Source of the DNA: an uncultured Ruminococcus sp.
Lineage (GTDB): Bacteria; Bacillota; Clostridia; Oscillospirales; Ruminococcaceae
DNA: 64,000 nt
Direction of reading: 5' to 3'
NCBI GenBank assembly: GCA_900318825.1
Contig: ONMB01000004.1
Coordinates: 1-64,000 of the forward strand
How positions within the stretch are numbered: position 1 is the first letter of the stretch; every line of letters begins with the position of its first letter. Below, one piece after another: positions 1 to 64,000 of this stretch. The notes below the pieces were generated by a model, which saw only the letters and a list, made by a program, of their open reading frames with translations, did no database searches and had not been told where the DNA came from. Position numbers and translations under genes: made by a program.

Positions 1-1
1 T

Positions 2-259
2 TACGTACTGAAGAAGGAAGAGGGCGGCCGTCATACTCCTTTCTTCAACAACTACAGACCTCAGTTCTACTTCAGAACAACTGACGTTACTGGTGTTGTT
101 ACACTTCCTGCTGACAAGGAAATGTGTATGCCTGGCGATAACGTAGCTATGGACGTTGAGCTCATCACTCCTATCGCTATCGAAGAAGGTCTCCGTTTCG
201 CTATCCGTGAGGGTGGTAGAACAGTTGGTTCAGGCGTTGTTACAAAGATCAACGAATAA
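2..259 (+). CDS. tuf: Elongation factor Tu, C-terminal part (5' end outside window)
   Basis: The reading frame from base 2 to the TAA at 257-259 encodes 85 residues of the EF-Tu C-terminal beta-barrels (domains II end and III). Recognisable blocks are [13 protein letters not shown] and MPGDNV, with the ending [14 protein letters not shown]-Tu carries aminoacyl-tRNA to the ribosome as a GTP complex in the cytosol; the GTPase domain lies upstream of the window. Codon use is strongly biased (GCT, CTC, GTT), as expected for a very highly expressed gene, and is a useful local reference for other biased genes here such as GH48 and the GGGtGRT pair. A terminator follows at 290-322. Confidence 0.97.
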
Positions 260-289
260 TTTTCCTTTGATAATTTAAACAGCGACTTT

Positions 290-322
290 AGGCGGTCGTG
301 CTTATGGCATGGCCGCCTTTTT
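290..322 (+). terminator. Rho-independent terminator of tuf
   Basis: AGGCGGTC (290-297) pairs with GGCCGCCT (311-318, with G-U pairing), followed by a T run. It sits 30 bases after the tuf stop. Confidence 0.85.
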
Positions 323-376
323 ATTAAGAAAACATTGTTAAATCAAAAACGATAAATGGGAATAAGGATTGATAAA

Positions 377-1285
377 ATGGAATATGTAATTCAGACAGCG
401 GACCTTGGTAAGCGCTATCACGCTTTCAAGGCTCTTGACGGTATCAATATGCACGTTCCTAAGGGGTCTATCTACGGTTTCGTTGGTAGGAACGGTGCTG
501 GTAAAACAACTTTTATTCGTATCATAACAGGTGTTGCCTTTAAATCCAGCGGCTCGTTTGAGCTCTTCGGCGTTAAGGACAATTCTCCGGAGCTTGACAT
601 CGCGCGTTCAAAGATGGGCGCTGTTGTTGAAACTCCCTCTATTTACCTCGATATGACTGCTGAACAGAATATCAAGCAGCAGTGCAGAGTTCTGGGCAAA
701 GATTTCAGCTGCGTAAAGGATATACTCGAGCTCGTCGGACTTTCCGATACGGGTAAGAAATTAGCCAAGAATTTTTCACTCGGTATGCGCCAGAGGCTAG
801 GTATCGCATTCTCTCTGGTAAGCGACCCCGAGTTTCTCATACTCGATGAGCCGATAAACGGACTTGATCCTCAGGGTATCATCGAGGTCCGTGAGCTTCT
901 CACAAAGCTCAATAAGGAGCGCGGTATCACTATCCTCATCTCCAGTCACATTCTTGATGAGCTCTCAAAGCTCGCTACACATTACGGTTTTATCGAGCAG
1001 GGTAAAATGGTAAAGGAAATGAGTGCTGAGGAGATCGACCATGTCTGCCGCCGTATCAACTACCTGACGGTAAACGATACAAAGCCCCTCGAAGGTGTTC
1101 TCAATGAGATGAACGCCGATTATAAGATCATTTCTGAGACCGAAGCTGAGATATACTCAGAGATCGTTGTTACACCTCTCGTTCTGAAGCTCCACGAAGC
1201 TGGCTGCGAAGTAAAGAAGATATCCGAGCGCCACGAAAGTCTCGAGAGCTTCTTCATCAATCTTATCGGAGGTGCTGAGAAATGA
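377..1285 (+). CDS. ABC transporter ATP-binding protein (BcrA/CcmA-like exporter type)
   Basis: ATPase subunit of an ABC exporter that would energise the membrane protein encoded next. Walker A is GRNGAGKT near residues 37-44, the signature is a divergent FSLGMRQR near 133, and Walker B is LILDEP near 155 followed by the NGLDPQG D-loop. The C-terminal ~80 residues are the variable extension seen in bacitracin/lantibiotic-type and sodium-type exporters. I chose the ATG at 377 (MEYVIQT) because AAGGA at 364-368 is correctly spaced for it; an in-frame ATG at 356 lies upstream of that site. The stop overlaps the permease start by 4 bases, so the two are translationally coupled. The substrate cannot be told; export of, or immunity to, a peptide antibiotic is one possibility. 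Confidence 0.9.
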   Translation: MEYVIQTADLGKRYHAFKALDGINMHVPKGSIYGFVGRNGAGKTTFIRIITGVAFKSSGSFELFGVKDNSPELDIARSKMGAVVETPSIYLDMTAEQNIKQQCRVLGKDFSCVKDILELVGLSDTGKKLAKNFSLGMRQRLGIAFSLVSDPEFLILDEPINGLDPQGIIEVRELLTKLNKERGITILISSHILDELSKLATHYGFIEQGKMVKEMSAEEIDHVCRRINYLTVNDTKPLEGVLNEMNADYKIISETEAEIYSEIVVTPLVLKLHEAGCEVKKISERHESLESFFINLIGGAEK

Positions 1286-2058
1286 AAAGATTAATTTCAG
1301 AGGGTTTAGCAAAAGCGAGAAATGCCAAGAGATTCTGGGTATGTACATGGATACTCATCGGACTTTCTCTGCTTCAGGTGCTTCTTAACTATGCAATAGA
1401 TAAGCATAGTCCTTCATTCAGTGAGTCGAAATCCGATGTGTCAAGCGTGATCTTTGGTATGCTCGGCAATCAGAGCCTCTTTATGGCAATCGTTCCTGCA
1501 ATGTTCGTGGTTCGTGATTTCACTCAGAACACGGTCCGCAACAAGATAATCTGCGGTCACTCAAGAACAAGTATATACTTTGCACACCTTATATGCTTTG
1601 ATGCAGTTGCAATGTTCTATCACATAGTTGCAACACTCTCTTCACTCATCTTTGGTCTTGCATTACTGGGCGGTGCAGATTCACTTGCTCACGGATATGT
1701 AGCATATTATTGTGTACACAGCGTCCTTCTCATTTTAGCTTACGCTTCAATGACAATGTTTATCTGTGTACTTATCCGCGGCGTTTCCGGAGCTATCATC
1801 GCTTATGTCATCAATACGCTCCTCAGTACATTCGGTGCGATAGCTATGATCGCTCTGAGAAATCACGAAAAGCTCGTTGACCTCATCAAATGTGCTGTTC
1901 TCGATATGCAGACTACGGAGCTGCTTACCGGTATTGAGTCTCCTGGTGAATATCCGAGTATGTTTTTGAGAGTTGCTATGCCGTTATTTGCACTTTCTTA
2001 CATAATCGCACTTCCTATCATCGGCGTAAGAATTTTCAATAAGACAGATCTCAAGTAA
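1282..2058 (+). CDS. ABC-2 type transporter permease
   Basis: Membrane partner of the preceding ATPase, with which it overlaps (ATGA). The 258 residues contain about six hydrophobic segments: near 20-38, 58-76 (after FGMLGNQSLF), 100-125, 145-165, 168-190 and 230-250. The block FVVRDFTQNTVRNKIICGHSR is typical of ABC-2 permeases of the lantibiotic/bacitracin self-protection group. No substrate-specific feature is visible. It ends 21 bases before a strong bidirectional terminator, closing a two-gene operon. Confidence 0.88.
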   Translation: MKRLISEGLAKARNAKRFWVCTWILIGLSLLQVLLNYAIDKHSPSFSESKSDVSSVIFGMLGNQSLFMAIVPAMFVVRDFTQNTVRNKIICGHSRTSIYFAHLICFDAVAMFYHIVATLSSLIFGLALLGGADSLAHGYVAYYCVHSVLLILAYASMTMFICVLIRGVSGAIIAYVINTLLSTFGAIAMIALRNHEKLVDLIKCAVLDMQTTELLTGIESPGEYPSMFLRVAMPLFALSYIIALPIIGVRIFNKTDLK

Positions 2059-2079
2059 TAACAATTACATAAAAGTTAC

Positions 2080-2104
2080 GGGGAAGGACATTCAGTCCTT
2101 CCCC
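2080..2104. terminator. Bidirectional terminator between convergent genes
   Basis: GGGGAAGGA (2080-2088) and TCCTTCCCC (2096-2104) form a perfect 9-bp stem with a 7-base loop. It ends the ABC operon on the + strand and overlaps the last codons of the convergent esterase gene. Confidence 0.8.
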
Positions 2105-3150
2105 ATATTTTGTCTGTAAACTCTTTCGTACATAGTTTCAGCCCATATGCGGCGCATAGCTTCGTAGCCTTCGGGAGTCGGGTGGACGCTGTCCGAGAGC
2201 TGAGAAGTGTGATCGCGGAAATAGGCTTCAAAGTCAGGACCTTTAATGAGCTTATCGCTGAATTCGTCCCATAGAGCGTCGATGACCGCATTATATGCCG
2301 GCAGTCTCCTTCCGACAGCCGGATCGGCTGCAAACGGTATCTTCGGCAGAACAGGGGACTTCCCGTGAGCGAGAACAGACTCTATCATAAAGCGGAGATT
2401 GCTGTGATACTGCCCGGGCGAGATGAGTTTTCCCCATATATCGTTAGTTCCGTAGGCGATGCTCACGAAGCTGGCAGGCGAGTCTGCGAGCCAGCGCCCG
2501 ATGTATTTTCTGCCGTCAGCGGAGGTCGTTCCGCCTATGCCGCCGTTTTCCTGAATGGTGAAAAATCGCTTATCGACGCGGTTCACGAAGGAAGCGAAGC
2601 CTGTTCCGTAGCAGTTGTTCATACCGCAGGCAGTTATCGAGTCGCCGAGGAAGAGCCAGCTGTCAGGAGTGCTGCCGGTAATGCTGTGAACGTCGAACAC
2701 AAGTGAAACACGACCGTTGGTCTGACCGCTGACCGTCAGAATATTTAGCCTTATCCAGTTGTATCCGCTGAGGTCAAGAATATGCTGCCGGGAGCTGTAA
2801 GGGTTATCGTTTATGGTCACTGCAGTTTTCCAGCCGCTTTGCGGGCACTGACCGCCGGGAGCGGAGTTCGTTTCTATCATGTAATCGAGCGGTATCATAT
2901 CCCGCGCGAGGTAGCTGCCGATAGGGAAGTAGGTACTTTTGTTGTACCATACTGCGATGACATTCTGCCTGAGTGCAGGCGGAACTTCGGACAGATCATA
3001 GGCGATAAAGTCCGGGACAGAGCTTTCCCAGAATGTTGAATAATCACCGTCGTTGGCGGGAGAAGCGTTCGCGGAGCTGCCGGAAAACGCCGGTAAACCG
3101 CGGCTTATCAGCGGAGCTGCGGATATTCTGTTTTTGCTGCTGTCTGCCAT
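2092..3150 (-). CDS. SGNH/GDSL-type esterase with N-terminal discoidin-like region
   Basis: Predicted hydrolase of ester bonds. The SGNH blocks are visible: FLGDSIT (nucleophile Ser, near residue 170), the glycine of GGIGG, YGTND (block III Asn) and DSVHPT (catalytic Asp/His, near 320). The first ~150 residues (WESSVPDFIAYDLSEV onward) resemble a F5/8-type carbohydrate-binding fold, which with an SGNH domain suggests a carbohydrate esterase such as an acetyl-xylan esterase; this is inference. No signal peptide or dockerin is present, unlike the other glycan-active proteins here, so it is probably cytosolic and acts on imported oligosaccharides. It has its own promoter at 3179-3207, and AGGGTGG lies just upstream of the ATG. 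Confidence 0.85.
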   Translation of the reverse strand: MADSSKNRISAAPLISRGLPAFSGSSANASPANDGDYSTFWESSVPDFIAYDLSEVPPALRQNVIAVWYNKSTYFPIGSYLARDMIPLDYMIETNSAPGGQCPQSGWKTAVTINDNPYSSRQHILDLSGYNWIRLNILTVSGQTNGRVSLVFDVHSITGSTPDSWLFLGDSITACGMNNCYGTGFASFVNRVDKRFFTIQENGGIGGTTSADGRKYIGRWLADSPASFVSIAYGTNDIWGKLISPGQYHSNLRFMIESVLAHGKSPVLPKIPFAADPAVGRRLPAYNAVIDALWDEFSDKLIKGPDFEAYFRDHTSQLSDSVHPTPEGYEAMRRIWAETMYERVYRQNMGKD

Positions 3151-3178
3151 AATACCACCCTAATCGAATTATAATCTG

Positions 3179-3207
3179 ATTATAGCACACTTTACTGCGA
3201 ATAGCAA
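3179..3207 (-). promoter_or_regulatory. Sigma-A-type promoter of the SGNH esterase
   Basis: On the minus strand, TTGCTA (3207-3202), a 17-base spacer, then TATAAT (3184-3179) preceded by TGC, an extended -10. It is divergent from the promoter at 3251. Confidence 0.75.
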
Positions 3208-3250
3208 GAGAAAAATATCAAATAATTAGTTTATTATTAACAAAATAGTG

Positions 3251-3279
3251 TAGACTTTTTCAGAGCAATATGGTATAAT
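3251..3279 (+). promoter_or_regulatory. Sigma-A-type promoter of the beta-CASP gene
   Basis: TAGACT (3251-3256), 17 bases, TATAAT (3274-3279) with TGG directly upstream (extended -10). The predicted RNA start is about 30 bases before the ATG at 3317. Confidence 0.8.
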
Positions 3280-3316
3280 TATCTTGTACAAATTAGTGTA
3301 GATGGAGGTAAGATCT

Positions 3317-4918
3317 ATGAAAATGACTTTTATCGGTGCAACTCATGAAGTTACGGGAAGCTGCACATATATTGAAGCCTGCGGAAAGAAGCTCCTTGTG
3401 GACTTCGGAATGCAGCAGGGAGAGGATGTATTTGAGAACGTTCAGGTGCCGACAGCTCCCGGAAATATCGACTATGTCCTGCTCACGCACGCACATATTG
3501 ACCATTCAGGAATGCTGCCGCTGCTGTACGCAGGAGGTTTCTCAGGGGAGATACACTCGACCGTTGCGACGTCTCACCTTTGCAGCGTAATGCTCCGCGA
3601 CAGTGCGCACATACAGGAATTTGAAGCAGAGTGGCGCAACCGTAAAGGACAGCGCCGCGGTGAGGACAACTACGAGCCGCTCTACACCATGGACGACGCT
3701 ATCGGTGCAATAGAGTTGTTCGTGCCGCATAACTACGATGAGGAGTTTGAGCTCTGTGAGGGCATAACTGTGTCGTTCCGCGATGCCGGACATCTGCTCG
3801 GTTCCTCGAGCATTATCATAACGATCACCGAGGACGGCGTCACGAAGAAGATAGTTTTTTCCGGCGATATCGGAAACTCTATGCAGCCGCTCATTCGTGA
3901 TCCGCAGTACATCGACAGCGCGGACTATGTCGTTATGGAGTCCACCTACGGCAACCGCGTTCACGACCGCCCCACAGACTATGTTACTGCGCTTACCAAC
4001 GTCATACAGACGACTTTCGACCGCGGCGGCAGTGTTATCATACCGTCGTTTGCAGTCGGCAGAACGCAGGAAATGCTCTACTTCCTGCGTCAGATCAAGG
4101 AACAGGGACTCGTCAAGGGACATGATGAGTTCCCGGTATATGTGGACAGTCCTCTCGCCAACGAAGCTACTGACATATTCATCAACAACCGCGATAGCTG
4201 CTACGATGAGGAGGCGCTCGGCTTTGTCCGCCGCGGCATCAACCCCATTGCATTTGAAAACCTCATCAGGACTGTAACAAGCGACGACTCCCGCGCTATC
4301 AACGACGACGTCCGCCCGAAGGTAATCATTTCCGCCAGCGGTATGTGTGAGGCAGGCCGTATCAAGCACCACCTCAAGCATAATCTCTGGAAGCCCGAAA
4401 ATACCATTCTTTTCGTGGGATATCAGGCAAGCAATACCCTCGGACGCGGACTCATTGAGGGTGCGAAGAAGGTCAAGCTCTTCGGTGAAACAGTTCGTGT
4501 TGCTGCCGAGATAAAGCAGCTCCCCGGAATCAGCGGTCATGCCGATGTGAACGGTCTGCTTGACTGGGCTAAGGCTATCAAGGGCGTTCATAAGTTTTTC
4601 ATCAATCACGGCGACGCAGCTTCCGCGGACAGCTTTGCGCAGAGACTTCACGAGGAGCTCGGCGTTGACACCTATGCGCCGTACAGCGGTGCGGAGTTCG
4701 ACATTGCCGCAGGCGAGATAACCGTTGATGCTGAGCCTATGCCGATACCGAAGAAGGCCATAAATACGGCGAATATGAGTGTTGCTTACAGCGATCTCGT
4801 TGCAGCTGCCGACCGCCTGAGCAGAATGATAAAGCTGTCCGACGGCAGAGCAAACGCAGATATGCGCAAGCTGACCGAGGCTATAAACAGGCTTTGTGAG
4901 GAGTGGGAGCTCGACTGA
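3317..4918 (+). CDS. Metallo-beta-lactamase / beta-CASP family hydrolase (RNA-processing type)
   Basis: Zinc-dependent hydrolase of the CPSF/YSH1-like group, presumably a cytosolic nuclease acting on RNA. Motif 2 HAHIDH is at residues ~57-62. The beta-CASP insert starts near ESTYGNR (~208), with the later histidine motif in SGHADVNGLL (~408). The length (533 aa) fits this group, which is larger than plain MBL proteins but lacks RNase J's C-terminal region. I start at the ATG at 3317 (MKMTFIGATHEV) because GGAGG at 3304-3308 is spaced 8 bases from it; the in-frame ATG at 3302 overlaps that site. The exact substrate is not known from sequence. The stop overlaps the next start. Confidence 0.88.
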   Translation: MKMTFIGATHEVTGSCTYIEACGKKLLVDFGMQQGEDVFENVQVPTAPGNIDYVLLTHAHIDHSGMLPLLYAGGFSGEIHSTVATSHLCSVMLRDSAHIQEFEAEWRNRKGQRRGEDNYEPLYTMDDAIGAIELFVPHNYDEEFELCEGITVSFRDAGHLLGSSSIIITITEDGVTKKIVFSGDIGNSMQPLIRDPQYIDSADYVVMESTYGNRVHDRPTDYVTALTNVIQTTFDRGGSVIIPSFAVGRTQEMLYFLRQIKEQGLVKGHDEFPVYVDSPLANEATDIFINNRDSCYDEEALGFVRRGINPIAFENLIRTVTSDDSRAINDDVRPKVIISASGMCEAGRIKHHLKHNLWKPENTILFVGYQASNTLGRGLIEGAKKVKLFGETVRVAAEIKQLPGISGHADVNGLLDWAKAIKGVHKFFINHGDAASADSFAQRLHEELGVDTYAPYSGAEFDIAAGEITVDAEPMPIPKKAINTANMSVAYSDLVAAADRLSRMIKLSDGRANADMRKLTEAINRLCEEWELD

Positions 4919-5391
4919 TGAAGAAACCGCATCGAATTGTCAATATCATAGCTTGGGGAATGCTCGCAGCGGCGTTCATACATCTCTGCTTCAAGTGGAA
5001 CAGTATGCCCGAGATCACAGGAGTCCATTTCGACAGCAACGGCGAGATCGACGTGTATGCCAGCAAGAAATACATTGCTTATCCTTATATCGTGGGGACA
5101 GCCTTTCTGCTGCTGATACAGCTCGGCGATATGGCTGCGAGGAAGGTGAGGCTCGGTCTGAAGATCGCTCCGAAAGGGGAGAGCATCTTCCGCGATGAGA
5201 TACGCGGACTGCTCGACCTCAACAAGCTCTTCGTGAGCGGTCTGGCAGTATACTGGTCGGAGTTCGTTATCTATCAGCACAGCTTATGGGAGCTCCCGGT
5301 CATGGCAGGAATGCTGATTTTGTTTGCTGCGTTCCTGACGGTCTGCGTGTCTGTCCCTGTAATAAAGCACATTTATCCGCTTACAGCATAA
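4918..5391 (+). CDS. Small DUF1648-like membrane protein
   Basis: A 157-residue protein with about four hydrophobic segments (near 8-25, 55-75, 102-118, 125-148). The first loop contains MPEITGVHFDSNGEIDVYAS, which resembles the DUF1648 signature (P-x-H-F-x-x-x-G-x-x-D). DUF1648 proteins are uncharacterised membrane proteins, some of them fused to SdpI-type immunity regions. Its ATG shares a base with the TGA of the beta-CASP gene, so it is co-transcribed and probably coupled. Another ATG 15 bases upstream lies inside the preceding gene. Function unknown. Confidence 0.7.
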   Translation: MKKPHRIVNIIAWGMLAAAFIHLCFKWNSMPEITGVHFDSNGEIDVYASKKYIAYPYIVGTAFLLLIQLGDMAARKVRLGLKIAPKGESIFRDEIRGLLDLNKLFVSGLAVYWSEFVIYQHSLWELPVMAGMLILFAAFLTVCVSVPVIKHIYPLTA

Positions 5392-5400
5392 TATAAGAAC

Positions 5401-5431
5401 AAAAGCGATCCATTCCGGATCGCTTTTGTTC
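5401..5431. terminator. Terminator between convergent genes
   Basis: AAAAGCGATCC (5401-5411) and GGATCGCTTTT (5417-5427) form a perfect 11-bp stem, with flanking A and T runs that allow use from both directions. Confidence 0.85.
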
Positions 5432-5517
5432 TTTCTGATTTGTCCCTTGTGCGTGTGTGACTTATGCACACGCTGTATCTTAAATGTTCCGGAAAGTGCA
5501 GTTCCGGTGCAAAAAGA

Positions 5518-8055
5518 TCAGATGTTATGGTTTATGAACTCCCTTTTCAGCAGGATAAGGTCAAAGACGTTGAGCTTGCCATCGCGTGAGAGGTCAGCTT
5601 GCTGCTTCTGAGCATCGGTGAGGGGAGCTCTGCCGAGAAGGTAGTTGTTCAAGCAGACGATATCGGCGATATTCAGGTATTTGTCCGAGTTTATGTCGCC
5701 GATGATGTCCTCAGGAACAGCGTTCGGAGTTGCGAGCGCGAAGAAGTTCACGCACATATATGACTGACCGTTGCTGCCGAGGGTAACTTTTTCGCCCTTC
5801 CGGATCTGCTTGTTGTAGATCTTGAAGGTCACGTCGTTGGACGACACGAGGAGATCAGTCGTAAGAGTATAGTCTGCGAGCCATTCGGGTTCTTTTTCGA
5901 CTCTGTTGTCGAGAGCGATGTGGAGCGTCATATCCTCGCCGGCGGTAAATACTGCCGTATCGCCGGAAGAGACCTTTGCATCGCAGGCAGTCATGAGTAT
6001 TTCAGCTCCGCTGAGACCGGACGGGAGCTCAGCTATCGTAAAGTCGCGGTCGCCGAATATCTGTGAACCAATAGCAGCTTTCTGACCTATCTTCCAAAGC
6101 AGAGGGAGAGCTCCCTCGGCGACTTCAACTTCATTGAAGAGCATACCGCTGAGGGGGACGGCTTTTTCGCTGAAAACAAAGCTGTCCGCGTTGAGGAGGT
6201 AGCCATCGCCGCCGGTAAACTTTACATAGAGATTGTGGGTTCCGGTGATAGTCGGGATATTGAATTCAACTTCCTGATAGTTACTGAAGTTGCTTGTGCC
6301 GGCGAAGTGAACTGTTGCAGCGGGAGTTCCGCTGAGACTGTCTGTATAGAGCTCGATACCGGCGGCGTTTCCGGAGAGCTTAGCCCTGAAGGAACGTGCG
6401 CCGCTGCCAAAATCGACTTTTCGGAACATTATCCAGTCGCCGTTCTCAATGTAGCCGACGTTCTGACCGCCGTCAGTAAGGTCCTCGACCTGAACGCCCT
6501 CCTGAGATGTGAAGCTCTCTGCTTCGATAGTCTCAAAGGCTGATACAGCCGGAGTCGGGGGAGTGGACTGCTCAGGTGAGAGCTTTACCACACCTGTCGG
6601 GAACGAATTCACAGTCAGGTCGTTGATGTAGTATTCGAGGTTCATGTAGCCCTGATCGCAGTAATCGCCCTTGTAGTCGGTGGGATCGGTCGGATCAAGA
6701 CCTCGTGCGAGTTCCCAGCTGTCGTCCATACCGTCATTATCGTTGTCGGTTATTTCCTTTTTTAGGACGGCTGAGGGATAGCTGTAAGTTACGCCGCACT
6801 TGATGTTGTACTTATTGAGGTCGGAGACAGAGCTGTTATAGGCGGCTGTACCGCTGCAGGAGCCTGTTCCGTTTTTAGTTTCGTAAGCGCACTGCTGGTC
6901 GATAGCGGTTCTCTTATTGGGAGCTGTACCGTTTCCGGCGAAGTCGATAACGTGGTCGTAGGAAGCTGCAGCGCTCTCGCAGGTAGCGGCGGTCGAGAGG
7001 TTCTCGCCGTTGTTGTTTATCTGGAAGGGTGAAGCGGTGTAGAGGTTATCCTTTGTTATACCGATGCCGCTCTTGACGGTAATGCCGTCCCAGTTGTTGT
7101 AGGTAATGCCGTGGGTTGAGCCGTCCTTGTTGATGAGGCGGTTGCCGCTGCAATATATCTTGAAATTCTCGGGCTTGGTGGTGCTGTCAACGTTTACCCA
7201 GTTGTAGCCGCCTGTTGTGGAGTTGCCGGCTTTGAGGGTGTTATTGACGTAGTTTAGGTGACCGATAGTACCGTAGGCTGTCTGGTAGCCCCAGTCGTAG
7301 ATGATGTTGTTGGTGAAGTCCGCAACGCCCTGTCCGGGGATCTTTCCGCGGAAGTTTCTGGAGACGTTGTGAATGATGAGGTTGTGATCGTAGGTGAGAC
7401 TGCTGTTGCCCATCATTATCGCGAAGCCGTGTATTCCCTTGTCGTGACCGCCCCACGAGTTTGCTGGACCGATGACGGAATACTGCACGGTATAGTTGGA
7501 GTTGTTGGAGTAGAGTCCCCACTGTTCATCTGAAGCCCAGCCGAGCGAACAGTGATCGACGATCGAATTTGCCCCCTTTGAACCGCCCCACGCATCGTTG
7601 CCTGAGGAGGTCGCCTTGTAGGGACCGGGGCGCGAACTGAGGTAGCGGCAGATGATATTGTCGCCGCCGAAAGCCATTTTGTAGTTCTTGAGGGTTATGC
7701 CTGCGCCGCCGGGAGCAGTCTGTCCGGCAATTGTAATGTTGCCCATACAGGAGACTGCGCTTTCGAGCTCGATAGTACCGCTTACGTCGAAAATGACGAT
7801 GCGGTTTGATTTGCTCACGGCGTCACGGAAAGAGCCCTCGCCGCTGTCATTTAGGTTAGTGACGTGGTACACCTCGCCGCCGCGTCCGCCGGTAGCGTAT
7901 TTGCCGCCGCCGACAGCACCGGGGAAGGCAGGCAGTCCGATAGAAGCCGCGTCGGAGCTGCCCTGATATTTTTCCGGAACTATTCCGGAAGTGCAGGAAA
8001 AAACGGTAACGAGACCTGTAAGGATTGCGGCGAGCCTTTTTGTTTTTCCGTACAT
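5518..8055 (-). CDS. Secreted pectate-lyase-like protein with CBM6 and dockerin
   Basis: Cellulosomal enzyme for pectin breakdown. Order of parts: secretion signal (1-~30, MYGKTKRLAAILTGLVTVFS); right-handed beta-helix polysaccharide-lyase domain (~40-440), with FPGAVGGGKYATGGRGG, IVIFDVSGTIEL, and HCSLGWASDEQ characteristic of family PL1-type lyases; a DNDNDGMDDSWE calcium-binding tail (~440-490); a CBM6-like module (~505-630, ENGDWIMFRKVDF); a 140-residue beta-rich region I do not recognise (~640-780); and a dockerin (~785-845, GDINSDKYLNIAD ... LSRDGKLNVFDLI). GGAGGG lies 7 bases before the ATG. The dockerin belongs to the short class shared with GH10-GH43 and CotH. A Cys at the end of the signal (VFSC) resembles a lipobox, but a dockerin protein should be freely secreted. 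Confidence 0.92.
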   Translation of the reverse strand: MYGKTKRLAAILTGLVTVFSCTSGIVPEKYQGSSDAASIGLPAFPGAVGGGKYATGGRGGEVYHVTNLNDSGEGSFRDAVSKSNRIVIFDVSGTIELESAVSCMGNITIAGQTAPGGAGITLKNYKMAFGGDNIICRYLSSRPGPYKATSSGNDAWGGSKGANSIVDHCSLGWASDEQWGLYSNNSNYTVQYSVIGPANSWGGHDKGIHGFAIMMGNSSLTYDHNLIIHNVSRNFRGKIPGQGVADFTNNIIYDWGYQTAYGTIGHLNYVNNTLKAGNSTTGGYNWVNVDSTTKPENFKIYCSGNRLINKDGSTHGITYNNWDGITVKSGIGITKDNLYTASPFQINNNGENLSTAATCESAAASYDHVIDFAGNGTAPNKRTAIDQQCAYETKNGTGSCSGTAAYNSSVSDLNKYNIKCGVTYSYPSAVLKKEITDNDNDGMDDSWELARGLDPTDPTDYKGDYCDQGYMNLEYYINDLTVNSFPTGVVKLSPEQSTPPTPAVSAFETIEAESFTSQEGVQVEDLTDGGQNVGYIENGDWIMFRKVDFGSGARSFRAKLSGNAAGIELYTDSLSGTPAATVHFAGTSNFSNYQEVEFNIPTITGTHNLYVKFTGGDGYLLNADSFVFSEKAVPLSGMLFNEVEVAEGALPLLWKIGQKAAIGSQIFGDRDFTIAELPSGLSGAEILMTACDAKVSSGDTAVFTAGEDMTLHIALDNRVEKEPEWLADYTLTTDLLVSSNDVTFKIYNKQIRKGEKVTLGSNGQSYMCVNFFALATPNAVPEDIIGDINSDKYLNIADIVCLNNYLLGRAPLTDAQKQQADLSRDGKLNVFDLILLKREFINHNI

Positions 8056-8103
8056 TTATATCCCTCCTGAAAGACAGATGAACAAACTTTGCATTTGTAA
8101 TCA

Positions 8104-8131
8104 TTATACATCATTTCTGTGAGTTTTGCAA
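8104..8131 (-). promoter_or_regulatory. Possible promoter of the pectate-lyase gene
   Basis: Minus strand TTGCAA (8131-8126), 16 bases, TATAAT (8109-8104), about 50 bases before the ATG. The -35 match is only moderate. A second TATAAT lies at 8141-8136. Confidence 0.45.
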
Positions 8132-8292
8132 TGAATTATAGTGCTAAGTTGAGGATATTTTAGTATTATTTTCAGGAGCATATATCAGCCGTATATGCAC
8201 AATAGTGTTAAGATGCGAAAACAGTGTATTATTTTGCACAGTTTCAGAGCGGTCTGTATCTATAAAAAACGTAAATGTACTTGAGAGTGCAT

Positions 8293-8329
8293 AAAAATAT
8301 CGGGAACACCGAAGCGGCGTTCCCGATAT
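8293..8329 (-). terminator. Terminator of the Gld-type ABC operon
   Basis: ATATCGGGAAC (8297-8307) pairs with GTTCCCGATAT (8319-8329). On the minus strand it is followed by a T run. It lies just after the DUF4340 gene. Confidence 0.8.
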
Positions 8330-8351
8330 AGTAATGATAATATTTGCGCTG

Positions 8352-9761
8352 TTACTTGCTGAGACCGGCTTCTTCAGCAAACTTCTTGTAGAAGTAAGGT
8401 GCGGAATTCATACCGCTGAGGATATCGCTGCTTACAAGAGCGCCGGTGTACTTTCCGTTGATGAAAACATAGCACTTTTCATTGCCGGCATCGGTGAGCT
8501 GGTACGTTATATCAGAGCCGTCAGTCTTGTGGAAAACGGCTGTGAACTGCGGATCCTTGAGCTCGGGATCTGACTTTATGTCGATATCAACGATAGTCTC
8601 GGCAGCTATTGTGCTGAAGAAATTGGTGAAAGGTGTAGCGGCAGCGGACTCTGAGCCGTTAAGGTCAAGCTCCTTGTCGTTGAGTGTGAGCTTATGAGTG
8701 GCATCATCGTATACTGCCTTGATATCAATATCGCCGGAAGTAAATTCAAATCCCTTGATATCGCTGAGCTCAGCGTGTGTGATGCTTGTTGTTACAAATG
8801 CAAGGTAGCCTCTCTGAATGAAGGCTATGTCGTCTGAGTGGAAGATCATTACCTGACCTGTTTCCTTGATATAAGTGCAGGAGCAGTTGTTCTCGGGATC
8901 AAAGCTAGAATTCACGAGAATATTGCGCTCTGTTCCGTCTGTACCCTTTACCGTCATCGTGTAGGTGGGCTTGTCGAGACCGTACTGCTTGAGATCAGAG
9001 GGATCCTCGTCGCGCATATTGTCCAGAGCAGCCTGAACCTTCGGGAGGATAAGGCTGAGTGAGTGAAGCTGAGTCTGATTGGGCTCAAGCATAGAGTATT
9101 CAGCCGGGAACGACCATGTGTCGGAGCTGATATCGTGGGTGAGGTCATAGGAGACTGTGTCGCCCTTCTTAACGATGACCTGTTTGATCTCATTGCTCTT
9201 GTACGGAATGAGCTTCTTTGTACGGAGCATTACATGATTTGCTCTGAGAACGCTTCCGTACATTGAGTCTATCGTGTAGACCTTATCCTTGCCGTCCACG
9301 GAGATGTAGTAATAATCAAGGGTAGGGCTGACTGTTCCGACGTAGATCTTGTAGCTGTTGTCGTCAGTGAAGAGTTCGATAGTCTCGGGCTCGTCAAGAC
9401 CGTATTCAGCGAGCTTGTCTTTGTCGTTGGAGTAGCTTTCCTCAGCGGTGAGCTTGCTGGAATATGTGCAGACGTTCTGGAGATATGATTGATCGAGCGC
9501 GAAGTCTCCGCCGCTTGTGAGAGTCCACTCGGACTCTCCGTTGACCTCCTTGAGCTCTGCGGTATAATTGCCGTCGGTGCAGCTGAATTCGATCTTCTTG
9601 ACAGCGCTGCTGTCGAAATCGAGAAGGTTCTTATCGGCAGCTATCTCGGATCTTTCCTTGTCGTCCTTATCCTTTTTATCCTTGGCAACGAAGAATGCGC
9701 CTACCGAGATACCGGCTGCGGCAACAAGTGCTCCGAAAGCTAAAACCGGACGTCTTTTCAT
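8352..9761 (-). CDS. DUF4340 domain protein, last gene of a Gld-type ABC operon
   Basis: A 469-residue protein with one N-terminal membrane segment (VLAFGALVAAAGISVGAFFVA, ~5-25) and a large extracellular part. That part is made of two or more related beta-rich DUF4340 units: AAVKKIEFSCTDG-type and NEIKQVIVKKGDT-type starts, with LAEYGLDEPE and LKQYGLDKPT as matching landmarks. The start at 9761 (MKRRPVLAFG) shares one base with the stop of the upstream GldG-like gene and has AGGAGG within that gene's last codons. DUF4340 genes commonly follow GldG-like genes. The protein is probably an outside-facing partner of the ABC complex. Reaction and ligand are unknown. Confidence 0.85.
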   Translation of the reverse strand: MKRRPVLAFGALVAAAGISVGAFFVAKDKKDKDDKERSEIAADKNLLDFDSSAVKKIEFSCTDGNYTAELKEVNGESEWTLTSGGDFALDQSYLQNVCTYSSKLTAEESYSNDKDKLAEYGLDEPETIELFTDDNSYKIYVGTVSPTLDYYYISVDGKDKVYTIDSMYGSVLRANHVMLRTKKLIPYKSNEIKQVIVKKGDTVSYDLTHDISSDTWSFPAEYSMLEPNQTQLHSLSLILPKVQAALDNMRDEDPSDLKQYGLDKPTYTMTVKGTDGTERNILVNSSFDPENNCSCTYIKETGQVMIFHSDDIAFIQRGYLAFVTTSITHAELSDIKGFEFTSGDIDIKAVYDDATHKLTLNDKELDLNGSESAAATPFTNFFSTIAAETIVDIDIKSDPELKDPQFTAVFHKTDGSDITYQLTDAGNEKCYVFINGKYTGALVSSDILSGMNSAPYFYKKFAEEAGLSK

Positions 9762-11296
9762 TATGCGTGCCTCCTCTTGAGCCATACGGCGATACCGAAG
9801 AGGAGTACAGCGCCCGGAAGGATAGTTGTGAGAGCCATAAGGCGCTTAGCCTCCTGCGCGTTCTTGAATTCCATAGTATCGTAAGCAGTTACCTTGTTTC
9901 CGATGCCCATCTGGATATCGTTGTCGAAGAGCCATGTATTTGCGAAGATAACGAGCCACTTTGATGCGTATTCGTCTTCCGATGAAAGATATTTAGGTTC
10001 GAGGTTTGAGTCGATGATGTCGTTTGAACCTACAACGAAGAGCTTGCCGCCGTTTATTCTGTCGTAAGCGTAGAAGCCGAGGTCGAGCTCTTTTTTGCTC
10101 AGCTTGTTGTTTGCATAGTCCTGAGTATCCTTGTCGCCGCCCATAGCCTTGCTGACAGTAGAGTAGACACCTTCTGAGTCGGCTGAGTTTCTGATGATGG
10201 AGCATACCTCGATTTTCTCTGCATCGTACTGTGTCTCGGGAAGCAGACCGAATGATCTTGTATTATAGATGCCTGCAACACGCAGTTTCTTGTAGATCAG
10301 GGTGTTGATGTCGGTAGTGAGGTCCTGAGTGAAGTCGTCTGTCTTGAGTGGGAAGGTCACGCGGAAGTAATTGGGGTTCTGAACATCGTTGTGGTCCTTG
10401 AACTGGTTTGTGGGGCTGTCCTCTGAAACGATGTTGTAGTCCATTTCGATACCGTAGTTCTGGAGGAGCTTGTCGAAGTTCTTGAATCTGCCCTCTGTAT
10501 CGCAGGGACCTGCGAGGATAGCTACGGAGCCGCCCTGTTCGAGATAGCCGGAAACAAGGGTGTACTCCTTGTCGGTGAGGTCCTTCTGGGGGCCGGCTAT
10601 CCAGATAGCGGCAGTGTTACCGGGGATAGCGCCTGTCTCGTCGAGATTGAGTTCTGCAACGTCGTAGTTATCAGATCTTACAGTATTGACGTAGCTCTTG
10701 TATTCGTCATTTATGGACTTTTCTCCGTGACCTGTGAGAAAGTACATAGTCTGGAGAGAGCCGGCTGTGCAGACCTGTATAGCGCCTGCGATGAGTTCCT
10801 CGCCGGCATACTCAACGATCTTGCCGTTCTTGTCCTTGGTCTGATAGATCTTGTTGTGAGCGACACGCTTGATAGTTTCGCCGCACTTAACGAAAACGTC
10901 ACCTCTCTCGATACCGAGGAGACCTGTGGGATCGAGCTCCTTAGCCTTTGTGGGCTCCTCATCGGGATCGAAGCATGAGAGCGAGATATTGTCGCGCTTT
11001 TTGAGCTCTGAAAGTGTATGATAGAGAGCGAGGTAGTTGGGATCTTCCTTTACCTGCTTGAGGCTGTCGAGGAGGAAGAATACCTCGATATCCTTGTCCG
11101 AAGTACTGTCGAGGAGCTCGACGGTCTTGGAATTGAGCGTGTACTGCTTGGCGGGAGTCATATCATAGACCTTGTCATTGTAGCTGACGATGAGGTTGAC
11201 AGGTATGAACACAGCGAGCACGAGGAGTGCTGCAACGAAAGCGATAGTACCTGAGAAATTTGCCTTTTTCTTTGTTGTATTGTTTTTCTTTTCCAT
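9761..11296 (-). CDS. GldG-like ABC-associated extracellular protein
   Basis: A 511-residue protein anchored at both ends: a hydrophobic segment at ~16-40 and another at the C-terminus (ILPGAVLLFGIAVWLKRR). The middle is an extracellular mixed alpha/beta domain. Landmarks of the GldG/IFT-like family are FFLLDSLKQVKEDP near the start, YFLTGHGEKSIN, and IAGPQKDLTDKEYTLVSGYL. In Bacteroidetes GldG works with GldA and GldF in gliding; in Firmicutes the same trio occurs without gliding and its role is unsettled. I use ATG 11296 because GGGGG is 8 bases away; a GTG at 11305 is too close to it. Genes on both sides overlap or abut. Confidence 0.85.
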   Translation of the reverse strand: MEKKNNTTKKKANFSGTIAFVAALLVLAVFIPVNLIVSYNDKVYDMTPAKQYTLNSKTVELLDSTSDKDIEVFFLLDSLKQVKEDPNYLALYHTLSELKKRDNISLSCFDPDEEPTKAKELDPTGLLGIERGDVFVKCGETIKRVAHNKIYQTKDKNGKIVEYAGEELIAGAIQVCTAGSLQTMYFLTGHGEKSINDEYKSYVNTVRSDNYDVAELNLDETGAIPGNTAAIWIAGPQKDLTDKEYTLVSGYLEQGGSVAILAGPCDTEGRFKNFDKLLQNYGIEMDYNIVSEDSPTNQFKDHNDVQNPNYFRVTFPLKTDDFTQDLTTDINTLIYKKLRVAGIYNTRSFGLLPETQYDAEKIEVCSIIRNSADSEGVYSTVSKAMGGDKDTQDYANNKLSKKELDLGFYAYDRINGGKLFVVGSNDIIDSNLEPKYLSSEDEYASKWLVIFANTWLFDNDIQMGIGNKVTAYDTMEFKNAQEAKRLMALTTILPGAVLLFGIAVWLKRRHA

Positions 11297-11301
11297 AGTG
11301 C

Positions 11302-12033
11302 TCACCCCCTCTTCCAGCGTCTCTTCTCAATGGAAATGTAGGTCCATGAGAGGAGAACTATGATAGCTGAAGCGAAGAATACTATGTCGGAGAGCCTTAT
11401 GAAGCCTGCCGAGAAGTAAGCAAATCTGGGCTGTGCAGCAAAGTTGTAGAGTACGGACTGGAGCTTGGGGTACTGCGAGATAAAGCCTGAATTTGAGAAA
11501 TCATCGAGGAAGAGGAATGCGAACATTATCATCTCACCGATGATAGCTGCGATAATGGGACTCTCAACGAATGAGGATATGAGCATACCAACGCAGATGA
11601 ACATCGCACCCCAGCAGAAGAAGCCTATGTAAGCACATATGAGCTGGCTGTAAACGACGCTTCCGTAGTGTTCGGTGAGTATCGGATAGATAGCAGTTCC
11701 TGCGATCATGAAGAGGAAAACAGTGATGTTTGCGAGGAACTTTGCGATAACTATCTTCAGAACGCTGACGGGGGAGGTCATCAGAAGGACTTCCGTGCCG
11801 AGCTTTCTCTCATCGGAGAAAGTACGCATAGTCATTATCGGAATGAGGAATATGAAGTAGATGATGACGTTGTAGAAAACCTCAGTGTAGGAGAAGTTTG
11901 CGATGTGGTCATCGAGGTTTGCGATCTTGCCGCTTATCATATAGGTGAAGAGCAGCAGGAAGAGCGTTGTAAGAGCGTAAGCGAAGGGCGTAAAGAAGAA
12001 CGAGTGCAGCTCCTTCTTATAAATAGGAAACAT
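11302..12033 (-). CDS. ABC-2 permease (GldF-like)
   Basis: Membrane subunit of the Gld-type ABC system. The 243 residues show six hydrophobic segments (near 12-32, 55-75, 100-120, 130-155, 163-178, 215-232). Between the second and third, MRTFSDERKLGTEVLLMTSPVS is the conserved cytoplasmic loop of GldF/NosY-type permeases, which contacts the ATPase. Only two bases separate it from the ATPase gene, so they are translated together. Confidence 0.88.
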   Translation of the reverse strand: MFPIYKKELHSFFFTPFAYALTTLFLLLFTYMISGKIANLDDHIANFSYTEVFYNVIIYFIFLIPIMTMRTFSDERKLGTEVLLMTSPVSVLKIVIAKFLANITVFLFMIAGTAIYPILTEHYGSVVYSQLICAYIGFFCWGAMFICVGMLISSFVESPIIAAIIGEMIMFAFLFLDDFSNSGFISQYPKLQSVLYNFAAQPRFAYFSAGFIRLSDIVFFASAIIVLLSWTYISIEKRRWKRG

Positions 12034-12035
12034 AT

Positions 12036-13073
12036 TCAGTTTTCCTCCTTTTCTGCTGAGCTGCCGTCTGACTCAGCCGGTGTTTCTTCGGCAGGAGTAA
12101 TTTCTTCGAGGAGCTCTTTGAGAGTATTTTTCTTGACGGGACGGTTGATGAGCTCGATGAAAACGTGCTCAAGGTTGGGCTTGTCCGTATATATCTCGAG
12201 GATAGTGACCTGATTTTTGAGGAGTTCAGCCATAAGGTCGTTGCGGATAGCATCAGCGTCGCCTTCGAGGTCAACGGTGAAGGAGTAGATATCGCTGCCC
12301 TCATCGTCGATAGCAGTTATCTCCTTGATGCCTTTGGTCATTTCGATGATAGAAGCGGCAGTTGTCTTGTTGCCCTTGACCTTGATGTGGAGAACGAGCT
12401 CGGTGTTGAAGGACTTCTCGAGGTTCTCGATAGTGTCGATAGCACGGATATCGCCCTTGTTGATGATAACGACGCGGTCACAGACTTCGCTTACCTCACT
12501 GAGGATATGCGAGCTGAATATAACAGAGTGGTTCTTTTTGAGATCGCGGATTATCTTTCTTACCTCGATAACCTGATTGGGATCGAGACCAACGGTAGGC
12601 TCGTCGAGTATGAGGAACTTCGGATCGCCGATGAGTGCCTGAGCGAAACCGACACGCTGCTTGTAACCTTTTGAGAGGTTGCGTATGAGCTTGCCGCTGA
12701 CGTCAGTGATCTTCAGGAGATCCATGACGCGCTTTACCTCTTCCTTCTTTTTGGAGAAGGGGACGCGCTTGAGACCGGCACAGAAGCTGAGGTATTCCTT
12801 TACCTTCATATCCGGGTATACAGGCGGGATCTCAGGGAGATAGCCGATGTCGCGCTTTGCCTTGACGGGATCCTGAGTGATATCCACACCGTTGATGACG
12901 ACCTTGCCTGCTGACATTGGCAGGTAGCCGGTTATCATATTCATAGTAGTTGACTTTCCGGCGCCGTTCGGACCGAGAAAGCCGAGTATCTCATTATCAT
13001 TTATTGTGAAGCTGATGTCATTGACAGCACGATTTTTGCCGTAATACTTGGTCAGATTTTCAATAGTGATCAT
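12036..13073 (-). CDS. ABC transporter ATP-binding protein (GldA-like)
   Basis: ATPase of the Gld-type ABC system. Walker A GPNGAGKST is at 34-42, the signature LSKGYKQR near 134-141, and Walker B FLILDEP near 155 with VGLDPNQV. The ~130-residue C-terminal part after the ATPase core includes a regulatory-like alpha/beta unit (MTKGIKEITAID...) and an acidic Glu/Ser-rich tail. It is the first gene of a four-gene leftward operon (ATPase, permease, GldG-like, DUF4340) read from the repeat-containing region at 13094-13181. GGAG precedes the ATG. Confidence 0.9.
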   Translation of the reverse strand: MITIENLTKYYGKNRAVNDISFTINDNEILGFLGPNGAGKSTTMNMITGYLPMSAGKVVINGVDITQDPVKAKRDIGYLPEIPPVYPDMKVKEYLSFCAGLKRVPFSKKKEEVKRVMDLLKITDVSGKLIRNLSKGYKQRVGFAQALIGDPKFLILDEPTVGLDPNQVIEVRKIIRDLKKNHSVIFSSHILSEVSEVCDRVVIINKGDIRAIDTIENLEKSFNTELVLHIKVKGNKTTAASIIEMTKGIKEITAIDDEGSDIYSFTVDLEGDADAIRNDLMAELLKNQVTILEIYTDKPNLEHVFIELINRPVKKNTLKELLEEITPAEETPAESDGSSAEKEEN

Positions 13074-13093
13074 AAGCTGCTCCTTTCCGTTGT

Positions 13094-13181
13094 ATAAAAT
13101 ATACTATTTAATGATAGCAGTATCGTATGCGGCAGGGGATATGAGCTGCCGATGATAAAACATACTATTTCATTATCGCAG
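13094..13181. repeat. Pair of 27-bp direct repeats upstream of the GldA-like gene
   Basis: Bases 13094-13120 and 13155-13181 match at 23 of 27 positions; both contain ATACTATTT and end in GCAG. Spacing is 61 bases start to start, close to six helical turns. They lie in the promoter region of the leftward ABC operon, within 110 bases of its ATG. Likely a duplicated regulator site; alternatively a duplicated promoter, since each minus-strand copy carries AT-rich TAGTAT boxes. Confidence 0.6.
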
Positions 13182-13493
13182 AATTATGTGTACATTTAGT
13201 GAACAAATGATGAACAAAGTGTTAAATTCAGATAGACAGACTGCGGGTGTTTACTATACCAATTTAACTAACAGCTAAATATTATCGTCTGTGTGTGTGG
13301 ATTTTGTGAAAGTTAATTGAGGACGGAATGAATTTTGAGTGATGAAGTTAAATGTGAGTGCTTGTTCATAAAATGTTAATAAACGCTTTCTGAGCCCGTA
13401 AAGGCGGGTTGGCAAAATATACAAAAAAGCTGCTGACGTTGTGTGCATTGCGCCAAAATCACAACGCTACAAAAATGAAAAGGTGATAAACTG
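13182..13493. other. AT-rich intergenic DNA between the Gld-type operon and GH48
   Basis: No coding frame is supported. A weak hairpin (CCCG 13395-13398 with CGGG 13405-13408) is the only structure seen. The stretch may hold upstream control sites for GH48. Confidence 0.4.
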
Positions 13494-13522
13494 TTGACAC
13501 GGAACAAAATGTAGCATATAAT
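13494..13522 (+). promoter_or_regulatory. Consensus promoter of GH48
   Basis: TTGACA (13494-13499), 17 bases, TATAAT (13517-13522): full match to the sigma-A consensus. The RNA should start near 13529, giving a leader of about 155 bases. Confidence 0.92.
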
Positions 13523-13548
13523 TAGACTTGAAAATAGTTTGAGAATTG

Positions 13549-13619
13549 TGTGTTGACTTCATGAAGTCCACACAGATACGAAGTATTTTCGTATGCGTAT
13601 CCGCCGGATATCAAGGCGG
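13549..13619 (+). other. Structured 5' leader of GH48
   Basis: Three stems in a row. First, 13549-13574 is a near-perfect palindrome around GACTTCATGAAGTC with flanks TGTGT/ACACA. Second, GATACG (13575-13580) pairs with CGTATC (13596-13601). Third, CCGCC (13601-13605) pairs with GGCGG (13615-13619). No T run follows, so these are not a plain terminator. They may stabilise the mRNA, or the first may be a protein-binding operator. Confidence 0.6.
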
Positions 13620-13684
13620 TGCAGATATTTATTCATTTTCAAACCACTTTTAACCAAATCTATTATGAGAGGGGTAAAAAACAA

Positions 13685-16273
13685 ATGATAAGCAAAAAGA
13701 ACAAGGCTCTCGTTGCAAGTATCCTTGCTGCTGGAATGTCAGCTGCTGCTATCGTTCCTACTGCTGCAAGTGCTCTGACAGACGGTACTACAACAAAGAA
13801 CACTTATGCTAAGGAGTCCAACAAGTCCTATGCAGAAATGTTCGAGTCACTCTATGATGACGTTGTTACAAACGGTGTTAAAAACGGCTACCTCAGCAGC
13901 CAGACAAACGGAAGCGGTTCCTTCGGAATCCCTTACCACGCTGTTGAAACACTCGTAGTTGAGGCTCCTGACTACGGTCACGAGACAACTTCTGAGGCTA
14001 TGTCTTACATCGTATGGATGGCTTCTATGCACGATGTTCTCGCTAAGAAGGGCGTTATCAGCGGTTCAACCGGTGACCTCGCTAAGTCTTGGAAGACTCT
14101 TGAGGCTATCGTTCCTGGTTGGTCTGAGGCTTCAGGCATCAACAAGGAGATCAAGTATAACACTATCTGGACACAGGAAAGACTTAAGGCTGATCCTGCT
14201 TCAGAAGAGCCTACACCTGAGAACTATCCTGACAAGCAGACAAAGCTCGGTGAGGACGCTCTCAACCCGCTGTTCAAGACTTTCGCAGCTGCATATTCAG
14301 GCGATAACGGTTACTACCTCATGCACTGGCTCGCAGACGTTGATGACTGGTATGGTTTCGGCGGCGGCACACCTGGCGCTGGCACAGGTAAGTTCACATT
14401 CATCAATACATTCCAGAGAGGTGAGGAAGAGTCTTGTTTCGAGACAGTTCCTCAGCCTTGTATAGAAGAACTCAAGTACGGTACTAAGACCGGCGGTATC
14501 AAGGCTATCTTCAACGGCGATCCCGTTCCGGAGCAGTATGCTTTCACAAACGCTCCTGACGCTGAGGACCGTGCTATCCAGGCTGTTTACTTTGCAAACA
14601 GATACAGCGCTGGCGACAGCAGTGTTTCTGCACTCGCTGGTAAGATGGGTGACCAGTGCCGTAACGACATGTTCGATAAGTACTACAAGGAGATCGGCTG
14701 CCAGACACCTAACGCTTCTTCTTCAGCTGACGCTCAGAGCGGTTCACTTGGTAAGTTCGGAAGCCAGCACTACCTCATGGCTTGGTATACATCATGGGGC
14801 GGAGCTCTCAATACATACTACGGCGGTTCTTACGACTGGGCTTGGCAGATCGGATGCTCACATTCACATCAGTTCTACCAGAATCCTCTCGCTGCTTATG
14901 CTCTCCTTTATGATGATAGCATCAGCGCAGGTATGAAGGCTGACGGAGCTAAGGCTGACTACGAAGAGTCACTCAAGAGACAGATCGAAATGTATCAGTG
15001 GCTCCAGTCTAAGGAAGGCCCGTTCGCTGGTGGTTGTACAAACTCCTACAACGGACGTTACGACAAGTATCCTTCAGATCTTCCTACATTCTATAACATG
15101 GTATTTACTGCTCACCCTGTATATGCTGACCCGGGTTCAAACCACTGGATCGGTAACCAGGTATGGTCTACACAGCGTCTTGCTGAGCTTTACTACGATG
15201 TAAAGATCAACGGCGATAAGACTAACGGCAAGTGCAAGCCCGGCGGACTTTCACTTGAGGAAGCTCTTGATAAGCTCCTTGAGAGATGGATCGGCTGGTT
15301 CGAGAAGGAAACTAAGTTCAATAAGGCTGACGACTACGGCAACATTATGGAATACGCTATTCCTTCAAACCTCGACTGGGGCGACGGCGGTCACCACACA
15401 GATCCTGACTGTGTACCAGATACATGGAAGGGCTCTTACAGCGAGACAGCTAACCAGAAGCTCAGCTGCGAGATCACTGGCTATGGTCAGGGAGATATCG
15501 GATGCGTATCCTCACTCTGTAATACTCTTATCTACTACGCTGCTGCTAACAAGGTTGATCCTAAGTACGCTCAGGAAGAGGGTACATCAGTAGCTGAAAA
15601 GGGTCTCCTCCTTGCTAACAAGCTCCTCACAGCTCAGTACAACCTCGGCCGTGACGAGATCGGTATCGCATTCAAGGATCACAACGGAAGCCTTGACAGA
15701 CTCTTCACTCAGAAGGTTTACATTCCTTCAAGCTATAAGGGCACAATGCCTGACGGCTCTAAGCTCGAGAGCGGCGCTACATTCAGCTCTATCCGTGAGT
15801 CTTATAAGAAGGATAAGATGTATCAGGACTGCGAGAATTACTACAAGGGCAAGGGCACCGATAACAACGGCGACGGAAAAGTTGACGTTAAAGACTTCGA
15901 GTACTACCTCCACAGATTCTGGCACCACGGTGATGCTGTAATGGCATACGGCGGAATGTCACTCCTCTATCCTGAGGTTAAGCCTTATGTTGATCCCGAC
16001 CATGAAGAAGAGTCTTCTACTTCTACTGAGGAAGAGCTCAAGATGACTAAGTGGGGCGACGCTAACCTCGATAAGACCACAAACATCGCTGATGCTGTAC
16101 TCGTAATGCAGGTTGCTACAAATCCTGACAAGTACGCTGTTGGTAAGACAGACCTCAGCATCAAGCCCCAGGGTGTTGTTAACGCTGACGTTGACGGCAA
16201 GAAGGGTCTCTCTAACTCCGACGCACTTCTCATTCAGAAGTATAAGCTCGGTCTTTACACACCTGAGGCTTAA
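13685..16273 (+). CDS. GH48 cellulase with C-terminal dockerin (cellulosomal)
   Basis: Processive cellobiohydrolase, normally the most abundant enzyme of a cellulosome; it releases cellobiose from cellulose ends. Order: signal peptide (1-~30, ending near PTAASA), GH48 (alpha/alpha)6-barrel domain (~35-740) and dockerin (~790-860). The block GHETTSEAMSY at 98-108 contains the conserved acid, Glu104 by comparison with family members. WGDANLDKTTNIADAV and NADVDGKKGLSNSDAL are the two calcium-binding dockerin repeats, separated by a long insert. No CBM is present, as usual for this family. I place the start at ATG 13685 (MISKKNKAL), with GAGAGGGG at 13667-13674; the frame is open further upstream but without a signal peptide start. 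Codon bias is as strong as tuf. Confidence 0.96.
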   Translation: MISKKNKALVASILAAGMSAAAIVPTAASALTDGTTTKNTYAKESNKSYAEMFESLYDDVVTNGVKNGYLSSQTNGSGSFGIPYHAVETLVVEAPDYGHETTSEAMSYIVWMASMHDVLAKKGVISGSTGDLAKSWKTLEAIVPGWSEASGINKEIKYNTIWTQERLKADPASEEPTPENYPDKQTKLGEDALNPLFKTFAAAYSGDNGYYLMHWLADVDDWYGFGGGTPGAGTGKFTFINTFQRGEEESCFETVPQPCIEELKYGTKTGGIKAIFNGDPVPEQYAFTNAPDAEDRAIQAVYFANRYSAGDSSVSALAGKMGDQCRNDMFDKYYKEIGCQTPNASSSADAQSGSLGKFGSQHYLMAWYTSWGGALNTYYGGSYDWAWQIGCSHSHQFYQNPLAAYALLYDDSISAGMKADGAKADYEESLKRQIEMYQWLQSKEGPFAGGCTNSYNGRYDKYPSDLPTFYNMVFTAHPVYADPGSNHWIGNQVWSTQRLAELYYDVKINGDKTNGKCKPGGLSLEEALDKLLERWIGWFEKETKFNKADDYGNIMEYAIPSNLDWGDGGHHTDPDCVPDTWKGSYSETANQKLSCEITGYGQGDIGCVSSLCNTLIYYAAANKVDPKYAQEEGTSVAEKGLLLANKLLTAQYNLGRDEIGIAFKDHNGSLDRLFTQKVYIPSSYKGTMPDGSKLESGATFSSIRESYKKDKMYQDCENYYKGKGTDNNGDGKVDVKDFEYYLHRFWHHGDAVMAYGGMSLLYPEVKPYVDPDHEEESSTSTEEELKMTKWGDANLDKTTNIADAVLVMQVATNPDKYAVGKTDLSIKPQGVVNADVDGKKGLSNSDALLIQKYKLGLYTPEA

Positions 16274-16310
16274 TCAAGATCTTTCAGATCAAATATGCTC
16301 ATACGATTTT

Positions 16311-16339
16311 AAGGGACGCTTAGGCGTCCCTTTATTTTT
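16311..16339 (+). terminator. Terminator of GH48
   Basis: AAGGGACGC (16311-16319), loop TTAG, GCGTCCCTT (16324-16332), then a T-rich tail. Confidence 0.92.
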
Positions 16340-16489
16340 TTCAAAATGCTTGCATTTCGGAAAAAATCGTGATATAATAATATAATAGCATAGTTATGCG
16401 ATAAATTTGAAATGTCCCGCTGACTGCTGCCGGATATACCTCCGGAACAGCGCGGTATGATATATTTTTTAAGGAAAGCAGGCGGTATA

Positions 16490-17368
16490 GTGCTCAGAAG
16501 TATGACCGGTTACGGAAGATCACAGAAAATACTTAACGGCAGAGACATACTTGTCGAAATACGTTCGGTAAACCACAGATACTATGAGTATTCTTCAAGA
16601 ATTCCAAGAGCGTATGCTTACATCGACGATAAGCTCAAGGCTCTGCTCAAGTCCGGTATCTCCCGCGGAAAGGTCGAGGTCTCGGTTACTATAAACAATA
16701 TCGAGGGAAGAGATACTGAGATAGGCATAAATAAGGGCGTTGCAGAGGGATATGTCAAGGCTCTGCGCAGTATCGCCGGCGAGCTCGGTCTCGAGGACGA
16801 CCTCTCCCTCTCAAAGCTGATAAAGCTCCCTGATGTTTTCACGATACAGAAAACTCCAGACAACGAGGAGGAGATATGGAGCGATGTTTCGGAGGTCGCT
16901 TCCGAAGCACTCGAGCGCTTCGTGGCAATGAGGATAACCGAGGGCGAAAAGCTCCGCAGCGATGTTCTCGAAAAAGCTGACAATATTCTCGCTATGGTGG
17001 AAAAGGTCGAGGAACTCTCACCGCGCACCGTCGAGAACTACCGCAATAGACTCTATCAGAAGCTCAAGGAGGTCCTTGAGGATAAGAATATTGACGAGCA
17101 GCGTATCGTTACCGAAGCTGCTGTGTTCTCCGAGAAGATAGCGGTCGATGAGGAAACAGTCCGCCTGAGAAGCCACATCGGTCAGCTCAGAGCTATGCTC
17201 TCCTCTGAGGAGACAGTCGGCAGAAAACTCGACTTCATAGTTCAGGAGATGAACCGCGAGGTCAACACCATCGGCTCAAAGGCTCAGGATCTCGATGTCA
17301 CAAAGATCGTCGTTGATGCCAAGGCTGAGATAGAGAAGATACGCGAACAGATACAGAATATCGAGTGA
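16490..17368 (+). CDS. yicC: YicC family endoribonuclease
   Basis: YicC-type RNase; homologues are metal-dependent endoribonucleases linked to sRNA turnover and stationary-phase growth. The N-terminal signature RSMTGYGRSQ and motif EIRSVNHRYYE are intact, as is the C-terminal DUF1732 part (KLDFIVQEMNREVNTIGSKAQD, with DVTKIVVDAKAEIEKIREQIQNIE to the end). The GTG at 16490 gives VLRSMTGYG, matching the family's usual beginning. An upstream in-frame ATG at 16457 would add 11 residues unlike the family. First gene of the housekeeping run; it ends 6 bases before remA. The yicC-remA-gmk-rpoZ order is standard in Firmicutes. Confidence 0.93.
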   Translation: MLRSMTGYGRSQKILNGRDILVEIRSVNHRYYEYSSRIPRAYAYIDDKLKALLKSGISRGKVEVSVTINNIEGRDTEIGINKGVAEGYVKALRSIAGELGLEDDLSLSKLIKLPDVFTIQKTPDNEEEIWSDVSEVASEALERFVAMRITEGEKLRSDVLEKADNILAMVEKVEELSPRTVENYRNRLYQKLKEVLEDKNIDEQRIVTEAAVFSEKIAVDEETVRLRSHIGQLRAMLSSEETVGRKLDFIVQEMNREVNTIGSKAQDLDVTKIVVDAKAEIEKIREQIQNIE

Positions 17369-17374
17369 TCACCT

Positions 17375-17632
17375 ATGAAGCTGATAAATATCGGTTACGG
17401 AAATATGATCTCCGCCGACAGGATAATCACCATAGTCAGCCCTGAATCAGCTCCCATAAAGAGACTTGTTCAGGAGGCAAGGGATTCCGGCAGAGCTATT
17501 GACGCTACATACGGAAGAAAGACAAGAGCCGTCGTCATAATGGACAGCGGTCATATAATCCTTTCGTCGCTCATTACAGATACACTCGCGGCGAGAGTCA
17601 ACGGAACAGGAGGTACAGATGACAATGAATAA
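17375..17632 (+). CDS. remA: RemA/DUF370 family DNA-binding regulator
   Basis: An 85-residue protein of the RemA family. In Bacillus subtilis RemA is a ring-forming DNA-binding protein that activates biofilm matrix and osmoprotection genes. Family landmarks are [53 protein letters not shown] and the C-terminal ILS. Length matches. Its 3' end overlaps gmk by 14 bases, and the AGGAGG for gmk lies inside it. Confidence 0.93.
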
Positions 17633-18230
17633 AGGCAGACTTATCGTTTTTTCTGCGCCGTCAGGCTGCGGAAAGGGCACTATGCTTGCCGAGATACTGA
17701 AGGATAAGAATTACTGCGTGTCAGTTTCAGCTACCACCCGCGAACCGCGTGAAGGCGAAGTTGACGGCGTGAACTACTACTTCATTAGCAAGGGCGACTT
17801 TCTCCAGAAGGTCGCTGACAGTGAGTTCCTTGAACACGCCGAATACTGCGACAATTACTACGGTACGCTCATCAGCGAGGTGGACGGAAGACTCAATGAG
17901 GGACTCAACGTGATCCTTGAAATAGAGGTTCAGGGTGCTATGAAGATCCGCGAAAAGAGACCTGATGCGCTGTTCATATTTATCGCGCCGCCGTCTGTGA
18001 ACGAGCTTCGCAGAAGACTCAAAAAGCGCGGTACAGAGACCGATGAGGTCATCGAAAAACGTGTTTCGCAGGCGGCTGGAGAGATCGCTCTTGCGGAAAA
18101 TTACGACTACATAATCGTCAATGACGCTCTTGAGGACGCCGTTAGCGACTTTTTTGCCGTTATGCGTGCCGAGAAGCTCAGAGCGGAGTTTTCAGAGAAT
18201 ACTATCAATGAGGTGTTGAAGAATGCTTAG
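17619..18230 (+). CDS. gmk: Guanylate kinase
   Basis: Phosphorylates GMP to GDP with ATP in purine salvage and synthesis. The P-loop is [10 protein letters not shown] at ~12-21, followed by [21 protein letters not shown] (GMP-binding region) and [13 protein letters not shown]. The length of 203 fits. Translation starts at the ATG at 17619 inside remA, 5 bases after AGGAGG; the next ATG (17625) is also possible. The stop overlaps rpoZ by 8 bases. Confidence 0.96.
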
Positions 18231-18432
18231 ACCTGCTGTAAACCAGATCATTTCAAAGAACGAGAGCTGCTACTCACTTGTTATCGCCGTTGCAAAACGC
18301 GCAAGAGAGATATCTGAGGAGCTCTATGAAAAGGGCGAAACTCTCGAGGAGAAGCCCGTTAAGACCGCTGTTGAGGAGATCGCAAGCGGTAAGTGCAAGA
18401 TCGTAAATCCCACACCGGAAACGGCTGAATAA
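18223..18432 (+). CDS. rpoZ: RNA polymerase omega subunit
   Basis: A 69-residue omega subunit that helps assemble and stabilise RNA polymerase. The [10 protein letters not shown] start, SCYSLVIAVAKRAREIS (the conserved YxLVxxxAKRAR helix) and KPVKTAVEEIASGK are characteristic. Position between gmk and priA is the usual one. Overlaps the neighbours at both ends. Confidence 0.94.
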   Translation: MLRPAVNQIISKNESCYSLVIAVAKRAREISEELYEKGETLEEKPVKTAVEEIASGKCKIVNPTPETAE

Positions 18433-20873
18433 TGCCCCTTATTGCGGAAACTGCTGTCAGCGGAGCGGCTTATTCCTTTGATATGCTGTTCAGCTATGCC
18501 GTTCCTGAGGAAATGGCGGAGCGCGTTTCCTGCGGCTGCCGGGTGTATGTGCCCTTCGGCAGGGGAAACAGGCGGCGTATAGGCGTTGTTATGAAGCTCA
18601 GTCAGGGCGATGTCAAGGGCTTGAAAAAGCTCTCGGCTGTCGTAGATGCTGAGCCGGTGGTCTCTGAGGAACTGCTCAGGCTCGCGGAGTACCTTCACGA
18701 CAACACCTTCTGCACTTATTTCGATGCGGTAAAGACCATGCTCCCGCCTGCTATGAGCGTAAGTGCGGAGGAGCGGTTCGTTCTCGGGAAAATGCCCGCG
18801 AAGAGCAGCGTCAGCGATGAAGCGGCGGAGCTCTACGAAAAACTGCGCGTCTGCGGCGGTGATCCGAATGAGTTTATACCTGCATACATCAGCGTCAGCG
18901 GCAGAAAAGCTGTCGATGAACTGATAGAGAACGGTGCGCTCGTTTCGGACAGCGTTTTCCGGCAGGCAGTCGGTGACGCTCAGGTGAGAATGGTAAGACT
19001 GACTGAGAAGTACCTTTCCCAGCCGGAAAACTTTGAACTCACCCCAAAACAGAAAAAAGTCGCGGAGCTCCTTGCAGAGTACGGTACGGCTTCCACCAAG
19101 GAAGCGGCTTATATGTGCGGAGTTACGGCGGCTGTCGTGAAAAGGCTCATCGTGAACGGCGCTGCGGAGGAGTACGATATGGAAGTGCTCAGGAGCGTTG
19201 ATGACGGCTCTGAGGAACGTACCGATCCCGAAAAGATCGTGCTCTCGGAGGAACAGCAAAAAGCCCACGACGCTGTTATGGCAAATATTTCCGCAGAAAA
19301 GCCGGCAGTATTCCTGCTGCACGGCGTTACAGGCAGCGGTAAGACCTCGGTTTTTGAAAAGCTGATAGCCGACACCGTTAAAACCGGCAGACAGGCTATG
19401 CTGCTGATACCGGAGATAGGTCTCACACCGCAGATACTCAGAAAATTCAGGTCACTGTTCGGCGAGAGAGTCGCAGTTATCCACAGCGGACTTTCACAGG
19501 GACAGCGCCTTGATGAATACAAACGAATAAAACGGGGAGATGCGAATATCGTTATAGGTACGAGAAGCGCAGTATTTGCTCCCCTTGACAATATAGGTCT
19601 CATCATTATGGATGAGGAGGGCGAGCGTTCCTATAAATCGGACAGCGCTCCCCGCTACACCACCAGCGACATCGCAAAGCAGCGCTGCGCCCACCACAGA
19701 GCAGTCCTTCTGCTCGCCTCGGCAACGCCCTCAATAGAGAGCTACTACCTTGCCGAAAGGGGCGCGTACTCCCTGCTGACGATGAAAAAACGCTACCACA
19801 GCAATCCTCTGCCCGAGGTGTCCATAGTCGATATGAACATCGAGCGCGAGGACGGCAATTCCACGGAATTCAGCCGGAAACTGGTCGAGGAGATAAACCT
19901 CAACCTCAGGAACGGCGAACAGACTATACTGCTGCTAAACCGCCGCGGCTACCACACTATCATAAGCTGCTGTGATTGCTATCAGCCGGTATACTGCCCG
20001 AACTGTTCCGTTCCGCTGACCTACCACAAGAAAAACGACAAGCTGATGTGCCACTACTGCGGCTATGTCAGCGAACCGGTCACGGTATGTCCGTCGTGCG
20101 GTTCACAGCACCTGAAAAGTATGGGCTTCGGCACTCAGAAGCTCGAGGAGGAGCTTTCGACGTTCTTCCCGTCAGCACGAGTGCTCAGAATGGACGCCGA
20201 TACTACTTTTTCGCGTTATTCCTACGAAAAGGGCTTCGATGCGTTCCGCAGACACGAGTACGACATCATGATAGGCACCCAGATGATAGGCAAGGGACTT
20301 GATTTCCCGGACGTCACTCTGGTCGGCGTGCTGTCAGTTGACAGATCGCTGTACGCCGGAGATTTCCGCAGCTATGAACGCACCTTCTCACTCATCACGC
20401 AGGTGGTCGGAAGAGGCGGACGCGGCGGCAGTCAGGGCAGGGCGATACTCCAGACATTTATGCCGGAGCACTATATCATGAACCTCGCTGCGGCTCAGGA
20501 CTACGAGGGCTTCTACCGCGAGGAGATCGCTATCAGACGCGCGATGATATTCCCACCGCTCTGTGATATGTGCGTTTTCTGCTTCACAGGCGCTCTTGAG
20601 AGCGGAGTGATGAAGGGAACAGAAGCGGTGCTTGCGCTTATGAACAGCCGGCTCAGGGAGCTTGCCCCGAAAACTCCGGTGCGTGTGCTCGGACCGGTAA
20701 GGGCTTCGTATGGAAAGATAGGCGGAAAATTCCGCTGGCGGATAATTATGAAATGCAAGAATACAGCCGAAATGAGGTGCTTTATAAGCGGTATCCTCAG
20801 AGACTCGGCTAAACTGAAGGAAATGAAAGACGTCAGCCTCTATGCCGATATGAACGGTGACACAGGCGTCTGA
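18432..20873 (+). CDS. priA: Primosomal protein N' (PriA helicase)
   Basis: Superfamily 2 DNA helicase that reloads the replication fork machinery. Layout: N-terminal DNA-binding domain (~1-110), winged-helix region, helicase lobe 1 with Walker A GVTGSGKT at 298-305, Zn-binding insert with paired CxxC motifs between ~513 and 558 (CCDCYQPVYCPNC, CHYCG, CPSCG) and lobe 2 with QMIGKGLDFPDVTLVG and QVVGRGGRGG. The Walker B region reads MDEEGERSYKSD where most PriA proteins have DEEH; the His of motif II is Gly here. 813 residues is at the upper end for the family. Start shares a base with the rpoZ stop. Confidence 0.94.
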   Translation: MPLIAETAVSGAAYSFDMLFSYAVPEEMAERVSCGCRVYVPFGRGNRRRIGVVMKLSQGDVKGLKKLSAVVDAEPVVSEELLRLAEYLHDNTFCTYFDAVKTMLPPAMSVSAEERFVLGKMPAKSSVSDEAAELYEKLRVCGGDPNEFIPAYISVSGRKAVDELIENGALVSDSVFRQAVGDAQVRMVRLTEKYLSQPENFELTPKQKKVAELLAEYGTASTKEAAYMCGVTAAVVKRLIVNGAAEEYDMEVLRSVDDGSEERTDPEKIVLSEEQQKAHDAVMANISAEKPAVFLLHGVTGSGKTSVFEKLIADTVKTGRQAMLLIPEIGLTPQILRKFRSLFGERVAVIHSGLSQGQRLDEYKRIKRGDANIVIGTRSAVFAPLDNIGLIIMDEEGERSYKSDSAPRYTTSDIAKQRCAHHRAVLLLASATPSIESYYLAERGAYSLLTMKKRYHSNPLPEVSIVDMNIEREDGNSTEFSRKLVEEINLNLRNGEQTILLLNRRGYHTIISCCDCYQPVYCPNCSVPLTYHKKNDKLMCHYCGYVSEPVTVCPSCGSQHLKSMGFGTQKLEEELSTFFPSARVLRMDADTTFSRYSYEKGFDAFRRHEYDIMIGTQMIGKGLDFPDVTLVGVLSVDRSLYAGDFRSYERTFSLITQVVGRGGRGGSQGRAILQTFMPEHYIMNLAAAQDYEGFYREEIAIRRAMIFPPLCDMCVFCFTGALESGVMKGTEAVLALMNSRLRELAPKTPVRVLGPVRASYGKIGGKFRWRIIMKCKNTAEMRCFISGILRDSAKLKEMKDVSLYADMNGDTGV

Positions 20874-20887
20874 GGAAGGGATAGAAA

Positions 20888-21349
20888 ATGGCTTTAAGAA
20901 AAATTCTTACTGATAAGGACGAGATACTTCACAAGGTGTGCAAGCCTGTGGATAAGTTTGATGAAAAGCTCGCAGTTCTGCTCGACGATATGCACGAGAC
21001 TCTCGACAAGGCTCAGGGACTCGGTCTTGCAGCTCCGCAGATAGGCATCTGCCGCAGGATATTCATCATGCACCTCGAGGAAGGCAGCATTGAGGCTATA
21101 AACCCAGAAGTTACGATGAAGGAGGGCAAGCAGCGCGTTCAGGAGGGCTGCCTTTCCTGCCCGAATGTTTGGGGCTATGTCACAAGACCTATGAAGTGCC
21201 ACCTGAAGGCTCAGGACAGAAACGGAAACTGGTTCGAGCGCGACTTCACTGAGCTCGGCGCACAGTGTACCTGTCACGAGAACGACCACCTCGACGGTCA
21301 CGTTTTCACTGAGATAGTAGAGGAATTCTTCGTACCCGAGGAGGGATGA
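20888..21349 (+). CDS. def: Peptide deformylase
   Basis: Fe/Zn metalloenzyme that removes the formyl group from new proteins. All three motifs are present: GLAAPQIG (~45), EGCLS (~87, the metal-binding Cys) and HENDHLDG (~131, the HExxH variant with Asn for the usual Phe/Ile/Val). 153 residues, the normal size. It lies 14 bases after priA and next to fmt, the enzyme that adds the formyl group. Confidence 0.95.
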   Translation: MALRKILTDKDEILHKVCKPVDKFDEKLAVLLDDMHETLDKAQGLGLAAPQIGICRRIFIMHLEEGSIEAINPEVTMKEGKQRVQEGCLSCPNVWGYVTRPMKCHLKAQDRNGNWFERDFTELGAQCTCHENDHLDGHVFTEIVEEFFVPEEG

Positions 21350-21351
21350 GA

Positions 21352-22281
21352 TTGAAAATAGTTTTTATGGGAACTCCTGAATTCGCAGTTCCGTGTCTGA
21401 GGGCTCTCGCCAAAAGCGATAACGAGGTCGCAGCGGTATTCACACAGCCCGACAAGCCCAAGGGACGCGGATATAAAATGATACCGACTCCCGTCAAGGA
21501 AGCGGCTCTGGAGTACGGACTCCCGGTCTATCAGCCGCTCTCGCTCAGAAAGGGCGACGACGCGGAGGAGTCGATGAAAATTTTGAACGATATTGCTCCT
21601 GACCTGATAGTCGTGACGGCATACGGTCAGATACTCCCGAAGGAGATACTCGAACTCCCGAAGTACGGCTGCGTGAACATACATGCCTCACTGCTCCCGA
21701 AGTACAGGGGCGCGGCTCCGATAAACTGGGTGCTCCTCAACGGCGAGACTGAGACAGGCGTTACCTCGATGCAGATGAGCGAGGGGCTCGATACCGGCGA
21801 TATGCTCATAAAAAGAGCAACTGCTATCGGCGAAAATGAGACCTATGAGGAGCTCTATGCAAGACTCTCTGAAATGGGCGGAGAGGTGCTTATGGAAACC
21901 GTCAGCGCTATTGCTGAGGGTAAGCTCTCACCGGAGGTACAGGACGACTCACAGTCCTGCTACTCGCCGATGATACGCAAGGAAATGAGCGCACTCGACT
22001 TCTCGAAAACAGCTGTGGAGGTCCACAACACCATACGCGGTGTTACGGGATTTGCAATGCTCGGCGGTAAGAGGATAAAGGTCTACCGCTCAGAAATTTC
22101 GGACAATATTGCTCCGGACGCAGAGAACGGCGCAGTTGTCGATACAGACCGCTTCACGGTAAAGTGCGGCGACGGAAAGGGCGTGACTTTCCTCGAAGTT
22201 CAGCCCGAAGGCAAAAAACGTATGAAAACTGAGGATTTCCTCAGGGGTAAAAAACTCGCTAAAGGCGAAAAACTTAGTTAA
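21352..22281 (+). CDS. fmt: Methionyl-tRNA formyltransferase
   Basis: Transfers formyl from 10-formyl-THF to initiator Met-tRNA. FMGTPEFAVPCLRAL begins the Rossmann domain. NIHASLLPKYRGAAPINW carries the catalytic Asn/His region, and ITVT-type LIVVTAYGQILPKEIL precedes it. The C-terminal OB-like domain runs from about 205. I choose TTG 21352, which gives the family's canonical beginning MKIVFMGTPEFAVP and is 6 bases from GAGGAGGG (21338-21345). The ATG at 21346 touches that site directly. Confidence 0.94.
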   Translation: MKIVFMGTPEFAVPCLRALAKSDNEVAAVFTQPDKPKGRGYKMIPTPVKEAALEYGLPVYQPLSLRKGDDAEESMKILNDIAPDLIVVTAYGQILPKEILELPKYGCVNIHASLLPKYRGAAPINWVLLNGETETGVTSMQMSEGLDTGDMLIKRATAIGENETYEELYARLSEMGGEVLMETVSAIAEGKLSPEVQDDSQSCYSPMIRKEMSALDFSKTAVEVHNTIRGVTGFAMLGGKRIKVYRSEISDNIAPDAENGAVVDTDRFTVKCGDGKGVTFLEVQPEGKKRMKTEDFLRGKKLAKGEKLS

Positions 22282-22294
22282 CGGAGGTATTATT

Positions 22295-22963
22295 ATGTGG
22301 CTTATCATTCTTCTTGTAATGCTTATTCTCCCGATATGGGCTTCTATCAACGTTAAATCAACATTCAGCAAGTACAGCACTGTACAGAATTCAAGAGGAC
22401 TCACAGCAGAGCAGGTTGCCCGTCAGATACTCGACAGCAACGGTCTTACCTATGTCGGCATCGAGCGTATCTCCGGAGACCTCAGCGACCACTATGATCC
22501 TCAGGCAAACGTTGTAAGGCTTTCCGACTCTGTTTACGGAAAGACCTCCGTTGCAGCTATCGGCGTAGCAGCTCACGAATGCGGTCACGCCTGTCAGCAC
22601 GCTGAGGAGTACACTCCCATAAAGATCAGAACAGCTATCGTTCCCGCAGTAAATATCTGCTCAAAGTTCTGGTATTTCGCATTCATCCTCGGAATTATCT
22701 TCTTCGAGTCGTTCCCTGAGCTCATCTGGGCTGGCATCATTATGTTCAGCGCAGTTGTACTCTTCCAGCTCGTAACTCTCCCTGTTGAGCTTGACGCAAG
22801 CGGCAGAGCTCTCAAAACTCTCGAAAATGATATGATACTCGATTCGTCTGAAACTGCACAGGCAGGAAAGGTGCTCAAAGCTGCTGCTATGACATATGTC
22901 GTTTCACTTGTAGTATCTATATTGCAGCTCCTCAGACTTCTTGCTTCAGCTAAGAGAAGATGA
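22295..22963 (+). CDS. YugP-type membrane zinc metallopeptidase
   Basis: Putative neutral zinc metallopeptidase with the gluzincin-like motif HECGH at residues 94-98 in VAAHECGHACQHAE. Membrane segments are near 2-18, 118-138, 145-165 and 195-215. The N-terminal SKYSTVQNSRGLTAEQVARQIL and ISGDLSDHYDP match the YugP family. Substrate unknown; members are membrane proteases found next to translation genes. GGAGG lies before the ATG, and its stop overlaps rsmB. Confidence 0.9.
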   Translation: MWLIILLVMLILPIWASINVKSTFSKYSTVQNSRGLTAEQVARQILDSNGLTYVGIERISGDLSDHYDPQANVVRLSDSVYGKTSVAAIGVAAHECGHACQHAEEYTPIKIRTAIVPAVNICSKFWYFAFILGIIFFESFPELIWAGIIMFSAVVLFQLVTLPVELDASGRALKTLENDMILDSSETAQAGKVLKAAAMTYVVSLVVSILQLLRLLASAKRR

Positions 22964-24279
22964 CGGATCCTCGCTATCTTGCTGTAAAGCTCCTCGACAA
23001 GACTTTCGGGAGCGGAAGCTACTCAAATATCCAGCTAAATGCAGGTCTTGATTCCTCCGATCTTGATGATCGGGGGAAAAGACTTTGTTCAGCGATATAT
23101 TACGGCGTTATCCAGCGCAGGATAAGTCTTGACTATGTGATAGGAAGACTCTCAAAACGCCCGATAGAAAAAATGGACAGCATAGTTGTGAATATACTCC
23201 GCGCCGGTATCTACCAGCTCGAATATATGGAACTCGTTCCGGACACCGCTGCTGTCAACGAGAGCGTAAAGCTCGCAAAGAAGTTCGGCAAGACCAGCGC
23301 AGCCGGTATGGTTAATGCTGTGCTGCGGAATTTCATACGTCAGGAGAAGAAGATATACGAAGGCGAAATTGATAGTATTGAGGCTATGTCGATCGAATAT
23401 TCATGTCCGGAAGAACTTGTTAAAAGTCTCACAAATGACTACGGCAAGGAATTCGCCTTTCATTTTCTTGTTCATTCTGTGGAAAAGCGGCCGGTCTGTC
23501 TTCGCCGCAACCAGCTTCGCTGCAATGCGAAGGAGCTTCAGAAAGCTATGGGCGGTATAAAGCTGCTGAGCGTCGGCAACCCTGAGCTGCCGGAATGTTC
23601 ACATGTCATCAAAGGCGGCGACATTACGGCGACAAAGGCGTTTAAAAATGGATATTTCCACGTTCAGGGAATGTCCTCGCAGTATTGCTGCCTGGCGCTT
23701 GCACCGACAGAAAAAGACCTTGTGCTGGACATCTGTGCCGCCCCCGGAGGTAAGACCTTCACAATGGCGGAAATGATGAACGGCAAGGGGAAGATATACG
23801 CTTTTGACCTGCACGAGAAGCGCGCTGAGCTGATACGCAAGGGCGCTGAACGTCTGGGACTTACAAATATACGGGCTGCGGCAGGAGATGCGACGAAATA
23901 CAACCCAGAGCTGCCGGAGTTTACAAAGATACTGTGCGATGTACCTTGCTCGGGCTACGGCGTTATAGCCAAAAAGCCGGAGATAAAGTACAAGCCGCTC
24001 TCGGACTTCGCAAGGCTTCCGGAGATACAGTACAGTATCGCAGAAAACGCCCTGCGCTATCTTGCGGTGGGCGGAGAAATGGTCTATTCGACCTGTACTG
24101 TGCGCAAAGCCGAGAACGATGATGTAGTAGAAAGGCTTCTTCGTGAGCACCCTGAGCTCGAACCGGTCGAGCTTCCGGAAATGTTGTTAAGGAAGTTCGG
24201 CACTAAGGCTACGCTCTCTCCGATGTACGGCTTCGACGACGGATTTTTTGTGGCAAAATTCAGAAAGACAAGGCGGTGA
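22960..24279 (+). CDS. rsmB: 16S rRNA m5C967 methyltransferase RsmB
   Basis: Methylates cytosine 967 of 16S rRNA using SAM. N-terminal NusB-like RNA-binding domain (1-~140, RLCSAIYYGVIQRRISLDYVI), then a Rossmann methyltransferase with DICAAPGGKTF (SAM-binding loop). The two cysteines of the family are in CDVPCSGYG (~330) and VYSTCTV (~378). 439 residues is normal. Overlaps yugP by 4 bases and lies 4 bases before the rlmN start. Confidence 0.94.
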   Translation: MTDPRYLAVKLLDKTFGSGSYSNIQLNAGLDSSDLDDRGKRLCSAIYYGVIQRRISLDYVIGRLSKRPIEKMDSIVVNILRAGIYQLEYMELVPDTAAVNESVKLAKKFGKTSAAGMVNAVLRNFIRQEKKIYEGEIDSIEAMSIEYSCPEELVKSLTNDYGKEFAFHFLVHSVEKRPVCLRRNQLRCNAKELQKAMGGIKLLSVGNPELPECSHVIKGGDITATKAFKNGYFHVQGMSSQYCCLALAPTEKDLVLDICAAPGGKTFTMAEMMNGKGKIYAFDLHEKRAELIRKGAERLGLTNIRAAAGDATKYNPELPEFTKILCDVPCSGYGVIAKKPEIKYKPLSDFARLPEIQYSIAENALRYLAVGGEMVYSTCTVRKAENDDVVERLLREHPELEPVELPEMLLRKFGTKATLSPMYGFDDGFFVAKFRKTRR

Positions 24280-24283
24280 GCAA

Positions 24284-25339
24284 TTGGAAAAAACAGATAT
24301 CCTCAGTCTGAGTCTGAGCGAACTGGAAGCTCTTCTTGTAGCACAGGGAGAGAAGAAATTCAGGGCGAAACAGATATTTCAATGGCTGCATATAAAAAGA
24401 GTGTTTGATTTCGATGAAATGACTGATATATCTGTCCAATTGAGGCAGCGGCTAAAAGAAAATTTTTGTACAAAAGGACTATTTGTGCAGAAAAGGCTTG
24501 AAAGCGCTATGGATAATACTGTAAAATATCTATATAGGCTTTCTGACGGCAATTTTGTGGAGACCGTTCTTATGGAATACAACTACGGTCACAGCATTTG
24601 TGTGTCAACTCAGGTCGGCTGCAAAATGGGCTGCAAGTTCTGTGCGTCTGCTATCGCAGGGTACGTCCGGAGCCTTGAGCCCTCAGAGATACTTATGCAG
24701 ATATACCAGACGGAACGCGACGCCGGAGTAAGAGTTTCGGGCATCGTTCTTATGGGTATCGGCGAACCGCTCGACAACTACGACAACGTTATCAAGTTCC
24801 TGAGGCTTATTTCCGATAAAGACGGCAATAACCTCAGCCTGAGACACGTTTCTCTTTCGACCTGCGGCATTGTTCCGAGGATATATGACCTCGCCGAGCT
24901 GAAACTCCAGCTCACGCTGTGTATTTCGCTGCACAGTCCCGATAACGACAAAAGAAGTGAAATAATGCCGGTCAACCGGACATATAATATAGACGAGCTT
25001 ATAAAAGCCTGCCGGTACTATATCGACAGGACCGGACGGCGCATCACCTTTGAGTATGCCGTCATTGACGATGTCAACTCCTCAGACGCCGACGCGGACA
25101 GGCTTGCCGCTCTGCTGAGAGGACTCAACTGCCACGTCAACCTTATCCCTGTGAATAAGGTCAAGGAAAGAAATTTCAGAACTGCGCGTTCGGGCGTTGC
25201 GGAATTCGCAAAACGCCTCGAAAAGCGCGGTATAAACGCGACCGTGAGAAGAACTCTCGGAAGCGATATAGAAGCTGCCTGCGGTCAGCTCAGAAGAGAC
25301 GCCGCAGAGCATATTGAGAATGGAGGTGCGGATAATTGA
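24284..25339 (+). CDS. rlmN: 23S rRNA A2503 / tRNA A37 methyltransferase RlmN
   Basis: Radical-SAM enzyme making 2-methyladenosine. The cluster motif CKMGCKFC is near 113-120. FRAKQIFQWLHIKRVFDFDEMTDIS is the N-terminal accessory domain, MGIGEPLDNYDNV the SAM-side motif and EYAVIDDVN...NLIPVN follows. The catalytic C-terminal Cys is in DIEAACGQLR. Start TTG 24284 (LEKTDILSL) follows AAGGCGGTGAG and comes after the rsmB stop. A longer ATG-started frame from 24248 lies inside rsmB. Confidence 0.94.
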   Translation: MEKTDILSLSLSELEALLVAQGEKKFRAKQIFQWLHIKRVFDFDEMTDISVQLRQRLKENFCTKGLFVQKRLESAMDNTVKYLYRLSDGNFVETVLMEYNYGHSICVSTQVGCKMGCKFCASAIAGYVRSLEPSEILMQIYQTERDAGVRVSGIVLMGIGEPLDNYDNVIKFLRLISDKDGNNLSLRHVSLSTCGIVPRIYDLAELKLQLTLCISLHSPDNDKRSEIMPVNRTYNIDELIKACRYYIDRTGRRITFEYAVIDDVNSSDADADRLAALLRGLNCHVNLIPVNKVKERNFRTARSGVAEFAKRLEKRGINATVRRTLGSDIEAACGQLRRDAAEHIENGGADN

Positions 25340-26061
25340 GATTTAGATTCGGCACAGACATTGGTCTGAGACGCGAGGAAAATCAGGACGCGGTCAGATG
25401 CGAGTATTACGGACATAATGTTCTTGCTGTCGTCTGCGACGGCATGGGCGGAGAACGTGCCGGAAAAGAAGCGAGTGAGCTTGCTATCCAGGAATTCTTC
25501 CAGCGTTTTTCGGCTGGATATTCGGAAAGCCTCAACGATGAAGAGATCCGCAAGCTCCTGATCTCATCTGTTTCCGCTGCAAATTCAGTCATATATACCA
25601 AGGCAAGACTTGATTTCAAGAATTTCGGTATGGGCACTACCTGCGTCGCGGCTTTCGTGAACAGCAATTCGGTGTTCATCGCTAACGTCGGTGACAGCCG
25701 CGCTTACCTCATAGGAGATAAGGGGCTCAGACGCATCACCGATGACCATAATGTTGCCTCGATGCTCTTTGAGCAGGGCAAGATCACTGAGGAGGAAATG
25801 GAGAACCACCCTCAGAAGCATATGCTCGTAAGGGCTGTGGGCGTTGAAAAAACGGTGCTCACGGATACCTTTATGATAAGCTATACAGATAAGATCGGAC
25901 TGCTGCTCTGCTCCGACGGACTGTCGGGTTATTGCAGCGACGATGAAATTTACGACGTTATCCTCAATTCTTCCTTTGATGACGTCGCAGAAGAACTAAT
26001 TAATCTCGCACTCAGCAAAGGCGGCCGCGATAATGTAACAGTTGCGGTAATTTCTGATTGA
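25336..26061 (+). CDS. prpC: PP2C-type serine/threonine phosphatase
   Basis: Metal-dependent phosphatase that reverses phosphorylation by the adjacent PASTA kinase. PP2C motifs are visible: TDIGLRREENQDA, VCDGMGGERAGKEAS, GTTCVAAFV, NVGDSRAYLI, ITDDHNVASM, LLCSDGLSGY and GGRDNVTV. 241 residues, soluble. The start codon is TTG at 25336, inside the rlmN stop region, with GGAGGTG upstream. Kinase and phosphatase are 16 bases apart, the usual paired arrangement controlling cell-wall growth and translation. Confidence 0.95.
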   Translation: MRFRFGTDIGLRREENQDAVRCEYYGHNVLAVVCDGMGGERAGKEASELAIQEFFQRFSAGYSESLNDEEIRKLLISSVSAANSVIYTKARLDFKNFGMGTTCVAAFVNSNSVFIANVGDSRAYLIGDKGLRRITDDHNVASMLFEQGKITEEEMENHPQKHMLVRAVGVEKTVLTDTFMISYTDKIGLLLCSDGLSGYCSDDEIYDVILNSSFDDVAEELINLALSKGGRDNVTVAVISD

Positions 26062-26077
26062 TCCAGGAGGAAAGGAA

Positions 26078-28582
26078 ATGGACAAGAATATCGGCAAGAA
26101 GCTCGACGGAAGGTATGAGATCACCGAGCTTATAGGCGTAGGCGGAATGGCTGAGGTCTATAAGGGCGTCGATGTCATCGACAACAAGACAGTTGCGATA
26201 AAGATCCTGAAAAAGGAATACGCAGAGAATGAGGAATTCCTGCGCCGCTTCAGGAACGAATCCAAGGCTATCGCTGTTCTCTCTCACCCCAACATCGTGA
26301 AGATATACGATGTCGGATTCTCAGAGAAGATACAGTACATCGTTATGGAATATATCGACGGTATAACTCTCAAGGAGTACATTGAGGAAGAAAAGGTCCT
26401 CACATGGAAGGATACCGTACATTTCGTGATACAGATACTCCGTGCTCTCCAGCACGCTCACGACAAGGGCATCGTTCACCGCGATATCAAGCCGCAGAAC
26501 ATCATGATGTTCACGGACGGCACTATCAAGGTCATGGACTTCGGTATCGCAAAGTTTGCCCGTGAGGAGGGCAAGACCGCTACCGATCAGGCTATTGGAA
26601 GCGTTCACTACATCAGTCCCGAACAGGCAAGCGGAAATGTTACCGATGCCAAGAGCGATATTTACTCCGTCGGTGCTATGATGTATGAGATGCTCTCAGG
26701 CAGAAAGCCCTTCGACAGCGACAACCCGGTAGCTATCGCAGTAATGCATATGCACGATATCCCGGAGCGTCCGAGAGCTATCAACCCCGATATCCCTGAC
26801 GGACTCGAGGAGATCGTCCTCAAGGCTATGGAGAAGGCTCCCGAGGACAGATACCAGAATACCGCTGAAATGATAAGCGACATCGAGGCTTTCAAGGCTG
26901 ATCCCACAAGGACCTTCGGCTACTATCAGGAAGAAAGCAACGAGGATACTATAAACTTCCAGCCCCCTGTGAACAACGAGGTGCAGTCCGAGGAGACTGC
27001 CGGCGAGGAACAGTACGGCGCAGGCGTACCTGTTTATGCAGGAGCAAACGCTATGTACCAGAACCAGAACGGTCCGCAGAGAATGGGCGACGACGGCTAC
27101 ATCGACGGCGGAGATCCCAACGGCTACTACGAGGGCGAAGAAGAGGAAGAAGAGGAAGAGGAGCGTTCATCGCTCGTAGTACCGGTACTTACTGCGGTAG
27201 TCGTAGTAGTTATCGTAGGTGCTGCGATATTTGTGGCAATGCTTTTCAGCGACCTCCTCAAGGGCAGCGGCAAGAAGAGCGACTACAAGATGCCTGACTT
27301 CTACAACGTTGACCTCAACGAGGCTAAGAGCCAGTACGGAAATAATATCATATTTGAAGTTGAAGCACAGGAATACAACGAGCTCGAAGAGGGAAGAATT
27401 TTCGAGCAGAGTATAGAACCGGACAAGGAATTCAACAAGGGCGATACCCTGAAGGTCAAAGTCAGCAAGGGACGTGAGACCGTTGAAGTACCGAGAGTCA
27501 AGGGCATCAACCTCGAGCTCGCAAAACAGCAGCTCAAGAGCCACAACCTCGAGTGCGAGATCAAGCGTAAGCCCGATCCCGATATCCCTGCCGGCAACGT
27601 TATCGAGTCCGATCCTGCTGAGGGAACCGAAGTTCCTAAGGGAACAAAGATCGTCCTCAAGGTAAGTATGGGACCGAACAAGGGTACTGTAAAGGTTCAG
27701 GACTTCGTAGGCATGGACATCGAAGAGGCTTCATATATGGCTGAATACAGCGGTCTTACTGTAAAGACAGAGGATAAGAACTCCTCCGAAAAGGAAAAAA
27801 CCGTTATCGAGCAGAGCATCGAGAAGAACGAGATGGTAGATCAGGGTACTGAGATCATTCTCTATTACAGTAACGGTAAGGATCCTGAGGGCGAAGTCAA
27901 GATCACAGCTAACTTCCCGCCTGATGAGAACGGCAATCCGCCGAGCGGACGTTTCGTTATCGACTATATCATTCAGGAAGAGGGCGGAGAGAATTCGCGT
28001 CCTGTTTCAACACCTACACTTTCACTCCCGACCTATACAAGCTATACACAGGCTATCACAGGCGCTGGTGAAAACGTAAAGGTTAAGGCTATCCTTACAA
28101 ATGCCGTTAACGGTATGAACTGTGAGGCAGCAAGCTATACCGTAAACTTCTCAAAGGGCGAGGTAAGAACTGAGTCTGAGAATTTCCAGAACGCACTCAA
28201 GCAGATAGGCGGTTATCCGCAGCCCGAAACAGAGCCCGAGACAGAGCCGGAGACTGAGCCCGAAACTGAGAGACAGACCGAGGCTCCCAAGCCTACTCAG
28301 CCGACAACACAGGCTCCTAAGCCGACTCAGCCTCAAATGGTGAAAGTTCCTGATGGTCTGATAGGAATGGACTTCAACGCGGCAGTAGCAACATACGGAA
28401 ATAATTTCAGTTTTGAAGTTGTTGGTGATAAGGTTTACTCTGATTATAATCCTGATAGTATCTTCTGGGTGGATTATATTGAGGGTTCTGAAGTTCCCAA
28501 GGGCACTGTGATTCATGTAACTCTAAGTAAGGGACCTGATCCGAATAAGCAGAACAACAACGAACATGGCGGAAACGAGTAA
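26078..28582 (+). CDS. prkC: PASTA-domain serine/threonine kinase
   Basis: Membrane kinase sensing muropeptides or lipid II. Cytosolic kinase domain (1-~275): GVGGMAEVY glycine loop, VAIKIL Lys, HRDIKPQN at ~134, DFG, and SPEQASG. An acidic linker (EEEEEEEEE) precedes a membrane segment at ~365-390. Outside there are three consecutive PASTA units (MPDFYNVDL.., VEVPRVKGI.., VKVQDFVGM..), then an immunoglobulin-like stretch, four PETE repeats, a Thr/Pro linker and a fourth PASTA (VKVPDGLIGMDF..). Most homologues have uninterrupted PASTA units, so the separated distal unit is unusual. AGGAGGAAAGG precedes the start. Confidence 0.94.
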   Translation: MDKNIGKKLDGRYEITELIGVGGMAEVYKGVDVIDNKTVAIKILKKEYAENEEFLRRFRNESKAIAVLSHPNIVKIYDVGFSEKIQYIVMEYIDGITLKEYIEEEKVLTWKDTVHFVIQILRALQHAHDKGIVHRDIKPQNIMMFTDGTIKVMDFGIAKFAREEGKTATDQAIGSVHYISPEQASGNVTDAKSDIYSVGAMMYEMLSGRKPFDSDNPVAIAVMHMHDIPERPRAINPDIPDGLEEIVLKAMEKAPEDRYQNTAEMISDIEAFKADPTRTFGYYQEESNEDTINFQPPVNNEVQSEETAGEEQYGAGVPVYAGANAMYQNQNGPQRMGDDGYIDGGDPNGYYEGEEEEEEEEERSSLVVPVLTAVVVVVIVGAAIFVAMLFSDLLKGSGKKSDYKMPDFYNVDLNEAKSQYGNNIIFEVEAQEYNELEEGRIFEQSIEPDKEFNKGDTLKVKVSKGRETVEVPRVKGINLELAKQQLKSHNLECEIKRKPDPDIPAGNVIESDPAEGTEVPKGTKIVLKVSMGPNKGTVKVQDFVGMDIEEASYMAEYSGLTVKTEDKNSSEKEKTVIEQSIEKNEMVDQGTEIILYYSNGKDPEGEVKITANFPPDENGNPPSGRFVIDYIIQEEGGENSRPVSTPTLSLPTYTSYTQAITGAGENVKVKAILTNAVNGMNCEAASYTVNFSKGEVRTESENFQNALKQIGGYPQPETEPETEPETEPETERQTEAPKPTQPTTQAPKPTQPQMVKVPDGLIGMDFNAAVATYGNNFSFEVVGDKVYSDYNPDSIFWVDYIEGSEVPKGTVIHVTLSKGPDPNKQNNNEHGGNE
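28223..28270 (+). repeat. Four 12-bp coding repeats (PETE units) in prkC
   Basis: CCCGAAACAGAG and three close copies in tandem encode Pro-Glu-Thr-Glu four times in the linker before the last PASTA unit. Copy number may vary between strains. Confidence 0.85.
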
Positions 28583-29463
28583 TGGCTGTCACAGTCAATA
28601 CAAGCGGAATAATAACAAAATGCTTAGGGGGACTCTACACAGTAGAGTCCCCTGACGGTATATATGAGTGCAAGGCGAGGGGAGTATTCCGCAACAGAGG
28701 GATAAGCCCGTGTGTAGGCGATACGGTCGAGCTCCGTGACGGAGTCATAGCCGACATCGCAGAACGCAGGAACAGTATAATCAGACCTCCGCTCGCCAAT
28801 CTTGACCAGCTTATATTTGTGGTATCGACGTGCAGTCCGTCACCGAATTACCTCATACTTGACAAGTTTATAGCGATAGCCGAGTATAAGGGCATCAAGC
28901 CTGTGGTCGTGATAACCAAGACCGATCTCGGCGACAGTGCTCCGGTGAAGAGCATATACGGCAGTATCGGCGTAGATGTACTCGAAGTGGACTATTCAGA
29001 TGAAAGCACAGTTCAGGCTGTCAGGGACATTCTCCGAGGCAGGATAAGCGCCTTTACAGGAAATTCCGGTGCAGGAAAGTCTACGCTGCTCAACGCAGTC
29101 GATCCGACGCTCGATATCCCGACTGCTGAGATAAGCAAGAAGCTCGGCAGAGGCAGACATACTACCCGTCACGCGCAGCTCTACAAGCTGAGCGAGGGCG
29201 GCTACATAGCAGACACGCCCGGTTTTTCGACATTTGAGACCAACCGCTACGACATAATCCGCAAGGAGGAGCTCGCAGGCTGTTTCCGTGAATTCGCGGA
29301 CTATGTTGAGGACTGCCGCTTCAATGACTGCGCCCATGTATGCGAAAAAGGCTGCGCGGTATGTGCAGCGGTCGAGCGCGGTGAGATACCCGTGAGCCGC
29401 CACGAGAGCTACTGCACGATGTACGAAGAGGCGAAACAGTTAAAGGAGTGGGAGCTTAAATGA
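28582..29463 (+). CDS. rsgA: Ribosome small-subunit GTPase RsgA
   Basis: Circularly permuted GTPase in late 30S assembly. N-terminal OB-fold (~1-65), then G4 TKTD (~113), G1 GNSGAGKST (~160), G2 GRGRHTTRH and G3 DTPGFSTF, in the permuted order. Zn-binding Cys/His cluster near 250 (CRFNDCAHVCEKGC). Start shares a base with the prkC stop. Many Firmicutes have rpe between rsgA and thiN; it is missing here. Confidence 0.95.
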   Translation: MAVTVNTSGIITKCLGGLYTVESPDGIYECKARGVFRNRGISPCVGDTVELRDGVIADIAERRNSIIRPPLANLDQLIFVVSTCSPSPNYLILDKFIAIAEYKGIKPVVVITKTDLGDSAPVKSIYGSIGVDVLEVDYSDESTVQAVRDILRGRISAFTGNSGAGKSTLLNAVDPTLDIPTAEISKKLGRGRHTTRHAQLYKLSEGGYIADTPGFSTFETNRYDIIRKEELAGCFREFADYVEDCRFNDCAHVCEKGCAVCAAVERGEIPVSRHESYCTMYEEAKQLKEWELK

Positions 29464-30092
29464 AGTGCCTTATCATCGCAGGAGGAGAGCTCCGTGAGGA
29501 TTTCCGCGCTGTTCTGACTGAAACGGCTGCCGCAGCTGATATGGTGATATGCGCTGACCGCGGCTACGGCTACGCAAAGGAGCTTGGGATAGTTCCGGAC
29601 GTGCTGCTCGGCGATTTTGACTCCTACACCGGAGAGCTGCCGGAAGGTATCGAGCTCCACAGGAGCGTTCCGGAAAAGGACGATACCGACACTATGCTCG
29701 CGGTCAAGCTGGCAATCAGCAGGGGAGCGGACGAGATAACGCTCTGCTGTGCTCTCGGAGGCCGCTTTGACCACACTATGGCAAATGTTCAGACGCTTGT
29801 CTATGCGCTGGAGAACGGCTGCCGTATGACGATAGCCGACAGCTGCAACGTCATCACAGTTCAGGGAGCTGAGAGACGTGAATATCTCCGCAGGGAAGGG
29901 GAGTATTTCTCCGTGTTCGCCTACACTCCTGCCTCTGATATAAGGGAGCTGTCCGGCGTGAAGTATCCGCTGAGAGCTCATACTCTGACCGCTTCGTTCC
30001 CGTTGGGTGTGAGCAATGAGATAACAGAGGAAAGAGCCGTGCTTGATGTGGCTTCCGGCACAGTAGTTGTAGTGAGGTCGGCAGCAGGCTGA
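29460..30092 (+). CDS. thiN: Thiamine diphosphokinase
   Basis: Makes thiamine diphosphate from thiamine and ATP. CADRGYGYAKELGIVPDVLLGDFDSY holds the metal/ATP-binding Asp residues, EKDDTDTMLAVKLA the conserved DxTD segment and GALGGRFDH-like ALGGRFDHTMANV the thiamine-side motif. 210 residues is the normal size. Its ATG overlaps the rsgA stop. No TPP riboswitch is visible, consistent with a housekeeping transcript. Confidence 0.94.
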   Translation: MKCLIIAGGELREDFRAVLTETAAAADMVICADRGYGYAKELGIVPDVLLGDFDSYTGELPEGIELHRSVPEKDDTDTMLAVKLAISRGADEITLCCALGGRFDHTMANVQTLVYALENGCRMTIADSCNVITVQGAERREYLRREGEYFSVFAYTPASDIRELSGVKYPLRAHTLTASFPLGVSNEITEERAVLDVASGTVVVVRSAAG

Positions 30093-30118
30093 AGATATTT
30101 CCGTGAAAAGAGGTAAAG

Positions 30119-30838
30119 ATGAAAACACTTGTTATTGCTGCAGTGCTGCCTGCGCTGCTGCTTATGATCTACATATACCGCAAGGATAAGATAGAAAAGG
30201 AACCTGCAAACCTTATCATCAAGCTCGTCATATTTGGTGGACTTACCGTTATCAGCGCAGTGATACTCGAACTGACCGGCTCGTGGATACTGGGCAGATT
30301 TTACGATGATGAAGAGACTGCCTACAAGATAATTGAGAATTTCGTGATAGTTGCCGGAGCCGAGGAGGGCGGAAAGTACTTTATCCTCAAGCGGAAAACG
30401 TGGAATTCTCCGGAGTTCAACTATTCCTATGACGCCGTTGTGTATGCGGTAGCTGTTTCGCTTGGATTTGCGACAGTAGAGAATATCCTGTACGTCGTTA
30501 CCGGCGGCTTTGGGGTAGCGATAGTGAGAGCGCTGCTTTCAGTTCCGGGACACGCGGTATTCGCGGTGTATATGGGCTATTACTACGGAGTGGCGAAAAA
30601 GGCTTCTGTGAACGGACGTATATCTGCTGAGGAGAGCAACCGCACAATGGCTTATATCATACCGGTATTCCTGCACGGCTTCTATGACTTCTGTCTGTCG
30701 ATGCAGTCCGGCAAGTTCATTGGGATATTCCTTGTGTTTGACATACTTATGGTGGTCAGCGCTGCAAGAAAGGTCAACAAGCTGTCGGCTAACGACGCGC
30801 CGCTTTCAGAGCAGCCGTACTATTCAGACTATATGTGA
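30119..30838 (+). CDS. PrsW family intramembrane metalloprotease
   Basis: Multi-pass membrane protease of the CPBP/PrsW group. In Bacillus PrsW starts degradation of the anti-sigma factor RsiW. About seven hydrophobic segments. Catalytic-site landmarks: AGAEEGGKYFIL (EExxK motif, ~80), YAVAVSLGFATVENILYV (ExxxN) and VPGHAVFAVYMGYYYG (His). An N-terminal RKDKIEKEP motif is typical. No sigma/anti-sigma pair is nearby, so its substrate is unclear. Last gene of the rightward run, with hairpins following. Confidence 0.9.
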   Translation: MKTLVIAAVLPALLLMIYIYRKDKIEKEPANLIIKLVIFGGLTVISAVILELTGSWILGRFYDDEETAYKIIENFVIVAGAEEGGKYFILKRKTWNSPEFNYSYDAVVYAVAVSLGFATVENILYVVTGGFGVAIVRALLSVPGHAVFAVYMGYYYGVAKKASVNGRISAEESNRTMAYIIPVFLHGFYDFCLSMQSGKFIGIFLVFDILMVVSAARKVNKLSANDAPLSEQPYYSDYM

Positions 30839-30869
30839 GCTCCGTAAAGTGAAAAATCGGAAATACAAA

Positions 30870-30892
30870 GCGGGCGCCGTAACGGTGCCCGC
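30870..30892 (+). terminator. GC-rich hairpin after the housekeeping run
   Basis: GCGGGCGCCG (30870-30879) pairs with CGGTGCCCGC (30883-30892, one G-U). No T run follows, so it may be an RNA 3' stabiliser rather than a full terminator. Confidence 0.55.
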
Positions 30893-30926
30893 ATAAAGAT
30901 ATAAAGAACAGCTTTTCAATAAGCAG

Positions 30927-30956
30927 AAAGACCTCCTGAAAAGGAGGTCTTTTTAC
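30927..30956. terminator. Bidirectional terminator between prsW and GH9
   Basis: AAAGACCTCCT (30927-30937), loop GAAA, AGGAGGTCTTT (30942-30952): a perfect 11-bp stem followed by T residues. Confidence 0.92.
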
Positions 30957-30970
30957 ATATATCCGTTTTA

Positions 30971-33499
30971 TCAGAGCTGAACTTCGTGACCGTCAATTGT
31001 TATAACGCCCGATGTTAAGTCTTCTGAGGGCTCCGGAAGTGGGAGCTTATCATAGAGTCCGAGCTTGAACTTCTGGATAGTGAGGGCATCTGAGTTAGTT
31101 AAACCGCTCTTGCCGTCAACGTTGCCCATCTTCTTGCCGTATTCGGAAATGCTCTTTTCTGACTTGCCGACATCGTACTTATCAGGATTTGTAACTACCT
31201 GCATAACGAGTACGGCGTCAGCGATATTAACCTGACCGTCAGCGTTTGCGTCGCCCCAGAGTTCGTTGTGAGTCTCACCTGTTATGTCCTCTGATGTGGG
31301 CTGAGGTGAAGTCTCGTTGGGAGCTGTTTCGGCGAGGAGGTATGTGAGCGGAGAGTTCCAGTAGATAGTTATCTCGTTTGTGGAGTAGCTCTCAGCGTTG
31401 TCGATGAAGCATCTTGCAGCAGGGGAGTTAGCACAGTAAGCCTTTGCAGCACTGTCCTCGAGGTTCTGGTTTACACCGCCTGCGAGCATACATGGCATAG
31501 CCTTGCCTACGACCATTGAAGGACGGTGGTGGGGGTGTTCAGGAGAAACAGTGCCCCAGCCTGAAACGAAGCATACGCCGTTGGGGTTCTGACCGAGGAG
31601 GTAGCTGAGCTGAGCGTTAGCGCCGTCAAGGTACTTCTGCTCCTTTGTCAGATCATAAGCGATAGCCATGATATTTCCTGCATTTGCGATAGTCATATTG
31701 CTGCCCCAGTTGAATTCTGAAATAGCAACGCCGTAGGGGTTGGACTTGTAGGTCTCGATGAATTCGTCAGCCTGAGAGATAACAGCATCGTAAGCGTTCT
31801 TGTACACATCTGAAGTCTTGTCAATGTCCTTCAACGTGAGGATAGCGATATTGCCGTAGTCGCCGACAGTTGACCAGTCGAGACCGGTTCTGGTCTTCAT
31901 ACCCTTGAGCGCATTGTAGTACTTCTCGCTTCCGGTGGTGCGGAAGAGCTGAGCGGCAGCCCAGTAACGCTCATCGACATCGGTTTTGTCGCCGTAGTCG
32001 CCAGTAACGATGTCCTTGGGGTTTGTGAAGTCAAAGTCGGGGTGCTCTTCGAGATAAGCCCAAGCCTTTTCAGCAGCAGCAAGGCACTTTTCAGCGAATT
32101 CCTTGTCGAATTCTTCATAGAACTCAGCAGCCATAGCCATTGATGCGCAGAAATCAGCAGTTGCAGTTGAGGATATGGGAGTTACGATGAGCTCATCTGT
32201 TTCCTTCTGGGGCATAATATATCCAGGGAATTTTGCGCAGGAGACCTTGTGGTGAACGCCGCCGTTTTCGTCCTGCATCTTGAACATCCACTCAAGCTCG
32301 AAACGTGCTTCGTCGAGGATATCCGGGACCTTGTTTCCGCTCTCGGGGATACCGATATTGTCGCCGAACAGACCGGGTTCAGCCTGATAAGCGTAGAGAA
32401 GGTCAGCAATGGTCTTAGCGCCCGGAACTACATACCTTCCGTAGTCGCCGGCGTCGTGCCAGCCGCCGCTGACGTCGATCTTCTGAGTTGTACCGTAAAC
32501 GGTAGCGAGCGATTTATGGCAGGCAGGGTGACCGAAGTCCTTGTCCTCGACCTCAACGCCGCAGCGCTGTAAATAGAGCATTCTTACGGACTCATCTGTG
32601 AGTCCCTTGTAAACGTTGTCGCCGATATAGAAGCTGTAAGACTTATCGCAGCCCTCGACCTCGATGTGGTAGTCGCCGGGTTCGCGGAGGTCTGAGAAAT
32701 CGCCTAAGCGGTCCTCGTTTTCGTCGGCAGCTGCATATTTCTGGGCAGGGGCGAGCTCGTTTTTGAATGCAACTTCTCCGGTCTTGTCGTTGATGACCTT
32801 GAATTCAATGGGAGATGTTGAGTCGTCGAGACCTTTCTTTCTTACAACGACATACTTCTGTGAATCAGGTCTGTAACCGACCTGGTTTAAGATGATATCG
32901 GGCTCGTAGGGCTTGTCAGCGTTGTAATCGACCTCGCTGTCGTCAACGAGCTCGAGAGAAACGTTGTCTATGTAGATAGTGTGCTTGGGGAGATAGCCCT
33001 CGTAGTCCTCATAGAAGCCGCAGTTGAAGCAGAGCTTTGACATAATATCTGTCTTGTACTCCATTGTGAAGTCGTACTCAACAGTCTGCGGTTCGGAGGT
33101 AAGGTCGAGCTCCTTCCATGTATATGACGTGTAGTTGCCGCCGTTCTGCTGTATCATAGCCTCGATATGGCGGTCAATGGTGCTTGAAATGTCGTACTTG
33201 ATGTGGTACTTTCCGTTCTTATAGAGCGGAATGATGTCATAGAATGCCTGAACGGAGTAGTTTACCTTACCGACATTAGTGATGTTGATGGCGAGTTTTT
33301 CGTCCTCGGTGGTAAGAGTGCAGGCACCGTTGCGCTCCTTGTAGGTACCCCAGCCTGAAGTGCCGTTTTCAAAGGTGGAGTTTTGGATGAGCGGTTTGTC
33401 AGCTGCGCAGGTTGCTGTCGGCACGACGGGCATAGCTGAAGCCATGAGCGCACAGGCAGCGGCAATCGCAGCAAATCGCCTCATTTTTCTTGTTTTCAT
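30971..33499 (-). CDS. GH9 cellulase with CBM4-like, Ig-like and dockerin modules
   Basis: Secreted cellulosomal endo/processive glucanase. Order: signal peptide (1-~32), CBM4/9-type module (~35-190, STFENGTSGWGTY ... IYIDNVSLEL), CelD_N Ig-like domain (~205-290, DIILNQVGYRPDS), GH9 barrel (~295-735) and dockerin (~755-825). The catalytic Asp region is GGWHDAGDYGRYV and the acid Glu is in AESYSTNEITIYWNSP. HPHHRPS is the family's His-rich motif. Dockerin repeats NADGQVNIADAVLVMQV and GNVDGKSGLTNSDAL belong to the same class as GH48 and the LRR protein. The ribosome site GAGAGGGG lies in the loop of a hairpin (33503-33523). Confidence 0.95.
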   Translation of the reverse strand: MKTRKMRRFAAIAAACALMASAMPVVPTATCAADKPLIQNSTFENGTSGWGTYKERNGACTLTTEDEKLAINITNVGKVNYSVQAFYDIIPLYKNGKYHIKYDISSTIDRHIEAMIQQNGGNYTSYTWKELDLTSEPQTVEYDFTMEYKTDIMSKLCFNCGFYEDYEGYLPKHTIYIDNVSLELVDDSEVDYNADKPYEPDIILNQVGYRPDSQKYVVVRKKGLDDSTSPIEFKVINDKTGEVAFKNELAPAQKYAAADENEDRLGDFSDLREPGDYHIEVEGCDKSYSFYIGDNVYKGLTDESVRMLYLQRCGVEVEDKDFGHPACHKSLATVYGTTQKIDVSGGWHDAGDYGRYVVPGAKTIADLLYAYQAEPGLFGDNIGIPESGNKVPDILDEARFELEWMFKMQDENGGVHHKVSCAKFPGYIMPQKETDELIVTPISSTATADFCASMAMAAEFYEEFDKEFAEKCLAAAEKAWAYLEEHPDFDFTNPKDIVTGDYGDKTDVDERYWAAAQLFRTTGSEKYYNALKGMKTRTGLDWSTVGDYGNIAILTLKDIDKTSDVYKNAYDAVISQADEFIETYKSNPYGVAISEFNWGSNMTIANAGNIMAIAYDLTKEQKYLDGANAQLSYLLGQNPNGVCFVSGWGTVSPEHPHHRPSMVVGKAMPCMLAGGVNQNLEDSAAKAYCANSPAARCFIDNAESYSTNEITIYWNSPLTYLLAETAPNETSPQPTSEDITGETHNELWGDANADGQVNIADAVLVMQVVTNPDKYDVGKSEKSISEYGKKMGNVDGKSGLTNSDALTIQKFKLGLYDKLPLPEPSEDLTSGVITIDGHEVQL

Positions 33500-33502
33500 A
33501 AT

Positions 33503-33551
33503 AATTTTCCCCTCTCGAAAATTATGCGGGGTAATAAGTACATTTTACCCC
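33503..33551 (-). other. Hairpins in the GH9 mRNA leader
   Basis: Minus-strand AATTTTC/GAAAATT (33523-33517 with 33509-33503) encloses the ribosome site in its loop. GGGGTAA/TTACCCC (33528-33534 with 33545-33551) forms a second stem just upstream. They could modulate translation or mRNA life. Confidence 0.5.
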
Positions 33552-33571
33552 ATACTAATATTTGTGAAATA

Positions 33572-33614
33572 ATTATATGTTGTTGAGATTATTTTGTATA
33601 TTAATTATATGACA
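33572..33614 (-). promoter_or_regulatory. GH9 promoter with TGTCATA upstream motif
   Basis: Minus strand: TGTCATA (33614-33608), exactly 30 bases, TATAAT (33577-33572). No convincing -35 box lies between. The same layout precedes GH5 and GH10-GH43. Confidence 0.65.
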
Positions 33615-33637
33615 TTAATAGTAAAAATTTGACATAT

Positions 33638-33668
33638 AAAAATAAGGACCGTTTAATCAACGGTCCTT
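33638..33668 (-). terminator. Terminator of the araC gene
   Basis: AAGGACCGT (33644-33652) and ACGGTCCTT (33660-33668) flank a 7-base loop containing the stop codon; the minus strand continues with a T run. Confidence 0.85.
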
Positions 33669-34411
33669 GACATATCGAATGTATACTGTTTTTTGTACTT
33701 CTTTGGGGTGGTTCCGATGAACTTGCGGAAAACCTTTATGAAGTAGCTCTGCGAACTGAAACCAAGCAGAGCGCTTATCTCCGTATCCGTGTACTCTGTA
33801 TACAGCAGCAGGGAAGCAGCTTCCTCTATTTTCAGCTTGTTCACATAGTCGCCGAACGCCATGCCTGTCTCCTTTTTGAAGAGACGCGAGAGGTAAGCCG
33901 GGCTTATCTTCAGCAGCTTTGCGGTGTCATCGAGGAGTATGCGTTCATGAAGGTGGCGCATGATGTGGTCTATCGTGTGGACTATCTGCTTTGAGTAAAC
34001 GCCGCTGAGTTTGATCTTGCGCATTTTATTGGTATAGCCTTCGATCATCTCAATGTGTATCTGGTTGAGCTCCTCCTCAGTAGTACACTTATCGGTCTTG
34101 ATGATGTAGTAGTCGCTGAGGCTGTAAGAGGTCTCGGGCGTCATACCGCCTTTGATGCAGTATCTTGCGATGATTGCTGCGAGAACGACTAAATGGTATT
34201 TCAGGTTGCGCAGGTGGTCTTCGCTGAGAACGCCGCAGCCCTCTGAGAATATCGGTTTCATAAAGAGTCTGACGAGCTCCATATTTCCGGAGCAGATGCT
34301 TTCATAGAAAGCGATCTCTCGGTCAAAGGAGTCGTGCGATAAGTCGGATTCGCGCTGTGAAAAGAGGTGCTGTGCGATCATTTTCTCTGTATTTTCATTC
34401 AAATCGATCAT
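33653..34411 (-). CDS. AraC family transcriptional regulator
   Basis: About 252 residues. The C-terminal ~100 carry two helix-turn-helix units: LLDDTAKLLKISPAYLSRLFKKETGM and TDTEISALLGFSSQSYFIKVFRKFIGTTPKKYKK, the AraC signature. The N-terminal part (FYESICSGNMELVRLFMKPIF, AIIARYCIKGGMTPETSYSLSDYYI) is an all-helical region found in Firmicute AraC regulators, without a cupin-type sugar pocket. It lies between GH9 and GH5, both read leftward, and likely controls them. The promoter -10 overlaps the longer frame starting at 34444, so translation begins at ATG 34411 or, with better spacing from GGGGG, at TTG 34402. Confidence 0.9.
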   Translation of the reverse strand: MIDLNENTEKMIAQHLFSQRESDLSHDSFDREIAFYESICSGNMELVRLFMKPIFSEGCGVLSEDHLRNLKYHLVVLAAIIARYCIKGGMTPETSYSLSDYYIIKTDKCTTEEELNQIHIEMIEGYTNKMRKIKLSGVYSKQIVHTIDHIMRHLHERILLDDTAKLLKISPAYLSRLFKKETGMAFGDYVNKLKIEEAASLLLYTEYTDTEISALLGFSSQSYFIKVFRKFIGTTPKKYKKQYTFDMSRTVD

Positions 34412-34434
34412 CCCCCGATCAAATATCTGAGAAT

Positions 34435-34463
34435 AGTATACCACAATTCAGAGGATAAATCAA
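34435..34463 (-). promoter_or_regulatory. Promoter of araC
   Basis: Minus strand TTGATT (34463-34458), 17 bases, TATACT (34440-34435). It lacks the TGTCATA motif of the neighbouring hydrolase promoters. Confidence 0.75.
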
Positions 34464-34503
34464 CAATTTTCGTCCAATTTCTGTACTTTTTGCCAAATGA
34501 AAT

Positions 34504-34527
34504 GCGGACAGCCGTGAGACTGTCCGC
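34504..34527 (-). terminator. Hairpin after the GH5 gene
   Basis: GCGGACAG (34504-34511) pairs with CTGTCCGC (34520-34527). Only a short T-rich stretch follows on the minus strand, so termination may be partial. Confidence 0.5.
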
Positions 34528-34588
34528 GTAAATGCGATATTCCTGAAAAATAAGATATTTATGGAGGAGATAAGAACACATAAGTGTC

Positions 34589-35542
34589 TTAAATATATTT
34601 TAGAATATCGCCTCTTACACTATTGAGACGCTCGGAAGTAAGACCGAAGTCCATTTCCTTGTAGCTCCAGATAGATCTGCCGATGCCGTGCTTTTCAAAA
34701 ACAGCGTTGATGCACTTGAGCCACTTCAAGGTATCCTCTGCGCTGACAACGTCGATAACGCCGTACTCGCCGCAGTAGAGCTCTGTGTTGTTATCCTCAG
34801 CCTTTTTGATAGCAGATGCGAAGAATTCCTCAAAGAATTCCTCACTGCAGCCTGAGTCCTCGAAAGACATTCTCTCGTCAGGATCGATAGCGTCGGTCCA
34901 GTAAGCTCCCTGATGAGTGAACTTGAGCGGATCGTAGCAGTGCATATTATATATGACCTTGTCGTCATAAGGCGGATCGAGTGCGAACACAGTTGCGGCA
35001 CTGTTATTCTGGTAGCTTCCTACGAGAATGATCGTATCGGGAGCAAATTTGCGGATACGTTCGATGCAGTTGCGGGCAATGCGATTCCATTTTTCGATGA
35101 AAGCCTCGTCGGTCACCTCATTGAGAAGTTCAAAAGCGATGTGGTCAGGATCATTGCCGAAGCGCTGAGCGACCTGTTCCCAGAGCTTGTAGAAGCGTTC
35201 CTGGAATTTTTCACTGTCGAAGAAGCCGCTTTCGTTTTCGCCGTAGTAGTCGAATGAGAAGCCGGCAGTCTTGTGAAGGTCGAGAACGACGTTCAGACCG
35301 TACTTTTTGCTGAGCTTTACGGCGTCAGCAAGACGGGTGAAGCCGCTTTCAATGTAATTGCCGTCTTTGTCCTCGATGATATTGTAGTCGAAGGGAATAC
35401 GAACGTGGTCGGCGCCCCATTCGGAGATAGTTTTGAAGTCGTTTTCGGTAATGAAGTTATTGAGACGGTCCTCACTGTAATCGCACTGTGAAAGCCAGCC
35501 TCCGAGGTTGATACCTTTGTAAAAGCCTTTATCCTTTAACAT
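34589..35542 (-). CDS. GH5 family glucanase, cytosolic, no dockerin
   Basis: A 317-residue single-domain (beta/alpha)8 hydrolase. GINLGGWLSQ opens the fold, HVRIPFDYN carries the conserved Arg, LLNEVTDE holds the acid/base Glu (~141) and YCGEYGVID the nucleophile Glu (~253). There is no signal peptide, CBM or dockerin, so it should act on imported cello- or manno-oligosaccharides in the cytosol. This fits ruminococci that import cellodextrins. Its promoter shares the TGTCATA layout with GH9 and GH10-GH43. AGGGAG precedes the ATG. The exact substrate cannot be set without subfamily analysis. Confidence 0.9.
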   Translation of the reverse strand: MLKDKGFYKGINLGGWLSQCDYSEDRLNNFITENDFKTISEWGADHVRIPFDYNIIEDKDGNYIESGFTRLADAVKLSKKYGLNVVLDLHKTAGFSFDYYGENESGFFDSEKFQERFYKLWEQVAQRFGNDPDHIAFELLNEVTDEAFIEKWNRIARNCIERIRKFAPDTIILVGSYQNNSAATVFALDPPYDDKVIYNMHCYDPLKFTHQGAYWTDAIDPDERMSFEDSGCSEEFFEEFFASAIKKAEDNNTELYCGEYGVIDVVSAEDTLKWLKCINAVFEKHGIGRSIWSYKEMDFGLTSERLNSVRGDILKYI

Positions 35543-35571
35543 ATCATCACTCCCTTATGTAGTATGATGAC

Positions 35572-35626
35572 ATTATAGCACATTTTCACAGAAAAATATA
35601 CCACTATTATGACATTAATGACATTT
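35572..35626 (-). promoter_or_regulatory. GH5 promoter with doubled TGTCATA-type motif
   Basis: Minus strand: TGTCATA (35614-35608), 30 bases, TATAAT (35577-35572) preceded by TGC. A second TGTCATT lies at 35625-35619. The 12-bp stretch TATGACATTAAT (+ strand, 35608-35619) is identical upstream of GH9 (33608-33619). Confidence 0.7.
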
Positions 35627-35646
35627 ATTTTAAATACAATAAAATT

Positions 35647-35836
35647 CCCGCATATAGCAGCTTTACGGTCTGAGAGGGGGAACCGGCTGCTGTATGCGGG
35701 AGTAATTAGCTGTTTTAAGAAAGGATTTCAGCCGTGTAAGAAACACGGCTGATCGTCTGATTTGTCCATACCCTTACATATGAAAGTTCAGATTTATTAA
35801 AATCGGCAGCCGCCGTTGTGCAGTTGACGGCTGTCG
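35647..35836 (-). terminator. Three hairpins after GH10-GH43
   Basis: Stem 1 is 35804-35812 with 35828-35836, followed on the minus strand by ATTTTAAT, and is the best terminator. Stem 2 is CAGCCGTGT (35729-35737) with ACACGGCTG (35743-35751). Stem 3 is a 15-bp stem 35647-35661 with 35686-35700 (two G-U pairs) and a partly paired loop. No gene is present in this 305-base gap. Confidence 0.65.
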
Positions 35837-35847
35837 ATCCTAATCAG

Positions 35848-38800
35848 TTATGAAAGGCTCCAGTAGTCTATCTGTACATCATCGCTGAATACGAAGTAGA
35901 TGCTATTGCTGCCTGTTGCTGAGTTAACAGCGGGAACTGTAATGTCCTTTGCATTGCTCTCGAGCTGAACGTAGCCGAGAACCTTGCCTGTGGGTGAGCC
36001 AACGCAAACCTTAACAGCTGCATTCTTGCTTGAAGAACCGTTGATGGTTATCTTGTTAACGCCCTTTGAGAGGTCAGCGCCTGTAACCTTGATCCAATCG
36101 CCCTTACCGCCTGTAACCTTGGTATCGCGGAGACCTGTTACGGAAACTCCTCTTGACTGGTTAGACATTGTCTCAGCCTGTACCTTGGTGTAGGGATTGA
36201 GAGCTTCGATCTGTGAAGTACCCTTCATATCGCCTGAGCAAGAGAACTTGCCGTTGCTGAAGGATGCCTCGTTGATCTGAGTTGAACGGTAGTTACCGTC
36301 TGCTGTAAGCTGATCCTTGTTGTTGTAGATCTTGAGTCCGTCAGTATTTACCATACGGATAGCCTGCTGACGGCTGTGGTAAGCTACATAGTACTTACCC
36401 TTGAAGTAAACGATAGAGTGGTGGTTATTACCGCCCTTATCTATACCCTGTGAACCAGTGTTCTTGAATACGTTTCCTGCGAGCTTGCTGGAGTTCCATT
36501 CAAGCGGGTTAGTAGACTTCATGTAGAGGATATCTGCATTGCCGAAGTTAACGCCGTTAACTGTCTTGTTTCCAACGTCCCAGTTGGAGCAGTATGAGTA
36601 GTACCAAGTGCCATCGACCTTGATAACGCTTGAGTCCTCGAAGAGGTAAGGGATATCCATCTTTACAGGATTGCCTGAAAGTGAAACCTTGTTCTTTTCG
36701 AGATTTACCTTTACAACTCGGCCGGTTCCGGGAGTAGCTGCGGGGATACCGTTCTTTCTGCCGCCGCCGAAGAAGAGGTAGCATTCATCAGTCTTGTCGT
36801 CGTAGTAAACGCCGGGGTCGAACATCCACTCAACATCTGAGCAGTTAGGTGAGCTGTGTGAGAGGAGAGCACCGCCGATAGGATCGGTCCAGGGACCTGT
36901 CGGGCTGTCGCCCATAACAACGCCGATACCGCCGCCGCTGTTAGCGAAGAAGAGGTAGAACTTTGTAGTACCGTCGCTGAATGTCTTGCAGCAGGCATCG
37001 GGAGCCCATGCAGCGCTTGCCCACTTAGCAGCACCGTTTGAAGTTCTGCCGTTTCTGTCAGCGATAGGCATTGCACCGTGGTCGGTCCAGTTTACCATAT
37101 CAGCTGTTGATACGCAGTTGATAGTACCTGAGTTGTAGGTATTTTCCTGCATTCTTCCGTCGCTCTTGTACTCAAAAGCGTCGTTTGTTGTATAGAGGTA
37201 GAGTCTTCCGTCGTAAACCAGCCAGCCGGGGTCAGCGCCGAAACGCTGAGTTGTAAGCGGGTTGTTCTCGCCGTCCTTCTTCCAGCTGATCTTAGTGGAA
37301 ACGTTCTTGAAGAGTCCTTCCATAGCGGTGATATCAACAACCTTTTCAGCTACGGGGAACTTTGTTATTCTGCCGAGGAGATAATTCTGAAGGAGAACAA
37401 CGTCAGCAGCTTCAAAAACGCCGCTCTGGTCAACGTCAGCAGCCTTCTTTGTAAGGTCGTCTGAGAAGCCGCCCTTAACGAGGCTTCTGCGTGCGAGGAT
37501 AGAATCGAATACGTCTATTCTTCCGTCGAATGTGAGGTCGCCGAGTACGAGAGTGCGTACTGTGGGTTTGCCTGCGCCTGCGATCTTAGTGCCTTCAACA
37601 GCACCGTAAACATCGTCAACGTAGAAGTTGGGGTATGTAGCGTCCTCAGCTTCCTTGCCTGCGGACTCAATGTAGATGTAAGCACTTGTAGCGCCCTTGG
37701 GGATAGTATAGCTTGTGTTAGCGAGCTGGAGCCATTCGCCCTTGGGAGCAGTACCCTCAGCGATAGAATCGTACTGAGTCTTACCGTCAGCATCTGTATA
37801 CTCGAGTTTCATCATAAATGTTTCGGACTCTTCATCGCCGTCGAGGTAAGATACATTTGCTGAGAAGCTGAAAGCCTTGCCAGCCTCGAAGGGGTTGGAA
37901 TCAAGTGCGAATTTAGCACCGTTCCAGCCAGCTGTTCTGTCCTTGACAAGGAGAGACTCGCTGCCCTGATAAGCTGTACGTCCGCTTGTGAGAACTTCGC
38001 CGGCAAATCTTGTTTCCCAGCTGTTTAATGCGCCTTCAAATGTGTGGTGGAAGTAATAGCCGTTGGAATCGGGCTTAACGGGCTCCGGAGGTGTGTAAGG
38101 ACCTGAACCGGGACCTGTATAGGGCTTGCCTATACCCCAGTCGCTGTCAGCAACGAGATTTGTGATAGCTGTATAAGCTGACTTGGGCTGGTTATTGCCA
38201 GTGTAGAGAAGCGGGCTGTTAGGTTTTCCTGAATTCTTATCCGTAGCCACCCAAGAATTATTGTCGTTGGGGCCCCATACCTGAACGAGAGTAACGTTAG
38301 GTCCGTTGGGGTGGCTCTTGTTCCAGTCCATAGCATGCTTGAAAATAGCAGCATATTTAGCTGACTGCTGTGAATCTGAATATTTGCCTCCCTCTGTTGA
38401 GAGATCAAGCTCTGTTACCTGAACATCGATACCGAGGTTGAGGTATTTATCCATAGCAGAGAGGTAAGAGTTTGTATCGCCCCATGCACCGCTTGCAGCG
38501 CAGTTGAGGTGAGACTGCATACCCATACCATCGATGAGTCCCTTCTTCTTCAGCGGAGAGAGAATGGTGTTGATGATACAGTTCTGCTTGTCATAAGCAA
38601 ATTCATTGTAGTCGTTGTAATAGAGCTTACAGGTTGAAGGAGCATATTTCCTTGCGTAGGTGAAAGCCTTTTCAACGAACGAGTTATTACCGTAAACTCT
38701 TACCCAAGCTGATGAACCGTTCTGTCCGTTTGTGCCGTTTGTAGGTCTGAGACCTCCGTTGCCGGCAGTGCCGTCGTAGATGACTTCGTTACATACGTCG

Positions 38801-39786
38801 TATGCGTAGAGGTCGAGTGATGGATACTGGTTCTTGAAAGCGTCAAACATATTCTTGATGTAGCTTTCCATACGCTGATCCATAGTAGATGAATTTACAT
38901 AACCGTTATTATTGTTGAAGCCCTGCTTGAAGAACCATTCCGGAGTCTGGCTGTGCCATACGAGAGTATGACCGCGGAAGCCCATTCCGTTCTTCTGGGC
39001 AAAATCTGCGATAGCAGCGCAGCGGTTGAGTGATACCTTGACATTTGTATCGGTCGAGCCGCTCTGAACGATAGTAGCATCAGGCTTTGTCTCGTTCTCA
39101 CACTCAATAGCATTGTGATCCTTGAGCATAATAGCGGTGATAGCCGAGTTTGTAACAGTACCGCCGTTGAGGATATTTCCTACACGGAAATACTTTGCGA
39201 ATTCGTCCTTGAGTCCCTTTCCTGCAGGAGCTGCCTTAGCTTCACCGAACTTCTTCTTCTGAGTGATGAGCACATCGTCGAACCAGAAGTCGTTAGTGCT
39301 GTCGGTAGTGAGAGTCATGAGGTACTCGTAAGTATTCTCGGGAGCCTTGAATGAGGTTGAGAGGTCTGTCCATTCGCCGGCCTTTACGTCCTTGTTGATG
39401 AGCTCAACAGTAGTTTCCTCATTGGTATCCATATCCTTATACAGAAGTGTAAGGTGGAAAGTTTCGTTCGTTTTAGCAAAAACCTTGAGGTTGTAGGTAT
39501 AGTTTATACCGCCCTCGAGCCAAAGGCCCTTTGAAGAAGCGGCACCGTCGGCAGGAGTAGTTCTGCCTGTAACAGCCATACCGCGTGAGTTTTCAAAGCC
39601 TGCACCATTAACGGCTTTGATCTCGAATTCGTTTGTTGTACCATGCCAGCCTTCGTAAGTGACTTCAAAGTCATTGCTGACTACTGAAGCAGCATATGAA
39701 GGAGCAACTGCGCCGGGAAGTACTGTCAGGAAACTTGCCATGCAGGCAGCAGTTGTAGCAGCGGCAAACAATCTGCGTTTCTTCAT
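35848..39786 (-). CDS. Bifunctional GH10 xylanase - GH43 enzyme with CBMs and internal dockerin
   Basis: Large secreted hemicellulase (1,312 aa). Order: signal peptide (~1-31), CBM22-like module (~35-190), GH10 domain (~200-560) with HTLVWHSQTPEW, acid/base Glu in DVCNEV and nucleophile in VTELDLS; a second CBM22/CBM4-like module (~575-735); a dockerin in the middle (~750-815, LTFDGRIDVFDSI and VDQSGVFEAADVV); a GH43 beta-propeller (~835-1180) with RFGADPGWL, AAWAPDAC, FDPGVYYDD and LFEDSSVI; and a CBM6-like C-terminus (~1195-1312). Xylan cutting and side-chain or xyloside removal are combined in one chain. Start ATG 39786 follows AAGGAG; upstream in-frame starts lack a signal peptide start. 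Confidence 0.94.
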   Translation of the reverse strand: MKKRRLFAAATTAACMASFLTVLPGAVAPSYAASVVSNDFEVTYEGWHGTTNEFEIKAVNGAGFENSRGMAVTGRTTPADGAASSKGLWLEGGINYTYNLKVFAKTNETFHLTLLYKDMDTNEETTVELINKDVKAGEWTDLSTSFKAPENTYEYLMTLTTDSTNDFWFDDVLITQKKKFGEAKAAPAGKGLKDEFAKYFRVGNILNGGTVTNSAITAIMLKDHNAIECENETKPDATIVQSGSTDTNVKVSLNRCAAIADFAQKNGMGFRGHTLVWHSQTPEWFFKQGFNNNNGYVNSSTMDQRMESYIKNMFDAFKNQYPSLDLYAYDVCNEVIYDGTAGNGGLRPTNGTNGQNGSSAWVRVYGNNSFVEKAFTYARKYAPSTCKLYYNDYNEFAYDKQNCIINTILSPLKKKGLIDGMGMQSHLNCAASGAWGDTNSYLSAMDKYLNLGIDVQVTELDLSTEGGKYSDSQQSAKYAAIFKHAMDWNKSHPNGPNVTLVQVWGPNDNNSWVATDKNSGKPNSPLLYTGNNQPKSAYTAITNLVADSDWGIGKPYTGPGSGPYTPPEPVKPDSNGYYFHHTFEGALNSWETRFAGEVLTSGRTAYQGSESLLVKDRTAGWNGAKFALDSNPFEAGKAFSFSANVSYLDGDEESETFMMKLEYTDADGKTQYDSIAEGTAPKGEWLQLANTSYTIPKGATSAYIYIESAGKEAEDATYPNFYVDDVYGAVEGTKIAGAGKPTVRTLVLGDLTFDGRIDVFDSILARRSLVKGGFSDDLTKKAADVDQSGVFEAADVVLLQNYLLGRITKFPVAEKVVDITAMEGLFKNVSTKISWKKDGENNPLTTQRFGADPGWLVYDGRLYLYTTNDAFEYKSDGRMQENTYNSGTINCVSTADMVNWTDHGAMPIADRNGRTSNGAAKWASAAWAPDACCKTFSDGTTKFYLFFANSGGGIGVVMGDSPTGPWTDPIGGALLSHSSPNCSDVEWMFDPGVYYDDKTDECYLFFGGGRKNGIPAATPGTGRVVKVNLEKNKVSLSGNPVKMDIPYLFEDSSVIKVDGTWYYSYCSNWDVGNKTVNGVNFGNADILYMKSTNPLEWNSSKLAGNVFKNTGSQGIDKGGNNHHSIVYFKGKYYVAYHSRQQAIRMVNTDGLKIYNNKDQLTADGNYRSTQINEASFSNGKFSCSGDMKGTSQIEALNPYTKVQAETMSNQSRGVSVTGLRDTKVTGGKGDWIKVTGADLSKGVNKITINGSSSKNAAVKVCVGSPTGKVLGYVQLESNAKDITVPAVNSATGSNSIYFVFSDDVQIDYWSLS

Positions 39787-39958
39787 AATAATCATCTCCT
39801 TAATATTATTAACTGGACACACGATTCCGTACTTGTCAAAAACTATTATATACTATTCATTATTTGTTCACAACCCACAATGTGCAGATTAGGTGGAAAA
39901 AATGAATATAAGTCAGATAGTTTTGTGACGAGTGCCGACCACTATCGCTTATATATAT

Positions 39959-40002
39959 ATTATAACATGGTATATGTGGAAAAGTATGCAACTTTTATGA
40001 CA
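39959..40002 (-). promoter_or_regulatory. GH10-GH43 promoter with TGTCATA upstream motif
   Basis: Minus strand: TGTCATA (40002-39996), 31 bases, TATAAT (39964-39959), then a leader of about 165 bases without a gene or clear hairpin. No -35 box at the right distance. Confidence 0.6.
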
Positions 40003-40057
40003 AAAATGATAAAATTTTGATATCTTGATAAGCTGGCTATCAATAATAATTAAATAT

Positions 40058-40089
40058 AAAAATTAAGGAACGCTTATGAGCGTTCCTTA
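40058..40089 (-). terminator. Terminator of the phosphoesterase gene
   Basis: TAAGGAACGCT (40064-40074), loop TATG, AGCGTTCCTTA (40079-40089); the minus strand continues with a T run. Confidence 0.9.
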
Positions 40090-40114
40090 CAGTCTATACT
40101 ATTATAATAGTATA

Positions 40115-41206
40115 TTATTTGTGGTTTATATCCATAACGACATATTCAGATCGTGTACCGGTTTTGAAGGGGATAGCCCAGCCGGAGATGCCGGAAGTCA
40201 CTACGAAATCAGTTCCGTCTCTGTTCTCGCTGCCGTAGGCTCTGTCGTTCGCACCGATCAGCACACCGATGTAACCGGCAGGGAAGATGTGTCCGCCGTG
40301 GGTGTGACCGGAGAATACAAGGTCAGTGCAGCCGGCTTCGTTATCGTAGTCGTTAGGCTGGTGGTCTGCGGTTATGATGAACTTTGACTTGTCCAGTCCG
40401 CTGACGAGCTCCTTCATGGGTTTTCTGTCCGAGTCGGAAGTATCCTTTCTGCCAACAATATAGAAGCTGTCGTTTACGAGAACGCTCTCGTCCTCAAGAA
40501 TGGTCACGTTGTTCTTTTTCAGTTCATCGGACAGGTCGTCGATGCTGAAATCGCGGCTGCTGTAATAGCCTTTGTCATGGTTGCCCATTGTGAAGTAGAT
40601 ACCGTATTTGGCCTTAATAGAGCCAAGTGCACGGCAGGCTTCCACCATATCCGCCTTGTTGGAGTCATCGTCAACGAAGTCTCCGGCGACGAGAACGATG
40701 TCTGGTTTTTGGCTGCTGATACGTTCGCATTGCTCCGCGAATTCCTCACCGTCGAGGGTTATACCGAGGTGCAGGTCGGCTATCCCGACAACACGGAGAC
40801 TGTCCTGACCGAGATCCTTTGAGGTGGAGAAAGTGTAGCTTGTCCGGTAAACATGGTGTGCGAGGTACCAACCTGTGCCGAGGTAGGCAGCCGTGAAGAG
40901 TATGGCGGCAAGTCCCTCGAAGTTGTGCTTCATCTCACGCTTTCCGCGTATGAGTCTGCCGATAACGGCTGCGAAAGCCCAGAACAGGAACAGATGTATC
41001 AGCACTATCATAGTTGCCCATATATTGAGGAATACAGCCGTCAGTACGACTATCAGCACTACCGGCAGAATAGCTGCTGCCCACGACAAGCGCTTGTGTT
41101 TTCCGGCAAGCCTGTTTATAAAGCTGAATTTATGGAAGCCTTTGACGAGGAAAACTATCCCGCCGATCGAAAAAGCTGAAACGAGCAGCAGTATGATGAT
41201 CCACAT
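40115..41206 (-). CDS. Membrane-anchored metallophosphoesterase (YkuE-like)
   Basis: Four N-terminal membrane segments (~2-22, 42-62, 64-84, 100-118) followed by a calcineurin-like phosphoesterase domain. Metal-binding motifs are IADLHLG (D-x-H, ~148), AGDFVDD (GD-x-x-D, ~178), GNHD (~212), ADHQP and SGHTHGG (~310). The Mn/Fe-type hydrolase would face the cytosol or the outside depending on topology. YkuE-like enzymes act on lipid-linked phosphates such as UDP-diacylglucosamine-type compounds, but the substrate here is unknown. ATG 41206 is 8 bases from GGAGGCGG; the TTG three bases earlier is also possible. Confidence 0.9.
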   Translation of the reverse strand: MWIIILLLVSAFSIGGIVFLVKGFHKFSFINRLAGKHKRLSWAAAILPVVLIVVLTAVFLNIWATMIVLIHLFLFWAFAAVIGRLIRGKREMKHNFEGLAAILFTAAYLGTGWYLAHHVYRTSYTFSTSKDLGQDSLRVVGIADLHLGITLDGEEFAEQCERISSQKPDIVLVAGDFVDDDSNKADMVEACRALGSIKAKYGIYFTMGNHDKGYYSSRDFSIDDLSDELKKNNVTILEDESVLVNDSFYIVGRKDTSDSDRKPMKELVSGLDKSKFIITADHQPNDYDNEAGCTDLVFSGHTHGGHIFPAGYIGVLIGANDRAYGSENRDGTDFVVTSGISGWAIPFKTGTRSEYVVMDINHK

Positions 41207-41325
41207 CAAGCGTACCGCCTCCCTTTTATTTAAGGATTTACATTAGTATATCATATTTTAATTCAAATAGCAACAGAAAACGGCATCTGTTATTAATAAA
41301 TTTACAATTATCAGGAGAGTTATTA

Positions 41326-41354
41326 TTGACAGCATTTGCCAAAGCAGTTATAAT
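41326..41354 (+). promoter_or_regulatory. Consensus promoter of the LRR-dockerin gene
   Basis: TTGACA (41326-41331), 17 bases, TATAAT (41349-41354): full consensus, about 30 bases before the ribosome site. Confidence 0.92.
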
Positions 41355-41384
41355 TAAAGTATAAATATTTCAGGAGGTGTCGCT

Positions 41385-42983
41385 ATGAAAAAGATATTAG
41401 CAGCAATTATGGCTGTCTGCATTGTCGGCGGAGCACTGCCGGCGGCTTATCACAGTGTGCCTGAATGTACCGTTACAGCTAATGCCGCTGATTACGAAGA
41501 GGTCGAGAGCGGCGTTCTCACTTTCAAGGTCTATTCAGACCATGCAGAGGTATCAAAGTGCAAATCTGATGTTGAAGGCAAGGTAGCTATACCTAATAAA
41601 ATAAACGGTGTATTCGTTACAGCTATTGGAGATAAGGCGTTCAGTTTTTGTAAAGGTATGACAGAGGTCGTTATTCCCGGAAGTGTCACAAGTATAGGTA
41701 AAGACGCATTTAAGGGCTGCAATATCTGGGTATCACACTATGGAACCCTCTATTGTATTCCGGATCAGACGAATATAATAGTCCCGGACGATATAACAGA
41801 TGTTGATATTTATCTGAATCCGAGTGTTCGTACTATCACCTGTCCTGAATCTGTTACAAATATAAAAATTGAACCACTTGAATTGGAAAATCGTTATCCA
41901 TTATCGCTGACTGTTATGAACCCGGATTGTACAATAAATGCATATACATATCATTATTATAATTCTGTGGCTGATTACTACGGATCTAGTTATATAGGTG
42001 CGATCAAGCAGAAAGGGCACGAGTATAAATTGCCGTATTTCCCTCTTGATGATCCGAATTTTTCGCTTGAGGGCAAATATAACGATAATATAACCTACAA
42101 GATAGACAGCAACTACAATATGACCTTAAGCGGAAAAGGAACAATGTATGGATATGTGAATAATACCATAATCAAAGATCTCCGTTATGCTGTAAATAAA
42201 CTTGTTATCGGAGAAGGAATAACATATATCAAGGGGTTCGACGGCTATGTTGCTGAGTCTGTAAAGATCCCTGATTCTGTTGTGGTTATAGGAGAGAGTG
42301 CTTTCGAGGGCTGTTTTAACCTTTCTGCGGTCAACATTCCCGACTCTGTTTTAAGTATCGAGAAATATGCATTTACAGACTGCTCCGCTCTCGACTCATT
42401 GAAACTACCTGATGATCTTAGAAGTATCGGAGAGGGCGCTTTCGTGGGTTGTACCGGACTGACCTCTGTAACTATCCCTGCAAATGTGAAAAGCATTGGT
42501 AAAAATGCTTTCATGGGCTGTGATAACCTTAAATCTGTTACTATACTCAATAAGGATTGTGATATTAGCTGTATATTTAATGAAGAACATAGCGAATATA
42601 ACTATTACGGGCAAAGCTATAATGTAGGAATGTCTTATAAAGGCACGATCTATGGCTATGAGGGCTCAACAGCTCAGATAATGGCTGCGAAGTACGGTTA
42701 CAACTTCGTTGCTATCAAAGCCCAGTCCTCCGATAAGCCTTATATCAGCTTTTCACCCACTCTCCTTGGCGACGCAAATGTTGACGATCAGGTAAATATC
42801 GCTGACGCTGTGCTCGTAATGCAGGTCGCGACCAACCCCGACAAGTACGCTCAGGGAAAGACAAAGCTCAGTATCTCGGCACTCGGCGAGCTTAACGGCG
42901 ACGTTGACGGCAAAAGGGGACTCACTAATTCCGACGCGCTCCTGATACAGAAATACAAGCTCGGACTCATTGACAAATTCTGA
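41385..42983 (+). CDS. Secreted leucine-rich-repeat (BspA-type) protein with dockerin
   Basis: Signal peptide (1-~36, ending ..VTANA), then two blocks of BspA-like leucine-rich repeats. The pattern is AF-x-GC-x-x-L-x-x-V-x-I-P-x-S-V-x-x-I; clear copies start at KAFSFCKGMTEVVIPGSVTSI, SAFEGCFNL, YAFTDCSAL, AFVGCTGL and AFMGCDNL. Between the blocks is a region starting NDNITYKIDSNYNMTLSG that resembles a cell-wall bacterial beta-repeat. The C-terminal dockerin (~460-530, NVDDQVNIADAVLVMQVATN, GDVDGKRGLTNSDAL) is of the GH48 class. It has no catalytic domain, so a binding role (cell, partner protein or plant wall) in the cellulosome is likely. AGGAGGTG precedes the ATG. Confidence 0.92.
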   Translation: MKKILAAIMAVCIVGGALPAAYHSVPECTVTANAADYEEVESGVLTFKVYSDHAEVSKCKSDVEGKVAIPNKINGVFVTAIGDKAFSFCKGMTEVVIPGSVTSIGKDAFKGCNIWVSHYGTLYCIPDQTNIIVPDDITDVDIYLNPSVRTITCPESVTNIKIEPLELENRYPLSLTVMNPDCTINAYTYHYYNSVADYYGSSYIGAIKQKGHEYKLPYFPLDDPNFSLEGKYNDNITYKIDSNYNMTLSGKGTMYGYVNNTIIKDLRYAVNKLVIGEGITYIKGFDGYVAESVKIPDSVVVIGESAFEGCFNLSAVNIPDSVLSIEKYAFTDCSALDSLKLPDDLRSIGEGAFVGCTGLTSVTIPANVKSIGKNAFMGCDNLKSVTILNKDCDISCIFNEEHSEYNYYGQSYNVGMSYKGTIYGYEGSTAQIMAAKYGYNFVAIKAQSSDKPYISFSPTLLGDANVDDQVNIADAVLVMQVATNPDKYAQGKTKLSISALGELNGDVDGKRGLTNSDALLIQKYKLGLIDKF

Positions 42984-42998
42984 TAAGGTGATGATCTT

Positions 42999-43895
42999 TT
43001 GATTTACACAGTGACCTTTAACCCGGCAATAGACTATGTTGTACGGACCGGTGAACTTGTTCTCGACAGCGTAAACCGCGCTTCGTCGGAGAGTATGTTT
43101 TTCGGCGGCAAAGGTATAAATGTCTCGATAGTTCTTGCGGAACTCGGTGTGTGCTCGGTAGCTCTCGGCTTCACGGCAGGCTTTACCGGTGAGGCTATCG
43201 AAAACGGTGTCCGTGCCATGGGCATAGAGACGGACTTCATCAGGCTGCCCAAGGGAAATTCGCGCATAAACGTCAAGATAAAGTCCGGCAGCGAGACCGA
43301 GCTCAACGGTCAGGGACCGGACGTTGACGCAGCTTCGCTGGATAAGCTGTTCAGCCGCGTTGACCGACTTTCGGCAGGAGATACGCTGATACTTGCCGGA
43401 AGTATACCGAAAAGCCTTCCCTCTGACGTTTATGAGAGGATACTGAAAAGGCTTTCCGGCAGGGATATCAGGACGGTCGTGGACGCTTCCGGGGAACTGC
43501 TGATGAATGTGCTTAAATACCGTCCCTTCCTCATCAAGCCAAACGATCAGGAACTCGGTGAGCTGTTTGGCACAGAGATAAAATCAGCGGAGCAGGTCGA
43601 GCTTTACGGCAATAAGCTCCGTGAGCTCGGCGCACAGAACGTTCTCGTCTCCATGGCTGGCAACGGCGCTGTCCTTCTTGATGAAAACGGCGGTGTCCAC
43701 AAGTGCGGAGTCTGCCGCGGAACTGTTGTGAACTCGGTCGGCGCAGGGGACTCGATGCTTGCTGGATTTATATCAGGTCTGGAGCAGGGCTTCGATAATG
43801 CCCTGAAAATAGGCACAGCCTGCGGCGGTGCAACGGCTTTCTCTGAGGGGCTTGCTTCGAGGGAAAAGATCGGCGAGCTGCTGAAACAGCTCTGA
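42999..43895 (+). CDS. fruK: 1-phosphofructokinase
   Basis: PfkB-family sugar kinase making fructose 1,6-bisphosphate. IYTVTFNPAIDYVV is the FruK/LacC-type beginning, GGKGINVS the substrate site, AGSIPKSLPSDVYE and KPNDQELGELFG follow, and VNSVGAGDSMLAGFISG is the anion-hole/catalytic-Asp motif. 298 residues. The start is TTG 42999 with AAGGTG at 42985-42990. It lies 15 bases after an extracellular dockerin gene with no terminator between, so they may be co-transcribed; fruR and a fructose PTS gene are not present nearby. Confidence 0.92.
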   Translation: MIYTVTFNPAIDYVVRTGELVLDSVNRASSESMFFGGKGINVSIVLAELGVCSVALGFTAGFTGEAIENGVRAMGIETDFIRLPKGNSRINVKIKSGSETELNGQGPDVDAASLDKLFSRVDRLSAGDTLILAGSIPKSLPSDVYERILKRLSGRDIRTVVDASGELLMNVLKYRPFLIKPNDQELGELFGTEIKSAEQVELYGNKLRELGAQNVLVSMAGNGAVLLDENGGVHKCGVCRGTVVNSVGAGDSMLAGFISGLEQGFDNALKIGTACGGATAFSEGLASREKIGELLKQL

Positions 43896-43903
43896 GGTGG
43901 CGT

Positions 43904-44608
43904 ATGGTCAAGGGAAGTATTTTCACGCGGAAACGGAATAATAAGTATCTTGCGGAGCAGCTTGATGCTGTGAAGAAGTATGCGGACGTCATTTCGCATA
44001 CCTCAAAAGGTGATATAATGACGGAGCCCGGTGAGGAGTATCGCTGCTATGACAGAGAGAACGGTTTTCCATTCATACTGCGATTTGAATACAGCGGCAT
44101 ATTTGGCAGACTCGAGGTCTCTGAGGGACATACGTTCAGCCGGAAGTATATGCTGCGTATACGTTCGGCTTGCGACAAACTCATTTCTGCCGGTAAAAAC
44201 GGCTTTTCCGGCGACTGTTTTACGAGGTATTCTCCGGACGGCTGCTCGGGAGTCATGTTCTTTCTCCCGGAGAAAAATGAAGCTGAGGCGGAAACTCTTG
44301 CGAAAAGGCTGCATGATGAATCCGGAGCGCTCCGGAGCGGAGATGACATCTACCTGAGCTATACGGTGTTTATATGCCGGGAAGAACTATATGAAAAGCT
44401 CCGCAGCACGACTCAGGACGAGCTCGACCGCTGCGACGGCTATTACAGCGGCGAGAAAAGAGGGCAGCCGGGGATAGATGCGGCGGAGTACCTGCTTAAC
44501 TGCGGCTTTGAGCTTTCCCAGGACGGCTGGGATATAGCGGTGATAAATGGTGAACCGAATTCCAGCGGCTTTGACATGATAAGATACAAAAAACTGCGTT
44601 CAGTATAA
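43904..44608 (+). CDS. Unrecognised soluble protein next to fruK
   Basis: A 234-residue protein I cannot place in a family. It is cytosolic by appearance: no signal peptide or membrane segment, and charged throughout. The first ~30 residues (KGSIFTRKRNNKYLAEQLDAVKKYADV) look helical. The middle is a mixed alpha/beta region with FPFILRFEYSGIFGRLEVSE and CSGVMFFLPEKNEAEAETLA. The end is YYSGEKRGQPGIDAAEYLLN followed by a short beta-rich tail (GWDIAVINGE). It starts 8 bases after fruK and is probably co-transcribed. A terminator overlaps its end. Confidence 0.75.
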   Translation: MVKGSIFTRKRNNKYLAEQLDAVKKYADVISHTSKGDIMTEPGEEYRCYDRENGFPFILRFEYSGIFGRLEVSEGHTFSRKYMLRIRSACDKLISAGKNGFSGDCFTRYSPDGCSGVMFFLPEKNEAEAETLAKRLHDESGALRSGDDIYLSYTVFICREELYEKLRSTTQDELDRCDGYYSGEKRGQPGIDAAEYLLNCGFELSQDGWDIAVINGEPNSSGFDMIRYKKLRSV

Positions 44609-44626
44609 ACTGAACGCAGTTTTGTT
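44590..44626. terminator. Terminator between convergent genes
   Basis: AAAACTGCGTTCAGT (44590-44604), loop of 4, ACTGAACGCAGTTTT (44609-44623): a perfect 15-bp stem with flanking A and T runs, overlapping the upstream gene's stop. Confidence 0.93.
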
Positions 44627-44648
44627 TTAATTCAGCATTGAGCTAAGC

Positions 44649-47600
44649 TCAGATGGGCTGGAAGTTATTGTGTGCGATAACGTAGTATGTAAGAGGCTCG
44701 TGAGTATCCTGCATACCGCCTGTAACACCGCCAACAGCGGGTATCTTACCGCTTGCAAGCACGAAGTTTGTCTTAGCAGTTGCGTATTTACCCTTTACGT
44801 CACGTCCAAGTTTAGGACCTACCTTTGTAGTCATATTAGCGAGTACCTGCATAAAGTATGCGGGGCAGTAGAACACTTCTACATGATATACCCAGCTTCC
44901 TACGATAGAAAGACGGCAGTACTTATAGAGCTTTTCGTTTTTAAGCTCGCTTGTAAGTGTGTTGAGCTCTGTCTGAGCACCTGAATAAGTTACATGTCCC
45001 AAGTTGTCTTCCCAAACCTTTGCGTCACTATCGCTGTTGTTGAAGACGTAGAGCTCATTACGGTTGGAAGCGATATTTCTGAATGAGCTGAGAGTATCGG
45101 AGAATACATCTGAGTCGATGCTGTCATAGTCGTGATCAGTGAACCATTCCCAAGAATTTGTTTTGTCAGTGAAGGGATTAGAATCTTCATAGTTGTCTTC
45201 AACGCTTATTGATCTTGTTGTTCCGTACTTGTGGAAGCCCCAGTAAGTAAGGGGAAGTGTAGGAACGAGGTCATCTTCGTTTACAACATTGAAGATAGTG
45301 CTGTAGCTTGTTGAATTGCTGTCTGTTGTGCAGTTAGGTGTTGCGAATGCGTATGTGTAAGAAAGGAAGTTAGCGTTGTTCTCAAACTTAGCGCCGAGGA
45401 TATCAGCAATAGCAGCACCTCTTGAGTGACCGCAGATAAGGATAGAACCGTTTGAGATACCGTAAGTGCGGAGGTAAGTTTCGATCTTTACCTGAGCTCT
45501 GTTTGCTGCTACGTCAAAGCCCTTGTGGTTGGACTTGTTTGTCCACTCAGGGTGAGAACCTGTGAGTGTTGTATAGTTAGTTGTATCTGCACCAACGTCG
45601 AAGTTGCTTGACCATTCAGAGTTAGTTCCGTTTGTACCTCTTACTTCAACGATGACAACTTCCTTTGCACCGCTGACGGTAACGACCTTTCTGTGACCGA
45701 TGATGATCTCTGTAACATCATCTGTATCCTTGCCGTTTGTTGAAATGATGTCGTAGTCCTTAACGTCCTTGCAGCCAAATCTTGTGAGGAGATCTCCAGG
45801 GGTGTCAGAACCGCCTGTGATACCATTTGTCCATTCAACATATGTATTATTATATGCGTCAGAAGCACCGAGGATAGAGAATACTGAGAGATCCTTCTTA
45901 TATGTTGTATTGTTTGAAAGAAGGTTGCGGTAGTCCATCTTGAGCTCTACCTTTTCTTCAGTTTTTCTGTAATCCTTACCTTGCTTCCAGTGGTAATAGC
46001 CCTTGAAGAGGTTGTTTGTTCTTGCAGCATTGGGCTTGGGTGAAGAATCCTTCTTATCGTCGATACCGTCGAAGTCTGTATCGGGAAGAACAGGGTTGGA
46101 GCGAGTCTTCCACATTGTAGTAGTTGTCTTGCCCTTGTAGAGATCGGGATCAACGCCCTTGCTTATATATAATGCTCTGATGAGTGAAGTAAGATCAACT
46201 TCCTTCTTTGTGCCGAGCTCGTAAGCGTCTGTAAGACCGTCGTCATCGGAGTCAGTAGAGCTGATCTTGTCGATCTTGTCCTTGAGCTGAACTACTGAGT
46301 AGTCATCGAGGAGTACCCAGTCACCGCCCTCGTTTGTATCCTCGCCGACCTTCTTAGCGATACCGAGGAGGATGTCGCTGAAGTTGCCGTAGATGTTTCC
46401 GTAGAGACCGCCGGTAGAAGAAACGAGGTTCTTGTAGTAGCTTTCGCTTGAAGAGATAGCGGAAACGATGATGCCGTCAGCAGCGAGCTTCTTGGTCATC
46501 TCGTCCATATCCTTGATACCGCTGATGTTGTCATTCTTGTAGTTGATATCGGTAACGAGAACAACATACTTTGTAGAGCCCTTTCTCCAGTTGGACTTGC
46601 GGGCGAGCTCGAGAGCGTCGATAGGAGTCTCGGGGGCGTCACCGCCGCCGTTTACTGAGAGTGCATTGATCTCAGCCTTGAACTTGTCAGCGTTTGTGAA
46701 CCAGTTGGAGGAGAGATACTTGTGCTGCTTTGTGGAGTTGTTGCCGTCACAGGTGATGTCACGGTACTCGATGAGTGAGAAGTTTACATTAACTTTGTAA
46801 TCGTTCTTGAGTGTCTCTGCAAACTTGTTTACGTTTGACTTAACGTTGCTGATAGCGCTGCCCATAGAGCCTGTTGTATCAATAACGAAAACGATGTCGG
46901 ACTGACCGAATGCAGAAGCATCTGAAGGATATGTGGGAGCTGCAACTGTATCAATACCGGCAGCGTTCTTGAGCTCCTCGAAGTCTACGGGAGCCGGAGC
47001 CTGATAGTTGGGAGCATCAACGTCGATCTCAGCTTCCTCAGCAGCCTTTACAGTTGCCTCAGAAGAGGGAAGAGAAGCTGCTTCAACATCAGCCATAGGA
47101 TCAATACCGAAGCCCTTGAGGAATTCGTCGAGGTCAGTAACGAAGTAGTATGCGTCATCTGTTACCTCAGCAGAAAGTGTGTGCTTATCCTTGTCTACCT
47201 TTGTATCGAGAACCTTGAGTTCTTCGTTGTCGAAGCAGAATATAGCAAGGTTGCTTGTGTCGCCTGAAACAGAAGCGTCATATGTGAATGTAAGAGTTAC
47301 AGGCTCGTGATCCTTTGAAGTGAAGTCGATAACGTCACTGAGAACTGAACGGTTGTCAGCAAATGAAGTTGTCTCGTCTTTCTCAAGGTTTACCTTGCGG
47401 TCGATGAGACCGGAAACGCTGCCTGAAACAGAGGGCTTGAACACGTTGTCGCTCTCTGCGAGAGTTTCGCTCATAGCCTTTGTTGAAGTTACCTGAGCGA
47501 TCTTCTTCTCACCGTCGGGAGTTGTTCCGTCAGTGGAAGCCTTTGTGGGATCAAGGCTGAGCTTGAGCTCATCGGGATCAATGATGCCGTCGCCGTCTGT

Positions 47601-48692
47601 GTCAGCCTTTGTAGGATCGGTACCGTGAGTGTTTACCTCTTCACCGTCAGAGAGGCTGTCGCCGTCTGTATCAGCCTTTCTCGGGTTTGTACCGAGCTCC
47701 TGTTCCTTGCCGTTTGAGAGGCCGTCTCCGTCCTCGTCCTCGTCAAAGTCACTTACGGAATTATCATCAGAGTCAGCCTTTAACGGGTTAGAACCGAGCT
47801 TCTTTACCTCGAAGCCGTCTGTGAGACCGTCGCCGTCTGTATCAGCCTTTGTGGGATCTGTTCCGAGAGCGGCTTCGTCACTATCTGAGATGCCGTCGCC
47901 GTCAGTGTCAGCGGCAGCCTTCTCGATCTCAGCCTTCTCGAATGCGTATGAAACCTCAGCAGAGATGTTGAGTGACTTGCTTTCGCTTGTGATAGTTGTG
48001 TCAACGTTGATAGAGTTGGAGATGAGACCGTCCTCCTCAGCAGCGTGAACGAATGCCTCGTAAGGCATTGAAGAAGAAATGAGCATAAGGCTCAGAATGA
48101 AACTGAAAGTCTTCTTGTTCAGCTTGCCCTTCTTGCCGAGGTAAAGTGCAAGTGAAGCTGAAAGAACGAGTGTTACAGCAGCTCCGGAAACGCCCTTTGC
48201 ACCTGTCTTAGGACTGTTCTCGTCGTTTGCAGCAGCTGCGGAAGTTGAAGAAGAGCTCTGTTCAGTTGAAGCTGCGGAAGTTTCAGTTGAAGCAGATGTC
48301 TCTGAAACGGCTTCGGTAGCGGTTTCGGAAGCAGCTTCTGAAGTTGCTTCGGAAGTAGTCTCAGCGGACTTTATAGCGATTGCTGAGATGCCTATTTTCT
48401 CGCCAGCCTTGAGGCTGATCTTTTCTTCGGGTGTTTCGTTGAGCTTGAATTCGAGCTCATCAGGAAGCAGGAGCTTTACGTCGACGTCATTAACGTCAAA
48501 TGCGTTGGTGTTTGCAATAGTGACGTTAAGGTTTACCTCTTCTCCGACGTTGTAGTCGGTCTTATCAGAGGCGATCCTGACTGAAATGCCATCCTGCAGT
48601 TCGTCAGATGCAGCATTCGCAGACATCGGAGCAAGCGCTGAAAGGCTTGCAACTGCTGCGAGCGAGCAAGCTGCCAGTAAATGTTTTTTCAT
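44649..48692 (-). CDS. Large surface protein: internal sortase-like anchor, TSP3 repeats, VWA and lipase regions
   Basis: About 1,347 residues. Order: signal peptide (~1-28); small beta-domain (SDKTDYNVGEEVNLNVTIANTN, ~40-110); Ser/Thr/Glu linker; SPKTG at ~160-164, a hydrophobic segment and KKGKLNKK, i.e. a sortase-type sorting signal; immediately a second signal-peptide-like segment (~195-217); five or so thrombospondin type 3 calcium repeats (DTDGDGISDSDE.., ~255-385); a VWA domain with MIDAS DTTGS (FVIDTTGSMGSAISN, ~610); and a class-3-lipase-like region with nucleophile elbow GHSRGA (~1090). The frame is unbroken. Start ATG 48692 follows GGAGG. Likely secreted and calcium-dependent; adhesion or lipid/ester hydrolysis is inference. 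Confidence 0.88.
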   Translation of the reverse strand: MKKHLLAACSLAAVASLSALAPMSANAASDELQDGISVRIASDKTDYNVGEEVNLNVTIANTNAFDVNDVDVKLLLPDELEFKLNETPEEKISLKAGEKIGISAIAIKSAETTSEATSEAASETATEAVSETSASTETSAASTEQSSSSTSAAAANDENSPKTGAKGVSGAAVTLVLSASLALYLGKKGKLNKKTFSFILSLMLISSSMPYEAFVHAAEEDGLISNSINVDTTITSESKSLNISAEVSYAFEKAEIEKAAADTDGDGISDSDEAALGTDPTKADTDGDGLTDGFEVKKLGSNPLKADSDDNSVSDFDEDEDGDGLSNGKEQELGTNPRKADTDGDSLSDGEEVNTHGTDPTKADTDGDGIIDPDELKLSLDPTKASTDGTTPDGEKKIAQVTSTKAMSETLAESDNVFKPSVSGSVSGLIDRKVNLEKDETTSFADNRSVLSDVIDFTSKDHEPVTLTFTYDASVSGDTSNLAIFCFDNEELKVLDTKVDKDKHTLSAEVTDDAYYFVTDLDEFLKGFGIDPMADVEAASLPSSEATVKAAEEAEIDVDAPNYQAPAPVDFEELKNAAGIDTVAAPTYPSDASAFGQSDIVFVIDTTGSMGSAISNVKSNVNKFAETLKNDYKVNVNFSLIEYRDITCDGNNSTKQHKYLSSNWFTNADKFKAEINALSVNGGGDAPETPIDALELARKSNWRKGSTKYVVLVTDINYKNDNISGIKDMDEMTKKLAADGIIVSAISSSESYYKNLVSSTGGLYGNIYGNFSDILLGIAKKVGEDTNEGGDWVLLDDYSVVQLKDKIDKISSTDSDDDGLTDAYELGTKKEVDLTSLIRALYISKGVDPDLYKGKTTTTMWKTRSNPVLPDTDFDGIDDKKDSSPKPNAARTNNLFKGYYHWKQGKDYRKTEEKVELKMDYRNLLSNNTTYKKDLSVFSILGASDAYNNTYVEWTNGITGGSDTPGDLLTRFGCKDVKDYDIISTNGKDTDDVTEIIIGHRKVVTVSGAKEVVIVEVRGTNGTNSEWSSNFDVGADTTNYTTLTGSHPEWTNKSNHKGFDVAANRAQVKIETYLRTYGISNGSILICGHSRGAAIADILGAKFENNANFLSYTYAFATPNCTTDSNSTSYSTIFNVVNEDDLVPTLPLTYWGFHKYGTTRSISVEDNYEDSNPFTDKTNSWEWFTDHDYDSIDSDVFSDTLSSFRNIASNRNELYVFNNSDSDAKVWEDNLGHVTYSGAQTELNTLTSELKNEKLYKYCRLSIVGSWVYHVEVFYCPAYFMQVLANMTTKVGPKLGRDVKGKYATAKTNFVLASGKIPAVGGVTGGMQDTHEPLTYYVIAHNNFQPI

Positions 48693-48708
48693 AAGATCCT
48701 CCATTCAT

Positions 48709-48739
48709 TCGTCTTGGACCTGCAAAGCAGGTGAGACGA
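48709..48739 (-). other. Leader hairpin upstream of the VWA/lipase gene
   Basis: TCGTCT (48709-48714) pairs with AGACGA (48734-48739), and ACCTGC (48718-48723) with GCAGGT (48727-48732) inside it. It ends next to the GGAGG ribosome site. A second smaller stem (AGCAGG/CCTGCT) lies upstream at about 48758-48775. Confidence 0.6.
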
Positions 48740-48791
48740 GTTTTTTCAGTCTGACAGCAGGAGTGCCTGCTTATCAGAACTGTACTTCTTT

Positions 48792-48820
48792 ATTTTAGCA
48801 TAAATAACAAAAATTGTCAA
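48792..48820 (-). promoter_or_regulatory. Promoter of the VWA/lipase gene
   Basis: Minus strand TTGACA (48820-48815), 17 bases, TAAAAT (48797-48792), giving a leader of about 95 bases. Confidence 0.85.
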
Positions 48821-49024
48821 TGCAATATGGCAAAAAATCACAAAAAATTAATCAACTCAGTGTTTAATAAAGTACTTTAAGGCATTATTTTATTCAATTA
48901 ATTATACTATAAGTTATAATGAGAAACTGACTATCATTCTGCGCAGTTCTCTTTTTCCTGCGTGAAAGCTCTCCTGCGGTCAGAAATATCTTGTGCGGAC
49001 GTAAAGAAAAATAGTTATTTAGTC

Positions 49025-49053
49025 TTGACTTAATGGGCTGTTGGGTGTATAAT
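49025..49053 (+). promoter_or_regulatory. Promoter of the NifU-like / GGGtGRT pair
   Basis: TTGACT (49025-49030), 17 bases, TATAAT (49048-49053), about 20 bases before AAAGGAG. From 48821 to 49024 there is only AT-rich DNA with no other feature seen. Confidence 0.88.
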
Positions 49054-49085
49054 TAATCTATAAAATTTTCAAAGGAGAATGCTTG

Positions 49086-49778
49086 ATGATTTATTCACAT
49101 GAAGTTGAAACAATGTGCCCTATCGCTCAGGGCGTTGCTCACGGCGCTGCTCCCATCCCTGAGGAGGCTAAGTGGGTAAAGGCTAAGGAAATAAAGGATA
49201 TTTCCGGTTTTACACACGGTATCGGTTGGTGTGCTCCTCAGCAGGGTACCTGCAAGCTCACACTCAACGTTAAGGAAGGTGTTATCCAGGAAGCTCTCGT
49301 TGAGACTATCGGCTGCTCAGGTATGACTCATTCAGCTGCTATGGCTGCTGAGATCCTCCCCGGCAGAACTATCCTCGAGGCTCTTAACACTGACCTCGTT
49401 TGCGACGCTATCAACACAGCTATGAGAGAACTCTTCCTCCAGATCGTTTACGGACGTTCACAGTCCGCTTTCTCTGAGGGCGGTCTCGTAGTAGGTGCCG
49501 GTCTTGAGGACCTCGGTAAGGGACTCCGCTCACAGGTCGGAACTACATACGGTACTCTCGCAAAGGGACCTCGTTACCTCGAACTCACTGACGGCTATAT
49601 CACTGGTATCGCCCTCAATGAGGACAATGAGATCATCGGCTATAAGTTCGTTAACTTCGGCAAGATGATGGACTTCATCAAGGCTGGCGACGATGCTAAC
49701 ACTGCTTTTGAGAAGGCTCAGGGTCAGTACGGCAGAGTTAACGATGCTGCTAAGATCGTTGATCCCAGAAAGGAATAA
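49086..49778 (+). CDS. NifU-like iron-sulfur scaffold-related protein, partner of GGGtGRT
   Basis: About 230 residues related to the NifU/IscU N-terminal fold. VKEGVIQEALVETIGCSGMTHSAAMAAEILPGRTILEAL is the family core, with the Cys in IGCSG matching the first scaffold cysteine; other cysteines are in WCAPQQGTC and LVCDA. The spacing differs from true IscU, so cluster building is not certain. It is always found beside GGGtGRT genes in the gut Firmicutes I know of; this pairing is from memory. Codon bias is as strong as tuf, so it is highly expressed. ATG 49086 is 8 bases from GGAG; a TTG three bases earlier is possible. Confidence 0.82.
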   Translation: MIYSHEVETMCPIAQGVAHGAAPIPEEAKWVKAKEIKDISGFTHGIGWCAPQQGTCKLTLNVKEGVIQEALVETIGCSGMTHSAAMAAEILPGRTILEALNTDLVCDAINTAMRELFLQIVYGRSQSAFSEGGLVVGAGLEDLGKGLRSQVGTTYGTLAKGPRYLELTDGYITGIALNEDNEIIGYKFVNFGKMMDFIKAGDDANTAFEKAQGQYGRVNDAAKIVDPRKE

Positions 49779-49793
49779 GGAGGTACTTTTAAA

Positions 49794-50792
49794 ATGGCTT
49801 TATTTGAATCATATGAGAGACGCGAGAAGCAGATCCTCGACGTTATAAAGAATTACGGCATCAATTCCATCGAGGAATGTGCTGACGTTTGCAAGGAGAA
49901 AGGCCTCGACATCTATAAGCTCGTTGAAGGTATTCAGCCTATCTGCTTTGAAAATGCTAAGTGGGCTTACACAGTAGGCTGCGCTATCGCTATCAAGAAG
50001 GGCTGCAAGAGAGCTGCTGACGCTGCTGCTGCTATCGGTGAGGGTCTCCAGGCTTTCTGTATCCCCGGTTCAGTTGCTGACCAGCGTAAGGTTGGTCTCG
50101 GCCACGGTAACCTCGGCAAGATGCTCCTCGAAGAGGACACTGAGTGCTTCGCATTCCTCGCAGGTCACGAGTCATTCGCTGCTGCTGAAGGCGCTATCGG
50201 TATTGCTGAAAAGGCTAACAAGGTTCGTCAGAAGCCCCTCCGTGTTATCCTCAACGGTCTCGGAAAGGACGCTGCTCAGATCATCGCTCGTATCAACGGC
50301 TTTACTTACATCGAGACAGAGATGGACTACGCAACAGGCGAAGTAAAGGAAGTTTTCCGCAAGGCTTACTCAGACGGTCTCCGCGCTAAGGTTAACTGCT
50401 ACGGCGCTAACGACGTAAGAGAAGGCGTTGCTATCATGTGGAAGGAAAACGTTGACGTTTCTATCACTGGTAACTCAACTAACCCCACACGTTTCCAGCA
50501 CCCCGTTGCAGGTACTTATAAGAAGGAGCGCGTTGACGCTGGCAAGAAGTACTTCTCAGTTGCTTCAGGCGGCGGTACAGGACGTACTCTCCACCCCGAC
50601 AACATGGCTGCAGGTCCTGCTTCCTACGGTATGACAGATACTCTCGGCCGTATGCACTCTGACGCTCAGTTCGCTGGTTCTTCTTCTGTACCGGCTCACG
50701 TTGAGATGATGGGACTTATCGGTATGGGCAACAACCCGATGGTTGGTGCAACAGTTGCTTGCGCAGTTGCTGTTGAAGAGGCTATGAAGTGA
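49794..50792 (+). CDS. GGGtGRT protein, function unknown
   Basis: A 332-residue soluble protein named for its motif GGGTGRT near residues 258-264 (VASGGGTGRTLHPDN). It has an N-terminal helical part (EKQILDVIKNYGINSIEECADVCKEKG), then an alpha/beta region with FCIPGSVADQRKVGLGHGNLGKML, AGHESFAAAEGAIGIAEKANKVR, and GNSTNPTRFQHPVAGTYKKE. Cysteines recur (CADVC, ICFENAKWAYTVGCAIAIKKGC). The glycine-rich motif could bind a nucleotide phosphate, but no known catalytic set is visible. It is 15 bases downstream of the NifU-like gene with its own AGGAGG and shares its strong codon bias. Confidence 0.85.
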   Translation: MALFESYERREKQILDVIKNYGINSIEECADVCKEKGLDIYKLVEGIQPICFENAKWAYTVGCAIAIKKGCKRAADAAAAIGEGLQAFCIPGSVADQRKVGLGHGNLGKMLLEEDTECFAFLAGHESFAAAEGAIGIAEKANKVRQKPLRVILNGLGKDAAQIIARINGFTYIETEMDYATGEVKEVFRKAYSDGLRAKVNCYGANDVREGVAIMWKENVDVSITGNSTNPTRFQHPVAGTYKKERVDAGKKYFSVASGGGTGRTLHPDNMAAGPASYGMTDTLGRMHSDAQFAGSSSVPAHVEMMGLIGMGNNPMVGATVACAVAVEEAMK

Positions 50793-50818
50793 GCTTATCA
50801 CTAAGCTGAATATAATTT

Positions 50819-50848
50819 AAGGGACGACCTGTGGGCCGTCCCTTTTCA
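50819..50848 (+). terminator. Terminator of the GGGtGRT pair
   Basis: AAGGGACG (50819-50826) pairs with CGTCCCTT (50837-50844), then TTTT. Confidence 0.85.
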
Positions 50849-50854
50849 TTTTGT

Positions 50855-51601
50855 TTAAAATCCGGCTTCGACCGGTTTGCTGAACTCCTTACTGCTGAAT
50901 TTGAAAAGAGCTTGTACTTTAGAGTCTATAAGGCTGACAAAGCTGTATATTTCTGTGTCGTCGTTATCATTCCATGTATCAGTAATGGTCGTGTAACCAA
51001 AGTTGATCGCTTGGGCGGTTGAACTGCATGTTTCCGCCAAAGAATTTAATTGTACTTCATTGTGTTCAGGAGTACCGTATTTTTCTTTTATTCTTTCAAC
51101 TATAACACTATATTCTGCTAACAGCATAGTAGTATCTGAGTCGGAATAAGTGTCTGAAGTGTCGTCTAAAGCATATATGACCTGATACAGACCGTTCTCG
51201 TCATCAAAATAGAGGTACATTTCAGCGGGATATCCGCATATCTCGACCTCATATGTTAATGCCTCGTCAGTTTCCTCAATGGGCTTGCCGGACTCGGACT
51301 TTTTAACGGTTTTTATTGAGTCTCCCCAGCACATATTCCTGATATCAGGAGTCCTTTCGGAAGGGGACTCCTCTGTAATATCCTCTTCTTCGGTCTCGGC
51401 TTCTGTTGTCTTGGGAGCTTTGTTTTTTTTCTCAGTTTCTTCTTCGGTTTCCTCTTCCTCAGTCTGTGAGCCGGAGCTCTTTTCCTGTGCAGCAGAGGTA
51501 TTGGCAGAGGTTTCACTGCTGTCTGAGCTGCCTGATGAAGAACTGCCACAGCCTGTCAGAATAACTGCGGTCAATAGTATGGCAAATAACTTTGATCTCA
51601 T
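50855..51601 (-). CDS. Unrecognised lipoprotein
   Basis: A 248-residue predicted lipoprotein: MRSKLFAILLTAVILTGC carries a lipobox (LTGC, Cys18). Then comes a Ser-rich and Glu/Thr-rich linker of about 75 residues (SQTEEEETEEETEKKN). The globular part (~90-248) begins IRNMCWGDSIKTVKKSESG and includes YEVEICGYPAEMYLYFDDENGLYQVIYAL, a beta-rich pattern often seen in Firmicute lipoproteins of unknown role (two MOG-like repeats: 'W G D S ...'). GGAGGG precedes the ATG. Nothing points to a transporter. Confidence 0.8.
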   Translation of the reverse strand: MRSKLFAILLTAVILTGCGSSSSGSSDSSETSANTSAAQEKSSGSQTEEEETEEETEKKNKAPKTTEAETEEEDITEESPSERTPDIRNMCWGDSIKTVKKSESGKPIEETDEALTYEVEICGYPAEMYLYFDDENGLYQVIYALDDTSDTYSDSDTTMLLAEYSVIVERIKEKYGTPEHNEVQLNSLAETCSSTAQAINFGYTTITDTWNDNDDTEIYSFVSLIDSKVQALFKFSSKEFSKPVEAGF

Positions 51602-51842
51602 TAGGATCCCTCCCTGTTTTGATATTTTGTAATTTAATTATAAGAGAAGGACGGGACATAATCAATACTTATCAGGCAAATGTTACAGATTATTAATTAA
51701 AAATGTATGAATATACAAAAATCAGCAGAAAAATATGTTGAATATTGCCTTATAAATAATATATGTGCAATCATATAATCTAATAGATTATTAATCTGAC
51801 GCGCCACGTTGGGTATAATATATTATGTAGGAGGTCGATAAA

Positions 51843-52169
51843 ATGCCGAATGTTGATTTGATAGCTATTGGAAAACGTATCCAAAATCAGCGCCTTGCAT
51901 TAGGTTATACCCAGCAGTTTGTTTATGAAAAACTTGATATCTCGCAAAATCATTACAGCCGTATAGAAAACGGACACGTTGGTATGTCGTTTGAGATACT
52001 TTTACAGATATCTGAGGTATTAAGTATATCGACTGACTATATTCTTTCGGGAAATATAAGGTCGGACGATAATATCGAGCTGATAAACAACTACAAGTCC
52101 TTAACGCCAAAGCAAAGACAATATATAGATGAACATCTAAAGCTGTTTATTGACGCTGATCTGAAATGA
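51843..52169 (+). CDS. XRE family HTH regulator
   Basis: A 108-residue Cro/CI-type DNA-binding protein: IGKRIQNQRLALGYTQQFVYEKLDISQNHYSRIENGHVGMSFEILLQISEVLSISTDYIL is the whole helix-turn-helix domain, with LTPKQRQYIDEHLKLFI as a short C-terminal helix. It has AGGAGG and a TATAAT (51814-51819) upstream but no clear -35, so it may be self-controlled. Its target may be the ABC/FtsX operon that starts 290 bases downstream. Distance and direction allow this; no shared site was identified. Confidence 0.9.
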   Translation: MPNVDLIAIGKRIQNQRLALGYTQQFVYEKLDISQNHYSRIENGHVGMSFEILLQISEVLSISTDYILSGNIRSDDNIELINNYKSLTPKQRQYIDEHLKLFIDADLK

Positions 52170-52192
52170 TTGTTTATTATCTGCTAAAATAA

Positions 52193-52228
52193 GAAGGTCT
52201 CCGAATTCTGCCGGTGACCTTCGTTTTT
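52193..52228 (+). terminator. Terminator of the XRE gene
   Basis: GAAGGTC (52193-52199) pairs with GACCTTC (52216-52222), followed by GTTTTTAT. Confidence 0.75.
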
Positions 52229-52368
52229 ATTTCAGCAGAACCTTCTCCGCTTGTTAACCTCAGTTAAAGAACTTATGGAAAAAGGTGCGAGAAATATACA
52301 AATATCTTTCGCAGTAGTTGCCGGGCGGTGTCATAACTGACGAAAATAAGCAGTTAATAAAATGTTCA

Positions 52369-52426
52369 TTGACAATCGCACAGTAAAGTGATAAACTTTA
52401 ATCATCGAGGTTAGATTTTACTAACC
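52369..52426 (+). promoter_or_regulatory. Promoter and dyad operator of the ABC/FtsX operon
   Basis: TTGACA (52369-52374), 17 bases, TAAACT (52392-52397) with TGA before it (extended -10). Directly after the expected start is AGGTTAG (52408-52414), 6 bases, CTAACCT (52421-52427): a perfect dyad in the position of a repressor site. The dyad could also form an RNA hairpin. Upstream bases 52229-52368 hold nothing else recognised. Confidence 0.65.
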
Positions 52427-52456
52427 TTAAGTTCATGATATAGAAAGGGGCATTCT

Positions 52457-53155
52457 ATGTTTATTGAAATCAGCGACATCAAAAAGCATTTCGGTGAGGG
52501 CGAGAGCCGTGTCGAGGTGCTGAAGGGGATTTCCTTCGAGCTTGAAAAGGGGGAGTTCTGCGTTTTGCTGGGACCTTCGGGCTCCGGAAAATCGACGCTC
52601 CTCAACATCATCGGCGGTATTGACCGTGCGGACAGCGGCTACATTTCTATCAGCGGCGAAAAGACTGCCGATATGAACGAAAAGACGCTTACCGCTTATC
52701 GCCGAAAGCATCTCGGATATATATTCCAGATGTACAATCTCATTCCAAATCTCAACATCAAGGAGAACATCGAAGTCGGTGCGTATCTCAGCGATTCACC
52801 GCTCGACGTTGACGACATACTCAAAACGCTCGGTCTGTACGAGCACCGCCACAAGCTGCCGAACCAGCTTTCGGGCGGTCAGCAGCAGAGAACTGCTATC
52901 GGCAGAGCTATCGTCAAAAATCCGGATATACTTCTCTGCGACGAGCCGACCGGTGCTCTCGACTATAACACCTCCAAGGAGATACTCAAGCTGATCGAGA
53001 CCGTCAACCAGAAGTACGGCAGCACTGTTATCATGGTAACACACAACGACGCTATCAAGAATATGGCTGACCGTGTGGTGAAGCTCAGAGACGGAGTTAT
53101 CCGCAAGAATGTAAAGAACGAAAACAAGATAAGCGCCGAAGAGCTTGACTGGTAA
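52457..53155 (+). CDS. ABC transporter ATP-binding protein (LolD/MacB-like)
   Basis: A 232-residue ATPase with Walker A GPSGSGKST (~38), Q-loop YIFQMYNLIPNL, signature LSGGQQQR (~140), Walker B ILLCDEPTGALDY and H-loop VTHND. These are the marks of the MacB/LolD/BceA group, whose partner is an FtsX-type permease, as here. The C-terminal ~20 residues are highly charged (RKNVKNENKISAEEL). The group moves antibiotics, lipoproteins or peptides by a mechanical mechanism. AAGGGG is its ribosome site. Confidence 0.93.
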   Translation: MFIEISDIKKHFGEGESRVEVLKGISFELEKGEFCVLLGPSGSGKSTLLNIIGGIDRADSGYISISGEKTADMNEKTLTAYRRKHLGYIFQMYNLIPNLNIKENIEVGAYLSDSPLDVDDILKTLGLYEHRHKLPNQLSGGQQQRTAIGRAIVKNPDILLCDEPTGALDYNTSKEILKLIETVNQKYGSTVIMVTHNDAIKNMADRVVKLRDGVIRKNVKNENKISAEELDW

Positions 53156-53168
53156 AGGGGGCAGAATT

Positions 53169-55424
53169 ATGAGAAATCCCCTTCATTCAAGGATACCGCG
53201 CGAGATAAGGAGAGAGTCCGGCAAATACATTGTCATATTTCTCTTTATGCTGGCGATAATCAGTGTAACTTCGGGTTTCCTGATAGCTGATGCGAGTCTG
53301 AAGAAGGCTTACGATGACAGCTTTGAGGAATACTGCATAGAGGACGGCAACTTCGAGATAGAAGAACCTGCCGATGAAGAACTTCTTGCCGAGATAGAAG
53401 CTGGCGGCGTAAAGCTGTACAAGAATTTCTACAAGGACGTTCCGTCGGTCGGCGGAAGCAAGATACGACTTTTCAAGCCGCGTGAGGAGGTCAACAGAAT
53501 ATGTCTCCTCGAAGGCGATATGCCTGAAAACGACAGCGATATAGCTCTTGACAGGCTCTATATGAAGAGCAACTCCCTCTCGCTCGGCGATGAGATAAAA
53601 GCTGCCGGCAGAGAATACAGGATAACCGGTATAGTTGCGCTCCCGGACTATTCTGCGCTTTATGAGAGCAACACCGACTTTATGTTCGATACCGAGCTCT
53701 TCGGAGTCGGCGTAGTCACAGCGAAATGCTTCGACGAAGATTCGAGCGGAGAAGACCTGCATTATTCCTATTCATGGAAATACAATGAACCTCCTGCGGA
53801 AATTTTCAGTTCAGAGGCAGCTGAAATGAGCGAACAGTTCATGAAGCACCTTTCCGGAAAGTGCGAGCTGATGAATTTCATTCCGACCTGCCGCAACAGT
53901 GCTATAAAGTTTTCCGGAGATGATATAGGTCAGGACCGCATCATGTTCATAGCTATGCTGTATATGCTCATCGTGATAATCGCCTTCGTGTTTGCGGTAA
54001 CGACCACTAATACTATCGCAAGTGAGGCAAATGTCATCGGAACGCTCCGCGCTTCCGGCTATACAAAGCATGAGCTCATAAGGCACTATATGGCAGCACC
54101 GCTGATAGTTCTGCTGATAGCGTCGGTGATCGGCAATATCCTCGGATATACCGTTATGAAGGAGTATATGGCTGAAATGTACCTCGGCTCTTACAGCCTT
54201 GTAAGCTACAAGACGGTCTGGAACGCTGACGCTTTCATTGACACGACGGTGATACCCTTCATCATACTTGCGGCTATAAACTACGCGATACTCGCATCAA
54301 AGCTCAGCCTTTCACCGCTGAAATTCCTGCGCCGCGACCTCAAGCGTCACCAGCGTAAAAAGGCTTTCAAGCTGAATACGAAGATACCGATAATGATACG
54401 TTACCGCCTGAGAGTCCTCTTTCAGAATATACCGGGCTATATCATGATCTTTGTGGGACTCTTCTTTGCAAGCGTTGTAATGATATTCAGTATGCTGTTT
54501 GCACCGCTGCTCGATAATTTCGACAAGAACACCGAGAAGAGCATGATCGCACCTCATCAGTATATCCTGAAGGCACCTATGGAGACTTCCGTGAAGGGCG
54601 CGGAGAAATTCGCTGCCGGAGGACTCAAGATAGTCCGCGGTGACTTCAGCGAATCTGTTTCGGTATACGGAATAGTTCCGGAAAGCAGTTACTATAAGTC
54701 GTCGTTCAGCGAGGGCAGGGTAGATGTTTCGTCGGCTTACGCTGACAAGTACAGGCTCCATAAGGGTGACACGATAACGCTTCACGAGGAATTCGGCGAC
54801 AAGGAGTATGAATTCAAGATAGGCGGCATTTACGACTATCCGAGCACACTTGTGGTATTCATGGATATCGGCGAATACAACAAGACCTTTGAGCTCCCGG
54901 AGGGCAGCTTCAGCGGATACTTTTCCAATGAGGAGATCACTGACATTGACAAGAAGTTCATTGCCACTGAGATAACAAAGGAAGATCTGACCAAGACCTC
55001 GCGTCAGCTCAGGCGTTCTATGGGCAATCTTATGTCTGTATTTGCGGTACTCGGTGTGGGAGTTATAATCCTTGTTGTCTACCTCCTCTCGAAGGTGATG
55101 ATCGAGAAGAACACGCAGTCTATCTCGATAGCCAAGATACTCGGCTATAATTCGGCAGAGATAAGCGGTCTGTATCTGAGAACTACCACGATAGTAACGA
55201 TAGCGTCGATGATACTGTGTATGCCTGTGACCGGCATGGCACTTGATGCTATATGGCGGGCGATAATGATGGAATATTCCGGCTGGCTCGCACCTGTTAT
55301 ACCTTTCTCGGCATATGTCAAGACCATTCTGCTCGGCGTTGCGACCTATGTCGTAACTGCGCTGATACTCAGGCACAAGATAAACAAAGTGCCAATGGAA
55401 GAGGCGCTCAAGAATACTGAATAA
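53169..55424 (+). CDS. FtsX-type ABC permease with large extracellular domain
   Basis: A 751-residue permease. The first membrane segment is at ~17-37 (VIFLFMLAIISVTSGFLIAD), followed by a ~215-residue extracellular MacB-like domain, FtsX core 1 with three membrane segments (~255-390), a second extracellular part (~445-600) and core 2 with three more (~620-745). There are thus two FtsX halves, as in MacB/YvrN-type and BceB-like exporters. IREIRRESGKYIV marks the N-terminal cytosolic stretch. ATG 53169 follows GGGGG, 13 bases after the ATPase stop. A frame starting at 53145 lies inside the ATPase. Confidence 0.9.
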   Translation: MRNPLHSRIPREIRRESGKYIVIFLFMLAIISVTSGFLIADASLKKAYDDSFEEYCIEDGNFEIEEPADEELLAEIEAGGVKLYKNFYKDVPSVGGSKIRLFKPREEVNRICLLEGDMPENDSDIALDRLYMKSNSLSLGDEIKAAGREYRITGIVALPDYSALYESNTDFMFDTELFGVGVVTAKCFDEDSSGEDLHYSYSWKYNEPPAEIFSSEAAEMSEQFMKHLSGKCELMNFIPTCRNSAIKFSGDDIGQDRIMFIAMLYMLIVIIAFVFAVTTTNTIASEANVIGTLRASGYTKHELIRHYMAAPLIVLLIASVIGNILGYTVMKEYMAEMYLGSYSLVSYKTVWNADAFIDTTVIPFIILAAINYAILASKLSLSPLKFLRRDLKRHQRKKAFKLNTKIPIMIRYRLRVLFQNIPGYIMIFVGLFFASVVMIFSMLFAPLLDNFDKNTEKSMIAPHQYILKAPMETSVKGAEKFAAGGLKIVRGDFSESVSVYGIVPESSYYKSSFSEGRVDVSSAYADKYRLHKGDTITLHEEFGDKEYEFKIGGIYDYPSTLVVFMDIGEYNKTFELPEGSFSGYFSNEEITDIDKKFIATEITKEDLTKTSRQLRRSMGNLMSVFAVLGVGVIILVVYLLSKVMIEKNTQSISIAKILGYNSAEISGLYLRTTTIVTIASMILCMPVTGMALDAIWRAIMMEYSGWLAPVIPFSAYVKTILLGVATYVVTALILRHKINKVPMEEALKNTE

Positions 55425-55439
55425 AGCGGTTTTCGCTGA

Positions 55440-55470
55440 AAAAGGCTGTGTTCATTGAACACAGCCTTTT
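55440..55470. terminator. Terminator between convergent genes
   Basis: AAAAGGCTGTGTTCA (55440-55454) is complementary to TGAACACAGCCTTTT (55456-55470), with A and T runs at the ends. It overlaps the next gene's 3' end. Confidence 0.9.
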
Positions 55471-57236
55471 GTTATGTCTTTATCCTTGATCTTCTTCTGC
55501 ATTTCGTTGATGTAGAAGGATTTGCCGAGCTGGATAGCTATATGCTCGCCTCTGTCGTAGATGTCTCCTGCAAGCTCGCATAACAGGAAACCGTAGATAT
55601 TGTCGCCGTAGAATATGATGAATGTAGCGTAGCCCTTGCATTTCAGCGGGAGCTCATCGCGTATGAAGAGGTCACTGAGCTGGCAGCTCTGACGCTCCTT
55701 GGGAAGAAGATAGAGTTTTCCTGCTTTTATCACGCACCTCATTCTGAGCGTCTCCGGGAACACCATTGTCTTGGTATGATCGAATTTTGCCGGCTCATCG
55801 TACATATAGAGCACGGCGTTCTGGAGTCCGAGGAGTTCGAGCATACGGAGCAGCTTTTCGGAATTCTGCTCCGGAGTGTTTCCGCTCTGCATACCGCATA
55901 TGAGAAATTCCTGAAGATTGCTCCTGTTTTCAGCATAGGCGGATCTGAGGTAGTTCTCCTGTTCGGCGATAGAGCAGATAGCGTTATCGCGCATAACAGA
56001 GAATAGCCGGTTTATGATGATCCTTGCGGCTGGTGAACGCTGGAGAGCGTTCAGACTGTTCTGGAGACGTTCGATGCTGTTTATCAGCTTTGTAGCGTCA
56101 GTGTAGTCCATAATGCCCTTTTCAAAGAATTTGTTTATCATACGCTTGATCTCGTTGTATTCCTCAAAGCTGATGTAGCGGTTTTTGATAGCGAGGAATA
56201 TCTTCGACATAAATATGTTGAACAGTCTCTTGAGATCGACGGAGCTGTCATCGTTGAGCTCGTTCTTGTACCGGTAGAAGCAGTCGTCGAACATTCTGTT
56301 GATAAACGTATTGTCGGCAGTCATAATATCGACAAAGTTATAATCGTACATATCGTACTGGAGCGATTCTCTGCCGTAGAGCCTTGTCGGGACAAATGCG
56401 GAGCTAACCTCCTCGTGGTTGAGCTTTTTGAGGAGCAGCTCGATAGCCTTCTGACCGATGGTGCAGTCTGCCGAGCCTATGGAGGAAAGGGTAGGCGAGA
56501 GAGCTCCTGACATTCTTGTGTTGTCAAAACCAAAAACGAGCAGATCCTTGCCGGGGGTGAGACCTTTCAGCTCCATAGCGTCGTAGAGCCCTTTTGCCGC
56601 GGCGTCATTGACGCAGAAAACAGCCTGAACTCCTGGGTTCCTGTCGAGGAGCGCAGTGGCTTCAACAACGCAGTTCGGGGACATATCAGTATTTTCAAAC
56701 TGTTCCTCTGTGTATTCGAGTCCGTTTTCTCTGAGACAGTCTATGAAGATATTCTTTCTGTCGCAGGCATCAACATTGTCCTCTCTGCCGCCGAGCATAC
56801 AGAACTTGGTCAGACCGTCGCCGTTTATGAGGTAGTCCATAGCTTCTCTTATACCCGAAGCATGGTCGTAGTTGACGGTGGTATAGTTTTGGGTGTTGAG
56901 ACTTACGAATACCTTTGGGATACTGTGAAAATGCTCGGAATAAAGCGATTTTATCTCAGCCATTTTTTCGCTGCTCATACTTCCGAGGTGGATTATGAGG
57001 CCGTCGATGTGGCACTGCTCACTGAGCCGGAAGATAGTATTGAATACTGTATTATAGGATTTTATATCGTCATAGTCATAGTCGTGTATGTATTTGCCGG
57101 CAAGCACGATGAGACGTATGTTATCATCTGGACGGACTACGTTGACTATGCTCTGTATGTATTCCTTGGAGAAATCGGAAATGATCTCCTCGACCATAAG
57201 ACCTATGATCTTTTTTTCACCTTTTCTTTTTCTCAT
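55452..57236 (-). CDS. Sugar-binding-like sensor without HTH (LacI-type periplasmic-binding fold)
   Basis: A 594-residue soluble protein. Residues ~10-290 have the type 1 periplasmic-binding fold used by LacI-family sensors: IDGLIIHLGSMSSEKM, YDHASGIREAMDYLIN, FCMLGGREDNVDACDRKN, AVFCVNDAAAKGLYDAMELKG, LLVFGFDNTRMS and LSSIGSADCTIGQKAIELLLKKL. It lacks the LacI helix-turn-helix, starting directly with the fold. The rest (~300-594) is helical, then a GAF-like beta region (LLGLQNAVLYMYDE .. CVIKAGKLYLLP). Similar sensor halves occur fused to GGDEF or histidine-kinase domains; here neither is present. It follows the FIST-EAL gene by 21 bases, so the two may form one sensing unit. AAGGAG precedes the ATG. 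Confidence 0.82.
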   Translation of the reverse strand: MRKRKGEKKIIGLMVEEIISDFSKEYIQSIVNVVRPDDNIRLIVLAGKYIHDYDYDDIKSYNTVFNTIFRLSEQCHIDGLIIHLGSMSSEKMAEIKSLYSEHFHSIPKVFVSLNTQNYTTVNYDHASGIREAMDYLINGDGLTKFCMLGGREDNVDACDRKNIFIDCLRENGLEYTEEQFENTDMSPNCVVEATALLDRNPGVQAVFCVNDAAAKGLYDAMELKGLTPGKDLLVFGFDNTRMSGALSPTLSSIGSADCTIGQKAIELLLKKLNHEEVSSAFVPTRLYGRESLQYDMYDYNFVDIMTADNTFINRMFDDCFYRYKNELNDDSSVDLKRLFNIFMSKIFLAIKNRYISFEEYNEIKRMINKFFEKGIMDYTDATKLINSIERLQNSLNALQRSPAARIIINRLFSVMRDNAICSIAEQENYLRSAYAENRSNLQEFLICGMQSGNTPEQNSEKLLRMLELLGLQNAVLYMYDEPAKFDHTKTMVFPETLRMRCVIKAGKLYLLPKERQSCQLSDLFIRDELPLKCKGYATFIIFYGDNIYGFLLCELAGDIYDRGEHIAIQLGKSFYINEMQKKIKDKDITKGCVQ

Positions 57237-57257
57237 ACGATCAGACTCCTTAGTAAA

Positions 57258-59870
57258 TCATAGTCCTTTTATGTCCGGCTCGGGCTTTGAGAAGAGGTAG
57301 CCCTGCGAGTAGTCGATATTGAAATCGAGTATGACCTTCTGTATATCCTCGTTCTCCACGAATTCCGCGATAACTCTGAATTCCTTGTTGCTCAGCCGCT
57401 TCCAGTCTGCGACGAGAGCTATGAGGTTGCGGGACTCCTGATCGTCGCAGCAGCGCTTTACGATAGAGCCGTCTATCTTCAGGTAATCGGAGTGGATATT
57501 GGCGATGTGGAGCAGATTTGAAAATCCGCTTCCGAAGTCGTCCACAGATATCTGAGCGCCGAGGGTGTGTATCTTGTCAACAAAGGCAATGAGCTCGTCG
57601 TAATCCTCGATGTCCTCGTTCTCGAGTATCTCGAAAACGAAGTTTTCGGGGTGCTTGACAGTGGACAGAAATTCGTATATATAGCCTATAACTTCGGGGT
57701 TCTTGAGGTCACGGACTGAGATGTTTACGCTTACGCTCTTGTCCTCTATCGTGCTGAATTTCTCAAAGACCTTGGTCAGCATTATCTTTGAGATAGAGTC
57801 GTAGAGCAGTCCGTAGGACCTTGCGACATCGAGGAAGCTGCCGGGATAGTAGACCTTTCCCTTTTCGTCCTCAAGGCGCATAAGAGCCTCGTAGTGGTGT
57901 ATGCTCTTGGTCGAGTTGTCATAGATTCCCTGAAAATATGGGATTACCTTGTCGTGGGCAATGGCATAGTTTATTACATTCACCATGTGGTAGCGCTCGC
58001 GTATACTGTCCTCGTTGAGCTGACCGTACGTTGCATCGCGGACGTAGAACTGTATGTTCTTCTGCATCATCTCGACTCTTGCCGAATAGTAGGCAGAGTA
58101 CATATTGTCAACGGTACATTTGTTGAGTACGCAGAACATCGGTACAATTGCGATATATTCCGCAGTCGTCTCGAACAGCCTGTGCTGGAGGAACTCCATA
58201 TCCTCGGTGAATTCAGCGAGCGAGACCATGTATGACGGCGCTGCGATAGCCACATGCCAGTCGTTTATGACATAGAAGGTGTAATGCTTCTGTTTTGCGA
58301 AGCTGGAGCAGCTGGCAATGTAGTTTTTGTAGGTGAGCCCTATCATATGCTTTGAGAAAACTGTTTCCATACTGCTGATATCAAAGACATTTATCATACA
58401 GATACGGTCGTAGTATTTCAGTTTTATGTCCATATTAAGGGCAGCCGCATTGGGGATATCCTCGTTTTCGGAGTAGAGGAGCTTGAGCTCACAGTCGCGC
58501 ACGAAAGCCTTGAGCTTGTCCGCAGCAACTTCGTGTGAGGACTGCGAGAGCTTGTTCTCAACGTCATAGAGGTAGTTGAGGAGTTCATGGTTATCTGCGG
58601 CAAGGGTGTCTGTATGCGAGAAGGCGTAAGGATTGTATTCCTGAGTAAACGGTTCTTCACCGAATACCGAAACTACAAATGAGAGGTTGGCAAAGCGGTT
58701 TTTGCCGTTTACATGGACAATTTCTCCTTCTACGATACAGCCGCACATATTCGAGTTGGCATAGGCAGAGATCTCCCATTTCATACAGTTTGAGTATATC
58801 ATGGAACGAGTTATACAGGAATATCCGAAGATAGTCTCAGCCTTTTCAAAGTTTTCGACATGACGGAACAGCGCATGATTGTCAGAGATGATCTTTCTGT
58901 CGTATATGAAGGCGCGTCTGACCTTCTGACCTGTTTTGAGATTATAGCTTGCGCAGATGAGCTGACGTCTTTCGTCCATATCGAGGTCTGTGCGGTCAGA
59001 AGAAATATGCGAGAACACCGGAGAATTCTCGCCGTAGAGATCGTTCAGACTCGCGTTGGCAAGCGGAATGATGAATATCGGGATATCACTTGCCTCGGAG
59101 CACACATATGGAAAGAGCTCAGTTACTTCAGAATGGTTCGTAGCGTCGTCGCCAACGCTGGAGTAATATTCGGTGACAGCGTCCTTGTTGTCGATAGAGA
59201 GGATAACGCCGCCGAAAGAGTCGGTTATCTCGGACTCGGAGCCTATCGCCTGAGCACCGGTCGCATAGGAAGAATAGCATTCGAGCTCGCTGCCGCCGAC
59301 AGATGCGAGCAGCAGACCTTTTTCTGTCCACATATTCTCGTTGAAGACAAAGCCTGTACTGCCGGTCTTTTTGGCGATAATATCGGATATATTGGCAAAT
59401 CCTCCCGTCATATGTACACCTGGGAAATATTCGTTGCACTTGTCGATGAGCTTAACTATATCGAGATATTTTCTTGTGGTGAACGTCAGGAGCAGCTTGG
59501 TATCGCTGCCTGTGAGGATAGCTTTGGCGTTCAGTGCGAGTATCTCAGGCGGGACAGCTCTGCCGGAATCGTCAAAGGCAGGCAGCAGAGCAGATCTTAT
59601 AGTGCCGCTTGTCATCTGCGTAACTGAGATTATGCACTGGTTGGGTATGAGTCTGCCCCAGCAGATAGCAGCAGAAGTGCTCGTTCCGAAGATATGTGCC
59701 TGTGGGATTATGGATTTTATATATTTAGCGAGGTCGACAGCTTCGTCGCCTGTATGTATCGCAGTATGGATACGGATGAGAATGTCGCCTTTGCGGGTGT
59801 TGTGCACAAACTGATTCAAGGTCTCTGCGAGCCTTGTCTTGGATATATATTGAAAATTCCATGTAAACAT
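57258..59870 (-). CDS. FIST-sensor EAL phosphodiesterase (c-di-GMP hydrolase)
   Basis: An 870-residue soluble signalling protein. The N-terminal FIST domain (~20-215, ILIRIHTAIHTGDEAVDLAKYIKSIIP, GTSTSAAICWG) and FIST-C (~225-370) are predicted small-molecule sensors. A middle region (~480-610) may be a degenerate GGDEF with no GGDEF motif. The EAL domain (~615-870) keeps the catalytic signature: YEALMRL, SVNISVRDL (Asn), FEILENED (Glu), DDFGSGFSNL, DYLKIDGS (Lys), AEFVENED (Glu) and QGYLFSKP. It should therefore hydrolyse c-di-GMP. GGGAGG precedes the ATG, and the gene leads the two-gene leftward operon. Confidence 0.93.
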   Translation of the reverse strand: MFTWNFQYISKTRLAETLNQFVHNTRKGDILIRIHTAIHTGDEAVDLAKYIKSIIPQAHIFGTSTSAAICWGRLIPNQCIISVTQMTSGTIRSALLPAFDDSGRAVPPEILALNAKAILTGSDTKLLLTFTTRKYLDIVKLIDKCNEYFPGVHMTGGFANISDIIAKKTGSTGFVFNENMWTEKGLLLASVGGSELECYSSYATGAQAIGSESEITDSFGGVILSIDNKDAVTEYYSSVGDDATNHSEVTELFPYVCSEASDIPIFIIPLANASLNDLYGENSPVFSHISSDRTDLDMDERRQLICASYNLKTGQKVRRAFIYDRKIISDNHALFRHVENFEKAETIFGYSCITRSMIYSNCMKWEISAYANSNMCGCIVEGEIVHVNGKNRFANLSFVVSVFGEEPFTQEYNPYAFSHTDTLAADNHELLNYLYDVENKLSQSSHEVAADKLKAFVRDCELKLLYSENEDIPNAAALNMDIKLKYYDRICMINVFDISSMETVFSKHMIGLTYKNYIASCSSFAKQKHYTFYVINDWHVAIAAPSYMVSLAEFTEDMEFLQHRLFETTAEYIAIVPMFCVLNKCTVDNMYSAYYSARVEMMQKNIQFYVRDATYGQLNEDSIRERYHMVNVINYAIAHDKVIPYFQGIYDNSTKSIHHYEALMRLEDEKGKVYYPGSFLDVARSYGLLYDSISKIMLTKVFEKFSTIEDKSVSVNISVRDLKNPEVIGYIYEFLSTVKHPENFVFEILENEDIEDYDELIAFVDKIHTLGAQISVDDFGSGFSNLLHIANIHSDYLKIDGSIVKRCCDDQESRNLIALVADWKRLSNKEFRVIAEFVENEDIQKVILDFNIDYSQGYLFSKPEPDIKGL

Positions 59871-59916
59871 TCAATTTCCTCCCGCGAAACGAATTTCAAG
59901 AAATACACCTATTTAT

Positions 59917-59945
59917 ATAATAGCATTCTATGTACAAAAAATCAA
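59917..59945 (-). promoter_or_regulatory. Promoter of the FIST-EAL operon
   Basis: Minus strand TTGATT (59945-59940), 17 bases, TATTAT (59922-59917), about 45 bases before the ATG. Confidence 0.75.
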
Positions 59946-60062
59946 TAGAGTTCATAAAATCTTTATAAATTATCTCTAAAATGCACAGACATTTGTAGCA
60001 TGGATAGGCGGTTTTGTTATAACGATTTGATAGATCGAGTATCAGTTTATGAGACAAAAGAA

Positions 60063-60244
60063 AACAGCCGGGAACACATAAGCTGCATTCCCGGCTGTTC
60101 CCGGCATATGTTACTTTGTTTTGCCCTAAAGGACAAAATTAGCTTGACATAAAAGAAATGTGATGCGCAAATTCCATATTTTATATTGAATTTGCGCTCC
60201 CCGAACGAAGTTCGGGGCAATAACCGCCATAAGGCGGTTATTGC
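60063..60244. repeat. Cluster of perfect palindromes after metY
   Basis: Four stems in 180 bases. ACAGCCGGGA (60064-60073) pairs with TCCCGGCTGT (60089-60098); on the minus strand a T-rich run follows, so this can end metY transcription. GCGCAAATTC (60165-60174) pairs with GAATTTGCGC (60188-60197). CCCCGAAC (60199-60206) pairs with GTTCGGGG (60210-60217). GCAATAACCGCC (60217-60228) pairs with GGCGGTTATTGC (60233-60244). A partial TTTTGCCC/GGACAAAA pair lies at about 60118-60138. The set looks like a dispersed palindromic element. Confidence 0.6.
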
Positions 60245-60251
60245 TGCCACA

Positions 60252-61541
60252 TTACTTTATAGCTGCAAAAGCATCATCGAGAGCAGAGATAAGGTCATCG
60301 ATGTGCTCTGTACCTATCGAAAGACGGATAGTGTTGGGCTTGATACCCTGTTCAGCAAGCTCAGCTTCTGTGAGCTGGGAGTGGGTAGTTGAAGCAGGGT
60401 GGATAACGAGGGACTTTACGTCCGCAACGTTTGCGAGGAGTGAGAATATCGCGAGATTGTCGATAAACTTCTTTGCGTCGTCCTCGCTGCCCTTGATATC
60501 GAAAGTGAAGATGCTTCCGCCACCGTTGGGAAAGTATTTCTTGTAAACTTCGTGGCTGGATTCACTGCTGAGTGACGGGTGGTGAACAGCTTCAACCTGC
60601 GGGTGAGCAGCGAGATATTCGACGATCCTCTTTGCGTTTGATGTATGGCGTTCAACGCGGAGGGAGAGAGTTTCGAGTCCCTGGAGGAAGATGAAAGCGT
60701 GGAAGGGTGAGAGAGTTGCACCGGTATCGCGGAGGAGAATAGCACGGATATATGTCACGAATGCTGCCGGACCAACTGCTGCTGTGAAGCTGACGCCGTG
60801 ATAGCTCGGGTTGGGCTCGGATACCCACGGATAGCGCTTTGACTCAGCCCAGTTGAAGTTTCCGCTGTCTACGATAACGCCGCCGATAGCAGTTCCGTGA
60901 CCGCCAATGAACTTTGTCGCGGAGTGTACAACGATATCAGCACCGTATTCGATAGGACGAACGAGGTAGGGAGTTGCAAATGTGTTGTCAACAACGAGCG
61001 GGATACCGTGCTTGTGAGCTATCCTGGCGATCTTTTCGATGTCGATAGCATTGGAATTGGGGTTGCCGAGAGTCTCGATGTAAAGAGCTTTGGTGTTCTC
61101 GTCGATAGCTGCCTCAAAGCTGCCCTCAGCATCGGGATCAGCGAATTTTGTGGTTATGCCGTAAAGCGGAAGTGTGTGTGCGAGGAGATTATAGGTTCCG
61201 CCGTAGATCGTCTTGGAAGCGACGATATTTTCTCCTGCCTTTGCGAGAGCCTGTATAGTATAGGTGATAGCAGCTGCGCCGGAAGCTGTTGCGAGTGCTG
61301 CAACGCCTCCCTCAAGAGCAGCGATACGCTTCTCGAAAACGTCCTGTGTGGAGTTTGTAAGTCTGCCGTAGATGTTGCCTGCGTCCTTGAGACCGAAGCG
61401 GTCAGCAGCGTGCTGAGAGTCGTGGAAAACGTAAGAAGTTGTTGCGTATATCGGAACAGCTCTTGCGTCTGTTGCGGAATCAGCCTGTTCCTGTCCTACA
61501 TGGAGCTGAAGTGTCTCGAAATGAAATTTATTGTTAGCCAT
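60252..61541 (-). CDS. metY: O-acetylhomoserine aminocarboxypropyltransferase (MetY)
   Basis: PLP enzyme making homocysteine from O-acetylhomoserine and sulfide, or cysteine from O-acetylserine. HVGQEQADSATDARAVPIYATTSYVF is the MetY-type beginning, ALEGGVAALATASGAAAITYTIQ follows, and VDNTFATPYLVRP and HSATKFIGGHGTAIGG hold the PLP Lys (near 209). 429 residues. AGGAGG precedes the ATG. Between its promoter and ATG lies a short ORF (61615-61698). The divergent LysR regulator is its likely controller. Confidence 0.95.
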   Translation of the reverse strand: MANNKFHFETLQLHVGQEQADSATDARAVPIYATTSYVFHDSQHAADRFGLKDAGNIYGRLTNSTQDVFEKRIAALEGGVAALATASGAAAITYTIQALAKAGENIVASKTIYGGTYNLLAHTLPLYGITTKFADPDAEGSFEAAIDENTKALYIETLGNPNSNAIDIEKIARIAHKHGIPLVVDNTFATPYLVRPIEYGADIVVHSATKFIGGHGTAIGGVIVDSGNFNWAESKRYPWVSEPNPSYHGVSFTAAVGPAAFVTYIRAILLRDTGATLSPFHAFIFLQGLETLSLRVERHTSNAKRIVEYLAAHPQVEAVHHPSLSSESSHEVYKKYFPNGGGSIFTFDIKGSEDDAKKFIDNLAIFSLLANVADVKSLVIHPASTTHSQLTEAELAEQGIKPNTIRLSIGTEHIDDLISALDDAFAAIK

Positions 61542-61614
61542 TGTGAATTCCTCCTGAAAATAGATGATTTTTGATTTTTATTATTAATGATCGGTAATGC
61601 CTGATAACTGGTGT

Positions 61615-61698
61615 TTAATAACATCGTCCGTGACCGCACATTCGGTCAGTTCCTCTTACTACCGAGCGGAGCCGGCTGAGTATATGCTGTTTTATCAT
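61615..61698 (-). CDS. Short leader ORF upstream of metY (27 codons)
   Basis: On the minus strand a 27-residue ORF starts with MIKQHILSRLRSVVRG and ends RMCGHGRCY. AGGAG (GAAAGGAGCG) is correctly placed 8 bases before its ATG at 61698. It lies within the metY leader, 35 bases after the predicted RNA start and 73 before metY. Its two Cys codons are close to the stop and the first lies at the 3' side of a TGACCG/CGGTCA hairpin (61631-61648). This is the layout of a leader peptide sensing cysteine or charged Cys-tRNA. No terminator was found between leader and metY, so a mechanism via Rho or translation would be needed. Confidence 0.6.
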   Translation of the reverse strand: MIKQHILSRLRSVVRGTDRMCGHGRCY

Positions 61699-61739
61699 TA
61701 TCACCGCTCCTTTCAAGCAGTTTTGTTTGGTATGCCTAT

Positions 61740-61768
61740 ATTATACATCGGTTTTGTTTGTTTGTCCA
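61740..61768 (-). promoter_or_regulatory. Promoter of metY
   Basis: Minus strand TGGACA (61768-61763), 17 bases, TATAAT (61745-61740). Confidence 0.82.
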
Positions 61769-61789
61769 ATCCGTAAATCTCATAGCCGG

Positions 61790-61808
61790 TTATAGCCTCA
61801 CTCTATAA
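61790..61808. promoter_or_regulatory. LysR-type operator between metY and the LysR gene
   Basis: TTATAG (61790-61795), 7 bases, CTATAA (61803-61808): a perfect dyad fitting the T-N11-A LysR box. It lies about 22 bases upstream of the metY -35 and 31 upstream of the LysR gene's -35, where a LysR activator would bind. Confidence 0.65.
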
Positions 61809-61838
61809 CAAACGCACTCAGTGAAAGTAGTTAACCTA

Positions 61839-61867
61839 TTGACAAAGTATGAAATAAGTGCTATAAT
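61839..61867 (+). promoter_or_regulatory. Consensus promoter of the LysR gene
   Basis: TTGACA (61839-61844), 17 bases, TATAAT (61862-61867): full consensus. Confidence 0.9.
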
Positions 61868-61898
61868 TCTATTATAAATTGAGAATGGAGGCACAGCT

Positions 61899-62807
61899 AT
61901 GACATTACAGCAATTAAAATATGTACTTGCCATTTCGGCGACAGGTTCTATGAACAAAGCCGCAGAGCAGCTTTACGTTTCGCAGCCGTCGCTTACATCG
62001 TCTGTGCAGGAGCTCGAAAAGGAGACCGGCATCAAAATTTTCAACCGCAGCGGCAGAGGCGTTACCCTTACGAATGACGGAGCTGAGTTTATACAGTATG
62101 CCCGTCAGGTCGTCGGACAGTTCGATATCCTCGCCGAGAAATACATAAGCAAGGGCAATGTAAAGAAAAAGTTCGGAGTCTCCACCCAGCACTATTCTTT
62201 TGCAGTGAAAGCCTTTGTGGAAATGGTCAAGGAATTCGATACCGCGGAGTACGAGTTTGCGGTCCGCGAGACCAAAACGGCGGAGGTCATAAGCGATGTT
62301 GCGACTATGCGCAGCGAGATAGGCATAATCTACCTCAACGATTTCAACCGCAAATCCATAACCAAGCTGCTTCATTCAAACGGTCTTGAGTTCCATACGC
62401 TGACGAAGTGCAGCCCGTTCGTTTATCTGTGGAAGGGACACCCCCTTGCGAAACAGGATAAGATAACCTTTGAGGAGCTTGCCGATTACCCCTGTCTTTC
62501 GTTCGAGCAGGGCGACAACAGCACGTTCTACCTTGCCGAGGAGATACTCAGCACCAGCGATTATCAGCGTACTATCAAGGCGAATGACCGCGCGACCATG
62601 CTCAATCTGATGATAGGTCTGAACGGCTACACACTTTGTTCCGGCATAATATGCGAGGAGCTCAACGGCAGCGACTATATCGCGGTGCCCTTCGACGCCG
62701 ACTCAGATGACGCTATGGAAATAGGCTATATCACTCTGAAAAACGTCATACTCAGCGAAATGGCTGAGATATACATCGAAGAGATAAAAAACTACCTGAA
62801 TATATAA
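61899..62807 (+). CDS. LysR family transcriptional regulator
   Basis: A 302-residue regulator. The N-terminal winged helix is MTLQQLKYVLAISATGSMNKAAEQLYVSQPSLTSSVQELEKETGIKIFNRSGRGV (1-~55), and the effector-binding domain spans ~90-302. It is read divergently from metY with a LysR box between them, so it probably senses sulfur or methionine status (O-acetylserine or O-acetylhomoserine are typical ligands of this group). GGAGG is 7 bases before the ATG. Confidence 0.93.
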   Translation: MTLQQLKYVLAISATGSMNKAAEQLYVSQPSLTSSVQELEKETGIKIFNRSGRGVTLTNDGAEFIQYARQVVGQFDILAEKYISKGNVKKKFGVSTQHYSFAVKAFVEMVKEFDTAEYEFAVRETKTAEVISDVATMRSEIGIIYLNDFNRKSITKLLHSNGLEFHTLTKCSPFVYLWKGHPLAKQDKITFEELADYPCLSFEQGDNSTFYLAEEILSTSDYQRTIKANDRATMLNLMIGLNGYTLCSGIICEELNGSDYIAVPFDADSDDAMEIGYITLKNVILSEMAEIYIEEIKNYLNI

Positions 62808-62810
62808 ACA

Positions 62811-62845
62811 GCCCGGAGGCAGCAGCGCTTCCGGGCATTTTTTTA
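62811..62845. terminator. Terminator after the LysR gene
   Basis: GCCCGGA (62811-62817) pairs with TCCGGGC (62830-62836), followed by a T run. It abuts the stop of the convergent gene. Confidence 0.88.
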
Positions 62846-64000
62846 TGCTTTTGAACTGAAAAGCTCTCGTTTCATTATCATGAGGTCGAATACATTCAGT
62901 TTGTTGTCCTTGTTCATATCGGCAGCTTTCCATTTTTTCAGAGGAGCCTTATTTACTATCCATTTCTGGAGCATTACCACGTCGGCTACGGTGAATTCGC
63001 CGTCTGAATTGACGTCGCCGGTGATGTATTCGGTATAGGGCTTCCAGAGGTCTGTCAGCCAGTTCTTGCGTGTCTCGACATAGCTGCGGACGATATCGAC
63101 CGAGTCCATAAATGTCGGACCACTCGACGAGCCGAACACTGTGTATTCTCTTCCGCCGTAGGTGTGCCAGCGGGCATTGCTCATTTCGGCAGAGGGGAGG
63201 ATACTCTCGGCGAGTCTCGTCAGATAAGGCTTTTCACCTTCGGTGAGGTCAGTGAGGTACGGCTCGAAGTGTTCGAGGTATATCTCCGCGACACGCTCGA
63301 CGTAATCATCGTTCTTGTAGAGCTGACCTAACCAGCTGATACCGATAGTGGGACGTCCGCTTCCTGAGGAGGAAGTCCTGTCGTTGTCGTCGTAGCCGTG
63401 TATCGGGAAGAAGGCGGCAAAGAGGTTCTTTGCGTTGTAGGAATAGCCTATTTTTCCGTCGGAATTTATACGCGAAGCCGGGAAGTTGTTATAGGCGAGG
63501 TCGTGATCCCATGCCGGACAGAAATGGAGTTTGCCGTCGCCGGTCTTGTCGGAGTCCTTCCAGAAGTAGAAGCTGGAGAACGTTGCGTCTATGTTCTGGC
63601 TTATTTCCTCGACGAGGTAGGCTCTGATGATGGAGTCGATATCTGCATAGCTGCTGTAATGTCTGCCCTTTGAGTTATAGCCGGTCTCGGAGTAGAGCGC
63701 GTCCTCGAAGTCCTGAACGAAGCCGCGTATGTACTCGACCTGCGCTTTTGAAGCGTATTCGGGACCGTCTATACCTATTGCCTGACCGCGTGAGGTCACA
63801 AAGCCGCTGCTGCACTTGCTGCCGTAGCGGTTCCACTGCTGGAACTGCAACAGATAGCCGCCGGTGATGTCCTTGGGATCATTGGGGATATCGTAGTATT
63901 TGTAGCTGTTTTCGACGTACTCTTTGGCGCCGGAAGCTCCGACGACCTTCTGCGGGTATTTATCGAGGTCTTTGTCGTTGAGCTTTTCGGTCTCTTCTTC
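62843..64000 (-). CDS. CotH-like kinase-fold protein with dockerin (5' end outside window)
   Basis: The frame is open to base 64000, so the N-terminus and signal peptide are missing; about 385 residues are seen. GGYLLQFQQWNRYGSKCSSGF, VEYIRGFVQDFEDALYSE, YLVEEISQNIDATFSSFYFWKDSD and LHFCPAWDHDLAYNN match the CotH kinase family (spore-coat protein kinase fold); WDHDLA corresponds to the metal-binding DxD region. The C-terminal ~65 residues are a dockerin (GDVNSDGEFTVADVVMLQKW, AADMNKDNKLNVFDLMIMKR) of the short class. CotH-dockerin proteins are known in cellulosomal clostridia and ruminococci, with a disputed role. Confidence 0.9.
   Translation of the reverse strand, partial: EEETEKLNDKDLDKYPQKVVGASGAKEYVENSYKYYDIPNDPKDITGGYLLQFQQWNRYGSKCSSGFVTSRGQAIGIDGPEYASKAQVEYIRGFVQDFEDALYSETGYNSKGRHYSSYADIDSIIRAYLVEEISQNIDATFSSFYFWKDSDKTGDGKLHFCPAWDHDLAYNNFPASRINSDGKIGYSYNAKNLFAAFFPIHGYDDNDRTSSSGSGRPTIGISWLGQLYKNDDYVERVAEIYLEHFEPYLTDLTEGEKPYLTRLAESILPSAEMSNARWHTYGGREYTVFGSSSGPTFMDSVDIVRSYVETRKNWLTDLWKPYTEYITGDVNSDGEFTVADVVMLQKWIVNKAPLKKWKAADMNKDNKLNVFDLMIMKRELFSSKA

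Follow-up and report, generated by a model that had tools for sequence, protein, structure and literature searches.

A candidate AraC-family activator and its proposed 43-bp operator in a Ruminococcus fibre-degradation locus

Comparison of a Ruminococcus locus with its relatives suggests that an AraC-family protein encoded at 33653-34402 (minus strand) probably activates a small fibre-degradation regulon through a 43-bp class II operator. The locus lies within a 64-kb window, by which we mean the whole stretch of DNA analysed (64,000 nucleotides). This protein had been put forward in the original prediction as the activator, a choice supported here by a conserved element, its fixed spacing to TATAAT, and an ortholog that is commoner where the element is present. 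The reading that fits best is a new class II activator of the AraC family, one that is apparently unpublished; we infer the identity of the binder, activation itself, the use of the -10 boxes described below, and the signal or inducer, with the choice of AraC over another regulator as binder forming the weakest step.

Genes and promoter boxes of the locus

All features of the locus described here lie on the minus strand, and Pfam searches bore out the gene identities originally assigned: a GH9 cellulase (CBM4_9, CelD_N and GH9; 30971-33499), the AraC-family regulator (249 aa from an assumed TTG start, also examined by ortholog alignment and an AlphaFold2 model), a GH5 cellulase-family enzyme (34589-35542), and a GH10-CBM-dockerin-GH43-CBM6 protein (35848-39786), whose ATG at 39786 precedes a leader-like sequence and whose mechanically called ORF begins at a GTG at 39822. 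Terminator-like hairpins are found 3' of araC (33644-33668), GH5 (34504-34527) and GH10-GH43 (35728-35752), and upstream of the GH10-GH43 promoter (40064-40089); GH9, GH5 and GH10-GH43 are probably separate transcription units. As predicted, araC has a normal promoter-like sequence, TTGATT-N17-TATACT (34435-34463), without the element and with no match to the box pattern or the relatives' matrix upstream.

Searching the window for TGTCATA followed by 28 to 33 bases and TATAAT returned three matches, all on the minus strand, at 33572-33614 (spacer 30), 35572-35614 (spacer 30) and 39959-40002 (spacer 31), against 0.02 expected from shuffles (largest count 1, n = 100), confirming the boxes described upstream of GH9, GH5 and GH10-GH43. 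The 12 bases said to be common to the GH9 and GH5 promoters (ATTAATGTCATA) and the second TGTCAT at the GH5 promoter (35617-35622) are likewise present. On its own, the TGTCATA 7-mer was mildly enriched, with 15 occurrences in the window versus 6.9 expected, a count reached by one of 100 shuffles. The genome-wide search suggested with the original prediction gave five matches, comprising the three window sites and two within ORFs of 393 and 406 aa; because two of the five are intragenic, the exact 7-mer plus TATAAT was too crude a definition of the regulon and was dropped. A 28-base pattern with up to three mismatches recovered exactly the three window sites from the organism's own genome (reversed control, 0), a result that is not independent since the pattern was written with those sites in view. 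Model R1, built from relatives' sites alone, and the relatives' A1-only matrix are independent of the window sites.

A 43-bp element at a fixed distance from TATAAT

The TGTCATA box is real yet not the whole site. The full element spans 43 bp and carries two TGTCA half-sites at a distance of 20 bp, the box belonging to the half nearer to TATAAT, and it ends on a conserved TATAC at the -35 position. The element was characterized in a collection of 94 distinct sites, 21 of them training sites, that excludes loci L010-L041, any sequence shorter than 120 bases and sites followed by fewer than 26 bases (e.g. L209 and the second L117 site). A TATAAT (at least 5/6 matching) lies exactly 14 bp past the element in 82 of the 94, and no other spacing from 6 to 26 accounts for more than 10; for non-training sites the corresponding figures are 61 of 73 and at most 9. 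The boxes had been said to sit where a class II activator would bind, and this fixed spacing bears the placement out: the site overlaps the -35 and keeps a set distance to the -10, given the assumed -10 boxes and start sites. Across the collection, the sequence at -35 is TATAC and not TTGACA. The accompanying claim that none of the three promoters has a -35 box at 16-18 bases held for the GH5 and GH10 TATAATs, for which a scan found none, and failed for GH9, where TATACA-N17-TATAAT matches at 10/12; the TATAC within it is the conserved one of the element, at the -35 position.

The GH10-GH43 element (39980-40022; distal half TATCAAAATTTTATCAT, proximal half TGTCATAAAAGTTGCATAC) stands 15 bp before its TATAAT (39959-39964), ranks first in the window by the relatives' matrix, and has an R1 E-value of 2.6e-7 across the whole genome, R1 E-values being rough here and throughout. 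The GH9 element (33592-33634; distal half TGTCAAATTTTTACTAT, proximal half TGTCATATAATTAATATAC) occupies the same position in relatives, stands 14 bp before its TATAAT (33572-33577), and ranks second by the matrix, with an R1 E-value of 0.024 in the window and a non-significant 2.55 genome-wide. At GH5 we found a variant (35592-35634), also 14 bp before its TATAAT (35572-35577), in which the proximal half is intact and the other TGTCAT lies 9 bp upstream, not 20; its score of -0.2 by the relatives' matrix corresponds to the 99th percentile of best scores from 100 Markov windows (largest 3.9). With R1 on the organism's own genome, GH10 alone is significant, GH9 is weak and GH5 is absent. The variant form recurs in L043, L044 and L048, and a canonical form is present upstream of GH5 in L214; GH5 orthologs in L049 and L052 have no clear element.

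Element columns 1-8 and 21-28 have near-equal letter frequencies (correlation 0.97), and 20 is the best direct-repeat period among 8-25. The element also fits an inverted repeat, TACYATTTTT-GTCAT-AAAAATTRTA, with position 24 as its centre, so that a dyad-binding regulator other than AraC may be the binder. By a first measure, for which four of the 94 sites with no -10 at 14 or 15 were set aside (L122, probably a true site, and L207, L211 and L215, probably chance), the two arrangements tie. A second comparison gave a correlation of 0.56 for the dyad (19 column pairs) versus 0.50 for the direct repeat (23 pairs). AT content is very high in the sites (GC 0.15-0.23), and AT-rich arms favour symmetry of the dyad kind. 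In the columns that bear G or C, the direct repeat is the better fit: it pairs C4 with C24 and G/A2 with G/A22, but the dyad sets C14 against A34 (0.74) and not against G.

The element and the AraC ortholog among relatives

In relatives, a 43-bp block is conserved upstream of the araC-adjacent GH9 at a fixed distance to TATAAT, which supports the proposed regulon; in other genomes the regulon is not confined to one locus and takes in further genes. Its target is most often GH9, and the element is also found upstream of GH16 (the Pfam assignment of the gene downstream at L125), GH5, GH10 and other fibre genes. Among 40 further sites selected from the R1 matches in relatives, 33 lie upstream of a gene in which a glycan-active domain was recognised; the remaining seven precede either a second AraC gene with GH11-GH16 after it (three sites, L149-L151) or a CBM6/Ig-like/DUF1565 protein (four). 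R1 E-values fall to about 1.7e-12 at non-training sites (G100, G053). Thirteen boxed GH9 loci have no araC beside them, and 12 of the 13 genomes carry it elsewhere; the upstream flank of L104 ends at a contig end. The element is missing from many GH9 paralogs, including those of ortholog-bearing genomes.

A close AraC ortholog is present in 101 of 125 genus genomes, and a strong element in 68 of these 101 versus 4 of the 24 ortholog-free genomes (uncorrected counts). Twenty of the genus genomes were training genomes, picked for an araC beside a conserved downstream site and supplying sites for R1; with these removed, the counts are 48 of 81 versus 4 of 24 (p = 3.5e-4, uncorrected for ancestry). 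When corrected on a tree of 120 of the 125 genomes (omitting G015, G019, G047 and G072, which had no PriA match, and G027, which had a partial one), the association was not significant (median p 0.0625; 0.125 at a relaxed cut; 0.375 minus the training genomes), and the ancestry-corrected link between element and ortholog is only suggestive. The strong element is absent from 33 of the 101 ortholog-bearing genomes (24 by the relaxed cut). Four genomes of 70-93% completeness (G036, G074, G079 and G098) have a strong element with no close ortholog found, and two of the four carry a 42% paralog.

Outside the genus, R1 matches at E <= 0.001 occur in 12 of 292 genomes of the same family. Full elements are present in G151, G240, G261, G315, G323 and G377, and the ortholog in all six, G315 being a training site; in G323 the downstream gene lies beyond the contig end. 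G329 has an imperfect element before GH9, and the ortholog was not found there. Candidate sites in G141, G190, G205, G361 and G400 look like partial chance matches and were rejected. Eleven of the 17 ortholog-bearing genomes outside the genus have no strong element.

The AraC-family protein, its proposed mechanism and alternatives

The protein carries a C-terminal two-HTH AraC DNA-binding domain (PF12833, HTH_18, 1.6e-22; PF00165, 3.1e-16), and a fold search with this half matched the MarA, AraC and SoxS domains. The best structural or sequence matches of the DNA-binding half are the C-terminal domains of AraT (6swi) and YesN (3lsg), together with Rns and ToxT, alignments to the longer Rns and ToxT giving TM-scores of at most 0.39. 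The N-terminal half of the Ruminococcus protein has no Pfam match and no confident fold-search match; as this half is all-helical in the AlphaFold2 model, the cupin sensor of the sugar-binding AraC subfamily is not seen there, and the Pfam search of the protein returned no receiver domain of the XydR/YesN response-regulator type. Assignment to the YSIRK-adjacent regulators (TIGR04094) was rejected at 117.5 bits, below the curated cut-off of 200. In an alignment of 28 orthologs the residues of the recognition helix hardly vary, and the same holds for much of the protein.

We propose that AraC DNA-binding domains would occupy the 43-bp element at two direct half-sites (TGTCA...YAT) with a period of 20 bp, the proximal half-site ending on the TATAC at the -35 position. 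With the protein bound, RNA polymerase would then start from the TATAAT 14 bp on (15 for GH10) without a good -35 hexamer. This would amount to class II activation in an araI1-araI2-like arrangement, with GH9, GH5 and GH10-GH43 as predicted targets in this genome and mostly GH9, along with GH16, GH5, GH10 and other fibre genes, in relatives; the modelled helical N-terminal domain is probably the signal sensor.

In E. coli, araI2 overlaps the -35 and the araI period is 21 bp; the Ruminococcus element differs in its period of 20 and in its half-site sequence, and the protein, with its all-helical N-terminal model, differs from E. coli AraC in having no cupin sugar pocket. Both systems have a pair of neighbouring half-sites for AraC-type domains (predicted here) ahead of the promoter, and E. 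coli AraC at araI2 of pBAD is described as recruiting RNA polymerase (PMC4760080). XydR of Clostridium (Ruminiclostridium) cellulolyticum likewise has an AraC-type DNA-binding domain and regulates dockerin/CBM6 hemicellulase genes, with direct and inverted repeats noted near predicted -35 boxes, but it is a response regulator with a partner kinase and a receiver domain that the Ruminococcus protein lacks; the XydR passages of that paper give no consensus site (PMC3572039). Cellulosomal gene subsets are similarly described as separately controlled in Clostridium thermocellum, there by alternative sigma factors in ECF-type sigma/anti-sigma pairs (PMC10766802), whereas the Ruminococcus promoters keep TATAAT. 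In R. albus 7, RNA-seq found GH9 and GH5 genes up on cellulose, in an account that names no regulator of them (PMC4300822), and the R. flavefaciens FD-1 array is described as lacking a CBM4-GH9 gene (PMC2721979). Among the open-access papers listed on the subject, no title or abstract opening names the regulator or the site.

The element might instead be the true conserved operator of another regulator, either an AraC paralog (a candidate, 42% identical, lies at G000:C46:11032-11754) or a dimer of another family reading the dyad, with araC as a frequent co-inherited neighbour. This would accommodate the roughly equal fit of the dyad, the four strong-element genomes without a close ortholog, two of them with a 42% paralog, and the non-significant tree-corrected association; it is nonetheless unlikely, as element and ortholog co-occur even when unlinked, the ortholog accompanies every full element outside the genus, and the G/C-bearing columns match the direct repeat better.

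Far less probable is repression by the AraC protein, which would shut polymerase out by sitting over the -35 region until released by an inducer. The overlap with the -35 position and the partial GH9 -35 (TATACA, 4/6) would suit such a role, but the GH5 and GH10 TATAATs lack a -35 in the scan, the -35 position of the collection departs from TTGACA, and the fixed 14-bp spacing is what polymerase contact would demand. That AT-rich promoters merely resemble one another by chance, to which the roughly twofold excess of the 7-mer and the low GC content might point, is refuted as an account of the entire element by the match counts, the R1 E-values and spacing peak at non-training sites, and the kinds of genes downstream.

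Beyond AraC-mediated activation at this locus, we tentatively entertain, at somewhat short of an even chance, an undescribed regulator family that would be old in fibre-degrading Ruminococcus relatives (the genus and three or more neighbouring genera of its family), in which a new helical sensor and the 43-bp operator would switch a small entry set of enzymes for beta-glucan and xylan, with one particular GH9 at its head; in one lineage (L149-L151) the regulator would also drive the second AraC gene before GH11-GH16, forming a two-step cascade. Ruminococcus is a main fibre degrader of the rumen and gut, and to our knowledge how its cellulases are switched on is largely unknown. These findings point to a probable, as yet undescribed switch for the digestion of cellulose and xylan, and because they offer a named protein with an exactly defined candidate operator, a locus with three predicted targets and more than 100 species for comparison, cellulase control in Ruminococcus becomes directly testable.

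The extended element and its three sites

The gene cluster lies on contig C59 of a draft genome of Ruminococcus type that measures 2.02 Mb and is 84% complete. On the minus strand the genes run GH10-dockerin-GH43, GH5, AraC (33653-34402) and GH9, and because terminator-like hairpins separate them (3' of GH10-GH43, of GH5 and of araC; another lies upstream of the GH10 promoter), the genes are probably transcribed from separate promoters. A locus labelled R. flavefaciens RUG11186 encodes an AraC 97% identical to this one. Near the cluster, 44649-48704 encodes a protein of 1351 aa that combines TSP3 repeats with VWA and class 3 lipase domains.

The original prediction proposed a local regulon marked by TGTCATA placed 30, 30 and 31 bases before TATAAT at three hydrolase genes. 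This pattern is exact in the window, where 0.02 occurrences would be expected, and a genome-wide search returned five matches: the same three sites and two others inside ORFs. The TGTCATA box is real, but the conserved site is larger than the 7-mer described, as seen from a conserved block between araC and GH9 of relatives. The AraC protein was searched against 125 genus genomes; many of the 30 loci taken from that search retain the araC-GH9 order, and the intergenic DNA of relatives gave the consensus TGTCATgATTTTACYATTTTTgTCATaAAAATTRTATAcTTTT, with TGTCA at positions 1 and 21. Placing TATAAT at -12 to -7 would put the two TGTCA starts at -69 and -49, with the conserved TATAC over -35 to -31. 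Among 94 distinct sites with a matrix score above 12, 21 of which built the matrix, 82 carry at least five of the six TATAAT letters at a spacing of 14 (next best, within spacings 6-26, is 10); among the 73 non-training sites the count is 61, with 9 as next best. A -10 matching at least four of six letters stands at spacing 14 or 15 in 90 of the 94.

An element model (R1) and a matrix (A1) were both built on 21 sites of relatives and none from the window. In the organism's own genome R1 recovered the GH10 site at E 2.6e-7 and the GH9 site weakly (E 2.55), and did not find the GH5 site. Within the window the matrix ranked GH10 first (43.8), GH9 second (23.5) and GH5 third (-0.2); the best scores in 100 Markov windows averaged -11.2, with -0.1 at the 99th percentile and 3.9 as the maximum. 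Because of that matrix score and the R1 miss, the case for a GH5 site rests on its proximal half, its spacing and its relatives. There (35592-35634) a second TRTCAW lies 9 bp, not 20, upstream of the proximal half, and close relatives L043, L044 and L048 carry the same variant, with the same 9-base offset of TRTCAW and with TATAAT at spacing 14. Full elements precede GH5 in L121, L123 and, in another genus, L214; two further relatives compared for this site, L049 and L052, showed no element.

Repeat architecture and the AraC protein

The best direct-repeat period of the element, among periods 8-25, is 20 (correlation 0.50 over 23 column pairs); columns 1-8 and 21-28 correlate at 0.97, with the G/A choice matched at positions 2 and 22. 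An inverted repeat with its centre at position 24 ties with the direct repeat in the first measure and reaches 0.56 over 19 pairs in the second, so that the partial dyad TACYATTTTT-GTCAT-AAAAATTRTA (positions 13-35) has equal support. We prefer the direct repeat because the dyad arms consist mainly of A and T and C14 stands opposite A in most sites; sequence alone is compatible with both. The layout proposed here, two half-sites with the proximal one over the -35, is that of araI1-araI2, and polymerase contact would take the place of a good -35 hexamer. Since the -35 is poor and the spacing rigid, we infer that the element serves activation and not repression. In R. albus 7, two GH9 and two GH5 cellulases, which may or may not be boxed genes, are reported to rise more than 4-fold on cellulose (PMC4300822); in R. 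flavefaciens 007, substrate is reported to affect the GH9 protein less than others (PMC3672088).

Recognition-helix residues of AraC (around S168-F176 and S217-K224) are near-invariant in 28 orthologs, although conservation extends over much of the N-terminal half too. The AlphaFold2 model (mean pLDDT 81) makes the N-terminal half all-helical, and solved relatives match confidently over the DNA-binding half only. This model together with Pfam rules out both a cupin sugar sensor and a response regulator. The same genome encodes a 42% identical paralog (contig C46, 11032-11754), and paralogs of 38-43% identity occur in many genus genomes.

Co-occurrence of element and AraC

A close AraC ortholog (E<=1e-60) is present in 101 of the 125 genus genomes and the R1 element (E<=0.01) in 94. 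Strong elements (E<=1e-4) occur in 68/101 genomes with the ortholog, a count that takes in the 20 genomes that built R1, versus 4/24 without (Fisher p 1.4e-5). The contrast is 42/61 versus 1/10 in genomes at least 90% complete (p 7e-4) and 48/81 versus 4/24 after removal of the training genomes (p 3.5e-4), all three Fisher tests ignoring ancestry. Placed on a PriA tree, 120 genomes give about five independent pairs in the same direction, none against it and eight ties (median p 0.0625); a relaxed element cut gives 5.1 versus 0.4 (p 0.125), and exclusion of training genomes 3.4 versus 0.6 (p 0.375). The direction is consistent across these tree tests, which are weak. Beyond the genus, the six genomes that carry a full element (G151, G240, G261, G315, G323 and G377) all have the ortholog; G315 is either the source genome of training locus L007 or one identical to it at that locus. 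Of 17 ortholog-bearing genomes there, 11 yielded no element at E<=0.001. G329 combines an imperfect element with absence of the ortholog.

Among the 30 best-scoring R1 loci, 13 have a boxed GH9 with no araC within 1.5 kb on either side (the upstream flank of L104 is shorter), and for 12 of these araC lies elsewhere in the genome, the exception being G074. In seven ortholog-free genomes (G074 and G079 aside), GH9 genes lacked the element in nine of 11 fetched regions, the nine that were long enough. Since many GH9 paralogs of ortholog-bearing genomes likewise have no element, a difference in GH9 lineage accounts for part of this absence.

Content of the regulon

The gene following the 30 best-scoring R1 loci, 13 of them training sites, is GH9 in 28, GH16 in one (L115) and, in L110, a gene for a truncated protein whose dockerin-like stretch was detected by tblastn only. 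Forty further sites, hand-chosen from the R1 list and sharing the G065 site with the first set, precede GH9 in 18 cases and GH16 in 10; four stand before a CBM6, Ig-like or DUF1565 protein, three before a second AraC gene that has a GH11-GH16 gene after it, two before GH5, and one each before GH10, GH98 and a dockerin-bearing GDSL/glucuronoyl esterase. All ten GH16 were identified by Pfam, and GH9, GH5 and GH10 by tblastn to the window proteins. In L129, L130, L136, L138, L145 and L146 the element stands before a GH16 gene, then araC, with GH16 in place of GH9. In L149-L151, and more weakly in L173-L175, it has araC on one side and, on the other, a distinct second AraC-type gene, which in L149-L151 is upstream of a GH11-CBM-GH16 gene; the L149-L151 arrangement suggests a two-step cascade.

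Matrix and R1 scans found no convincing element upstream of the window's GH48 cellulase gene (13619-16273), which is therefore probably under different control. With up to three mismatches allowed, the organism's own genome, about 16% of which may be missing, holds only three sites, against 45 dockerin matches (40 above the cut-off), and for this reason the regulon looks like a small one and not a general control of the cellulosome.
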